A stretch of DNA of 41,670 bases, from positions 1 to 41,670 of the forward strand of contig JANXWY010000271.1 in the NCBI GenBank assembly GCA_025350905.1. Reading direction: 5' to 3'. This DNA is from Verrucomicrobiota bacterium. GTDB lineage: Bacteria > Verrucomicrobiota > Verrucomicrobiia > Limisphaerales > JADLHS01. The notes under the pieces were generated by a model. That model was not told the DNA's origin. It did not search any database and saw nothing but the letters and a program-made list of their open reading frames with translations. Of the stretch, positions 1-41,670 are shown in pieces. A program made the position numbers and the translations under genes. Positions within the stretch are counted from its first letter, which is position 1, and every line of letters begins with the position of its first letter.

Positions 1-1934
1 GCACTTTGCCCAAAGGGAAAGGCTGCGTTGCCCAGGTCCGTCTCCGTGAGCCGGGACAGGATTGTGCGCGAAGCAGGTCCCATGATCGACACCACTCCCA
101 GCTCCGAGGTAACATCGGTGAGGGTCACATCCGCCCCGGCGGGCACGTGTTGCAAAATCCAATCGGCATCATGCGCAGCCTGTTGGGTGGAGGTGATGAC
201 GTAAAATCGGTCGGTAGCCACCCGAACCACGGTGAGATCACTCGCGAACGTTCCCCGCTCATTGAACATCGCGGTGTACACGATACGCCCAATCGCCACA
301 TCCACGTTATTGCCACACAGCTTTTGCAACGTCGGCAATGCGTCGGCGCCACTTAGTTCGAACTTGGCGAAAGTGGATTGATCGAACAGTGTGGCACTCC
401 CGCGACAAGCCTTCACCTCCGCCGCGACGTGGGGCGCCCAGTTTTGCTTTTTGAAGGAATACTGGATCTCCGGTTTAATCCCAGCCGGCGCATACCAGAG
501 CGGCCGTTCCCAACCTGCGCTTTGACCGTAGCAGGCGCCGAGCGCGGAAGTTTTCTCATGCAACGGTGAGCGGCGGGCATTGCGAGACGTCTCCATCTCG
601 CGATTCGGCCACGCCATCTGGTAATGCAGCCCCAGCACTTCGGCGGCCCGGGTCATGAGATAGCCACGTTCATTCTGGAGCGGCGCGAAGCGGCGCACGT
701 CCACGCTCCACAAATCCATCGGCATCTCGCCGCCTTCCAGCCAGTCCACGGTGTATTTGCCTACGCCACCGGCGCTCGCAATGCCCACGCTGTTGAAGCC
801 CGCCAGCACAAAGAGGCCTTCGGTCCGAGCCGGCGGGCCCATCAGGAAATTGTTGTCCGGCGTGAAGCTTTCGGGCCCGTTCACAAACTTCGGAAACTTC
901 GCTATGCGGAGGGCGGGGATGCGATGTTTGCCTGCCGCCAAAGGTTCGGCAAATTTTTCCCAATCATCGTTGAGCAGGGCAAACTTAAAATCTCCGGGCA
1001 CGGTATCGCCCACCGGCCACGGCTTCGAACGCCACTGGAACGCGCCGAGTTTGATGGACCCATCATCCAGCGTGCGAAAGTAGATCGCCGCGTCGGGGTC
1101 CCGCGCACAGGGGAGATCGCGGATTGCTCCCGCAATCGGTTCGCTCAACACATAGTGATGCTCCACAGGATAGAGCGGAAGATCCACGCCGATACTCAGG
1201 CCGAGTTGCCGGGTCCACATTCCACCGGTGAGAATTACCCAATCGGCGTCGATCTGTCCCGGCGTTCCATTTCCCGCCCGATACTCGATGCCCGTGATCC
1301 GCTTGAAATCCTGTTTACCGTGCGGCGCGGGTTTGGTTTTCAGTTGCGTGACACTGATCTGATCAAACAACTGCGCCCCGTTTTGGAGCGCACCCTTCGC
1401 CAGCGCCACCGTGCATTCGCCGGGAATGACCCGGCCATCGCCGGGCAGGTAGACCGCGCCCAACACGTCCTCCACCTGGATTAAAGGCCACAACTCCTGC
1501 GCTTCGCGCGGCCCGACCAGGTGGGCTTCCACCCCAAAAACCTCGGCCATCGCGGCGGTGCGACGCAGTTGAATCATGCGCTCGGCATTCGTCCCTAGCG
1601 TGAGGCCGCGCGTGCGCACCCAGCCGACATCATGCCCCGTCTCCGCCTGTAACTGCGGGTACAGCCAGGCCGAATACTTGTTGATTTGCGTCATGCTATT
1701 GCTGGCGCGCAATTGCCCGACCATCCCGGCGGCATGCCAAGTCGTGCCGCTGCTGAGGCGGCCCTGTTCCAGGAGCACCACATCTTTCCAGCCCGCTTTG
1801 GCCAGATGATAGGCGACCGAACAGCCTACGATCCCGCCGCCGACGATCACAACGCGTGCTTGGCGCGGTGGCAATCTAGGCGGCAACTCGAATGAGGATT
1901 GAACCGGAGTGTTGGTGATGAGTGTCGCTGGCAT
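1..1934 (-). CDS. FAD-dependent dimethylglycine/sarcosine dehydrogenase-like oxidoreductase (3' end missing)
   Basis: The reverse strand reads open from an ATG at 1934 to the window edge, giving 644 residues without a stop. Near the N-terminus a dinucleotide-binding GGGIVG motif (residues 32-37) is followed by a helix and an acidic strand end (VVLLEQ), the Rossmann FAD site of the DAO family. Further on, GLFVLAGFNSVGIASAGG resembles the C-terminal FAD-contacting segment of these oxidases. The last 150 or so residues (NARRSPLHEKTSALG, ATLFDQSTFAKFEL) match the start of a GcvT-like aminomethyltransferase domain. That order is typical of dimethylglycine/sarcosine dehydrogenases, which oxidise N-methyl groups and pass the one-carbon unit to tetrahydrofolate. 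There is no signal peptide, so it is probably cytoplasmic. The substrate cannot be decided from this part. No good ribosome-binding site precedes the ATG. Confidence 0.85.
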   Translation of the reverse strand, partial: MPATLITNTPVQSSFELPPRLPPRQARVVIVGGGIVGCSVAYHLAKAGWKDVVLLEQGRLSSGTTWHAAGMVGQLRASNSMTQINKYSAWLYPQLQAETGHDVGWVRTRGLTLGTNAERMIQLRRTAAMAEVFGVEAHLVGPREAQELWPLIQVEDVLGAVYLPGDGRVIPGECTVALAKGALQNGAQLFDQISVTQLKTKPAPHGKQDFKRITGIEYRAGNGTPGQIDADWVILTGGMWTRQLGLSIGVDLPLYPVEHHYVLSEPIAGAIRDLPCARDPDAAIYFRTLDDGSIKLGAFQWRSKPWPVGDTVPGDFKFALLNDDWEKFAEPLAAGKHRIPALRIAKFPKFVNGPESFTPDNNFLMGPPARTEGLFVLAGFNSVGIASAGGVGKYTVDWLEGGEMPMDLWSVDVRRFAPLQNERGYLMTRAAEVLGLHYQMAWPNREMETSRNARRSPLHEKTSALGACYGQSAGWERPLWYAPAGIKPEIQYSFKKQNWAPHVAAEVKACRGSATLFDQSTFAKFELSGADALPTLQKLCGNNVDVAIGRIVYTAMFNERGTFASDLTVVRVATDRFYVITSTQQAAHDADWILQHVPAGADVTLTDVTSELGVVSIMGPASRTILSRLTETDLGNAAFPFGQS

Positions 1935-2057
1935 AAACAGTGGCGGGAGGCTAACAACTCGGGGAAATTCTGGCCAGCGGATTGAAGAAATTTGCTGACT
2001 CCACGGCGAGCGGTTGGGCGCGGGTAAAGGATTGGGTGGCGGCTGGTGGGGGCCGCC

Positions 2058-2147
2058 TGGGAGCGCTGGCATCCTTGCCGGCGAGTTTTAAGTTCACACG
2101 CCGCTGGGTACTCAAGCAACTCGCCGGCAAGGATGCCGGCGCTCCCA
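2058..2147. repeat. REP-like paired palindrome, family E
   Basis: Two 30-base arms (2058-2087 and 2118-2147) are inverted copies that differ at one position. They are separated by 30 bases. Each arm has its own short palindrome around CCGGCAAGGATGCCGG or its variant. The element lies in the 278-base gap between the divergent FAD-oxidoreductase and GH13 genes. It looks like a REP doublet (BIME) and carries no coding potential. Confidence 0.8.
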
Positions 2148-2275
2148 GGATGGATTGCCACTCGCGCCCGAGCTGACGGCCGCGCTCGCCGCTCGCGTGG
2201 TTTGACACGGCTTTGAACTGGTCCATTGTTTCGACGGTGATTGATTGGCCTCCCTCGAATAATTTGTTTCGCAAC

Positions 2276-4495
2276 GTGCATTACCTTCGTGGCACCATTC
2301 CCGTTGGCGGGTTCGCTGGGCGACTCGCGTGGTCGATAGCGACCTTGCTGACGTGGTCCGCCGCCACTGTCGCCCAATCCTCCCGCCCGGGCATGGGTTC
2401 GACGCCGTACGCCGATGCGTTGGGCACGGGGGTAACTTTCCGCGTCTGGGCGCCGAACGCAACTTCCGTGGCCGTGCCGGGTATTTTCAATGGTTGGAGC
2501 ACCAACGCGAATTTTCTCGTGAAAGAAGCCGGCACCGAAAATTGGTCGGGCGACATCGCCACCGCACGCGCCGGCCATGAATACAAGTACCATATCAACG
2601 GCTCGGTTTGGAAACGCGACCCGCGCGGACGCAAGGTGGTTAACTCCGTTGGCAACTCCATCGTCTATGACCCGAACACCTTCAGCTGGGCGGGCGACAC
2701 CCGGCTGGCAGTGAATCAATCCGACCTGGTCATCTACGAATTGCACCTCGGCGCGTTTTACGATCCAGCGCCAGCCATCGGCGGTCCCGGAAAATTTTCC
2801 GACGCCATGGCCAAGCTCGATCATCTGGTCAGCCTGGGCATCAACGCCGTGGAGCTGCTGCCGCTCGCCGAGTTCGCGGGCGATTATAGTTGGGGTTACA
2901 ACCTGGCGGATCCTTATGCGGTGGAGAACAGCGGTTACGGCGGGCCGGACGGATTAAAAAGCTTTGTAAAAGCGGCCCATGCGCGTGGCATTCAAGTCCT
3001 GCTCGACGTCGTTCACAATCATTACGGCCCAAGTGATCTCGACCTCTGGGGTTTTGACAACGGTACCACGCCGGGCATTTATTTCTACTCCGCCGCCAAC
3101 ATCTGCTGCACGCCGTGGGGTCAGCGACCCAACTATGCTTCCGATGGGGTGCGCTCCTATATCATCGATAATTTCAAAATGTGGATGGACGAGTACCACA
3201 TTGACGGCTTTCGCTGGGATTCTGTCGGCGGCATGCGCTATTACGATCCGGGGCACGTGAACATTCCCGAGGCTGACTCCCTCATTCAATACATCAACAA
3301 TGTCGAGATTCGTGCGAATCGTCCCGGCGTCATCAGCATCGCCGAGGACGAATCGTTTGGGCAGGGTTTCCACGCCGAATGGGATCGCGGCTTCGGCGAT
3401 TTGTTGATCGGCCAAGTGGTCGAGAGCATCGACGCCAACCGGAACATGAACACGCTCTGGAACGCGATGAACGGAAGCGGATTCTTTCGCGTGGCCTACA
3501 CCGAGACGCACGATCTCGTCGGCAATCTCAACGGTCCGAGTAACCAGCGACTTCCCACCCGCATCCAGCCGGCCGACCCGACCAGTTATTACGCGCGCAA
3601 ACGCTCCATGCTGGCCGCCGCCGTGACGCTAACGATGCCCGCCACACCCATGCTGTTCATGGGGCAGGAGCTGCTGGCTGTTGCGCAGTTCGCCGATAAT
3701 AGTCCACTCGATTGGTCACGCACTGTCACCTACTCGAACGTCGTCAATTTCTATCGTGACCTCATTCATCTGCGCCGCAATCTCGACGGAGTGAGCCTGG
3801 GCCTTATGGGGCCCAATGTTACGAGTCATGTCGTCCGGGATGATTATCCCTGGAAATTGCTGGCGTTTCATCGGTGGGGTGCGGGCGCCAATGACCAGGT
3901 GATGGTGATCATGAACTTCACCGCGAGCTCCATTCCCAATTACGTCATCAGTGGCTGGCCTGCGGATGGCAACTGGTATGTGAACCTCAACTCCGACTGG
4001 ACCACGTATGGTGCTGATTTCGGCAATAGCGGTAGCTCAATGGTCAACGTCGTCGGCGGCAGCGGCGCAGTGGCCGTCGGCCCCTACAGTGTGCTGGTGC
4101 TGTCGCGCCAGGCGCTGCCGAATCTCGACGCCGATGGTGATGGCCTGCGCAACGGCTGGGAGCAACAACATTTCGGCGACCCCATCAGTGCTGTTGCCAC
4201 CGCCGACGACGATCACGACGGGGCCAATAATTTGCAGGAGCAAACCGCCGACACCGATCCGAATTCGGCGTCGTCGGTGCTCCGGTTCATAAACATTGAA
4301 CCGAGCGTCACGAACGTGACCCTGCGCTGGACCGGCGGACAATCCGTCCGGCAAGTGGTGCAGCAAGCGAACGACGTGGCGGGCACCTGGACCGCGATCT
4401 TCACGAACCTTCCCCCTACGAGCATTACGAATTCACTAACGCTGCCGCGGTCGTCGGCTCGTACGGCTTTCTTTCGCATTGGGATCTATCCCTAG
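2276..4495 (+). CDS. Secreted GH13 alpha-glucanase with N-terminal CBM48-like domain and Ca-binding C-terminus
   Basis: This is a 739-residue secreted alpha-amylase/branching-enzyme-like protein that should cleave or rearrange alpha-1,4-glucans. A signal peptide (LAWSIATLLTWSAATVAQ) precedes a CBM48-like domain (about 45-135, VTFRVWAPNA, FNGW). The GH13 barrel follows with region I LLDVVHNH, region II GFRWD (nucleophile D315), region III SIAEDE (acid/base E357) and region IV ETHD (D413). After the barrel come acidic repeats with DADGDGLRNGWE and DDDHDG, like thrombospondin type 3 or EF-hand calcium sites. The protein ends in a beta-rich module finishing FFRIGIYP. The start is uncertain: GTG 2276 fits the signal peptide best, while TTG 2213 in the same frame would add 21 residues. 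No clear Shine-Dalgarno site is seen for either. It lacks the NH of the usual region IV NHD but keeps HD. Confidence 0.9.
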   Translation: MHYLRGTIPVGGFAGRLAWSIATLLTWSAATVAQSSRPGMGSTPYADALGTGVTFRVWAPNATSVAVPGIFNGWSTNANFLVKEAGTENWSGDIATARAGHEYKYHINGSVWKRDPRGRKVVNSVGNSIVYDPNTFSWAGDTRLAVNQSDLVIYELHLGAFYDPAPAIGGPGKFSDAMAKLDHLVSLGINAVELLPLAEFAGDYSWGYNLADPYAVENSGYGGPDGLKSFVKAAHARGIQVLLDVVHNHYGPSDLDLWGFDNGTTPGIYFYSAANICCTPWGQRPNYASDGVRSYIIDNFKMWMDEYHIDGFRWDSVGGMRYYDPGHVNIPEADSLIQYINNVEIRANRPGVISIAEDESFGQGFHAEWDRGFGDLLIGQVVESIDANRNMNTLWNAMNGSGFFRVAYTETHDLVGNLNGPSNQRLPTRIQPADPTSYYARKRSMLAAAVTLTMPATPMLFMGQELLAVAQFADNSPLDWSRTVTYSNVVNFYRDLIHLRRNLDGVSLGLMGPNVTSHVVRDDYPWKLLAFHRWGAGANDQVMVIMNFTASSIPNYVISGWPADGNWYVNLNSDWTTYGADFGNSGSSMVNVVGGSGAVAVGPYSVLVLSRQALPNLDADGDGLRNGWEQQHFGDPISAVATADDDHDGANNLQEQTADTDPNSASSVLRFINIEPSVTNVTLRWTGGQSVRQVVQQANDVAGTWTAIFTNLPPTSITNSLTLPRSSARTAFFRIGIYP

Positions 4496-4540
4496 CCGGA
4501 ACGGTGTCTTTGAAAACTGAGCGAGTCACCGCCGTGACTC

Positions 4541-4672
4541 GTAGGACAGGCGTCGCGCCTGTCTCCATCTTCAAAAAGCTACCCACCATTTGGGGACTCA
4601 AACCCGCCCACCGAAAAATAACGCCTCAAGGCGGAGCCGGTTAGTTTGAGACAGGCGCGACGCCTGTCCTAC
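4541..4672. repeat. REP-like paired palindrome, family C (perfect 25-base inverted repeat)
   Basis: The arms 4541-4565 and 4648-4672 are perfect reverse complements over 25 bases. Each contains an inner hairpin, ACAGGCG-TCG-CGCCTGT. The 82-base spacer has no reading frame of note. The element fills most of the gap between the convergent GH13 gene (ends 4495) and esterase gene (ends 4775), so it could also act as a bidirectional RNA 3'-end structure, although neither arm is followed by a T-run. Confidence 0.85.
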
Positions 4673-4774
4673 TGCATCATTCCGGCTAAGTCGCCGCCTA
4701 GGGGCCGGCCCGGATGCCCTGGTCCTGCCTTCTGAGTTCGAGTTGCAACTCCGCCCGCGAATTCAGCCGCTGGT

Positions 4775-5710
4775 TCAGGGTTGGAGGCGGAAATCCGGAT
4801 TGAGCAGGAATTCAAGCGGGAGATGGACGCGCTTCTGCCACGCCCGTTCCGAATGCTCCTCTCCGGGGAATACCATTGTGACCCAATTCTTGCCTGCCTC
4901 GTAGCCGGCGGCTCTTAGTTGTGAATCCACATGTTTTTGCAGCGCTTCGTAACCGTCTTCTTTGGTTTCGTTGCCGTAGTCGAAATAGATCCGGTGCGTT
5001 TTGGGATCAGGCAATGCGGGCTGCAAGTCGCGAGCCGTGATGCCGCCGGCCACGGTCCACGCCGTGGAAAGACACGCCGCACCCCCAAACACCTCCGGGT
5101 ATTCGCAGAGGGCGTAGAGCGAAATCAGTCCGCCCATGCTCGAACCGAGGATGCTGGTGGACGCGCGACCGGGAATCGTCCGATAGCGCGCATCAATCGC
5201 CGGTTTCAATTCGCGCACCAGATAGCGCAGGTAGGCGTCGCCGAGCGGTTGCCGCCGCGCCGATTTGAACATGTCGGGCAGGTCCGCTTCCTTCAGCCGT
5301 TCGAACGGCTTCTGCGGCATGTATTCGGAAAGTCGCTTCGACGTATTCCAGATGGCGACGACGATGGTCTCGGGAACTTTTTGCTCGGCGATCAGGCGCG
5401 TCATGGTTTCGTCAATGCCCCAATCCACGCCGATGAAGGAGGTGGCCGGATCGAAAATATTTTGGCCATCCTGGCAATAGACCACGGGATAACGCCGCGC
5501 CGTTGCCGAATTGGAGAAATAACTTGGGGGCAACCAGACGTCCACGTTGCGGCGATCGACAAACTGGGAATCCATCGGCGCGAGATGTTCGACCGCTCCG
5601 GTGACCCGGAGCCGGAGCACGGACGGCTGATGGTTGGTTTGGCCGCGCACCGAATTTACAGTCATCAACAGGCCCGCAAGGATAATGGTTGAAGGGGCAG
5701 TGAAGTTCAT
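4775..5710 (-). CDS. Secreted enterochelin-esterase-like alpha/beta hydrolase (esterase D family)
   Basis: The 311-residue protein begins at ATG 5710 with a signal peptide (STIILAGLLMTVNSVRG) and then reads as a PF00756-type esterase. Visible motifs are PVVYCQDGQNIFD (oxyanion-side strand), GSSMGG with nucleophile Ser191, and GEEHSERAW with the likely catalytic His286. Asp244 in IYFDYGNETK is a candidate acid. Family members hydrolyse esters of siderophores, feruloyl or acetyl sugars, or unknown substrates. In this glycosidase neighbourhood a polysaccharide ester is a reasonable guess. The same frame stays open upstream to 6022, but that extension is basic, Cys-rich and crosses a palindromic repeat, so it is not counted as coding. 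Confidence 0.85.
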   Translation of the reverse strand: MNFTAPSTIILAGLLMTVNSVRGQTNHQPSVLRLRVTGAVEHLAPMDSQFVDRRNVDVWLPPSYFSNSATARRYPVVYCQDGQNIFDPATSFIGVDWGIDETMTRLIAEQKVPETIVVAIWNTSKRLSEYMPQKPFERLKEADLPDMFKSARRQPLGDAYLRYLVRELKPAIDARYRTIPGRASTSILGSSMGGLISLYALCEYPEVFGGAACLSTAWTVAGGITARDLQPALPDPKTHRIYFDYGNETKEDGYEALQKHVDSQLRAAGYEAGKNWVTMVFPGEEHSERAWQKRVHLPLEFLLNPDFRLQP

Positions 5711-5822
5711 CACGTTTCGGATGGTAGTCCGGTCGCCGGCGTCCAGGCAATCCTTGCGAGCTAAACTGCCTCGCCAACGGCGCATCCTGACACTGAACCT
5801 GTGGAACCGCCAACCAAGGAAT

Positions 5823-5890
5823 TGAAACGCCGCGTGCACGCGGCAGCAGCGTCGTTGGAATTGTGGCTGCCGCCTGAAGGCGGCGTTCCA
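5823..5890. repeat. REP-like paired palindrome, family D, with compensatory stem changes
   Basis: Two inverted arms (5823-5847 and 5866-5890) each hold a perfect hairpin: GCCGCG-TGCA-CGCGGC at 5829-5844 and GCCGCC-TGAA-GGCGGC at 5869-5884. The arms differ mainly inside the stems, yet each stem stays fully paired, so selection appears to act on the hairpin. The element sits in the 383-base gap between the divergent esterase and transporter genes. I see no other gene in that gap. Confidence 0.75.
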
Positions 5891-6093
5891 TGGGCACACC
5901 GACCGCAAGCTGCGGCCTATCGCACAAAGCGGCAACCGCACGGGGCAGGGCGGGTCGGCTGGCTCTCTCATTCGACACATGTCTCGCTCATCGTGGCTGC
6001 GGCCCGTCACACGGTACCGCAATTTGTCTTGCCTCGGTCAGCGGCGAAATGCTGAATGTCGGCGAACTCGGCCATCCAAGCCACAAACCACTC

Positions 6094-7413
6094 ATGCAAA
6101 AACCGCGCTTAAGCTTCTGGCAAATTTGGAACATGAGTTTTGGCTTCCTCGGCATCCAGTTCGGTTGGGGCTTGCAGATGGCCAACATGAGTCCGATCTA
6201 CAAATATCTCGGCGCTTCGGATTCGCAAATCCCGCTGCTCTGGCTCGCCGCGCCACTCACGGGCTTTATTGTGCAGCCGATCATCGGGGCAATGAGTGAT
6301 CGCACCTGGGGTCCACTGGGTCGGCGGCGGCCGTATTTTCTGGTGGGGGCGATCTTAAGTTCGCTGGCGCTGATCGCGATGCCGAATTGCAGCACGCTGT
6401 GGATGGCGGCGGGGTTGTTGTGGATTCTCGACGCCTCGATCAACGTGAGCATGGAGCCGTTTCGCGCGTTTGTGGCGGACAAGTTGCCGGAGGAACAACG
6501 CGGGACGGGTTTCGCGATGCAAAGTTTTTTCATCGGCGTCGGTGCCGTGATCGCGGGCATGCTGCCGTATATTTTGAAGAACTGGTTTCACGTCAGCAGC
6601 GAGACGAGCAGCGCAAATGCGATTCCACCGAACGTCAAAATCTCCTTCTACCTGGGCGCGGCGGCGTTTCTCAGCGCCGTGCTTTGGACGGTGTTCACGA
6701 CCAAGGAATACCCGCCGAAAGACTTGGAAGCCTTTCGGCGTCGCAAGGCGGCCAGTGGCGGCCCGGCGTATTTCGCGCGGGAAATTTTCGACGCGCTGGT
6801 CCGGATGCCCGGCACCATGAAACGCCTCGCGCTGGTGCAATTCTTCACCTGGCTCGGCCTGTTTTGCATGTGGTTGCATTTCTCGAATGCCGTGCCCGTT
6901 GTGTTCGGCAGCAGTGACCCGAACTCGCCCGTGTTCAAAGCCGGGGCGGAGTGGGCGGGGGTTTGTTACGCGGTAAAGGACGCCGTTACCTTTATTGCCG
7001 CATTCGGGTTGATGGCCGCGGCGCGGAAGTTTGACCGGCGACGCATCCATGGCATATGTCTGGCGCTGGGCGGCCTCGGCCTGCTCGCGATCGGATTCAT
7101 TCATGGGGAATCGCAAAAGAGCCTGCTGCTGGTTGCGCTCGCGCTCGGCGGCGTGGCGTGGGCGAGCATTCTTTCCATGCCATACGCCATTCTCGCCGGC
7201 GCGTTGCCGGCGGAACGCATGGGGGTCTATATGGGCATCTTCAATTTTTTCATCGTGCTGCCGGAAATCCTGGCGGCGCTCACCTTTGGCCGGATCGTGA
7301 AAAACTATCTGCACGGCAATCTCGTCTATGCGGTGATGGCCGGGGGCGTCTTCATGCTCATCGCCGCGTTGCTGGCGCAATGGGTGAAGCTGCCGAACGA
7401 ATCGCGGGCATGA
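6094..7413 (+). CDS. SLC45/GPH-type MFS sugar transporter
   Basis: This 439-residue inner-membrane protein has about twelve hydrophobic segments. The first, [21 protein letters not shown], is characteristic of MFS sugar carriers related to plant sucrose transporters and SLC45. The loop between helices 2 and 3 carries [15 protein letters not shown], matching the D-R-x(n)-GRRRP signature of that group. These carriers usually import disaccharides or short maltooligosaccharides with protons. Lying between secreted GH13 enzymes, it probably imports their products. ATG 6094 (MQKPRLSFW) is chosen because family members begin just before this helix. ATG 6049 in the same frame is the next alternative. 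The gene is divergent from the esterase. Confidence 0.88.
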
Positions 7414-8129
7414 AAGTTTGGGGTTCCCCGCACAGGTAACGACTGGCAGGTTCTGATTAAAATCCACCCGCCAGCGGCACGGTAGATCGCCGCGACGCGA
7501 CCAATTGGGACAGTGTCTGCCAAATCCAAAATTATTCGGCTAAGCGGAGGGACGGGGGCATGGAGAGCCGCGTAGCTCAGGGAGGCAAACTTGCCGGCGC
7601 CGCGCCAGAGCTTTGGCCGCTTCGGGGCATCGGCACTGGCGGCGATGCTCGAGCTGGGAGGGAAGTCCAAGAACACTTCCTTGGACGGCGTGTAGATGTT
7701 TATGCAGCATCAAGTGCCTCGTGCGGATCTGCGCCCAGAGGACCGTGGAGCGGAATTTTGAAGCGAGCTTGAGCGATTTCGTTTCGCTGGGCTGGATTCC
7801 ATCGCCGAGGTGATTCTCAACACGATGTCGGTGAACCGGAAGAATTATCCGCCGTTCACTTCGCTCGGGAGCAGCAGTCGGTCATCGGCTGAACCAGCAC
7901 CGCTCCCGAGGCTATACGCCGAAGGGCGCGGGCGCGAGAAAGCCGTCAACCATCAGGCGGCGCAGGGTTTCAAGACGGCGGCGAATTTGCATGAGGCCAT
8001 CCAACGCTTCGAAGCGGCACGGCAACTCGCGCCCCAAAACCGCGTGGCCGCAGAATACCTGCGGCGGGTCACCGCTGCGTCGGAATCAGCCGGAGATGAT
8101 TTTGCGGAAATCGGAAAGCAAGGCGACAG
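7414..8129 (+). other. 716-base stretch without a convincing gene; possible gene remnant at 7810-8154
   Basis: This gap separates the convergent transporter and GH53 genes. The plus strand from about 7760 encodes a short frame ending at 8154, and its middle (HEAIQRFEAARQLAPQNRVAAEYLRR) looks like one TPR helix pair. The rest is low in sense, the frame has no good start, and it runs 25 bases into the 3' end of the GH53 gene. I read it as a decayed fragment of a TPR protein rather than a working gene. Nothing else supportable is seen between 7414 and 7760. Confidence 0.35.
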
Positions 8130-9494
8130 CTACCAGTTCGAACGCAAACGGTAAAAGCGCTGAGTGCTCGAGTCCGGCGGTAGCGTCAGCCGGTAGGCGC
8201 CGCCGGCGGTTTGTGCATCGGCGACCACCGGTAACCAAACGGTCGGCGGCTTCAGATCAGTGGTCGTCATTAGCGACAACCCGGCGCCACTCAACGGCCA
8301 GGTGAACAACAGGCCGTTGGTGGTTGAACGGATGTCCAGCACCAAGGGCGCCGCTAATTGGCCGAACCCGTCCGCCGCTGGCAGCAGGTTACCCCCGACG
8401 TCAAAGAAGGAGGTCGTATCGAAGCCGGCTTCGTTCACCCCGGTTACGCCTTGGTATTCGGCACCCCACCAGAAGATTCCCAACCCTAGCCCGAAGGGCA
8501 CTCCACGGACAATCGGAGCGAGCGCGACAACATATTGAACCTGGCCGGTCAGGCTGGGGTTGAGGCCATTGATGGCCGTCGTCCAATGTGAGTTGGTCCA
8601 CGGAAATGCGGTTTCAGCCACGATCACGGGCTTGAGGTAACGGTTCGCTGCGTTGCTCAAGCAGTTGCTGAGGCTGGCCAACGGACCATGCCAGAAGGGA
8701 TAATAGCTCTCGCCGATAATGTCGAACGGGACTTCCTGAGCGTTCAAATTATCGAAGAACCACTGAGTGGTGGCCCAATCTCCACCGCGGTCGAGGTGCA
8801 CAATAATCTTGGGCGCGAGGGTGCCCGGCGCGGCATCCCGGATGCCTTGGATGGCGGCTTTCATCAACTGTCCAAGCTGCGACCACTGGGTGGCGTTCTC
8901 GTAGCTGCCGCCGACGCGGCCGTACGGCCACAATAATCCGCTCGTGATCTCATTACCGATCGACACGTAATCGGGCATCGCGCCGACCGCCCGGAACGAG
9001 GCAATCGTGTTGCTGTTGTACGAGTACAGCTGCTGTACGAGCGCGGGGAACGTCAGATTCGTCCACGCCGAAGGTACCGCTTGATGGCCCGGGTCCGCCC
9101 AGGTGTCGGAGTAATGCAGATCAAGATCGAGCTGCAGTCCGGCCTGCTTGACCCGTACGGCCAGGGGCACCGTGTAATCAAGGTTATTGATGGCGTTGTA
9201 CGGATCCGCGCTCGCCTGCGTCGCGCTGCTGGTGAACAGCCGAAGCCGCACACAAGTCAGGCCGTGCTGCCGCAAGAGCGCCAAGGCATCCTGCGGCTGG
9301 CCGGCGTCGCGGTAGCTTATTCCCTTGGACTCGAAAAACTGCAAATGTGACAGGTCGGCGCCGACCAGAAAATCTTCTGTCGCCCCGCCGGCCGACGATC
9401 CGATTAGGAGGGCGAGCATCAGATACGGGAGGGGCGGGCACATTTTCTTCGGCGACGGTGTCACGCCGGGCGCCGCGAAGCCAATCGAATTCAT
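8130..9494 (-). CDS. Secreted GH53 arabinogalactan endo-beta-1,4-galactanase
   Basis: The 454-residue protein should cut beta-1,4-galactan side chains of pectin. After a signal peptide (YLMLALLIGSSAGGA) the GH53 barrel opens with GADLSHLQFFESKG and GLTCVRLRLF, both hallmark family segments. The acid/base is E182 in SIGNEITSG and the nucleophile is E294 in VIVAETAFPW. LDLHYSDTWADPG is also conserved. The last 70 residues form a beta-rich module ending RFYRLRSNW, shared with other secreted proteins here. The start is chosen at ATG 9494; ATG 9443 would also leave a signal peptide. The open frame extends further upstream into the end of the GH5 gene. The GH5 stop at 9617 is 122 bases upstream, so the two are probably co-transcribed. 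Confidence 0.9.
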   Translation of the reverse strand: MNSIGFAAPGVTPSPKKMCPPLPYLMLALLIGSSAGGATEDFLVGADLSHLQFFESKGISYRDAGQPQDALALLRQHGLTCVRLRLFTSSATQASADPYNAINNLDYTVPLAVRVKQAGLQLDLDLHYSDTWADPGHQAVPSAWTNLTFPALVQQLYSYNSNTIASFRAVGAMPDYVSIGNEITSGLLWPYGRVGGSYENATQWSQLGQLMKAAIQGIRDAAPGTLAPKIIVHLDRGGDWATTQWFFDNLNAQEVPFDIIGESYYPFWHGPLASLSNCLSNAANRYLKPVIVAETAFPWTNSHWTTAINGLNPSLTGQVQYVVALAPIVRGVPFGLGLGIFWWGAEYQGVTGVNEAGFDTTSFFDVGGNLLPAADGFGQLAAPLVLDIRSTTNGLLFTWPLSGAGLSLMTTTDLKPPTVWLPVVADAQTAGGAYRLTLPPDSSTQRFYRLRSNW

Positions 9495-9616
9495 TTCGAG
9501 GCTGCGCGCGGGGCGTTTTCCCGTTTCTGCCGTTGGCGAAGGGCCGATGAATGACCGGGCAAAGGAGTGGCTCACCCCTGATTCCCTGACTTTCGCTACC
9601 TGTTCCAATGGCGGTA

Positions 9617-12418
9617 TCATTCCGCGAATAGACGAAAGAATCGGACGTCGCCGTCGGTCGAAAACAAGACCGACCATATTCCGCCCTGCTGGATCGCTGC
9701 GTTCGTAACGGGCGACCATACGATGGGCGGGCCGAGATTGGTTGTGCTGTTGAGAACCAGGGGGCTGGCTGAGGCCGGCCAGGACAACACGACGTTGGCA
9801 AAAAAGTTGGTCGCCGAGAGTTTCGGAAACGGGATCGCCACCGAGGTTTGGTCCGAGTAAGCCCCGGCCCCGTACGAATTTACGGCCGTGATGACATAGT
9901 AGTAAGTTGCACCGTTGATGACCGCCGAGTCGGTATAGCTGGTGGGGGCGACGCCGGTCGCGATCGTCGTGTACGGCCCGCCATTTGTGGTCGAGCGTAG
10001 GATGTTGTAGCTGGCCGCCCCGGAGGCGGCAATCCAGTTGAGCGAGGCCCGGGCATTGGTTGCCGTCGCGGTCGGGCCACTCGGGGCGGTGGGGACCATG
10101 CTGTCAAAGCGAAGCCAGTTTACGTTGAATCCGCCGGTGACGATCCCCAGTTTGAACGCGGTCACCGGCAGCGTATTGCTGAAGACCGGCGTGAGCACTG
10201 TCGTCCACGTTTGCCAGCCGCCGGTCGCCGGTACACTGATAGTTCCGGTGACATTGCTGCCCGCTACGTCCAAATAAAAGCTGCCCCCGGCGGCGCCGGC
10301 TGCGACTCGCACCGAAACCGCGTACGGTCCGGGCGCCACCGGTGCGACGGTATATTTCATCCAGTCGCCGGGATCGAGCCAGCCGACGTCATAGCCGATC
10401 GTCGGCGGAACATCACTGCACGTTTCGATATCCACGGAATCGTTTCGGTAAGCGCCGCCGCTGTTGTAGGGGCTATTCGTGGTTTGGTCGTAATAGGCCT
10501 CGCCGAATCGGCCCAGATCATATTGGGCGGCAAATACCACCCCGGGAACCGGATGGTTGGTGAACGGAAACGTCATGCCTTGGGTGTCCGGTCGCAAGAG
10601 CGCGTCAAAAACATCCGGGTGCCGCACGCAGTTCTCAAACCGGGCAGCTTGCGCCAGGGCCAGCAGACCGTTGAACGCGGCGTTCGTGGAAGGTCGCGCC
10701 GCGGCGTTGTTCCAATAGTTCAGGATGGCCTGATAGCCCGCCGGTTTCTGAATCGTCACCGGCCCGGAGATCGCACCGATTTTTTTCCACGGCCACCACG
10801 CCCAACCAATGTTGGCCTGCTCCGCAAAATGAACGACATCGCGAAACCATTCATTCGAGTTCTCGCCGGATTCCCCCAGCCACAGCGGAACATTCCACTG
10901 GTCCCGCAAAGCCACCCGATCCAGCAACGACGCGGCGGTGGGGGCATCCCAATACTTGTGGAAACTGACGACCAGGTTGGGATCCCAAGGGGGAAGAATG
11001 CCGTTGTAATTTCCGCCCCAACAGTTGCCCTCGATGATGATGATATGATTCGGGTCCACCTGCCGGATGGCGGCGGTGAGATCCATCAGCAGTTGCCGGA
11101 GCGGCGCATTGGTTTGATCAGAACAACCGTTGAGGTTCGCATTATTCTCAAAGGTCCAATTCGGTTCGTTGATGAGATCGTAGCCGCCGATCCACGGGTT
11201 ATTTGCGTAACGCCCCGCGAGCTCGCGCCAGAGGGCGATCAATTTGTCGCGGTTCGCCGCACTTTCCCACAAGGAAGGCGCAGGTGGATTGTAATCCGAG
11301 ATGGGTTTGTCATAGCCCTGGCCTCCCGGACCAGCGTGCAGGTCGAGGATCAGGTACAGGTGATTTGATTCACACCAACGCAGCAGGTCGTCCACCAGTT
11401 TGAAACCGTTCGGCAACCAGGTGTTCTGACCCGGCACCGGCTCTTGCTCGATCGGCAGCGTGAACAAGTTGTAATGCAGCGGCAGGCGGATGGAATTGAA
11501 CCCGCCCGCTGCCAAAGCCGCCACGTCCGCTTCCCGTACATAATTCGTCAGCCAGGAGTCGTAGAATACGGCCATGTTGTTCGTGCCCACCAACTCTGCG
11601 ATTTTGATCTTCAACTTCTGCTGGTTATCCACGATCCCGGACGCGTCCATCATGTACGGCTCTTGCAGCATCCAGTTACCCAAACCCATGCCTCGGAGGA
11701 GGACGTTCTGTCCTTGTCCATCCACGATCTGTTTGCCGGAGGCGCGCAGAAAACCGCCGGTCAAATCCCGCTGTTGGGTAACTTGGATGTAATTGAGATT
11801 CTGACCTCCAATTCGAAAATCCAGACGCAGCTGTCGTTGTCCTCCGCCAATGACCAGGTTGCTGATGGTCACCGTCTGCCAGGTCTGCCAGCCACCGGTC
11901 AAGGGGGTCGCCACGGTGCACAGCGGCCGTCCGTCCAGGGCGACCTGAATATTGCCGGGTCCGTTGGCGGAAGCGACGCGAAAGGCCAGTTGGTAAACGG
12001 CCGTCGTTTGGACGTTGAGCGTGTAATTCAACCACTCCCCCGAATCAATCCAGCCGACATTGTATCCGCCGCCCGTGTCAGAGGAGGCTTCGATATCCAC
12101 AGCGTCGCTGCGATAGACGCCACCGTTGTTGCCCGCGGTATCGTCGAAGTAGGAAACCATTGGTCCCTGGGTATCGTAATCTTCGGCCTCGATCCGCCCC
12201 GGCACCGGCAACGGCCTTGTGACCTGAGCGGATGCTTCCGGGAAAGCAATCAAACTTGCGTAGCACCAGGCGAGCATATGCAAACAGCAAAGCTGAAGTC
12301 GCCGGGCCCCCCAGAAGTTCACGCGCGGCTCACGGAGTCGCTTGTGGCTCAACTGGCCGTCCGGGTCCAAAGGCCAAGCCACCCACCAACATCCGCTCAT
12401 CCCTTGCTCATTAAGCAC
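9617..12418 (-). CDS. Secreted multidomain GH5 endoglucanase (CBM6-GH5-CBM6-FN3)
   Basis: This 933-residue secreted glycosidase probably attacks beta-1,4-glucan, mannan or a similar hemicellulose. Order: signal region (hydrophobic 42-64), CBM6 (about 70-212; GRIEAEDYD, VGWIDSGEWLNY), GH5 barrel (about 220-600; acid/base E418 in DLINEPNW, nucleophile E516 in LWLGESGEN), second CBM6-like domain (about 640-770; VGWLDPGDWMKY), fibronectin type III (about 775-860) and a C-terminal module ending RFFRLFAE. GTG 12418 has a Shine-Dalgarno-like AAGGTGAG ending 2 bases before it, with 6 bases from AAGG to the start codon, which supports this start although the N-terminus is long. Paired CBM6 domains suggest binding to insoluble polysaccharide. 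GH53 lies downstream on the same strand. Confidence 0.9.
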   Translation of the reverse strand: MLNEQGMSGCWWVAWPLDPDGQLSHKRLREPRVNFWGARRLQLCCLHMLAWCYASLIAFPEASAQVTRPLPVPGRIEAEDYDTQGPMVSYFDDTAGNNGGVYRSDAVDIEASSDTGGGYNVGWIDSGEWLNYTLNVQTTAVYQLAFRVASANGPGNIQVALDGRPLCTVATPLTGGWQTWQTVTISNLVIGGGQRQLRLDFRIGGQNLNYIQVTQQRDLTGGFLRASGKQIVDGQGQNVLLRGMGLGNWMLQEPYMMDASGIVDNQQKLKIKIAELVGTNNMAVFYDSWLTNYVREADVAALAAGGFNSIRLPLHYNLFTLPIEQEPVPGQNTWLPNGFKLVDDLLRWCESNHLYLILDLHAGPGGQGYDKPISDYNPPAPSLWESAANRDKLIALWRELAGRYANNPWIGGYDLINEPNWTFENNANLNGCSDQTNAPLRQLLMDLTAAIRQVDPNHIIIIEGNCWGGNYNGILPPWDPNLVVSFHKYWDAPTAASLLDRVALRDQWNVPLWLGESGENSNEWFRDVVHFAEQANIGWAWWPWKKIGAISGPVTIQKPAGYQAILNYWNNAAARPSTNAAFNGLLALAQAARFENCVRHPDVFDALLRPDTQGMTFPFTNHPVPGVVFAAQYDLGRFGEAYYDQTTNSPYNSGGAYRNDSVDIETCSDVPPTIGYDVGWLDPGDWMKYTVAPVAPGPYAVSVRVAAGAAGGSFYLDVAGSNVTGTISVPATGGWQTWTTVLTPVFSNTLPVTAFKLGIVTGGFNVNWLRFDSMVPTAPSGPTATATNARASLNWIAASGAASYNILRSTTNGGPYTTIATGVAPTSYTDSAVINGATYYYVITAVNSYGAGAYSDQTSVAIPFPKLSATNFFANVVLSWPASASPLVLNSTTNLGPPIVWSPVTNAAIQQGGIWSVLFSTDGDVRFFRLFAE

Positions 12419-12802
12419 AGCTCACCTTGTCTACGATTATGGGTGGAACGCAGCACCGCGACGCCACCTTGGTCAGGGCATGATCGGTTGTCTCTCCGCC
12501 GGGCTCAATTCTGAAATGGATGTTCGCACCGTCCATCTGATGCGAATAGAGCAGCTCACGCCCGGAAACGCAACTCACCGTCACCGCCGGGCTCCCGATG
12601 ACAGGATTCCAGGATAGCCGTCCGCGCTCCCTGAAGTGGTTTCGCGCGGCAACTGGCCTGGTCAAGAAATGGTAGGTAATTGTCAAAATCCGGGTGGCGC
12701 GTTCCGCGCCTGGGGAGTTAGATCGGACCTTGAGCGAAAGCCGTCATGCGGCGAGGTCGCCGTGAACGAATCGCGAGAAGCAACAAAAACAAACGTAATA
12801 AT
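12419..12802. promoter_or_regulatory. Divergent intergenic region of the GH5 and glycan-binding genes
   Basis: This 384-base gap should hold both promoters, but I see no convincing -35/-10 pair. The ribosome-binding site of the GH5 gene, AAGGTGAG on the minus strand, is at 12421-12428. A small hairpin GGCGCG-TTC-CGCGCC lies at 12696-12710. A minus-strand open frame crosses the left part; its segment around 12540-12630 vaguely resembles a beta-sandwich tail but has no domain I can name. Confidence 0.4.
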
Positions 12803-14578
12803 ATGACCATACCAAAGATCCTACGAAGTCTGCTCGGTGTGGGCTTGCTCTGCGGAGCCGGCCTCGCCGCCCGGGCGGACGAAGATATCACCTTTCAGGT
12901 GGACCTGAGCAGCTACACGAACAGTGCCGGCCAACAAGCGGCCGTCCTGGTTGATGTTCGGGGCGCTATGAATAGCTGGAGTGGCGGCTCGACCCTCGTG
13001 AACAACGGCGCCAATGTTTATACGAATACCTTTACCGTTGTCGGCGCCGCGGCCGACAAGTTTCAATACAAATTCACTTTTTCCACCCCGGCGGGCGTCA
13101 CTTGGGAGGATAACAATCCACCGCCTGGTGCCGGACAACCCCCGGATGAGGGTAACAACCGGGTGCTCCTGTTGGTTGGCGGGGCGCAGACCTTGCCCGT
13201 GATTCCGTTTTTTGCGCCGAGCGTATCGCTCCCCATAAACCTGCCCATGAATCTGGTTACATATCGGGTGGACATGTCCGAGCAAATCCAACTGGGGAAC
13301 TTCTTCCCCGAGGCGCTCGACTCGGTCGCGCTTACGGGCGGTCTGCTGGCCTGGAATTGGGGCGCGGGCACGGTCCTGACGAATGATCCGGCGTTGCTCG
13401 GCGCCGCGAGTAATATTTACTCGGCGGTCATTGAAGTTCCTGGTTACCCGGGGGCCGCCGGCGGCGACTACAAATTCCGGATGAACGGGGGTTGGGAAGA
13501 AACGGCGTTCGGGACCAATCGCAACTACACGATCGTCGGAGGTCCTCAGGTGTTGCCCGTCAGTTTATATTATGACCAAACGCCCGGCGCAATCACCAAT
13601 GCCAATGTCACGTTCCAAGTGGACCTGACGCCGCAGGTAATCACCGGCGGATTCACCAACGGTGTGAGCACGGTGGGGGTGGCTGGCCACATGATTTCAA
13701 CTTCCTGGCCCACGGAGCCGATGACGAACGACCCGTCGCTCTCGGGCAATGCGAGCAACGTCTATTCAACGACGATTGCGATATCCGTCCCTTCGGGCTC
13801 GGTGCCCACCACGACGGTCGGCCTGCCCTTCCGCTACAAGTTTCGGGCGGACGGCGGCTGGGAATCTGCCGCCATCTACGGCGTCAACGCTAACAAGGAT
13901 CGCCGATTCCTGGTCACGGGCGGCGACCAGGTGCTGCCTTTGGTGACGTACCAGGATGCGTCGCTGTGCGATCTGGTGCAGCACGCCACCGAGGTCACGG
14001 TTTTGCTCCACCTGACCAACGGCACTCCCGACAGCGCGGGCGTTCCTTTCGACAAGGCCAACGACGTGATCTACCTCAACGGTGAGTTCATCAACTGGAA
14101 TGCCCCTTCTTATTGGAATACGGAATTGCCGCAAATGACCAACAATCCGGTGGGCAGCGATTATTACCAACAGACTTATGTCCTTCCGGCCGGGAGAAGT
14201 GTGGCCCAAGTGTTCAAGTTTGGCGTCTCCGGTCCGGCCCACGGCGGGATTGACAATGAGGCCGCAAACGGCGCGAACCATAAGTCCTATATCCGCAACA
14301 CAAGTTCAGCCTATACCTTGCCGATGGCCGAGTTTGGCAGCCTCTTCGCCGCGACGCGGGAGGAGCCGGCCTTCGGCAATCTGGCGGCGGGCAGGTCTTC
14401 CGGTGGTACGGTACCGATCACTTGGCTCGGCGCTCCGTGCGTCACGTTGCAGAGCCGGTCGAGTCCGTCGGCTGGACCTTGGATTGATCATCCGACGACC
14501 GACGCCAAGGGGTCGACCAACTGGCCGAATGCGGGCGGCACGCAGTACTTCCGCCTGCAGAAGCGCCAACTCCCATAA
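12803..14578 (+). CDS. Secreted four-domain SusE/SusF-like glycan-binding protein
   Basis: The 591-residue protein has a signal peptide (LLGVGLLCGAGLAARA) and no catalytic motif. Four beta-sandwich repeats follow, beginning ITFQVDLS (about 30), VTYRVDMS (about 155), VTFQVDLT (about 270) and VTVLLHLT (about 405). They share an internal GxxxxW or G-x-F-x-x-W strand, a (L/M)TNDPxL or TNNP motif and, in repeats 2 and 3, FRMNGGWE or FRADGGWE. This resembles the starch-binding domains of SusE/SusF and CBM-type modules in other glycan systems, so I infer starch or maltooligosaccharide binding at the cell surface or in the medium. The C-terminus ends QYFRLQKRQLP like its secreted neighbours. ATG 12803 is chosen over the open-frame start 12746 because it gives a normal signal peptide. 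A strong hairpin follows the stop. Confidence 0.7.
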   Translation: MTIPKILRSLLGVGLLCGAGLAARADEDITFQVDLSSYTNSAGQQAAVLVDVRGAMNSWSGGSTLVNNGANVYTNTFTVVGAAADKFQYKFTFSTPAGVTWEDNNPPPGAGQPPDEGNNRVLLLVGGAQTLPVIPFFAPSVSLPINLPMNLVTYRVDMSEQIQLGNFFPEALDSVALTGGLLAWNWGAGTVLTNDPALLGAASNIYSAVIEVPGYPGAAGGDYKFRMNGGWEETAFGTNRNYTIVGGPQVLPVSLYYDQTPGAITNANVTFQVDLTPQVITGGFTNGVSTVGVAGHMISTSWPTEPMTNDPSLSGNASNVYSTTIAISVPSGSVPTTTVGLPFRYKFRADGGWESAAIYGVNANKDRRFLVTGGDQVLPLVTYQDASLCDLVQHATEVTVLLHLTNGTPDSAGVPFDKANDVIYLNGEFINWNAPSYWNTELPQMTNNPVGSDYYQQTYVLPAGRSVAQVFKFGVSGPAHGGIDNEAANGANHKSYIRNTSSAYTLPMAEFGSLFAATREEPAFGNLAAGRSSGGTVPITWLGAPCVTLQSRSSPSAGPWIDHPTTDAKGSTNWPNAGGTQYFRLQKRQLP

Positions 14579-14594
14579 AGCTGACGCAAGCCAT

Positions 14595-14623
14595 GCCCAC
14601 CCCGACCCTCCGTCGGGGTGGGC
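14595..14623 (+). terminator. Strong hairpin after the SusE/F-like gene, probable terminator
   Basis: A 12-base perfect stem (GCCCACCCCGAC / GTCGGGGTGGGC) with a 5-base loop (CCTCC) starts 16 bases after the stop at 14578. The following bases GAATTGTAACT contain few Ts, so factor-independent termination is likely but not certain. Confidence 0.65.
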
Positions 14624-14803
14624 GAATTGTAACTGATCACCTCGTTCCACCCCGCCAAACTGATCTGAGATAAGCCGAGTCCGCCTTTACGCAGATTGAA
14701 TTCCTCGACAGCAATCCCACAGTTGCCACCCGTCCGACCAGGCTGCCGGTCTCGAGCCAGCTCGAGTTAAAAGTGACCCTTTGCTGAGACCCAAGTTATT
14801 GCC

Positions 14804-14852
14804 ATCCGAAAGTTGGAATCGGCCAAGACTTGTTGTTGGGATTCTTTCGGAT
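14804..14852. promoter_or_regulatory. Inverted repeat upstream of the second GH13 gene, possible operator
   Basis: ATCCGAAAG at 14804-14812 is mirrored by CTTTCGGAT at 14844-14852; with one mismatch the match extends to 12 bases per arm. The arms are about four helical turns apart centre to centre and end 52 bases before the ATG at 14905. This is a reasonable place for a regulator site, but no regulator gene is present in the window. It could also be a chance match or a hairpin. Confidence 0.3.
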
Positions 14853-14904
14853 AGCCTTTCAGTGAATTAAACCTCAAGCACGCCGATCACATGCAAATAA
14901 ACCC

Positions 14905-16806
14905 ATGACCAACTGGTTTTGTTCGAATGCCGCGACGGCTTGGCTGGCTCTTCTGGTGGTGCGGGCCGACGGCGCCGCCCCCGAGGTCTCCCGGGTGGAA
15001 CCGCCGAACTGGTGGCCTGGCCATTCGCTCAATCCGGTGCGCTTGCTTCTCTCCGGTACGAACCTCACCGGCGCGCAGGTCGAGCCGGCCGCCGGTTTTG
15101 CGGCCAGGAATTTGCGCGTCAGCGATGACGGCAACTTTCTGTTCCTGGACCTCCACGTTCCTAGTAACGCGGTGGCCGGGACGTTCCCGCTCCGCATCCT
15201 TACGGCGGACGGCGCCACAACGGCGCCTTTTTCCCTGCTCAATCCGTTGCCGCGCGCGGGTCGCTTTGGCGGGTTCTCGCCGGACGATGTGATCTACCTC
15301 CTGATGCCCGATCGTTTCGCCAATGGCGACCGATTCAATGACGACCCGCCGGCGTCACACGGATTATACGACCGCACGAAGCCGCGCAGTTATCACGGCG
15401 GCGATCTGGCCGGGGTTCGGGCGCACTTGGCCTACTTGCGCGAGCTCGGCGTCACGGCGCTTTGGACCACGCCGTGGTATGACAACGTCAACCACTTTAA
15501 TCGGCTCGAGAAATACACCGCCGACAATCGTCGCGGAGCGGAGGGCGAGCCGTCCACCGACTATCACGGCTACGGCGCGGTGGATTTCTATGCCGTGGAG
15601 GAACACTTCGGCGATTTGCCTGAATTGCGCGGGCTGGTGAACGCCGCCCATGCCGCCGGCCTCAAGGTGATTCAGGACCAGGTAGCCAATCACACTGGCC
15701 CGTATCATTCCTGGGTGACGAATCCACCCACACCCACCTGGTTCAACGGCACCGTGGCCAACCACCTCAATAACACTTGGCAGACTTGGACCATCGCTGC
15801 CACCAATCCGCCGGCCGATAAACTCCGCTCCACGCTGGACGGCTGGTTCATCAACCTGCTCCCGGACCTGAATCAGGACGACCCGGAAACCGCAGCGTAT
15901 CTGATTCAAAACTCGCTTTGGTGGATCGGCATGACCGGTCTCGACGCCGTGCGGCAGGATACGCTGCCCTATGTGCCGCGTACTTACTGGGCGCGCTGGA
16001 CGGCCGTCCTCAAACGCGAGTATCCGCACCTGACCATTCTCGGCGAGATGTTCGATGGCAATCCGCAACTGGTTTCGTTTTTTCAGGGCGGCCGGGTGCG
16101 CTTCGACGGCGTGGATTCCGGCGTGGAGACGCTGTTCGATTTTCCGCTTTATTACGCGGTGCGCGACGTGTTCGCCAAGGGGCAGCCGATGACGCGCCTC
16201 GCCCAGACGCTGGCCGCCGACACCAACTATGTGAACCCGCGTGTGCTCGTCACCTTTTTGGGCCTGCACGACACGGCGCGCTTCATGAGCGAGCCGGGGG
16301 CAACGACCGACGGCTTGCGGAACGCCTTCACTTTTCTCCTCACCACGCGCGGCACGCCGATGATTTATTACGGGGACGAAATCGCCCTGCGCGGCGGCGG
16401 TGACCCGGACAACCGTCGCGATTTTCCGGGCGGCTGGCCGGAAGACCCGCGCAACGCCTTCGAAAAATCTGGCCGCAGCGGAGAGGAGGAGGCCGTGCAT
16501 GCCCATGTCCAAAAGTTGCTGCAGTTGCGCCGGCAGTTGGCGCCGTTACGGCGTGGAGAATTCGTGGAACTGGCTGTGGACGCGAAGAGTTATGTTTTTG
16601 CCCGCGTCATGTCGCAAGCGTCGGTCGTGGTCGCGTTCAACCACTCCCCTGAACCGTTGACACTCGAAGTGCCGCTCGCCCCTGTGCCTCTCGCGGCGGC
16701 CAAATCGCTGCACGACCGACTGGGAAATCTCGGGCGGATTGGAGTCACCGACGGACAAGTGAAATTCACCTTGGCCGCCCACAGCGCCGCCATCCTGACG
16801 CCGTAG
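14905..16806 (+). CDS. Secreted cyclomaltodextrinase/neopullulanase-like GH13 enzyme
   Basis: The 633-residue protein should hydrolyse cyclodextrins, pullulan or maltooligosaccharides. A short signal peptide (AATAWLALLVVRADGAA) leads to an N-terminal beta-sandwich of the Cyc-maltodext_N type (VEPPNWWPGH, then LLLSGTNL). The catalytic barrel runs from about residue 125 (DDVIYLLMPDRFANGD). Region I is IQDQVANH, region II GLDAVRQD (R350, nucleophile D352), region III LGEMFD (acid/base E381) and region IV FLGLHD (H455, D456). The usual Asn of region IV is Leu, as in some cyclomaltodextrinases. WTTPWYDN and YHGYGAVDFY are typical of the group. ATG 14905 is the first start in the frame. It has its own upstream region after the 14595-14623 hairpin. 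Its role fits degrading products of the GH13 enzyme at 2276-4495. Confidence 0.9.
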   Translation: MTNWFCSNAATAWLALLVVRADGAAPEVSRVEPPNWWPGHSLNPVRLLLSGTNLTGAQVEPAAGFAARNLRVSDDGNFLFLDLHVPSNAVAGTFPLRILTADGATTAPFSLLNPLPRAGRFGGFSPDDVIYLLMPDRFANGDRFNDDPPASHGLYDRTKPRSYHGGDLAGVRAHLAYLRELGVTALWTTPWYDNVNHFNRLEKYTADNRRGAEGEPSTDYHGYGAVDFYAVEEHFGDLPELRGLVNAAHAAGLKVIQDQVANHTGPYHSWVTNPPTPTWFNGTVANHLNNTWQTWTIAATNPPADKLRSTLDGWFINLLPDLNQDDPETAAYLIQNSLWWIGMTGLDAVRQDTLPYVPRTYWARWTAVLKREYPHLTILGEMFDGNPQLVSFFQGGRVRFDGVDSGVETLFDFPLYYAVRDVFAKGQPMTRLAQTLAADTNYVNPRVLVTFLGLHDTARFMSEPGATTDGLRNAFTFLLTTRGTPMIYYGDEIALRGGGDPDNRRDFPGGWPEDPRNAFEKSGRSGEEEAVHAHVQKLLQLRRQLAPLRRGEFVELAVDAKSYVFARVMSQASVVVAFNHSPEPLTLEVPLAPVPLAAAKSLHDRLGNLGRIGVTDGQVKFTLAAHSAAILTP

Positions 16807-16919
16807 TCCGAGGGGTGCCGAACGGCGCTCGGAGCGGTTTAGCGGCACACCGAGCCCGCAAATTCTTTCGGCTGATGCGACCGGTGGCCGGGTTGGCATT
16901 GGGACCCGGCGCGCCCCGT

Positions 16920-17291
16920 TCAGAGCCAGCGGAGCGCGCAATAGTTGCAAACCAGATGCAGCGTATTGTCGCAGACGATCATGAGCCAGGTGGCCAGCCA
17001 GACGGGCACGTTCTTGTGGTAACCGGTATCGGAACAGTCCGCCCACGGATAATAGCCGGGGGAAATCCAGTTCTTCACCCAGACCAGATAGCGAACCAGT
17101 CGGAAGCGGTCGATGACGAAATGGGTCAGAAAAATTACCCCCACCGCGGGCGCGGAGCCGATCAAGAAAAAAGGCCCGCTGTAAACCACCGTATGACACA
17201 AGGCCGGCCAAGTGCGCCGGGTCTTGTTGCTGGCCATCCAATCACTCTGCGTGATGTAATCGCCGATGAGATGCAGTATCAGTTGTTCCAT
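16920..17291 (-). CDS. DUF3307 family membrane protein
   Basis: This 123-residue hydrophobic protein matches the DUF3307 pattern. LHLIGDYITQSDWMASNK at the N-terminus and FLTHFVIDRFRLVRYLVWVKN in the middle are its characteristic segments. There are three to four membrane helices (about 30-50, 52-72, 97-118). The biochemical role of DUF3307 proteins is unknown to me. The start at ATG 17291 lies 18 bases after the NHL gene stop, so it is probably the last gene of the beta-barrel/decahaem/NHL cluster, or has been attached to it by chance. Confidence 0.75.
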   Translation of the reverse strand: MEQLILHLIGDYITQSDWMASNKTRRTWPALCHTVVYSGPFFLIGSAPAVGVIFLTHFVIDRFRLVRYLVWVKNWISPGYYPWADCSDTGYHKNVPVWLATWLMIVCDNTLHLVCNYCALRWL

Positions 17292-17309
17292 GCGTGCTTG
17301 GCCGCGAGC

Positions 17310-18593
17310 TCAGGGTTTCCGGATGACGCGATAGACTCGTAGCGTTGTGGGGTCGGCGACCTCGTCCATCGTGCTGACGGTGAGGCTGACAGCCTTGATG
17401 GGTGCTCCCAGGTCCGTCCAGCCGGGGCTGTCCAACGAGTCTTTGTACTGCACTTGATAATTCCTGTCGATCGCACAATCCCAGAAAAGTTCGACGCGGC
17501 CGCTCGCATTGGTTTTCGCGATCGTGAGGGCGAAAGGCAGGAGCACCACGCGCAGCAATTCATTGTAGGCATCGGCCACGATCAACGAACCGTCCGGAGC
17601 GACAGCCAAGCCATAGGGATTGAAAAATCTCGCTGTCCCGTTGTTTCCGTCGGCAGCGCCGCTGGCGCCTGCCCGCCCGGTGACGGTGCTGACCCTGCCG
17701 GTGTTGGAGATTTTACGGATGACGTGATTGCCCGAGTCGGCGACGAACAAATTGTCGCTGCGATCCATGGCTAATTCCGCTGGTTTGCAAAACGTCGCCG
17801 ACGTCGCCGCCCCGTCCGCTTGTCCATCCACTCCGGGCCGCCCGGCCCACGTGCTTACGATTCCCTCCGGCGTGATTTTACGAATGGTGTGGTTCCACGA
17901 ATCACTTACCAACAAGTTGCCTTGGTGGTCCAACGCCACGCCTACTGGTCCATTGAATCGCGCCGCCGATCCCATCCCGTCGTCGCGACCCCAATTTTCC
18001 GGGCTGCCCGCCAAAGTCGTCACCGTGCCCGCGGCTGAAATCTCCCGGATCAATTGATTCCCGCTGTCCGCCACGTAGACGGTACCGTTCGCACCGACGG
18101 CGATGCCCAGCGGCGAATTAAACCGGGCCGCCCCACCGGTGCCATTAGTGAAGCCGCTTTCGCCCGGCCTGCCTGCCATCGTAGTCACGACCCCCGTCGG
18201 GGTAATTTTGCGGAGGGTGTGGTTTCCAGTGTCGGAAATATAGAAATCACCACCCGGGCCAATGGCAATGCCGCAGGGCGTATCAAATTGCGCCTGGAGT
18301 CCGCTGCCATCCTGGCTGCCCGGCGTGGCCATCTGGCCCACAAAAGTGCTGACGATGCCGTTGGTGCCGATTTTTCGAATGACGTGATTTTGACTGTCCG
18401 CGATGTAAAAGTTGCCCGCGGCGTCGGCCACCAGCGCGGCGGGATCGTTGAAAGTCGCGGTGGCTGCCGGGCCATTCGTATTGCCGTTGACCAACACCTG
18501 GCCGGCGAGTGTGGTAACGCTATCCTGGGCGCACAAGCTCCCGACTGGCACCATGAGCGCAAAGAGAATAGTCACCGCCGGATGGTATTTCAT
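17310..18593 (-). CDS. Secreted NHL-repeat beta-propeller protein
   Basis: The 427-residue protein has a signal peptide (AVTILFALMVPVGSLCAQ) followed by about six NHL repeats. Each reads roughly FxxPxGIAxxxxGxxYxxDxxNHxIRKI followed by a VxTxAG linker, for example NFYIADSQNHVIRKI and DFYISDTGNHTLRKI. Such propellers are binding scaffolds. A final 70-residue beta module ends RVYRVIRKP, as in the secreted glycosidases of this window. The ATG overlaps the stop of the decahaem cytochrome by four bases (ATGA, 18590-18593), so the two are translationally coupled. I infer a periplasmic or surface partner of that cytochrome. No catalytic residues are visible. Confidence 0.85.
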   Translation of the reverse strand: MKYHPAVTILFALMVPVGSLCAQDSVTTLAGQVLVNGNTNGPAATATFNDPAALVADAAGNFYIADSQNHVIRKIGTNGIVSTFVGQMATPGSQDGSGLQAQFDTPCGIAIGPGGDFYISDTGNHTLRKITPTGVVTTMAGRPGESGFTNGTGGAARFNSPLGIAVGANGTVYVADSGNQLIREISAAGTVTTLAGSPENWGRDDGMGSAARFNGPVGVALDHQGNLLVSDSWNHTIRKITPEGIVSTWAGRPGVDGQADGAATSATFCKPAELAMDRSDNLFVADSGNHVIRKISNTGRVSTVTGRAGASGAADGNNGTARFFNPYGLAVAPDGSLIVADAYNELLRVVLLPFALTIAKTNASGRVELFWDCAIDRNYQVQYKDSLDSPGWTDLGAPIKAVSLTVSTMDEVADPTTLRVYRVIRKP

Positions 18594-21500
18594 TGGCCCC
18601 TCCGTGTCAGGCGTTCGCGGTTTGCGCGCGAAACGATGGGTGCTTCCATCGGTGACTTAAATTCATGGTCGGGCTTCAACTCGGTGCCGGATTTGGTCTG
18701 CAACACCCCGTCCCTCAAAACCACATCTTCAACGGCATAGACAGAATTGCTGCGCGCATAGAGCCTGTGCATTTCCTCCAGGTTGAAAGGCCGGGAGCCG
18801 CGCCTCCCGAACACGACGGTTTGATTGCCGGTTTCATCCACCACGCGGTCGCGATCGAGCCCGCGCGACACGGCAACGGCCGGACCTTCCGTCGGGTAGG
18901 TGGCGATCAATTTTGGATTGGGCGTCGGGCTGAAGCCCATGTGGCCGGGCACGTTTTCCGGTGAAATCATTTGCAGCACGCGCAGGCCGTTCTTGCCGTC
19001 GGCGACGAGTGCGAACATGGAGGCGTTGATCGAGCCAATCTGCACGGCGCGGGTGTCGGTGAGCGCGCCGCCCGCATTATACATTTGCTCCAGCCGCGGC
19101 CGCTCCGGGTTTTCGATGTTGATGAACGCCAGCCCTTCCGGGCCATTGGCCACGTAGGCGTAGGTGCGGGCGAGGTAAAACCGTTGCGCCTGCTTCAACG
19201 GCACGAACGCGCCGGGAATCAATTTCGGTTGCGTGGGGTGGGTGAGGTCAATGACCTTGAAACCTTCGTCGTCCGTCACAAAGCAGTAACGGAATTGCAC
19301 GCCCACGGCGCGCGGGTTTTTCAACCCTCGGGTCAATTCGCCCACCAAGTTAGGGGCGGCGAGCGCATCGTTGCGCAAACCGACGACGAACAAACCATTC
19401 TGGCCAACCACATAAAGATTCGTCCCGGCCATGAAACTGTGCATCGCCCCGGTGAGTTTGCCGTCGGGGTTGAAGCGGATGACTTTTTCCTTATCCAGAA
19501 AATTGTTGCTCGGATCGCCGTCCACCAGCGTGCCGACCGTACACAGGACCAATCCTTCCTCGCGATCGGTGACAAAGACCCAGGCGTAAATCGGGCTGAC
19601 GGGCTGCTCCTGGTTTTCCGGCTGGCGGGTGCGCAGCGGGTCAATGCCCAGCGTGCTCGGGAGCGTGACGCTGGTGGCGTACTTGGTGCGGACATAGGTG
19701 CGCTGGCCAAGGGGCGAAACCGGCGCGGTGACGATGCGCTCGGAGAATCCTTTTTGATCAATGTTCGCCACGTCGAATACTTCAAAGCCGTCCGCCCCGT
19801 TGGCCGTGTAGAGGTATTCACCGCGCAACGTCAAATCCAGAATCTCCCTTGCGTGGTGATGGTGTGCCGCTTTCAACTCGGCATGGTTTTCCGCGACGTG
19901 CCGTTTGAAATTATCCGGGTAAGCCAGTTGGTGCAGATGGCTACCCAAAGCGGCTTGCGGTTCCTCTTGTTCCGTCCACACCACGGCGGCAAAACCGTCC
20001 TTGCCTTCGCCGACATACGCGTAGCGCCCGAAGAAATTCACTGTGCCGGTGCCGAAGCCGAGCAGCTGCGTCAGCCACGCATTGTTGTCGCTGTCCTTGG
20101 CTACATGGCAGTCCGTGCAATTCTTGGTCGTGCCCACGCCGCTCGTCGTGTGGGGAAAGTGCGGATTAAAGGCCTGGCCGCTGTAGCCCTCGGCGCTGAC
20201 GGTCTGCTGCTGGGAATAAATCCATTCGCGGTTGGCGTTCTGCGAACCGACGATGACGGCGGATGAGGAACGCAACACCGCCAGCCGGTTGCTCTTCACC
20301 GTGCTGTCAATGCCCAGTTGGAAGACGTCATCGCGCACGACCTGCGGGTTGTAGGACGTGAAATTGCGCGTGGTCAAGCCCGCGAACTTGTTCAGCGCGA
20401 CCCGCTGGTTGGCCTTCATCGGCAGATGACAGCCGAAGCACGAGGTGGCCCACGACGAGTGACAGATTTGGCAGGAGATCGAGGAGTTGTCGTGTGCGAG
20501 TTCGCGTTTGCAGTCCGGTGCGCTGGCGACCGGCCCCTCGCCCTGACGCTCTCCCCTTCCGAAGGGGCGAGGGGATAGCAATGGTCCGTCGCTTGGTGTT
20601 TGGTCAGTCGCCCGTCTGTCGTCAGCCGTAGCTTTGACATGAGACGGTTGATGATTCTCCCTCTCCCCTTCCGAAGGGGCGAGGGCCGGGGTGAGGGGTG
20701 CGGCAGCAACGTGACCCCAAGTAGTGCCATCCCGCCGCAGCGTCTTGGCATAGGCGGACTTCGCGTTGTAATGCGAAGACTGGGGGTCAATCGTGTCCAC
20801 GGTTTGCGGAATTTCCCAGCGCAGGTCTGGTGTCATGGTCGACCGTTGGAACAACTTGTTTCCGTCCCAATAAAACCGTGGTCCCTGCGGCGTGTTGCTC
20901 GCGCGCAAATCGATCTGGCCGCCATTGCCCGACGTCACCAGCGTGGGCCGTGTCGTAATCGTGCCGTGGCAGTCAATGCACTCGATGGTGGTGGCGGCGC
21001 GCGGCTCTCCGTACAGCAACCCGTTTCCATGCACGTCGGTTTTGAAATGACAATCGGCGCACTGCATGCCCTTCGCGAGATGGACGTCCTTGAGATGAAT
21101 CGCCTTCGCGAACTTCATCGGGTCGTCGTGGGAAATTTTATGGTCGTCGAGATCGAGCAAGTTGCCGTGGCGATCCTTCTTGAACACGGCGCGAAACACC
21201 CAGCCGTGACCGTGATAATCCGCAAACTGAGTTTGCTTCAGCTGGGGATTCAACTCCGCGACTTTTTCCAGAAACTCCAGGTTACCCCACAACCCGCGCG
21301 CGGCCGCCGCCTCGGGATTGTCCTGGACCGCACTGACCATCTCCGCCGCGGTCGGATTTTTCTGCTCCTTGGGATACATGAATTCGCCATCGCTCTCCTG
21401 ATCCCACCAGATGTAACCCAGGTACGGATTCACGAAGAGGTTGCCCTGGTGCATGTGGCAGTTCATGCATTGGGCGGTCGGGATGGCGCGCGTGAACTGG

Positions 21501-22588
21501 TGTTTGATCGGGTGACCGCGCTCGTCTTTGCGGATCGCCTTGTCGTCGCTGAAGCTCAAACCTTGATGACCGTATTTGGAATACCAACCGGAATGCGTCG
21601 GGGAACGGTCGTTGGCATAAACCACATGACACGCCGTGCAACCGCTGGAGCGGTAATCACCCGGATGATTGTTCGAGCCCATGAAGTCGAGCAACGGATC
21701 GTGCAGCCGCGTCTTCTGCAAATTGAGGAAAACCGGATCAATGCGATTGAGCGTGCCCAGACCGCGGTCGGAAAGACGACGGGCGGGTTTGCCTGGCGGC
21801 TCGAAGGGATTCGGGTTGCCGAGTTGATTGGGTTTCTCCCCGCCGCGCTCGAAGATGCGGAGCAGGTTGCCGGGTTGGCTGAGCGCGAAGCGCGGCAACG
21901 GATCCAGGAACGGCAGAATCCCGTGTTGCTCCGTCATCTCCGGGGTTACGGGAATCGGACTGTCCAGACGCAACGGCACGCCGTCCAGTCCGTACGCCTG
22001 CCCGAAGCGATAATTTTTGGCGGGATACGCGCCGTTGTTGTAGAGCGCCGCGCCCCAGAGCATCGCGCCGTGGCGCATCATGCTGTGACCCACATTGCGC
22101 ACGATCTCGGCGTGACACAGCCCACAGGCCTGGTCCGCGACGCGCAGGTCGCCGGGGTTCACAAACTGGATGAACTCGGCGGACTCGTGATTGAGCAGCA
22201 CCGAGGAATCATTCGGGTTGGCGGAGCTTTGCCAGAAAACCGGGTTGCGCGGCGCGACGTGTGCCTGCCGCTGCATCAGCCCCGGCGTGGCATTGCCGCC
22301 ATGACAATCCGTGCAGCCGAGCACCACGTTGGGCGAGGTGTGCATCGGCTCGCTGCCGGTGTGGCATTCGAGACAACCCCGGCTCTTGAGGTCGGCATCC
22401 GCCTTGGACTGGTCAATCAGGTTTGGTTCGGGCAACTCGTGGGTGGCTGCTTGCGGCAACTCCTTCGGTACCGAAATCTCCGGGCCGGAGCCGACCGGGT
22501 CGGCGAAGGCGAGTTGAGAAGACACAAGGAATGCGCAAACCGCAACTGCGATACTGAAATTTGGTTGGTGAAGCGAAATTAGATGCAC
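18590..22588 (-). CDS. Large secreted decahaem c-type cytochrome with LVIVD-repeat C-terminus
   Basis: From GTG 22588 the protein has 1332 residues, starting with a signal peptide (FSIAVAVCAFLVSSQLAFA). Ten CXXCH haem-binding motifs are visible: CLECH, CTDCH, CGLCH, CTACH, CMNCH, CADCH, CIDCH, CQICH, CFGCH and a second CTDCH. All lie in the N-terminal two thirds. The rest is a propeller-like region with LVIVD-type repeats (LYTANGADGFEVFDV, CFVTDDEGFKVIDL, AYVANGPEGLAFINI, FALVADGKNGLRVLQM). Such proteins carry electrons across the periplasm or to the surface. The open frame runs to 22873, but that extension crosses a palindromic repeat and reads as repeat translation. Residues of about 631-685, between haems 7 and 8, are also encoded by a repeat pair. 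The gene follows a beta-barrel gene and overlaps the NHL gene by four bases. Confidence 0.88.
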   Translation of the reverse strand: MHLISLHQPNFSIAVAVCAFLVSSQLAFADPVGSGPEISVPKELPQAATHELPEPNLIDQSKADADLKSRGCLECHTGSEPMHTSPNVVLGCTDCHGGNATPGLMQRQAHVAPRNPVFWQSSANPNDSSVLLNHESAEFIQFVNPGDLRVADQACGLCHAEIVRNVGHSMMRHGAMLWGAALYNNGAYPAKNYRFGQAYGLDGVPLRLDSPIPVTPEMTEQHGILPFLDPLPRFALSQPGNLLRIFERGGEKPNQLGNPNPFEPPGKPARRLSDRGLGTLNRIDPVFLNLQKTRLHDPLLDFMGSNNHPGDYRSSGCTACHVVYANDRSPTHSGWYSKYGHQGLSFSDDKAIRKDERGHPIKHQFTRAIPTAQCMNCHMHQGNLFVNPYLGYIWWDQESDGEFMYPKEQKNPTAAEMVSAVQDNPEAAAARGLWGNLEFLEKVAELNPQLKQTQFADYHGHGWVFRAVFKKDRHGNLLDLDDHKISHDDPMKFAKAIHLKDVHLAKGMQCADCHFKTDVHGNGLLYGEPRAATTIECIDCHGTITTRPTLVTSGNGGQIDLRASNTPQGPRFYWDGNKLFQRSTMTPDLRWEIPQTVDTIDPQSSHYNAKSAYAKTLRRDGTTWGHVAAAPLTPALAPSEGERENHQPSHVKATADDRRATDQTPSDGPLLSPRPFGRGERQGEGPVASAPDCKRELAHDNSSISCQICHSSWATSCFGCHLPMKANQRVALNKFAGLTTRNFTSYNPQVVRDDVFQLGIDSTVKSNRLAVLRSSSAVIVGSQNANREWIYSQQQTVSAEGYSGQAFNPHFPHTTSGVGTTKNCTDCHVAKDSDNNAWLTQLLGFGTGTVNFFGRYAYVGEGKDGFAAVVWTEQEEPQAALGSHLHQLAYPDNFKRHVAENHAELKAAHHHHAREILDLTLRGEYLYTANGADGFEVFDVANIDQKGFSERIVTAPVSPLGQRTYVRTKYATSVTLPSTLGIDPLRTRQPENQEQPVSPIYAWVFVTDREEGLVLCTVGTLVDGDPSNNFLDKEKVIRFNPDGKLTGAMHSFMAGTNLYVVGQNGLFVVGLRNDALAAPNLVGELTRGLKNPRAVGVQFRYCFVTDDEGFKVIDLTHPTQPKLIPGAFVPLKQAQRFYLARTYAYVANGPEGLAFINIENPERPRLEQMYNAGGALTDTRAVQIGSINASMFALVADGKNGLRVLQMISPENVPGHMGFSPTPNPKLIATYPTEGPAVAVSRGLDRDRVVDETGNQTVVFGRRGSRPFNLEEMHRLYARSNSVYAVEDVVLRDGVLQTKSGTELKPDHEFKSPMEAPIVSRANRERLTRRGQ
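20534..20698. repeat. REP-like paired palindrome, family A copy 1, inside the decahaem cytochrome gene
   Basis: Arms at 20534-20574 and 20657-20698 are imperfect inverted copies (about 33 of 41 positions match), each centred on CCCCTTCCGAAGGGG. The pair spans 165 bases, a multiple of three, and is read through without a stop in the cytochrome frame. The encoded segment (LTPALAPSEGERE ... LSPRPFGRGERQGEG) has no Cys or His haem ligand pattern. Family A also occurs at 22588-22790, 27485-27637 and 31022-31083. Confidence 0.85.
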
Positions 22589-22790
22589 GCCCGCCCTCAC
22601 CCGCGCCCTCTCCCCCGCGGAGAGGGAGAGCAAAGGTGCGTTTATTGAATGTTCGATCGCTAATTTGGCGGTCTTCGCGTTTTCCGCGATTTTGTAATAC
22701 CGAGTCCAACCAACGTGCGCACCCACAATGCAAAAGGACTGGCGGTAATTCTCCCTCTCCCGGGGGAGAGGGTCGGGGTGAGGGTGGGCG
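22588..22790. repeat. REP-like paired palindrome, family A copy 2, in the decahaem cytochrome leader
   Basis: Arms at 22588-22629 and 22751-22790 are inverted copies of the CCCTCACCC...CCCTCTCCC type, each with an inner CTCTCCC/GGGAGAG hairpin. The left arm touches the GTG start codon of the decahaem cytochrome, so the repeat forms most of the 288-base gap to the beta-barrel gene. The GGTGAGGGCGGGC edge supplies the only purine-rich sequence near the start codon. Confidence 0.8.
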
Positions 22791-22876
22791 TTTATTCCGA
22801 CGTTTCGTCGCCAATCAAAACGAACTACTGCAGGTTGGCTGCTGCAAAGGAGTTTTGGACGGCGCATTCGCATGGT

Positions 22877-25219
22877 TCAATAGGTAAGTGTGATGGCGAT
22901 CAATCCGCTGTAAAGAAAATCATCCACCTGACCGCGTTGATCCGTGCGGTCGAACCCCGCCACCAGATCAGTGTTGGACTGGTAAATATCCTTGAAACCC
23001 CGGCTGGGCAGCAGCACGCCAAAGCCCGTCGAGATAATGATATTATCCGTCAGCAACGGACGGTATTGAAAGCCGATGCTCAAGTCCCAGCCGATTTGAT
23101 TGGCCGCGGTGTCCGTCATCAAGGCGGTCTTGATCGTGGCCGTATCCGCGAGGCTGATATAGTTGGCGTTGACGAATGAGCGCAACCGGGGAGTGAGTTC
23201 GACTTCCGCGCCGAGGCCGAGGATGTAAACGCCCGGATTGACGAAGTTGGATTGACCTTCGGTTTTGCTCGAGCGCAGATTCGGCACGAGACTGTTGCGC
23301 TGTTTCAAATTCACCGAGGTGCCGCCCAGATTGAAGCCTTGGCGCGCCCAGTAACTGAACGGACCGCCGGTGAAATTGGGATTGTCGAGAATCGTGTCGA
23401 ATCCGGTGCCCCGACTGTCTTCGGAGTTGTGATCGCCCGAGGCGTAAAAGAAAGACGTCTTGTAGCGGATCCAATCGCGGTCGTACGAAACCTCGAGCGC
23501 GGCCATCTGCGCGTTGATGTCCACCGGTTGACCGGCGAGGCCGTTGAAATCGTCATGGCCGAACACCTCGTAAAACGCGTGAGAGACATTGACGCGGCCG
23601 ATGTGGCCGTCGCCCGCCCACCCGAGATAATAGGCATTCACATCGTGGGGGCGGACCGTGCCGATGGGCTCGGGCCGGACGAGGTTGCCGTTCTCGTCAT
23701 AGTGTACGCCGCCGTGGTCCAGGCTCGCCTGGAAGCTCCATTCCGCCGTGTATCCCTCCCACAGAAAATCCTGCCAGTAGAAATTGGCGATCACCACTTC
23801 CTGGTCCCGCGCATCGAACGTATTTAATTCGGAGTTGGTGTCCTTCTCGCGCATGTCAAACCCGGCGACATTGTATTGGAAACGGTTGTTGTCCCAGTTG
23901 CCGAAAAGCCGCGCGCCAAGATTAATGTCGTTGAAGATAAATCCGCGGAAGTCGGAGTTGAACGGCTGCAAGCCGACGCGCGCGGCCAGGAAATCATAAT
24001 TGTCCGAGAGATCGCTCAGGTGGATTTCACCGAACGCCTGTTGCAAAGCAAAAAAAGTATCAGTGCGCACGGTGTTCTTCTGGCCGCGAAAGCTGCCCGC
24101 TGTACCGACCTGACCATTGAGCAGGGTGTCGATATCGCCGGGATTTAGCACGTAACCGTTTCCGGGTGGTGGCGTGTTATTATTGCCACCCAACGGGCCG
24201 CGTGGGTCGGGGGAAACCACGCCGGTTTCTTTCGAATTCAGGTAGTTGACATTGAACACCGGCTGCAGCTTGATTGCCCAGCCCACCGGCTTGAACGCCG
24301 TTTCGCCTTCGAACAATTCCGCGGAAAATGCCAGGTAATTCTGGATGCCAATCTGTTCGCTCTCGCCGTAAAATTGATACTCGCCCGGCACCGCGGTGCT
24401 CACGCCACTGGCGGTCGGGACGCGGCGGAACTCGACCACGGTTTCCGTCGAGGCCGTCAGGTTCAAAAAAATGTCCTGGCCGATCAATGGCACGTCGCCC
24501 TTGAGCACACTTTGCCGATACGGCCGCCAGAGCATCGGTTCGGGCGTTTCGTACGGCTGCTCGATTACGCCGCTCGTGTATCGCTTCCACGGCACGAAAC
24601 CGATGCGCCAACGGTCGGGGCGCGGTTGAGTGTTGGTCGGATAATCCTCCGGCCACGGCAACGAGGTATACTCCGGCAGCTGGAAGTTTGGTTGGATTTT
24701 CAAATTGCCCCGTATGTCTTCGCGCGGCAGTGCCTGATCCGGCGGCAGCGGCTCTAAACCGAAACTGCCCGGCGCCGTTGATTGTGGCGAAAGGATCTCG
24801 CCTTGGCGCAAATCGGAACGGGGCAAGGCGAGGTCCGAGGGCACGGTCGGCGGAGTAAAGGTTGGCCAGGGCAGGGGATCGGTGCGGAACAACGGAACTG
24901 ACGGCGACATCGATGGGGACAGACCCGCTCCCGGATCGGGATTGAACGCCGGCGGCGCGGCGGGCGGGGTATTGGTACTGATGGAAACCCGGCGCGACCA
25001 GTTCGTCGCCGGCGGAAGATTGGTGGGAAGAATCAGCGGGTTAGGATCAGGATTAAAGGTGGTGGGTGGCTTGGGCGCCGGGCCGGGACTGATCGCTTGG
25101 TAGGGTTTGAGCCGGTTGGGATCGTTGGTTTCCGCCATGCCGATGCTGGACAAAAGCAGAAGCCACAGCCCCGCAAAATAAATTCCAGACGGTCGAGGCT
25201 GGTTTTCCCACAGAGACAT
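22877..25219 (-). CDS. Putative outer-membrane beta-barrel (porin-like) protein beside the decahaem cytochrome
   Basis: The protein has 780 residues from ATG 25219. A signal peptide (IYFAGLWLLLLSSIGMAE) leads to a Pro-rich region of about 150 residues (SPGPAPKPPTTFNPDPNP, TNLPPATNW). The rest has alternating amphipathic strands and ends VDDFLYSGLIAITLTY, with the C-terminal aromatic typical of barrel proteins. Segments such as FLAARVGLQPFNSDFRGF, RFQYNVAGFDMR and EVELTPRLRSFVNANYISLAD fit barrel strands. There is no CXXCH motif. I cannot place it in a named family. Because it precedes a large decahaem cytochrome on the same strand, a porin-cytochrome conduit partner is plausible. TTG 25255 is an alternative start but ATG 25219 gives a better signal peptide. 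Confidence 0.7.
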   Translation of the reverse strand: MSLWENQPRPSGIYFAGLWLLLLSSIGMAETNDPNRLKPYQAISPGPAPKPPTTFNPDPNPLILPTNLPPATNWSRRVSISTNTPPAAPPAFNPDPGAGLSPSMSPSVPLFRTDPLPWPTFTPPTVPSDLALPRSDLRQGEILSPQSTAPGSFGLEPLPPDQALPREDIRGNLKIQPNFQLPEYTSLPWPEDYPTNTQPRPDRWRIGFVPWKRYTSGVIEQPYETPEPMLWRPYRQSVLKGDVPLIGQDIFLNLTASTETVVEFRRVPTASGVSTAVPGEYQFYGESEQIGIQNYLAFSAELFEGETAFKPVGWAIKLQPVFNVNYLNSKETGVVSPDPRGPLGGNNNTPPPGNGYVLNPGDIDTLLNGQVGTAGSFRGQKNTVRTDTFFALQQAFGEIHLSDLSDNYDFLAARVGLQPFNSDFRGFIFNDINLGARLFGNWDNNRFQYNVAGFDMREKDTNSELNTFDARDQEVVIANFYWQDFLWEGYTAEWSFQASLDHGGVHYDENGNLVRPEPIGTVRPHDVNAYYLGWAGDGHIGRVNVSHAFYEVFGHDDFNGLAGQPVDINAQMAALEVSYDRDWIRYKTSFFYASGDHNSEDSRGTGFDTILDNPNFTGGPFSYWARQGFNLGGTSVNLKQRNSLVPNLRSSKTEGQSNFVNPGVYILGLGAEVELTPRLRSFVNANYISLADTATIKTALMTDTAANQIGWDLSIGFQYRPLLTDNIIISTGFGVLLPSRGFKDIYQSNTDLVAGFDRTDQRGQVDDFLYSGLIAITLTY

Positions 25220-25412
25220 TGCCGGGATGAGAGTTTTTTTGATCCAAGAAATCAAGCGCTTCCTCTGCGGCCAGAGCGAATCTAAGGGTTGGTTAATTTG
25301 GAAGATAGCTCTGGTAGTGCGACGTGACGGGTGTAGTCCGGGCCGCCTGAGCCGCCGTCCAAGCTGGTGAGCGGGCCCGGTGGCATTTCCACATTGGTTT
25401 CACAGCCCGCGT

Positions 25413-25529
25413 CTTGGACTGCGGGGGCAAGCGCAGCGCGACCCCGCTTTTGGTGAGGGTTGAACCAGCCAACCTCGCCAGTCTTCTGAAAGCGCCGTCG
25501 CCGCTGCGCTCAGCCGGCGCACTCCAAAG
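25413..25529. repeat. REP-like paired palindrome, family B copy 1
   Basis: The left arm (25413-25453) reads TTGGACTGCGGGGGCAAGCG and onward; the right arm (25489-25529) is a diverged inverted partner ending GCGCACTCCAAAG. A second copy of the family is at 31196-31320. The repeat lies in the 629-base gap between the divergent barrel and GlcG-like genes. Confidence 0.65.
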
Positions 25530-25636
25530 CGGAGAGAGAAAGCCCGTTCGATTGGCCGTCCTCGAATACGCGTCGCTTCCCGTCGCACTTCTTTGGGTGC
25601 GATTAAATACGGGTGAGGGAAGGGTGGATTTTCTCC

Positions 25637-25747
25637 GGAGCGCGGACGGTCCCTCGTCCGCAGCCGTGCGCTACGCTAAAGCGCGCCGCAAGGCTCGATG
25701 CGCGCCGGTCTGGCCACGCGCTGCGAGCGAGGGACCGCTCGCGCTCC
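25637..25747. repeat. REP-like paired palindrome, family F, with compensatory stem changes
   Basis: Two 28-base inverted arms (25637-25664 and 25720-25747) match at 24 positions. The four differences are paired: one arm has stem GCGGACG/CGTCCGC, the other GCGAGCG/CGCTCGC. Both keep a full hairpin around GTCCCT. With the family B element next to it, repeats account for much of the stretch 25220-25848, in which I see no gene. Confidence 0.75.
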
Positions 25748-25848
25748 GTCAGATAGCCTCACCCGACTTTGATCGCACCCCACTTCTTTTCCTCCGCAGG
25801 ATTAGACTTGCGGAATTCCGCTTCTCCTCTGAAATACCCGGAACGACT

Positions 25849-27420
25849 GTGAACCGAACTGCCCTCACGATTACCCTGGCTTTGCTGACGGCGACACTTC
25901 GTGCCTCTGCGCAACTCGCCTTGGCCGACGTGCAACAGGTCATCGCCCAGGCCGCCACGCGCGCAAGTCAAATCTCCACCAATAGCGTCATCGCCGTCAC
26001 GGACCGCGAGGGCTACGTGCTCGGCGTGTGGAGTGTGAACGGGACGACACCCGTCACGAGCGCCTTCACCGGACTAGTGGCCAACGCCATCGCCAAGGCC
26101 GGCACCGCCGCGTTTCTGAGCAGCGGTCAAAACGCTTTTACCACGCGCACGGCCGGCTTCATCGTACAGCAAAACTTCCCGCCCGGCGTGCTTAACAAAG
26201 CGCCCGGCCCGCTCGTAGGGGTCAACTTTTCCAATCTGCCCTTCACCGATGTCAACCGGCTCAAGGACCCGGCCACTTACAGTCCGGCACTGACGAACGG
26301 GCTGAACGGCGGGCCCGTGCCCACGCCGATCACCGGTGGCTTGGCTGGCACCCCGGGCGGCGTGCCGCTCTACCAGGGGGGCAAACTCGTGGGCGGGGTT
26401 GGTGTCGTCGGCGACGGTGATGGCCCCTTCGACATCACGCCGCAATCCATCGCGAATCCGGACGTGGACGAGGACGTGGCGCTCGCCGGACAAATCGGAT
26501 TCGCGCCGAGTCCACAAATTTTTGGCTCTCAGGTGACGATTGATGGCATTCGGCTGCCCTACGTTTCCAGCAGCACCAGTCTGCCGGTCGTTGCTCCGTT
26601 CGGCAGCATCGGTGTCAACTACGCTGCGTTCCCGCTCACCGCCGGCCCGGGCCCGATCAATTATCCGTCGCTCTCTTTGGGTGGCGTGACGGGTGAATTG
26701 CGAAACCCGATCATCAGCGATCCGAGCGGGGTTTTGCTGCCCGGCGGCACCGCGCGACTCACGGCCGCGGAAGTGACCAACATCCTCGCGGCCGCCGCCA
26801 ATCGCGCCCGCACCACCCGGGCCGGCATCCGCCTGCCGCGGGGTCAGGCGGCCCAGGTTTTTATTTCCGTGGTCAACAATCCCAACCTGGCCGGCAGCCC
26901 GCCGGTAATCCTGGGTTCATTCTGCACTTCGCCGGATACCACGCGCTTCAGTTGGGATGTCTCGGTGCAAAAGGCGCGGACGGCGCTGTTTTTTTCCGCG
27001 ACCAACCGCGCCTACTCCGCGCGCACGGTGGGTTTCCTCGCGCAAAGCCTCTATCCGCCCGGCATCAGCGCGACGCAGCCCGGCTTGTTCTTCGGATTGC
27101 AGGAACGGTTTTCCATCATCACGCCGACGGCGATCGTGGCCACCAACCCCGTCAACGGCGCGGTGTTCACCACTTCCACCAGCGTGAATCCCAACCTGCC
27201 CAACGGCCTTACGATATTTCCCGGCGGCTTTCCGTTGTATCGCAACGGCGTGGTGATTGGCGCGGTGGGTGTGAGCGGCGACGGGATTGATCAGGATGAC
27301 CTCATCGCGGCGAGCGGTGCGTCCGTGTTTCCATCAGCGGAAGCCATTCGTGCCGACCGCACGCAATATCGCGGGGCGCGCTTGCCTTACGCGAAATTTC
27401 CGCGCAATCCGGCGTTGTGA
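25849..27420 (+). CDS. Secreted protein with two GlcG/HbpS-like domains
   Basis: The 523-residue protein starts at GTG 25849, which follows GGAA by 5 bases and begins a clear signal peptide (ALTITLALLTATLRASA). Two copies of a GlcG/HbpS-like (PF03928, haem-degrading/haem-binding) fold follow. The first is at about 20-230 (LADVQQVIAQAATRASQ, AVTDREGYVLGVW, KAGTAAFLSSGQNAFTTRT). The second is at about 300-520 (AAEVTNILAAAANRARTTRAG, VQKARTALFFSATNRAYSART). Each repeat ends with a GGxPLYxxGxxxGxxGVxGDG motif typical of the family. Known members bind haem, cobalamin or small ligands, and many are uncharacterised. Its place beside cytochrome genes makes haem-related function attractive but unproven. 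The open frame extends to 25414 through two repeats; that part is not counted. Confidence 0.8.
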   Translation: MNRTALTITLALLTATLRASAQLALADVQQVIAQAATRASQISTNSVIAVTDREGYVLGVWSVNGTTPVTSAFTGLVANAIAKAGTAAFLSSGQNAFTTRTAGFIVQQNFPPGVLNKAPGPLVGVNFSNLPFTDVNRLKDPATYSPALTNGLNGGPVPTPITGGLAGTPGGVPLYQGGKLVGGVGVVGDGDGPFDITPQSIANPDVDEDVALAGQIGFAPSPQIFGSQVTIDGIRLPYVSSSTSLPVVAPFGSIGVNYAAFPLTAGPGPINYPSLSLGGVTGELRNPIISDPSGVLLPGGTARLTAAEVTNILAAAANRARTTRAGIRLPRGQAAQVFISVVNNPNLAGSPPVILGSFCTSPDTTRFSWDVSVQKARTALFFSATNRAYSARTVGFLAQSLYPPGISATQPGLFFGLQERFSIITPTAIVATNPVNGAVFTTSTSVNPNLPNGLTIFPGGFPLYRNGVVIGAVGVSGDGIDQDDLIAASGASVFPSAEAIRADRTQYRGARLPYAKFPRNPAL

Positions 27421-27484
27421 TGCCGGCGGACGTTTCACTGCTGCTGCACTGAGGTCCGTCATCCGGGAGGTTTGTTTTAACGCT

Positions 27485-27637
27485 CGCCCTCATCCTGACC
27501 TTCTCCCCCGAGGAGAAGGAATAGCCGCCGCGCGTTTCCGGTTGCGAATGACCGTCCGGCAAATCCAGTCGCGGGTTTTCGAGCAAGACGGTGGACGATT
27601 CTCCTTCTCCTTGGGGAGAAGGCCGGGATGGGAATGG
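27485..27637. repeat. REP-like paired palindrome, family A copy 3
   Basis: Arms at 27485-27520 and 27601-27637 are inverted copies with inner CTTCTCC/GGAGAAG stems. They occupy about half of the 343-base gap between the convergent GlcG-like gene (ends 27420) and the frameshifted small gene (ends 27764). I see no gene in this gap. Confidence 0.8.
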
Positions 27638-27763
27638 AATCAGGAGCATTGCTCTCATGGAGCGACGGGGGCTAAAGAAAGAGGATGAGCGGCGGGAAAG
27701 TTTGCGCAAGTTGCAACAGAAGCCTTGGCCCCGTCCGCTCCATCCGCTAGTTGGCCTGTATAT

Positions 27764-28437
27764 TCATTCGTAGCGGGCGGTCCAACCGTGACCCGTCACC
27801 TTGTGAACCGTCACCTCGTCCCCATTCAATTGGAATTTGATTAGCGTATTCTGGCTGGCATGGGAAAAGTTGATCCAATTTTCTCCGTCCCCAGTGGTTA
27901 GCCAAGTTGGTTGTGTCAGGTCGATCCTTGAAACTTCGTCTTTCAAGTCATCAGAGTCGTAGCGGACTCTTCCATTTACAAACGCTCCAATTACCTTTTC
28001 AGCTCCCTCCGGTTTGACTCCACCCAAGAGTTCGACCCAGAAGGTGCGGTTGCCGACCCGAACAATCGTGCGCTCTTCCTCTTGTGGACCAGATTCCACC
28101 CAAAACTCTCCTACCGATCTGGTCGCCGTAGTTGGCAGCTTGCCTCCCAGCCAGCCAACGCGGCGAGCAAGGAGTGTCTTGAACCGCCCCTTACGCGCAT
28201 CGATTTTTTCATCTCCCTTACCACAATGCTGACGCCGCTCAAATGTCGCTCGGTACTGACCTTAGTTACGTTCGTAATACCGCAGACGTTCGCAAGTTGG
28301 ACGACCGCATTCAATTCGCTCCCTGAAAGCGTAGCGCCGGACACGAAATTTGTCTGGATGGGTGTTGCTTCATTCGGCCCTGCGACGGCGAGTCCCTGTG
28401 CAAGGATCGCGCCCACAAAGATTAGCGGTAGGTTCAT
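27764..28437 (-). pseudogene. Small secreted protein of unknown function, split by a frameshift at an A6 run
   Basis: Reading from ATG 28437 (GGAG 9 bases upstream) gives a signal peptide (LPLIFVGAILAQGLAVAG) and sensible protein to ...SIVVREMKK. That frame then runs into arginine-rich sequence and stops near 28111. In the -1 frame, sensible protein begins at the same spot (IDARKGRFKTLLARRVGWLGG) and continues to a stop at 27764 (FWVELLGGVKPEGAEKVIG, HKVTGHGWTARYE). The frames meet at a run of six A on the coding strand (T at 28204-28209). Joined, the protein would have about 224 residues. I do not recognise the family. It may be a real frameshift mutation, a sequencing error or recoding. A perfect TATAAT on the minus strand at 28452-28457 lies 14 bases before the ATG, without a matching -35 box. 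Confidence 0.65.
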
Positions 28438-28595
28438 AGCGGCTAACTCCGATTATACGACGAGTCGTGCATACCAGCGTACATGGTTGGTTTTTGTAAG
28501 TGCGGCCGGGAACATGGGGTTATGAAAGCAGACTTGCGAATTTCCATCAAGCATTACCTCGCGATGATTTCGTCGCGCAGCAAGGGGATACGTCA

Positions 28596-30848
28596 TTAGT
28601 TCGGCAGCGTAGCAGGAATCTTCTGAACCGTTCGAGAAGCTTCGAGCCGCTCGGCCACGACTTTCTGGAACGCTTCGCGCAGCTTCGGCTCGCGTTGCAA
28701 CAACTTGAGGAACGGGTCGCGCGCCAGCGTCAGGAAGATGCAGTCGGTGCTGGTGCGGACGGTCGCCGTGCGCGCCGTGTCCTCCATCAGCGCGATCTCA
28801 CCGAAGTGATCGCCGTCCTCCAACGCGCGAATCTGCTTCTGTCCGCCTTCGGGCGTTTTGATCCAAACGGTGAGTTTCCCGCGGGCGACGATATAAAACT
28901 TGTCGCCCGGATCGCCTTCGCGAAAAACGTCCCGCTCCGCAGGACAACGTTCCGTGATGAAGATGTCCGCCAATGCCTGCAGCGCGTCCGCGTCGAGGGA
29001 TTGCAGCATGGGAATGGCGTGCAGCCGCGCGGCCTCCACCCGCGCCCGGCCGCCGCCCTCCGCAATGACGAAGCCGCTTTGCTTCTCCCAAAGCCGGGAA
29101 TAGATGCCGCCCAAGGCGAGGAGTTCGTCGTGTTTGCCTTGCTCGACCACGCGGCCCCGGTCCAGCACGAAGATGCGATCCATGGTGACGATGGAGGCGA
29201 GCCGATGTGTGACGGAAACTACGGTGCGCCCTTTCGCCGCGCGTTCGAGCGTTTGATTGATGGAGGCCTCGGTGGCCGCATCCAGTGCGGACGTGGCCTC
29301 ATCGAGCACCAGCACGCGCGGGTCGCGCAGCAGCGCGCGCGCGATCGCAATGCGCTGACGTTGGCCGCCGGAAAGTCGCCCGCCCCGTTCGCCCACCGGC
29401 GTGTCGTAGCCTTCCGCCATGGCTACAATGAGGTCGTGAATTTCGGCGGCGCGGGCGGCGGCTTCGATTTCGGCATCGGTGGCGCCAGGTTTCCCGACGC
29501 GAATATTTTCGCGGATCGTGGTGTTGAACAGGATGCTTTCTTGAAACACGATACCGAGTTGTTCACGCAGCGAGGCCAGCGGCGCACTGCGGAGGTCGTG
29601 TCCGTCGAACGCCACCGCGCCGGCGTCGGGTTCATAGAAGCGGGTGAGCAGGGTGAGCACCGTGCTTTTGCCCGAACCGCTCGGTCCGACAAAGGCCACC
29701 GATTCCCCGGCCCGGATGGTGAAATTGACATCGTTAAGATTCAACTGCGCCGGTGTGTAACCAAACTTCACCCCGGCGAACGAGATTTCGCGCGCCAACC
29801 TTGGCAGCGGCCGGGCGTCCGCCAAATCCTGGACGCCTGGAGTTTCGTCGAGCAGTTCCTGAATCCGCTGCATGCCCGTGCCGGCCTGGAGGAGCGTCGG
29901 ATAAAACTGCGTGAGACCGGTCAGTGCGTAACTGAAGTTGACGAACAACGCCTGGAACGCCACCAACGATCCGATGGATAACTTGTCATGGAATGCCATG
30001 TAAGCGCCCGCCGCCATCACCACCACCTGCAAGACGAGCGTTCCGATGCCTGCCGTCCGTTCGATCAGCGAGGTCAGGAAGCTGACTTTCAAGCTGGCCG
30101 CCGCCAGGTGCGCAATGCGTTCGGCAAATCGCGCCCGCATGGATTTCTCCAAGCCAAACGCTTTGATGACGGGCTGGGACGCGATGTTTTCCTGGACGGT
30201 GCCAGATGTGTTCGCCTGGTCTTGCTTGCATTGGTAGCCGGCCTTCACTGCCCGCGGGGTGATCAGGCGCGGGCCCAACAAACAGATGGGCACAGCCAGC
30301 ATCGCGATGATGGCCAGTTGCCAGTTGAGCGTGAAGAGCAGGAACGCGCTCAAGATGAGCTCGAGCCCAGGCAATCCGCACTCGACCACGGCCAGCTCCA
30401 GGGCGGTCTCGAACGCGGCCAGATCGGTTGAAAAGCGCGCGAGTATGTCCGCCGCCGGCGAGCGGGCGAAATAATTCATCGACAGCCGCTGGAGCTGTTG
30501 GAACAGCCGCCAGCGAAGATCGTTCAGGATGCTGGTGGAGAACTTGGCGTAGAGATAATCACACCCCAGTCCAGCCGCTGAGACCAACACCACGCCAATC
30601 GTCAAACCCGCGAGAATGCCGATGAGCACCTTTTCATCGCGGGGAACGATGGCAGAATCCACGAGATATTTGAAACTCATCGGGACGGCGGCGTTGAACG
30701 CCATCTCGATCAGCAGCCCGCCGAGGATGAGCAGTCCAACGCCCCAGCGCGTGCGAAACGCAACGCCGACGTGTCGCAGGATTTGTCGGACGCCGGCGAA
30801 GTGATCTTGCGGTGCGTCGGAATCTGTCGGCTGCAATTCCTGTTTCAT
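28596..30848 (-). CDS. ABC exporter fused to a C-terminal cyclic-nucleotide-binding domain
   Basis: The 750-residue protein is a half-size ABC exporter of the MsbA/lipid-peptide type. A six-helix membrane domain (about 30-320) is followed by an ATPase with Walker A GPSGSGKS (388-395), Q-loop FQES, signature LSGGQRQR (492-499), Walker B VLVLDEA (512-518) and H-loop THRL. After the ATPase, at about 610-735, comes a complete cNMP-binding domain: FREGDPGDKFYIVARGKL, then the phosphate cassette FGEIALMEDTARTAT with E684 and R693 both present. Those two residues bind cAMP or cGMP in CAP and PKA-type domains, so binding looks possible. The exported substrate is unknown. ATG 30848 is the first start. 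It lies 575 bases from the cyclase gene, on the same strand. Confidence 0.9.
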   Translation of the reverse strand: MKQELQPTDSDAPQDHFAGVRQILRHVGVAFRTRWGVGLLILGGLLIEMAFNAAVPMSFKYLVDSAIVPRDEKVLIGILAGLTIGVVLVSAAGLGCDYLYAKFSTSILNDLRWRLFQQLQRLSMNYFARSPAADILARFSTDLAAFETALELAVVECGLPGLELILSAFLLFTLNWQLAIIAMLAVPICLLGPRLITPRAVKAGYQCKQDQANTSGTVQENIASQPVIKAFGLEKSMRARFAERIAHLAAASLKVSFLTSLIERTAGIGTLVLQVVVMAAGAYMAFHDKLSIGSLVAFQALFVNFSYALTGLTQFYPTLLQAGTGMQRIQELLDETPGVQDLADARPLPRLAREISFAGVKFGYTPAQLNLNDVNFTIRAGESVAFVGPSGSGKSTVLTLLTRFYEPDAGAVAFDGHDLRSAPLASLREQLGIVFQESILFNTTIRENIRVGKPGATDAEIEAAARAAEIHDLIVAMAEGYDTPVGERGGRLSGGQRQRIAIARALLRDPRVLVLDEATSALDAATEASINQTLERAAKGRTVVSVTHRLASIVTMDRIFVLDRGRVVEQGKHDELLALGGIYSRLWEKQSGFVIAEGGGRARVEAARLHAIPMLQSLDADALQALADIFITERCPAERDVFREGDPGDKFYIVARGKLTVWIKTPEGGQKQIRALEDGDHFGEIALMEDTARTATVRTSTDCIFLTLARDPFLKLLQREPKLREAFQKVVAERLEASRTVQKIPATLPN

Positions 30849-31021
30849 TCAATTCAACAACGGGATCGGCCAGTCGAAAGAAAAATTCGTTCTCGAATCC
30901 CCCCGCGGTAGGGTCGTCGCGCTGCGACGACCGGCGGCGCGTACAGCGGCGCAATCGGGTTCGGCGGTCCAACCACGGTCGAGCCACACCACGCTCATTC
31001 CGCCCACTGAATCGAACCATC

Positions 31022-31083
31022 CCCTCACCCCGTCCCTCTCCCCATCAGATGGGGAGAGGGTGGCCGCAGGCCGGGTGAGGGGG
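31022..31083. repeat. REP-like palindrome, family A copy 4 (single hairpin)
   Basis: Unlike the other copies this is one compact hairpin: CCCTCTCCCCATC pairs with GATGGGGAGAGGG across a single base, and the outer CCCCTCACCC pairs with GGGTGAGGGG. A small inner hairpin GGCC-GCA-GGCC lies in the right arm. Confidence 0.8.
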
Positions 31084-31195
31084 TGGCCGGATTGCTTTTC
31101 GTCGTGGGCAGATTCAACATGCGCCGCCAGCTTTCTATAACGGCGAACGAGGACAGTTAGAAAATCTCTATGAACCGCCGAGTCGACGGGAGCCA

Positions 31196-31320
31196 TTTGG
31201 ACTGCGGTGGCAAAGCGCAGCGCCGACACCGCATTCGAACGGTGAGCCGCGACCGCTTCGGCGCCACTTTGTCCGGCCGCCAAGAGCGGCGTGGCGCTTC
31301 GCTTCCCGCCGCAGTCCAAG
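31196..31320. repeat. REP-like paired palindrome, family B copy 2
   Basis: The left arm (31196-31224) reads TTTGGACTGCGGTGGCAAAG and onward; the right arm (31287-31320) is its inverted partner ending CCGCCGCAGTCCAAG. The start matches the 25413 copy (TTGGACTGCGG). Confidence 0.75.
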
Positions 31321-31423
31321 ACGGCCACCGTAGTTCCGGATGGCAGTGCCCGGAGAGCCTCCATGGGATTTTCCCCGCGTCGGCTATTACCATTAAAACC
31401 AGTTGTGATTGCCATTCGTTCCG

Positions 31424-33505
31424 TCACTTCGCCTCCATCTTCCAAATGCCCTTCCACTCCGCTGGCGGCGCGGCGGCGAGTTCGGCGCAACGGGCGGCCA
31501 GGGTGCGGCTCGCGCCGTCGGCAAAATCTTCGATCAGCTTTTCAAACCGCACCTTCGCTTCGGCGAAGCGGCCAAAAAAATAGTCGTCGTAGGCGGCCTT
31601 GTAGCGCTGGCAAAGTTCCGGGTACTTGGGCGGCGTGCAGGGATTTTCGCATTCGTACAATTCCACCGGCTCGGTCTTGCCCTTCACGATGACGCGGTCC
31701 AGCAGTCGCCGTCCGCCTTGTTGACTGAGTTGCGCGAGCACGTCGCGGGAGACGAGCAGCTTCACGCCGTAATATTTGGTCAGAGCCTCGATCCGTGCGG
31801 CCTCGTTCACCGTGTCGCCCACAAGGCCGTAGTCGAGACGCAACGCCGAACCTTTGTTGCCGACGAGCACGCCGCCGCTGTGCAGGGCGACGCCATAGCC
31901 GAACAGCTTCTGCACTTCCGGAGATAGTGTCGCGCGGAGCGCTTCCATCGCAGTAATTAATTTAAGCGCGGCCCGTTCCGCGCGGTCGGCGGAATCGGGT
32001 TGCGGCCGCGGCGCGCCCCAATAGCTGAGGAATTGGTCGCCGAGAAAATGCTCCAGGTTGCCTTCCTCGCCCATGATGGCTTGGGTCTGGACTTCGAAGA
32101 CGCGATTAAGCAACTCAAACATGCCTTTCGGTCCGAGCGACTCGGCGAGCGGCGTGGAGTTGCGCAAATCGGTGAGGAGCAAGGTTACGTCGGCGCGGCG
32201 CGGCTCCATCGAGCCAGGATCGGCCAGTACCGCTTCGAGCACACTCGGAGAAAAATAGAGGCCCATCGTGTGCCGGAGCTTCACCCGTTCGAGTCGTTCC
32301 AAAACAAAATCGTAGGCAAGGACGGTGAGGCTGCTCACGACCAGAACCACCAAGGGGACGGCGATGGGAAGGACCAGCCCGGCGTGGTCAAAGAGCAATT
32401 GCGCGAACAGTCCGTAGCCGACGGTCAAGCCCACGACGCTCAAAAAGCGTTTCCCGGGTTGGCGTAGAATAAAACACAACGCTCCAGCGATTACCCCGGA
32501 CAGGAGGATGATGAACAGACTGGCCACGATGGACGGTTCGCGTGGAAATTCCCCATGCAACGCGGAGTTGAGCAGGTTGAGATGGATTTCCGGACCAGAC
32601 ATGGGTTTCGGATCGGTGAAGGGGGTGTTGTGTTCATCGTGAAAAATGGCCGCGGTGGGACCGATGAGAACTATTTTATCCTTAAAATCTCGGCCATTGG
32701 CGTGGGTCTTTTCCCAAAGCCTCGGCGATAGCACCTCGCCAATTGGAACGGGTTGGTAGCCGAAACCGGGCGGCGCCGTGTATCGAAAAAGGCGCTGGTC
32801 AAATCGGGGCGGGATGAGGTCGGGCCGGCCAAACTTGCGCAGCGCCCGGGCGTCCAGCGATTCGAGCGTCACTTCCGGCGGCACGACGTCGCCCACTTGT
32901 GCGCCGGTTTGGCGGTAACTCATCCGGCGCAACGTGTCGTCGAAATCCGGCCAGATGTTGACGTAGCCGAGCCGGTCATCTTCCACCGCCGAATTCGTTC
33001 CCGCCGGCGACAGGATCCCCGCATGTGGCAAGAGCAACTCACTGAAGTTTCCGCGCTCCGTTTTTCCCGCGCTGAGGTTGTAGCCGATGACGACGCGGTC
33101 CCGGTATTTATCCAGGGCGAGTTGGAGTTCCGCGTCGCCATCGGCCGGCGCGGCGAAGACAAGGTCGAAGACGATGACTTTGGCCCCGGCGGCGGCGAGC
33201 TTCTCGATCAACCGCGCCCAGACGGCACGCGACCAGGGGAAATTATTCTGCAGGTGCCGCAACACGGGCTCGCGTTGCAGCTCTTCATCGCTGAAATCCG
33301 ACAGGTAAACCGGCTTGTCGACGCCGATCAGGACCAGTCGGTCGTCCACGGGGTTCTTGCGTCCCAGGCGCGTCTGCCAGTCCTGCGCGAAGAACTCCAT
33401 CTGCTGCAACGGTACAAAGCCACGGCGCCACAAGCCGAGCATGCCCAGTGTGCAGACCGCGCAAATGATCAGAATGATGACCGGACGTTTGGTGGTGGGT
33501 TTCAA
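31424..33505 (-). CDS. CHASE2-domain class III adenylate/guanylate cyclase
   Basis: The 693-residue membrane protein has an N-terminal helix (9-26), an extracytoplasmic CHASE2 sensor (about 35-320; LVLIGVDKPV, AAAGAKVIVFDLVFAAP, FKDKIVLIGPTA), three helices (about 325-400), a class III cyclase domain (about 435-620) and a short TPR-like tail. Both metal-binding Asp are present (D446 in LLLTDLRNST, D490 in FLGDQFLSYWG), as are D558 in LDYG and the transition-state pair N567 and R571 in GDTVNEAAR. The Lys that normally reads the purine two or three residues before the second metal site is His486 (LEHFLGD). So cyclase activity is plausible but nucleotide choice or rate may differ. ATG 33505 starts the frame. 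A FecR-domain gene is divergent, a pairing seen in other bacteria. Confidence 0.9.
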   Translation of the reverse strand: MKPTTKRPVIILIICAVCTLGMLGLWRRGFVPLQQMEFFAQDWQTRLGRKNPVDDRLVLIGVDKPVYLSDFSDEELQREPVLRHLQNNFPWSRAVWARLIEKLAAAGAKVIVFDLVFAAPADGDAELQLALDKYRDRVVIGYNLSAGKTERGNFSELLLPHAGILSPAGTNSAVEDDRLGYVNIWPDFDDTLRRMSYRQTGAQVGDVVPPEVTLESLDARALRKFGRPDLIPPRFDQRLFRYTAPPGFGYQPVPIGEVLSPRLWEKTHANGRDFKDKIVLIGPTAAIFHDEHNTPFTDPKPMSGPEIHLNLLNSALHGEFPREPSIVASLFIILLSGVIAGALCFILRQPGKRFLSVVGLTVGYGLFAQLLFDHAGLVLPIAVPLVVLVVSSLTVLAYDFVLERLERVKLRHTMGLYFSPSVLEAVLADPGSMEPRRADVTLLLTDLRNSTPLAESLGPKGMFELLNRVFEVQTQAIMGEEGNLEHFLGDQFLSYWGAPRPQPDSADRAERAALKLITAMEALRATLSPEVQKLFGYGVALHSGGVLVGNKGSALRLDYGLVGDTVNEAARIEALTKYYGVKLLVSRDVLAQLSQQGGRRLLDRVIVKGKTEPVELYECENPCTPPKYPELCQRYKAAYDDYFFGRFAEAKVRFEKLIEDFADGASRTLAARCAELAAAPPAEWKGIWKMEAK

Positions 33506-33616
33506 GTTATGGTTTCAGATCCAGGGCGATGCGGGCCCCAGAATATTCGTCGCCCGGAGCATTGACAATTTATTACACCTGCTAAGCTGCCGGCGAAACC
33601 ATACTGTGGAGTAAAC
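33506..33616. promoter_or_regulatory. Divergent region between the cyclase and FecR-domain genes
   Basis: This 111-base region must supply signals for both genes unless transcription comes from further away. TTGACA occurs at 33563-33568 on the plus strand, with a poor -10 (TAAGCT, 33584-33589) at a 15-base spacing. GGAG at 33608-33611, five bases before ATG 33617, is a good ribosome-binding site. The promoter is tentative; the ribosome-binding site is clear. Confidence 0.4.
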
Positions 33617-34429
33617 ATGAATATGAAACTGCCTCTCGCCGGGTTGCTCGTTGGCGTCAGCGTGACGGCCTTGGCCGCAGCGTCGCTGACGGAAAGCACT
33701 TTTACCGAAATCATCAAGGATGCGAAAGTCGTGGCGGCCACTACCAAGAGTGCCACGCCCGCCCAGACCAACGAGGTATTCCGCGTGCCGGATCTGGTGC
33801 GGACCGGTCCCGATTCCCGCGTCGAAATGACCGCGCCGGACAATACCATTACGCGCATCGGGGCGAATACCGTCTTCACGTTTGAGCCATTGGAAAGAAC
33901 CATTCAGCTCAAGAAGGGCAGCATTTTGTTTCATGCCCCGGCCGGCGCCGGAGGCGGATCGATCAAGTACCATGGCACGGCCGCGGCCGTGTTGGGGACG
34001 ACGATAATTTGCACGGTCCTGCCCGACGGCAGTTTCAAAACCCTGGTGCTCGAAGGCCAGGGTCAGGTGACGTTGCGGGCGGGATGGGCGGTTACCTTAA
34101 ACGCAGGAGAAATGCTCATCGTGCGGCCAGACGGAAATGGTTTTGGTCCGGTGATGATCTTCGGTCTGGAGGATCTCGTGTCGCGTTTGCAGTTGGTTAA
34201 CGGGTTTTCGCACCCGCTATCCTCCCTGCCGCTGATCGCCGCGGCGATTCAGCAACAAAACCAACAGATTGCCGCGGGGAACCTGGGGCCGATTACATCG
34301 TGGGAAGTGGCGGGCAAAGGGTTTGGGACGTCGGCCGGAAACGGGCAAGCAAACGGCCTGCCCCCCTTTTTGGATCTCCGTAATCTTGGGCGGGAGTCAG
34401 TGTCGCCTTCTTCCCCAGCTCAACCTTGA
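33617..34429 (+). CDS. Secreted FecR-domain protein next to a CHASE2 cyclase
   Basis: The 270-residue protein has a signal peptide (LPLAGLLVGVSVTALAAAS) and a FecR-like domain at about 45-165. The recognisable segments are LVRTGPDSRVEMTAPDNTITRIGANTVFTF, LKKGSILFHAPAG and HGTAAAVLGTTI. There is no N-terminal anti-sigma domain and no TonB or sigma-factor partner nearby, so it is not a classical FecR regulator. The tail after about 190 is Gln- and Gly-rich with low complexity. In other genomes periplasmic FecR proteins sit beside CHASE2 cyclases, so it may bind a ligand or the CHASE2 sensor; that is inference. ATG 33617 has GGAG five bases upstream. The gene converges on the decahaem gene, whose stop is 63 bases away. 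Confidence 0.85.
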   Translation: MNMKLPLAGLLVGVSVTALAAASLTESTFTEIIKDAKVVAATTKSATPAQTNEVFRVPDLVRTGPDSRVEMTAPDNTITRIGANTVFTFEPLERTIQLKKGSILFHAPAGAGGGSIKYHGTAAAVLGTTIICTVLPDGSFKTLVLEGQGQVTLRAGWAVTLNAGEMLIVRPDGNGFGPVMIFGLEDLVSRLQLVNGFSHPLSSLPLIAAAIQQQNQQIAAGNLGPITSWEVAGKGFGTSAGNGQANGLPPFLDLRNLGRESVSPSSPAQP

Positions 34430-34492
34430 CCGGGGCGGTGCCGCGGGTTTTCCGGCGTCGACCGACCGGCCGCGGGCCCATTCGGGGCGCGG

Positions 34493-36181
34493 CTATTTCG
34501 TGTCCTTCCGGTGATACCCGTGGCAAGTCGCACAGGAATCCACCACGCCGCCCCGTGGGCTGTGGCAGGTCACGCAGGAATCTTTGGTGGGCAGGATTAC
34601 ATCGGCCGTGGCTTGGCTCGTCGCTGCGGAATGACATTTGAGGCAGGCCACGCCGGAATGTTTGGCGTGATTAAATGCGCCATGCACCAGCCAGCGATCG
34701 AGAAGAATTGGCTTCGTAATTTCGGGCTGGCCCTGCGCACCGGCCTGCACCTCGTGGCAGTAGGCGCAACCGGGATACGGTGGATGGGTGGCGCCGATCA
34801 CAGAGCCAACTTGCACGGAGGGCCCGGTCGTCGCGGTGCTGAAAAACACTCGCTGCTCAAAAGTTTCTCCCGTGGCCACCCGCGTCTGCCAGCGTTGCAG
34901 TTTTTCCTGGGCGAATTGATTCTGCTCGGCCGTGCGCGTGATGCCGGAGCGCGCCGCGAGATCGGCGTATTGCCGGGGCAAGCTGTGGAGGAAGGCGGAA
35001 ACCAAAGCGGGATTGCCGTGCGGTAAAGTGAGCGCGGGAGTTTCGGGATCAAATTGGAGCGAGTGACAGACCTGACAGTGTCGCTCAAAATTGATCCGCC
35101 GAAAATAGCTGCCCGCCACATCGGGCTGATGACACGAGTTGCAATCGAGTTTGCGACCGCCGGGCAGTTGCGGAATCGTTTCGCTCGTGAGGTGCCGGGC
35201 ATGGTTGAATTTAAGGGTGTCCGGATCGACCAGTTTATCGGTATGAACGCGAAATTCCGGGTGATCTTGCGCGAAGCTGTGGATGACCTGCGTGAAGCCC
35301 GTGGCGGTACGTGAATCGGTTGCCGTTTCGGTTCGCTTCAAGGCGGAACTCGGCATGGACCCTGCCGCCAACGCGCTCTCGGATGCCGGTGGCAAGCTCG
35401 CGCCTTTGATAGCCGCGGCGGCCATGACGCCGGCATCCCCGTGACAAATTGTGCAGTGCGCATCCGTGGGCGCCGCCATCGGTCCGGTGCCGCGATGTTC
35501 CGCATGGCAAAAAGAACACGAAAGGTCCCGGACCACACTGGGCTGATGCAGCCGATGGTTTGGGTGACATTTCTGGCAGGACGCATCCAGGGCGGTCGGC
35601 TCGCCGGGTCGGGCCCGCGCGAGCTGGCCGAGTTGAAACGGACCGGGAGTGGCAGCCCAGGCGGTGGCGACCAGGTCACTCGGTCCGCGTGCCCCCGCCG
35701 GGTGGCAGGCGGTGCAGGTTTGATTCGCCTGGTTGGTGCCGGAGTGAAGCAAGGCAAAGGCGGCGCTGGAATGCGGCGTGGAGAGCGCGCCGGAATTGAT
35801 GAAGGTGCCGCGCCACGAACCGCCCAAACCAATTAACAGGAGCGCGACGGTTGCCGCCACCACGGCACGGGTGAGTTGTCCCCGGCGCGTGCGCAGGGTC
35901 GGCACGGGTGAACACCGGGCAATCGGCCGGCAACAACTGCCATCGGGTCGCGGGCCCGATTCGCAGACGCCGCCGGAGCGAGTGCAACGCCACCGACCTT
36001 TTGTTTCGCCGGGCTTTATTTCCAGCACCGGCGTGCATTCCGCCGTCGCGCAGCAGCGGCCGCGGTGGTCCGGTCCGAGTCGGCAGGGCTTGCCTTCCCC
36101 CGCGTGACCACAGATCCAGCCTTGATTCGGTCGCTCATAGCTTTGCGCGTCGAAACCCGGCGCCGGCAATTGCTCGCTCAT
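34493..36181 (-). CDS. Membrane-anchored decahaem c-type cytochrome with a cytoplasmic Cys-rich head
   Basis: The 562-residue protein has three parts. Residues 20-92 form two Cys repeats, C-x8-C-x9-CC-x4-C (C24-C49) and C-x6-C-x9-CC-x5-C (C66-C90), each with a conserved GP. A basic stretch (RTRRGQLTR) precedes one helix (104-122), placing the head in the cytoplasm. The rest is outside and carries ten CXXCH motifs: CTACH, CQKCH, CSFCH, CTICH, CNSCH, CQVCH, CAYCH, CLKCH, CVTCH and CATCH. Ligand His are frequent, including FNHARH and FNHAKH typical of cytochrome c3/c7 folds. It should pass electrons from the membrane cytochrome b-like partner to external or periplasmic acceptors. ATG 36181 overlaps the preceding stop by four bases (ATGA), so it is the last gene of a coupled operon. 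Confidence 0.9.
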   Translation of the reverse strand: MSEQLPAPGFDAQSYERPNQGWICGHAGEGKPCRLGPDHRGRCCATAECTPVLEIKPGETKGRWRCTRSGGVCESGPRPDGSCCRPIARCSPVPTLRTRRGQLTRAVVAATVALLLIGLGGSWRGTFINSGALSTPHSSAAFALLHSGTNQANQTCTACHPAGARGPSDLVATAWAATPGPFQLGQLARARPGEPTALDASCQKCHPNHRLHQPSVVRDLSCSFCHAEHRGTGPMAAPTDAHCTICHGDAGVMAAAAIKGASLPPASESALAAGSMPSSALKRTETATDSRTATGFTQVIHSFAQDHPEFRVHTDKLVDPDTLKFNHARHLTSETIPQLPGGRKLDCNSCHQPDVAGSYFRRINFERHCQVCHSLQFDPETPALTLPHGNPALVSAFLHSLPRQYADLAARSGITRTAEQNQFAQEKLQRWQTRVATGETFEQRVFFSTATTGPSVQVGSVIGATHPPYPGCAYCHEVQAGAQGQPEITKPILLDRWLVHGAFNHAKHSGVACLKCHSAATSQATADVILPTKDSCVTCHSPRGGVVDSCATCHGYHRKDTK

Positions 36182-36996
36182 CGCGCACCTCCCGCAAAGG
36201 CGAACACCAGCACGACGTGCAGCACTGAGCAAATCATCAGGCTGTAAGTCAGCGGCAGATGCACGAACAGCCAGAGCTTCAGAGTGGTTTGGAGCGCGTG
36301 GTGATAATCCAACCCGTCCTTTTGCCGCACCACTTGCGTAAGTTTATCCAGCGTCGCCTGCTCCGACTCGTTGAGAAAACGGCGCAGGTCTTCCAGCTCG
36401 CTCAACAAGGCGTTCAGCGGGCGGCGCGAGTCGAGCAGGTGCGGCCAGAAATTGCGGGGCCCGGCGAGGAAACCGCTCAACTGCCGGACGTAAAATTCCG
36501 CGATCGTCGGCGAGGGGGTTTCGCCCCCGAGCGCCAGTGCCTCCGCCGTCTCCCGCAGCGCATGGCGGAGCGCGGGAATTTTTTCGTAGATTACTTCGCC
36601 CCCGCGGGTCGCCAGCCGACGCGGCAGCACGCGACTCAGCAACAAGCCCGCGATGCCGCTCCCCGTGACCAGGGCGTAGAGCCAGGCCAGCGTGCCCTCG
36701 AACCACCCGGTGGGCAGGCGGAAGTTCAGGTGAATCAAAAACAGCACGACGGTGAAAAACCCGGCGTAGATGTGCAGCTGGGCCCAGGTTTCCGAATGGC
36801 CGAGCGGCAGAAAGGGCAACCGTTTGCGCGCGTTGTAGAGCGCCAACAAAAACATGGCCACGAGCAGCACCCAGCCGGTGAGATAAGCATAATGGGGCAA
36901 CTGCCGGCTCCAGCGGCAATGGATCATGATGGCCAGGACGCTGGCGACCAACAGTAGAAAACTTCCCAGAAAAAACTGGCGGCGAAAACGGTTCAT
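36178..36996 (-). CDS. Dihaem cytochrome b-like membrane protein
   Basis: The 272-residue protein has five hydrophobic helices (about 8-25, 38-55, 74-92, 103-122, 242-268). Two of them carry a His pair 14 residues apart: H75/H89 in LHIYAGFFTVVLFLIH and H246/H260 in VHLPLTYSLMICSVLH. That geometry fits two b-haems held by helices 3 and 5, as in cytochrome b561, NarI or ferric-reductase-like proteins. A soluble, charged loop of about 110 residues lies between helices 4 and 5. I infer that it moves electrons through the inner membrane, from the ferredoxin subunit or quinol to the decahaem cytochrome. It overlaps both neighbours by four bases (36993-36996 and 36178-36181). An open frame to 37113 exists, but ATG 36996 is clearly the start. 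Confidence 0.8.
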   Translation of the reverse strand: MNRFRRQFFLGSFLLLVASVLAIMIHCRWSRQLPHYAYLTGWVLLVAMFLLALYNARKRLPFLPLGHSETWAQLHIYAGFFTVVLFLIHLNFRLPTGWFEGTLAWLYALVTGSGIAGLLLSRVLPRRLATRGGEVIYEKIPALRHALRETAEALALGGETPSPTIAEFYVRQLSGFLAGPRNFWPHLLDSRRPLNALLSELEDLRRFLNESEQATLDKLTQVVRQKDGLDYHHALQTTLKLWLFVHLPLTYSLMICSVLHVVLVFAFAGGAR

Positions 36997-38729
36997 CGCT
37001 GCATCCAGTCCGCCAGCGCGGTCAAGTCGTTCAAGTTGATGCGCTCCAGCGCGCCGTGGGGACAGGCGCGTTGACAGGCCGGGCCACCGTGATTCTCCAC
37101 GCACAGATCGCACTTGGTCGCCTTGCTGATCGGTTTGTGGTCCTCGCCCACCATGAATTCACCGCGCGGGTCGCGGACGTCCACCATGCGAATCGCGTCG
37201 TACGGACAGTTGTTCGCGCACGCCTTGCAGCCGATGCAGGTGGTGGGATTGATCACGACCTGGCCGGCGAACGACTCGCGATGAATCGCGCCCGTGGGAC
37301 AGCCAATCATGCAAACGGGATCCGCACAGTGCATGCAGGCATTGGCGATCATCAGGCGGCCGCTGGTCGGCCCGTGCCGGAGAAAGCGGGGGTTGTTGTC
37401 GTGGGTCGCGGCGCACGCGCGCACGCAATCATCGCAACGGGTGCAGCGATCCAGATCAATCACCATGGTGGCCGTCCCGTTAAAGAAGCGGTTCGCGGTG
37501 AGAAACTCCAGCGTGTCCGCGCCGATCCGGTCCCGCGCGCCACTGGGGACCGGTCCCGCGGGCGGGGCGGGGCGGGTTTCCGCCGCCGGTGACAGCAGCG
37601 GGGGTAATTCGCTCTTGGGCAGGCTGGGCAGGACGATTTGCTCCATCACGTTCGTTGGCACGATGAGCAAATGGGTGTAGCCGATGCCGCGGAGCGAGTA
37701 TTGCAAATTCACCGGCGCCTGCGGCTGCTGAAAGTTGTGCGCAATTTCGTCGAGGCCGAATAACTGGCCCGCGCCGATGTAATTCAGGGTGCGCTCGCCC
37801 TGGCCGAATTTCTGGCTCACGCGCGCAAAGCCGGCGCGGAGCAGCACCACGCCGTTTGGGTAATCGCCTTCCTGAACGATCACCGGCTCCTTTTCCGGCC
37901 GCCCGCCGCCGCTTTGCGCGAGGCGTTTGTATTCGCCCGACCAGTCGTAATCGCCGTAGGTGGCAAATTCAATCTGGGCGGCGACCTGATCGAGTTGCTC
38001 CTTCGTGAGGTATCGAAACAAAGGCGTAGCGCGCAGATAGGACGCCAGTGCGCGTTCGCGGTAAATCCGATTGATGTGCTGGCGCAGTTGATCATCTGCG
38101 CGCATCAAGTCGCGCAAACCCTGCCAGCGGATTTCCAGCAACTCCGCCGTGTCGCTGGCGGCAAAAATCGTCGAGGTGCGCGGCATGCGGCTCAAGGCGG
38201 CAATTTCGCCGAAGAAATCTCCTGCGGCCATTTCCTCGGTGCGATGCTGGTCCAGCACGCGCGGCAGATCCTGGAGGAAAACATGCACCTCCTGGTTTTC
38301 ATTCTGGCGGGCGCCGACGCCCGCGTTGGGCCGCAGTTGCGCGCGCTGGAAACTTTCCGGCGGCCGGCGGCCCCCCCAGAGTTGCGCGAGCGTGCGGAGA
38401 ATTCCCTTCTTCACCGGCGCCTGCCGGCCGAGCAGCGCCGGCGCCAGGTCCGGCTTCAGCACGACCCGCGTAGTGCCGGACAAGATCAGGAAGGCCGAAG
38501 TGCCGTAGTCGCCCTGGCGCGTGATGATTTCCCCTTGGCGATAGCGCCGGATGCTGGTGTCGTGCCGTAGAATCTCCCGCAGCGGCGTGCGTTTGGGAAA
38601 GTTTTCCGGCGCCATTTGGCTAAACGGAGGAATGGCGAGCAGCCGTTCCACGTCGGCCTCGGTCATGGCGGGATCGAAGGCCGCGTCCCAGCGTTGCGGG
38701 CGTTCGATGGATGGCGGGGTAGGCGGCAT
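36993..38729 (-). CDS. Two cyclic-nucleotide-binding domains fused to a four-cluster [4Fe-4S] ferredoxin
   Basis: The 578-residue soluble protein joins sensing and electron transfer. The first cNMP domain (about 30-215) has the cassette FGEIAALSRMPRTSTI with E175 and R184, so it may bind cAMP or cGMP; it also has an unusual insert of about 60 residues (97-160). The second (about 235-365) is degenerate (FGLDEIAHNF, no Arg). After a Pro-rich linker, residues 425-565 carry sixteen Cys for four [4Fe-4S] clusters, with spacings C-x2-C-x2-C-x3-C (429-439), C-x2-C-x4-C-x3-C (465-477), C-x2-C-x2-C-x3-C (498-508) and C-x2-C-x8-C-x3-C (540-556), as in DmsB/NrfC/HybA subunits. There is no signal peptide. 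It starts 9 bases after the oxidoreductase stop and overlaps the cytochrome b-like gene by four. It looks like a nucleotide-gated electron carrier; gating is inference. Confidence 0.9.
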   Translation of the reverse strand: MPPTPPSIERPQRWDAAFDPAMTEADVERLLAIPPFSQMAPENFPKRTPLREILRHDTSIRRYRQGEIITRQGDYGTSAFLILSGTTRVVLKPDLAPALLGRQAPVKKGILRTLAQLWGGRRPPESFQRAQLRPNAGVGARQNENQEVHVFLQDLPRVLDQHRTEEMAAGDFFGEIAALSRMPRTSTIFAASDTAELLEIRWQGLRDLMRADDQLRQHINRIYRERALASYLRATPLFRYLTKEQLDQVAAQIEFATYGDYDWSGEYKRLAQSGGGRPEKEPVIVQEGDYPNGVVLLRAGFARVSQKFGQGERTLNYIGAGQLFGLDEIAHNFQQPQAPVNLQYSLRGIGYTHLLIVPTNVMEQIVLPSLPKSELPPLLSPAAETRPAPPAGPVPSGARDRIGADTLEFLTANRFFNGTATMVIDLDRCTRCDDCVRACAATHDNNPRFLRHGPTSGRLMIANACMHCADPVCMIGCPTGAIHRESFAGQVVINPTTCIGCKACANNCPYDAIRMVDVRDPRGEFMVGEDHKPISKATKCDLCVENHGGPACQRACPHGALERINLNDLTALADWMQR

Positions 38730-38738
38730 TTAAATCAA

Positions 38739-40043
38739 TCAGGCGTCGAGGACCAAATCGCCTTTCGGGCGGCAAATGCAAGTCAGACAGGCCCCCTGTT
38801 CGGGTTCCGCGTCCGGCGCTTTCAAGTAATCCACGGCGCCGGATTTGATGGCGACGAGGCAGGAGCCGCAACTGCCGGCGCAGCAACCCGAATCAATCCG
38901 CACGCCCTGGGCCTGGGCAAATTCAAGCAGGTTCCCCGCGGACGGCTCCCAGCGGACGGTTTTGCCCGAACGCGCGAACGTGACCTGCAGTTTGGCCAGA
39001 AAAGCGGTTTCGCTGGCGGTCGGCGCGGCGGTTTTTTTCTTCACCGTGGCGGGACCGAACGCCTCAAAGTGAACCTCCTTCTCCGGCACGCCCCAGGCCT
39101 CCAGCCCGTCCGTGATGCTTTTCATGAAGGCCCCGTTGCCGCAGAGGTAGTACTCAAAATTGTTCGAGGGCAGGATTTCCTTCAACCGTTCAATGCCGAC
39201 CCGGCCTTCGTGATGATAGTCGCGGCCGAGGATATCGTTCGTGCCGGGTTTGCTGTAACAGACGTGCAAATGAATGTTGTCATTTTCGGCCGCGAGCTTT
39301 TCCAGTTCGAGTTTGTGGATGTGCTCGCGTTGGTTCCGGACGCCAAAGAAAAAAAACACCTCGCGTTTGGTCCCGCTGGCGGTAATCGCGTTGGCCATGC
39401 ACAACATGGGCGTGATCCCGACGCCGCCGGCAATGAGGACGACCGGATTCGACTTGGTCATGTCGAGGTAGAAATGCCCGGTCGGCGCCTTGACGTTCAG
39501 AATATCGCCCTCCTTTACCACCTCGGCGAAGTAACTCGAGCCCGCGCCCGGCGGCAATTCTGGGCGGTCCGGCGGTGCTTTCTCCTGCTTGATGGTGACG
39601 CGATAATAATCCGAGCGGTGCGGACTCTCCGACAGGGAATAGCAACGCACCAGCGGCTTGTCGCGGCCCGGGAGATCGAGTTGGAACGTGAGATATTGGC
39701 CCGGTTTGAATGCCGGCAACGATTTGCCGTCATGCGGTTTCAAATAAAAGGCCCAGACATCGTCGCACTCGCGGGATTTCCGGGCGACGGCGAATTTCCG
39801 ATAGCCGTTCCAGTGTAATTTGCCTTGTTCCGCCTCCTGACACCGGAGTTTGGCCGCTTGCACTTGCAGCTGCAGTTTTTCCAACGCGGCCCGATGCTGG
39901 GCGCGTTCGGCGCGGAGCCGTGACGCCCCCCGAATAATTGCGAGGAGAATCTGGAGCAGCAGTGCCCCGACGATGAGCAACCCTAGGGTCAGACCGAGCT
40001 CGCCCCTGGCGAGAATACGCAGTTTGTCAAATAGGGGTTGCAT
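38739..40043 (-). CDS. Membrane-anchored FAD/[2Fe-2S] NAD(P)H oxidoreductase (NqrF-like)
   Basis: The 434-residue protein has an N-terminal helix (17-37) and a coiled-coil-like stretch (40-75). A ferredoxin-NADP reductase module follows: FAD site RCYSLSESP (133-141), NAD(P)-binding AGGVGITPM (205-213) and YYLCGNGAF near 300. The C-terminal plant-type [2Fe-2S] domain has C387-x4-C392-x2-C395 and C422 in CLTCICRP. NqrF has the same parts but with the ferredoxin domain first, so the order here is different and closer to Hmp- or PDR-type reductases. It should oxidise NAD(P)H at the cytoplasmic face and hand single electrons to the cNMP/ferredoxin protein encoded next. It is the first gene of the minus-strand redox operon. 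ATG 40043 is only 30 bases from the start of the divergent cytochrome. Confidence 0.9.
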   Translation of the reverse strand: MQPLFDKLRILARGELGLTLGLLIVGALLLQILLAIIRGASRLRAERAQHRAALEKLQLQVQAAKLRCQEAEQGKLHWNGYRKFAVARKSRECDDVWAFYLKPHDGKSLPAFKPGQYLTFQLDLPGRDKPLVRCYSLSESPHRSDYYRVTIKQEKAPPDRPELPPGAGSSYFAEVVKEGDILNVKAPTGHFYLDMTKSNPVVLIAGGVGITPMLCMANAITASGTKREVFFFFGVRNQREHIHKLELEKLAAENDNIHLHVCYSKPGTNDILGRDYHHEGRVGIERLKEILPSNNFEYYLCGNGAFMKSITDGLEAWGVPEKEVHFEAFGPATVKKKTAAPTASETAFLAKLQVTFARSGKTVRWEPSAGNLLEFAQAQGVRIDSGCCAGSCGSCLVAIKSGAVDYLKAPDAEPEQGACLTCICRPKGDLVLDA

Positions 40044-40073
40044 CAGAGCTGCGTCTCAATTAACAAAACCAAC

Positions 40074-41246
40074 GTGCGGCGTAAATCACTTAGTTGCCGG
40101 GCGCCGGGCGCGAGCGTTCTGGTTAGTCTCATCGCCGCGGGATTATCCCTGGTCGGTTCGCCATTGCCGGGCGCGGAAACCATTTCGACCAACCGATTTC
40201 TGGGCACTGCTACTTGCTCCAGCTCCGGCTGTCACGGCGGGGGCGGACCCACGCAGAATCAATTTCTCGTGTGGTCGTTGCGGGATGTGCATGCGCAACG
40301 ACCCGCGGCCACGCTCACCACCGCGCGGTCCAGGCAAATCGCCGACGCGCTGCAAATCAACGACCCCGCGGCGGACCTCCGTTGCACCACCTGTCACGCC
40401 CCGTTGCAGGCAGTTCCCATCGCTAGTCGCGGCGAAACTTTCTCCGCCGGTGAAAGTGTTTCGTGCGAGAGTTGTCACGGGCCGGCGGAAAACTGGTTGC
40501 GTTCCCACACGCGGCCGGATTACACCCACGCCGACCGCACGGGCGCCGGGATGCGGGACCTGAAAAATCTCTACGTTCGCGCCAATACCTGTGTCGCCTG
40601 TCACCAGACGGTGGTCCCCGCGCTGCTGCAGGCGGGCCACCCGGAGTTAATCTTTGAGTTGGACGGCCAGAGTGTCGCCCAGCCCAAGCATTGGCGGGAG
40701 AGCGCCTCGGGTAGCGGCGCGCAGATGTGGTTCGTCGGTCAGGCCGTGGCTCTGCGCGAATTAAGCTGGCAACTGGCGGGCGAGCCGGCGTCGAATGAAA
40801 AACTCGCCGCCCGTTGGAGTGCGCTGCTGTGGTTGCTCCAAAAGCTGGACGGGCTCGGCCCCGAGTTCTCCACCTTGAGCGGGTGTTCCGCGGAGCCCGC
40901 TGGCCAAAACCTGCGCGTGACATTGACGGCGTGTGATGAACTGGCGAAGCGGGTTGCTGGCCTTTCCTGGACGGACGAAATGTCGCGCCGGGCGCTGGCG
41001 ACCCTGAGTGCCACGGCCGATGATTTCCAACGACCGGGCCTGGCGATGAATTATCAGGCGCGTCGGGCCGAACGGTTGGTCCTGGCCTTGGATCGGTTGC
41101 TGAGCTCGCGCCGCAATCTTCCGCCGAACCGCGAAGTGGACGCAAACTTGAATCGCCTGTTCCGGCTGGCCCAGTCACTTCCCGAGTTTAATGCCCTGGC
41201 CTTCGCGGAGGCGTTGAATGCATTCTCAAAATCGCTGAGCCCTTGA
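40074..41246 (+). CDS. Secreted tetrahaem cytochrome c554-like protein
   Basis: The 390-residue protein begins at GTG 40074 with a signal peptide (ASVLVSLIAAGLSLVGSPLPGA). Its first 150 residues contain four haem motifs: an unusual CSSSGCH (CX4CH, C48-C53), CTTCH, CESCH with HGPAENW behind it, and CVACH. FLGTATCSSSGCHGG, SVSCESCHGPAENW and the free His residues between motifs match the cytochrome c554 family, known from hydroxylamine oxidation and from multihaem electron transfer in many phyla. The last 200 residues are helical, rich in Leu, Ala and Arg, with no haem motif. It is divergent from the redox operon and probably shares its electron path. TTG 40038 in the same frame is an alternative start, but it would overlap the neighbouring start codon. 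Confidence 0.85.
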   Translation: MRRKSLSCRAPGASVLVSLIAAGLSLVGSPLPGAETISTNRFLGTATCSSSGCHGGGGPTQNQFLVWSLRDVHAQRPAATLTTARSRQIADALQINDPAADLRCTTCHAPLQAVPIASRGETFSAGESVSCESCHGPAENWLRSHTRPDYTHADRTGAGMRDLKNLYVRANTCVACHQTVVPALLQAGHPELIFELDGQSVAQPKHWRESASGSGAQMWFVGQAVALRELSWQLAGEPASNEKLAARWSALLWLLQKLDGLGPEFSTLSGCSAEPAGQNLRVTLTACDELAKRVAGLSWTDEMSRRALATLSATADDFQRPGLAMNYQARRAERLVLALDRLLSSRRNLPPNREVDANLNRLFRLAQSLPEFNALAFAEALNAFSKSLSP

Positions 41247-41670
41247 CCGGTGCGCTTCAGAATTTGAGCGGAATCCAAGGCGCGGTTCGTTTTTGCGAAT
41301 AAAGCTCGTGAACGCAACGCCGGGCCGGTACTAGAACCTGACGCCGCCGCTCCCCATGGTCCCCATCATTTGGAACGCGTCGAGATTGGACTCGGTGATC
41401 AGCTTCGGCAAATCGTTCCCGGGCCGCAAAGCGGTTGTGGAGTCAATCAGAACCTGATTTTCATTATTACGAGATGATTGCGAGTGCGGCAGCCGCTTTT
41501 TCCAACCTGGCCAAGCATGTGCCGGAGAAAATTCCCACCATCCGACTTTTACCAGGAAACGCCATGATGTGAAGGCCCCGTGACAAACAGTGCGGCCAAC
41601 ACCCATCGCGCCGTCAAGGGGTCGGAGTTACCGGGGTCGGTCTAAGAGCCTGTTTGAAAAGTGGGTTTAG
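41247..41670. other. 424-base stretch at the window end with no clear gene
   Basis: No convincing complete gene is seen. A minus-strand frame at 41331-41606 ends with LPKLITESNLDAFQMMGTMG, which looks like real protein, but its first half is low in sense and it has no good start. It may be the decayed 3' end of a gene. TAAGAGCCTGTTTGAAAAG near the right edge resembles an insertion-sequence end, which cannot be tested here. Confidence 0.3.

What the first reader, a model, noticed from the sequence alone, without database searches (positions are those of the whole stretch)
34493..41246. Complete NAD(P)H-to-decahaem electron path in one coupled operon
FAD/[2Fe-2S] reductase, four-cluster ferredoxin, dihaem b-type membrane protein and decahaem cytochrome follow in the order that electrons would travel. 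Gaps are 9, -4 and -4 bases. A tetrahaem c554-like gene is divergent. I do not know a named complex with this exact set, so it may be an undescribed transmembrane oxidoreductase for respiration of external or periplasmic acceptors.
Basis: partly seen in the sequence, partly recalled or inferred. Interest (0 to 1): 0.85.

Follow-up and report, generated by a model that had tools for sequence, protein, structure and literature searches.

The report
Cyclic-nucleotide-linked NADH-to-cytochrome electron conduit
A conserved set of bacterial genes appears to carry electrons from a cell-internal fuel across the membrane to a chain of haems, and one of its parts looks built to sense a cyclic nucleotide signal, which could make it a switchable electron outlet.

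Summary
In detail: four genes, gaps (9, -4, -4), haem counts and divergent tetrahaem gene are as described. The set is not unique: memB follows cnbFd in 76 of 76 named loci with room, decahaem cytX in 69 of 69, in several phyla. Nor is it nameless: it fits the predicted 'PCC4' subgroup II of He et al. 2017 (PMC5566968). The window holds a verrucomicrobial variant (one clade) whose genome lacks the PCC4 porin and a full-length pentahaem gene; instead it has an AlgE-like outer-membrane barrel and a decahaem LVIVD-propeller cytochrome, 9 kb away here, in the same operon elsewhere.

The 'ferredoxin' carries cyclic-nucleotide-binding domains with E175 and R184 in 108 of 108 rows. Class III cyclases lie beside the operon in 9 of 50 loci against 1.0 expected. 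The decahaem protein has a cytosolic eight-cysteine module in 96 of 99 rows, absent in a branch that also lacks the flavoprotein.

Best reading: a regulated, NOX-like outward NAD(P)H-to-haem electron valve. Identity is well supported; direction, outer-membrane passage and gating are inferred. New variant of a known kind.

The parts
38739..40043 (-). flavR: membrane-anchored FAD/NAD(P)/[2Fe-2S] reductase (ferredoxin-NAD(P) reductase type), 434 aa
   Evidence: Pfam PF00970, PF00175, PF00111; hydrophobic segment at residues 19-37; in the locus in 33 of 33 type I and 26 of 27 type II loci with more than 2.8 kb upstream
36993..38729 (-). cnbFd: cyclic-nucleotide-binding plus four-cluster [4Fe-4S] protein, 578 aa. 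Domain 1 has a complete phosphate-binding cassette; domain 2 looks degenerate
   Evidence: PF00027 1.4e-22, several Fer4 models including PF13247; E175 and R184 108 of 108 rows; 16-Cys pattern 102 of 107
36178..36996 (-). memB: five-helix membrane protein, two b haems expected, 272 aa
   Evidence: W71/H75/H89, G114/G117, W242/H246/H260 invariant in 29 of 29, S113 in 28 of 29; whole motif by strict regex in 92 of 106; segments
34493..36181 (-). cytX: decahaem c-type cytochrome with cytosolic Cys8 module and a single TM anchor, 562 aa
   Evidence: 10 CxxCH; TM residues 103-121; PF14522 and PF14537
35882..36178 (-). cytX residues 2-100: double Cys4 module ahead of the TM helix, candidate metal site(s)
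   Evidence: regex 96 of 99 cytX, the 3 misses being type III; no Pfam match, no NCBIfam match, no PDB sequence or fold match
40074..41246 (+). divergent c554-like tetrahaem cytochrome (start probably GTG 40074; ORF list gives TTG 40038)
   Evidence: PF13435 3e-9; four haem motifs; divergent in 33 of 33 type I loci
22877..25255 (-). OMP: outer-membrane beta-barrel, about 18 long strands, AlgE-like, with a low-confidence Pro-rich N-terminal region
   Evidence: AlphaFold2 mean pLDDT 55; Foldseek to AlgE 7acg E 1.9e-10, TMt 0.51; next to LVIVD in the loci
18590..22873 (-). Exported decahaem cytochrome with LVIVD beta-propeller repeats (start uncertain; homologues begin about 100 residues further in)
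   Evidence: 10 CxxCH; PF08309; co-occurs with memB in 14 genomes, Fisher P 2.2e-10, kinship not corrected
31424..33505 (-). CHASE2 class III nucleotide cyclase, candidate source of the signal
   Evidence: PF05226 and PF00211; metal-binding Asp and N/R motifs present
33617..34429 (+). FecR-domain protein next to the cyclase; membership in the system uncertain
   Evidence: PF04773; FecR cluster in 8 of 80 named loci
25414..27420 (+). HbpS-like protein divergent from OMP; start and membership uncertain
   Evidence: PF03928 4.7e-17; homologues near OMP or cytX in L159, L158 and an HbpS-like gene near the operon in L093

Best explanation
It is a verrucomicrobial variant of the PCC4 subgroup II electron-transfer cluster. 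The likely path: NAD(P)H reduces the FAD of flavR, then its [2Fe-2S], then the four [4Fe-4S] clusters of cnbFd, then two b haems of memB across the inner membrane, then the ten c haems of cytX (and the tetrahaem protein) in the periplasm, and finally the OMP/decahaem-LVIVD unit at the outer membrane. A cyclic nucleotide made by a nearby class III cyclase binds cnbFd and opens or closes the path. Shown by sequence: composition, order, motifs, conservation, association of the outer-membrane pair. Inferred: cofactor loading, direction, passage through the outer membrane, and gating. Outward flow of electrons from NADH without proton pumping drains the membrane potential, as in NADPH oxidases, so a tightly regulated valve for excess reductant fits better than an energy-conserving chain.
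For: Domains; gene order 76/76 and 69/69; memB motifs; cytX type I and II homologous, hhalign 100%; type I one clade inside type II; memB and LVIVD co-occurrence 14 shared of 16 and 15 in 57 genomes; OMP and LVIVD directly behind cytX in L051-L055; invariant cNMP-contact residues; cyclases of different sensor types near the operon, 9 of 50 loci against 1.0 expected; flavR found in none of 4 type III genomes, whose cytX also lacks the Cys8 module.
Against: No biochemistry. OMP is predicted as an 18-strand barrel, narrower than the 26 strands recalled for MtrB, and its model is weak (mean pLDDT 55), so a haem wire through it is unproven. 12 of 30 type I loci with more than 5 kb after cytX have no LVIVD gene in the locus. 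41 of 50 loci have no cyclase nearby. memB could be quinone-active, as He et al. propose. cnbFd domain 2 lacks a clear cassette. Whole memB motif missed by strict regex in 14 of 106.
Confidence: 0.6

Rival explanations
1. Inward path: electrons from an outside donor such as Fe(II) enter through the outer membrane and reach the quinone pool via memB, as He et al. hypothesised for PCC4.
For: PCC4 was found in Fe(II) oxidisers and modelled this way (PMC5566968 section 16 legend); a Mariprofundus MAG carries the set (L119).
Against: flavR and the four-cluster protein link to NAD(P)H; NAD+ reduction by Fe(II) along this path would be uphill in both redox and charge (inference). Many type I hosts are freshwater or soil Verrucomicrobiota not known as lithotrophs (record titles).
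Confidence: 0.18
2. Quinol-linked version: memB takes electrons from menaquinol and flavR/cnbFd is a side entrance or a reductase for a cytosolic partner.
For: Type III clusters keep cnbFd, memB and cytX without flavR, so electrons can enter by another route there; b-type H-x13-H proteins can be quinone-active (He et al.).
Against: flavR is in 33 of 33 type I and 26 of 27 type II loci with enough upstream sequence. No quinone site was tested.
Confidence: 0.2
3. The LVIVD decahaem protein is a periplasmic or surface reductase for a specific dissolved acceptor, which the AlgE-like barrel lets in; no electron crosses the outer membrane.
For: OMP model resembles the exporter AlgE and other substrate channels; LVIVD matches are 69-89% identical across the order, more like an enzyme than a wire; weak partial match to ExtM of selenite/tellurite reduction (52 bits against a cut-off of 800).
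Against: LVIVD protein has ten haems and no recognised catalytic domain; no PDB sequence match.
Confidence: 0.27
4. The cyclic-nucleotide-binding domains are structural only; the nearby cyclases have unrelated roles.
For: Second domain has no clear cassette; 41 of 50 loci have no cyclase in the locus; some associated loci are close relatives.
Against: E175 and R184 108 of 108; enrichment remains in genomes with at most five cyclases: 7 loci against 0.19 expected.
Confidence: 0.3

Closest known systems
PCC4 subgroup II (He et al. 2017, PMC5566968; predicted, not characterised)
   Same: IMP with five TM helices, SGXXG and two WX3HX13H motifs; PF13247 Fe-S gene upstream of the IMP gene; tetrahaem and decahaem cytochromes; redox genes upstream of the tetrahaem gene. 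My type II loci add porin k6 and pentahaem k7, matching the paper's 4, 5 and 10 haems.
   Different: In the window's type I the tetrahaem gene is divergent and the PCC4 porin and full-length pentahaem protein were not found in the genome; an OMP without detectable homology (hhalign 1%) plus a decahaem-LVIVD protein take their place. The word 'cyclic' occurs 0 times in the paper's main text.
Porin-multihaem system of freshwater Verrucomicrobia (He et al. 2017, PMC5615132)
   Same: Same phylum; also in strain IMCC26134.
   Different: The paper describes an octahaem next to a porin. IMCC26134 has such genes at 2.59 Mb (498 aa 7-haem, 269 aa 8-haem, 763 aa without haem), apart from its PCC4-like cluster at 2.41 Mb. 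That these are the paper's genes is my inference.
NADPH oxidase / ferric reductase (NOX, FRD PF01794)
   Same: NAD(P)H, FAD, two b haems on H-x13-H helices, outward flow (recalled; the FRD resemblance is stated).
   Different: No Pfam match of memB to PF01794 at E 0.01; Fe-S clusters and c haems added; acceptor is a cytochrome, not O2.
Hmc / DsrMKJOP / Qrc transmembrane complexes of sulfate reducers
   Same: Four-cluster Fe-S subunit joined to membrane b-type or NrfD subunits and a periplasmic multihaem cytochrome (recalled). cnbFd scores 35 bits to HmcB and 54 to DsrO.
   Different: Far below cut-offs (420 and 200); no NrfD or HdrD-like subunit found in the operon.
MtrCAB with CymA
   Same: Multihaem chain to an outer-membrane barrel (recalled).
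   Different: Quinol-fed in Shewanella (recalled); window OMP profile has no match in the PDB sequences at E 1.

Membership tests
PCC4 subgroup II | IMP with five TM, SGXXG, two WX3HX13H | tested here: met
PCC4 subgroup II | Fe-S (PF13247) gene upstream of the IMP gene | tested here: met
   PF13247 2.3e-9; order
PCC4 subgroup II | Tetrahaem and decahaem cytochromes, redox gene(s) near the tetrahaem gene | tested here: met
   tetrahaem gene is divergent in the window, in line in type II
PCC4 subgroup II | Porin and pentahaem cytochrome of the cluster | tested here: not met
   Type II porin gives no match in G000; pentahaem protein gives only a 163-residue 31% match inside a 976-aa frame. G000 is 95.5% complete. 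So the window is a variant, not a plain member
PCC4 subgroup II | Sequence similarity to the proteins He et al. used | not tested
   Their accessions were not fetched; supplements could not be read
Verrucomicrobial porin-MHC (PMC5615132) | Octahaem periplasmic cytochrome next to a porin | tested here: not met
   OMP neighbours have 10 haems; a separate octahaem/porin-like locus exists in IMCC26134
NOX/FRD | Match to PF01794 or fold | tested here: inconclusive
cNMP-regulated protein | Intact phosphate-binding cassette (Glu, Arg) | tested here: met
   E175, R184 108 of 108 rows, G174 108 of 108
cNMP-regulated protein | Ligand binding and functional response | not testable with these tools
   -

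The most novel reading that the evidence does not exclude
A cyclic-nucleotide-gated electron valve: a multi-phylum transmembrane NAD(P)H oxidase whose Fe-S subunit has fused ligand-gated domains, driven by neighbouring cyclases with different sensors, feeding exchangeable outer-membrane cytochrome units, with an undescribed cytosolic eight-cysteine redox module on the decahaem subunit that docks the flavoprotein.
Probability: 0.3. Interest if true: 0.85.

Novelty: new variant of a known kind. Interest (0 to 1): 0.6.

Why it matters
Inner-membrane entry into outer-membrane cytochromes is usually described as quinol-fed (recalled). Here a widespread module seems fed by NAD(P)H and possibly switched by a second messenger, which would turn extracellular or periplasmic electron disposal into a signalled response. 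It also offers testable partners (cyclase, cnbFd, Cys8 module) and a case where the same inner-membrane module is joined to two unrelated outer-membrane units. Named organisms in the loci, such as Hwanghaeella grinnelliae, IMCC26134 and Candidatus Uabimicrobium amorphum, could be used.

Tried and rejected
Plain ferredoxin: rejected, cnbFd has cNMP-binding domains. Unique to this genome: rejected. Same as the verrucomicrobial octahaem porin cluster: rejected on haem counts and separate locus. Type I OMP as a diverged PCC4 porin: no support (hhalign 1%). LVIVD as a diverged pentahaem protein: weak (57% over 105 columns). Known fold for the Cys8 module: none, best Foldseek E 4.3 and best PDB profile hit E 0.18. 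Strict Cys8 regex first matched 78 of 99; the relaxed one 96 of 99; the 66 rows of A2 were chosen with that regex, so the invariance of the eight Cys in A2 is partly built in. Paper searches with no relevant hit for cyclic nucleotide binding plus multihaem; LVIVD plus multihaem. NCBIfam and PDB searches of single genes gave only general relatives.

Full report
What is there. The window is contig C184 of a 6.27 Mb, 489-contig genome; the nearest named relative is a Limisphaerales MAG, 89% identical in cnbFd. On the minus strand lie flavR (38739-40043), cnbFd (36993-38729), memB (36178-36996) and cytX (34493-36181), with gaps of 9, -4 and -4 bases, and a divergent tetrahaem gene. Pfam gives FAD, NAD and [2Fe-2S] domains in flavR and both cNMP-binding and Fer4 domains in cnbFd; it gives nothing for memB, and multihaem models for cytX and the tetrahaem gene. 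memB has four His invariant in 29 of 29 homologues in two H-x13-H pairs and about five hydrophobic segments. cytX has a cysteine-rich N-terminus, one hydrophobic segment at 103-121, then ten CxxCH.

How conserved. memB was found in 16 of 57 relatives and cnbFd in 12 of 288 genomes drawn from the phylum at E 1e-30; a distant cnbFd (type III) query found 68 of 320 genomes of the order at E 1e-20. memB follows cnbFd on the same strand in 76 of 76 loci with room, cytX in 69 of 69.

Two main types. Type I (window; 38 of the 69): tetrahaem gene divergent in 33 of 33 and flavR in 33 of 33 loci with more than 2.8 kb upstream. Type II (31): flavR in 26 of 27, tetrahaem gene in 23 of 27, never divergent, with a further about 5-haem protein (k7) and an about 508 aa protein without a Pfam match (k6) in 22 loci each. 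In the quick cnbFd tree type I lies in one clade of 60 rows (58 type I, 2 undetermined; SH-aLRT 99) inside type II, next to mostly Planctomycetota rows. Some genomes carry both, for example G033 and G028. Type II proteins k6 and k7 match strongly in G033, G028 and G182 but not in eight of the other nine tested genomes for k7 beyond weak partial hits in G000 and G017, and in none of those nine for k6; G178, a type II genome, lacks both.

What it matches. He et al. 2017 (PMC5566968; [quoted passage not shown] My type II loci fit this. The window shares the inner-membrane and periplasmic half: cytX type I against II hhalign 100%, tetrahaem 99.4%.

The outer half is different. In L051-L055 the type I operon runs straight on into an OMP gene and a decahaem-LVIVD gene; the window has homologues of both 9 kb downstream on the same strand. 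LVIVD occurs in 15 of 57 relatives and memB in 16, 14 shared; the exceptions are G020 (57% complete) and G006 and G047, which have other cluster forms (Fisher 2.2e-10, kinship not corrected). Where LVIVD is unlinked, OMP still sits beside it (L156, L157, L159-L163). Within 5 kb or more after cytX, OMP is in 19 of 30 and LVIVD in 18 of 30 type I loci, and in 0 of 23 type II loci. OMP is modelled as about 18 long strands (mean pLDDT 55.0) with AlgE as best PDB match (E 1.9e-10, TMt 0.51). OMP shows no homology to k6 (1%), LVIVD little to k7 (57% over 105 columns).

The cyclic-nucleotide link. In 108 aligned cnbFd rows (with some duplicates) G174, E175 and R184 of domain 1 are invariant and T185 is Thr in 88 and Ser in 11; Glu and Arg are the ribose and phosphate contacts of this cassette, and Thr after Arg recalls cGMP-type sites (recalled). 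A strict cassette regex matches 98 of 107. Domain 2 lacks a clear cassette. The window has a CHASE2 cyclase at 31424-33505. Six cyclases near other operons proved to have different sensor parts: CHASE2 (L102, L122), 7TMR-DISM (L106), GAF (L118), Tll0287-like (L103) or none named (L125). Against PF00211 counts in the whole genomes of 50 loci, 9 loci hold a cyclase where 1.02 are expected (P 1.4e-6); in genomes with at most five cyclases 7 against 0.19 (P 1.5e-9). CHASE2 itself is common in relatives, 129 matches in 57 genomes, and 41 of 50 loci show no cyclase, so the link is enriched, not obligatory.

The Cys8 module. Two repeats of four Cys precede the cytX TM helix in 96 of 99 rows. The three exceptions, and a fourth locus seen later (L158), belong to type III, with distant cnbFd and memB and a type I-like cytX and tetrahaem gene. 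flavR gave no match at E 1e-20 in 4 of 4 type III genomes (two of them 83% and 73% complete) but did in 6 of 6 other genomes that I chose. Joint absence suggests that the module works with flavR. AlphaFold2 gives mostly coil (pLDDT 79.3, pTM 0.48) and no PDB fold match.

How it most likely works. NAD(P)H to FAD to [2Fe-2S] (flavR), to [4Fe-4S] (cnbFd), to b haems (memB), to c haems (cytX, tetrahaem), to the OMP/LVIVD unit. Electron flow from NADH to the outside without pumping is downhill and drains the potential; the reverse to NAD+ would be uphill twice (inference). That favours a regulated valve over Fe(II) oxidation, though quinone use by memB remains open.

Literature seen. PMC5615132: passages and section 12; its octahaem-porin cluster seems to be a separate locus in IMCC26134. 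PMC6344600: passages. PMC6295460: one passage by term search, with 0 occurrences of NADH and of cyclic. All other papers: listings only.

Verdict. Real, conserved, and a new variant of a predicted cluster; the cyclic-nucleotide and Cys8 features are, in the searches named, not described in the main texts seen.

Noticed in passing
window 28596-30848: ABC transporter fused to a C-terminal cNMP-binding domain, between the OMP/LVIVD pair and the main operon.
   Followed up: no
window 25414-27420: HbpS-like (haem degrading protein family) gene divergent from OMP; homologues near OMP or cytX elsewhere.
   Followed up: partly
L154 7423-12271: IMCC26134 locus with a 498 aa 7-haem protein, a 269 aa octahaem protein and a 763 aa protein without haem, fitting the verrucomicrobial porin-MHC of PMC5615132.
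   Followed up: partly
L080, L072, L131 and other records: MAG titles such as Klebsiella pneumoniae, Akkermansia muciniphila and Asaia bogorensis on contigs whose cnbFd groups with uncultured lineages: titles look mislabelled.
   Followed up: no
L062 (G177:C1): cnbFd split into two adjacent frames and memB shortened, while the same genome has an unsplit cnbFd on another contig.
   Followed up: no
L038/L045 (G033) and L036/L048 (G028): Genomes with both a type I and a type II cluster.
   Followed up: partly
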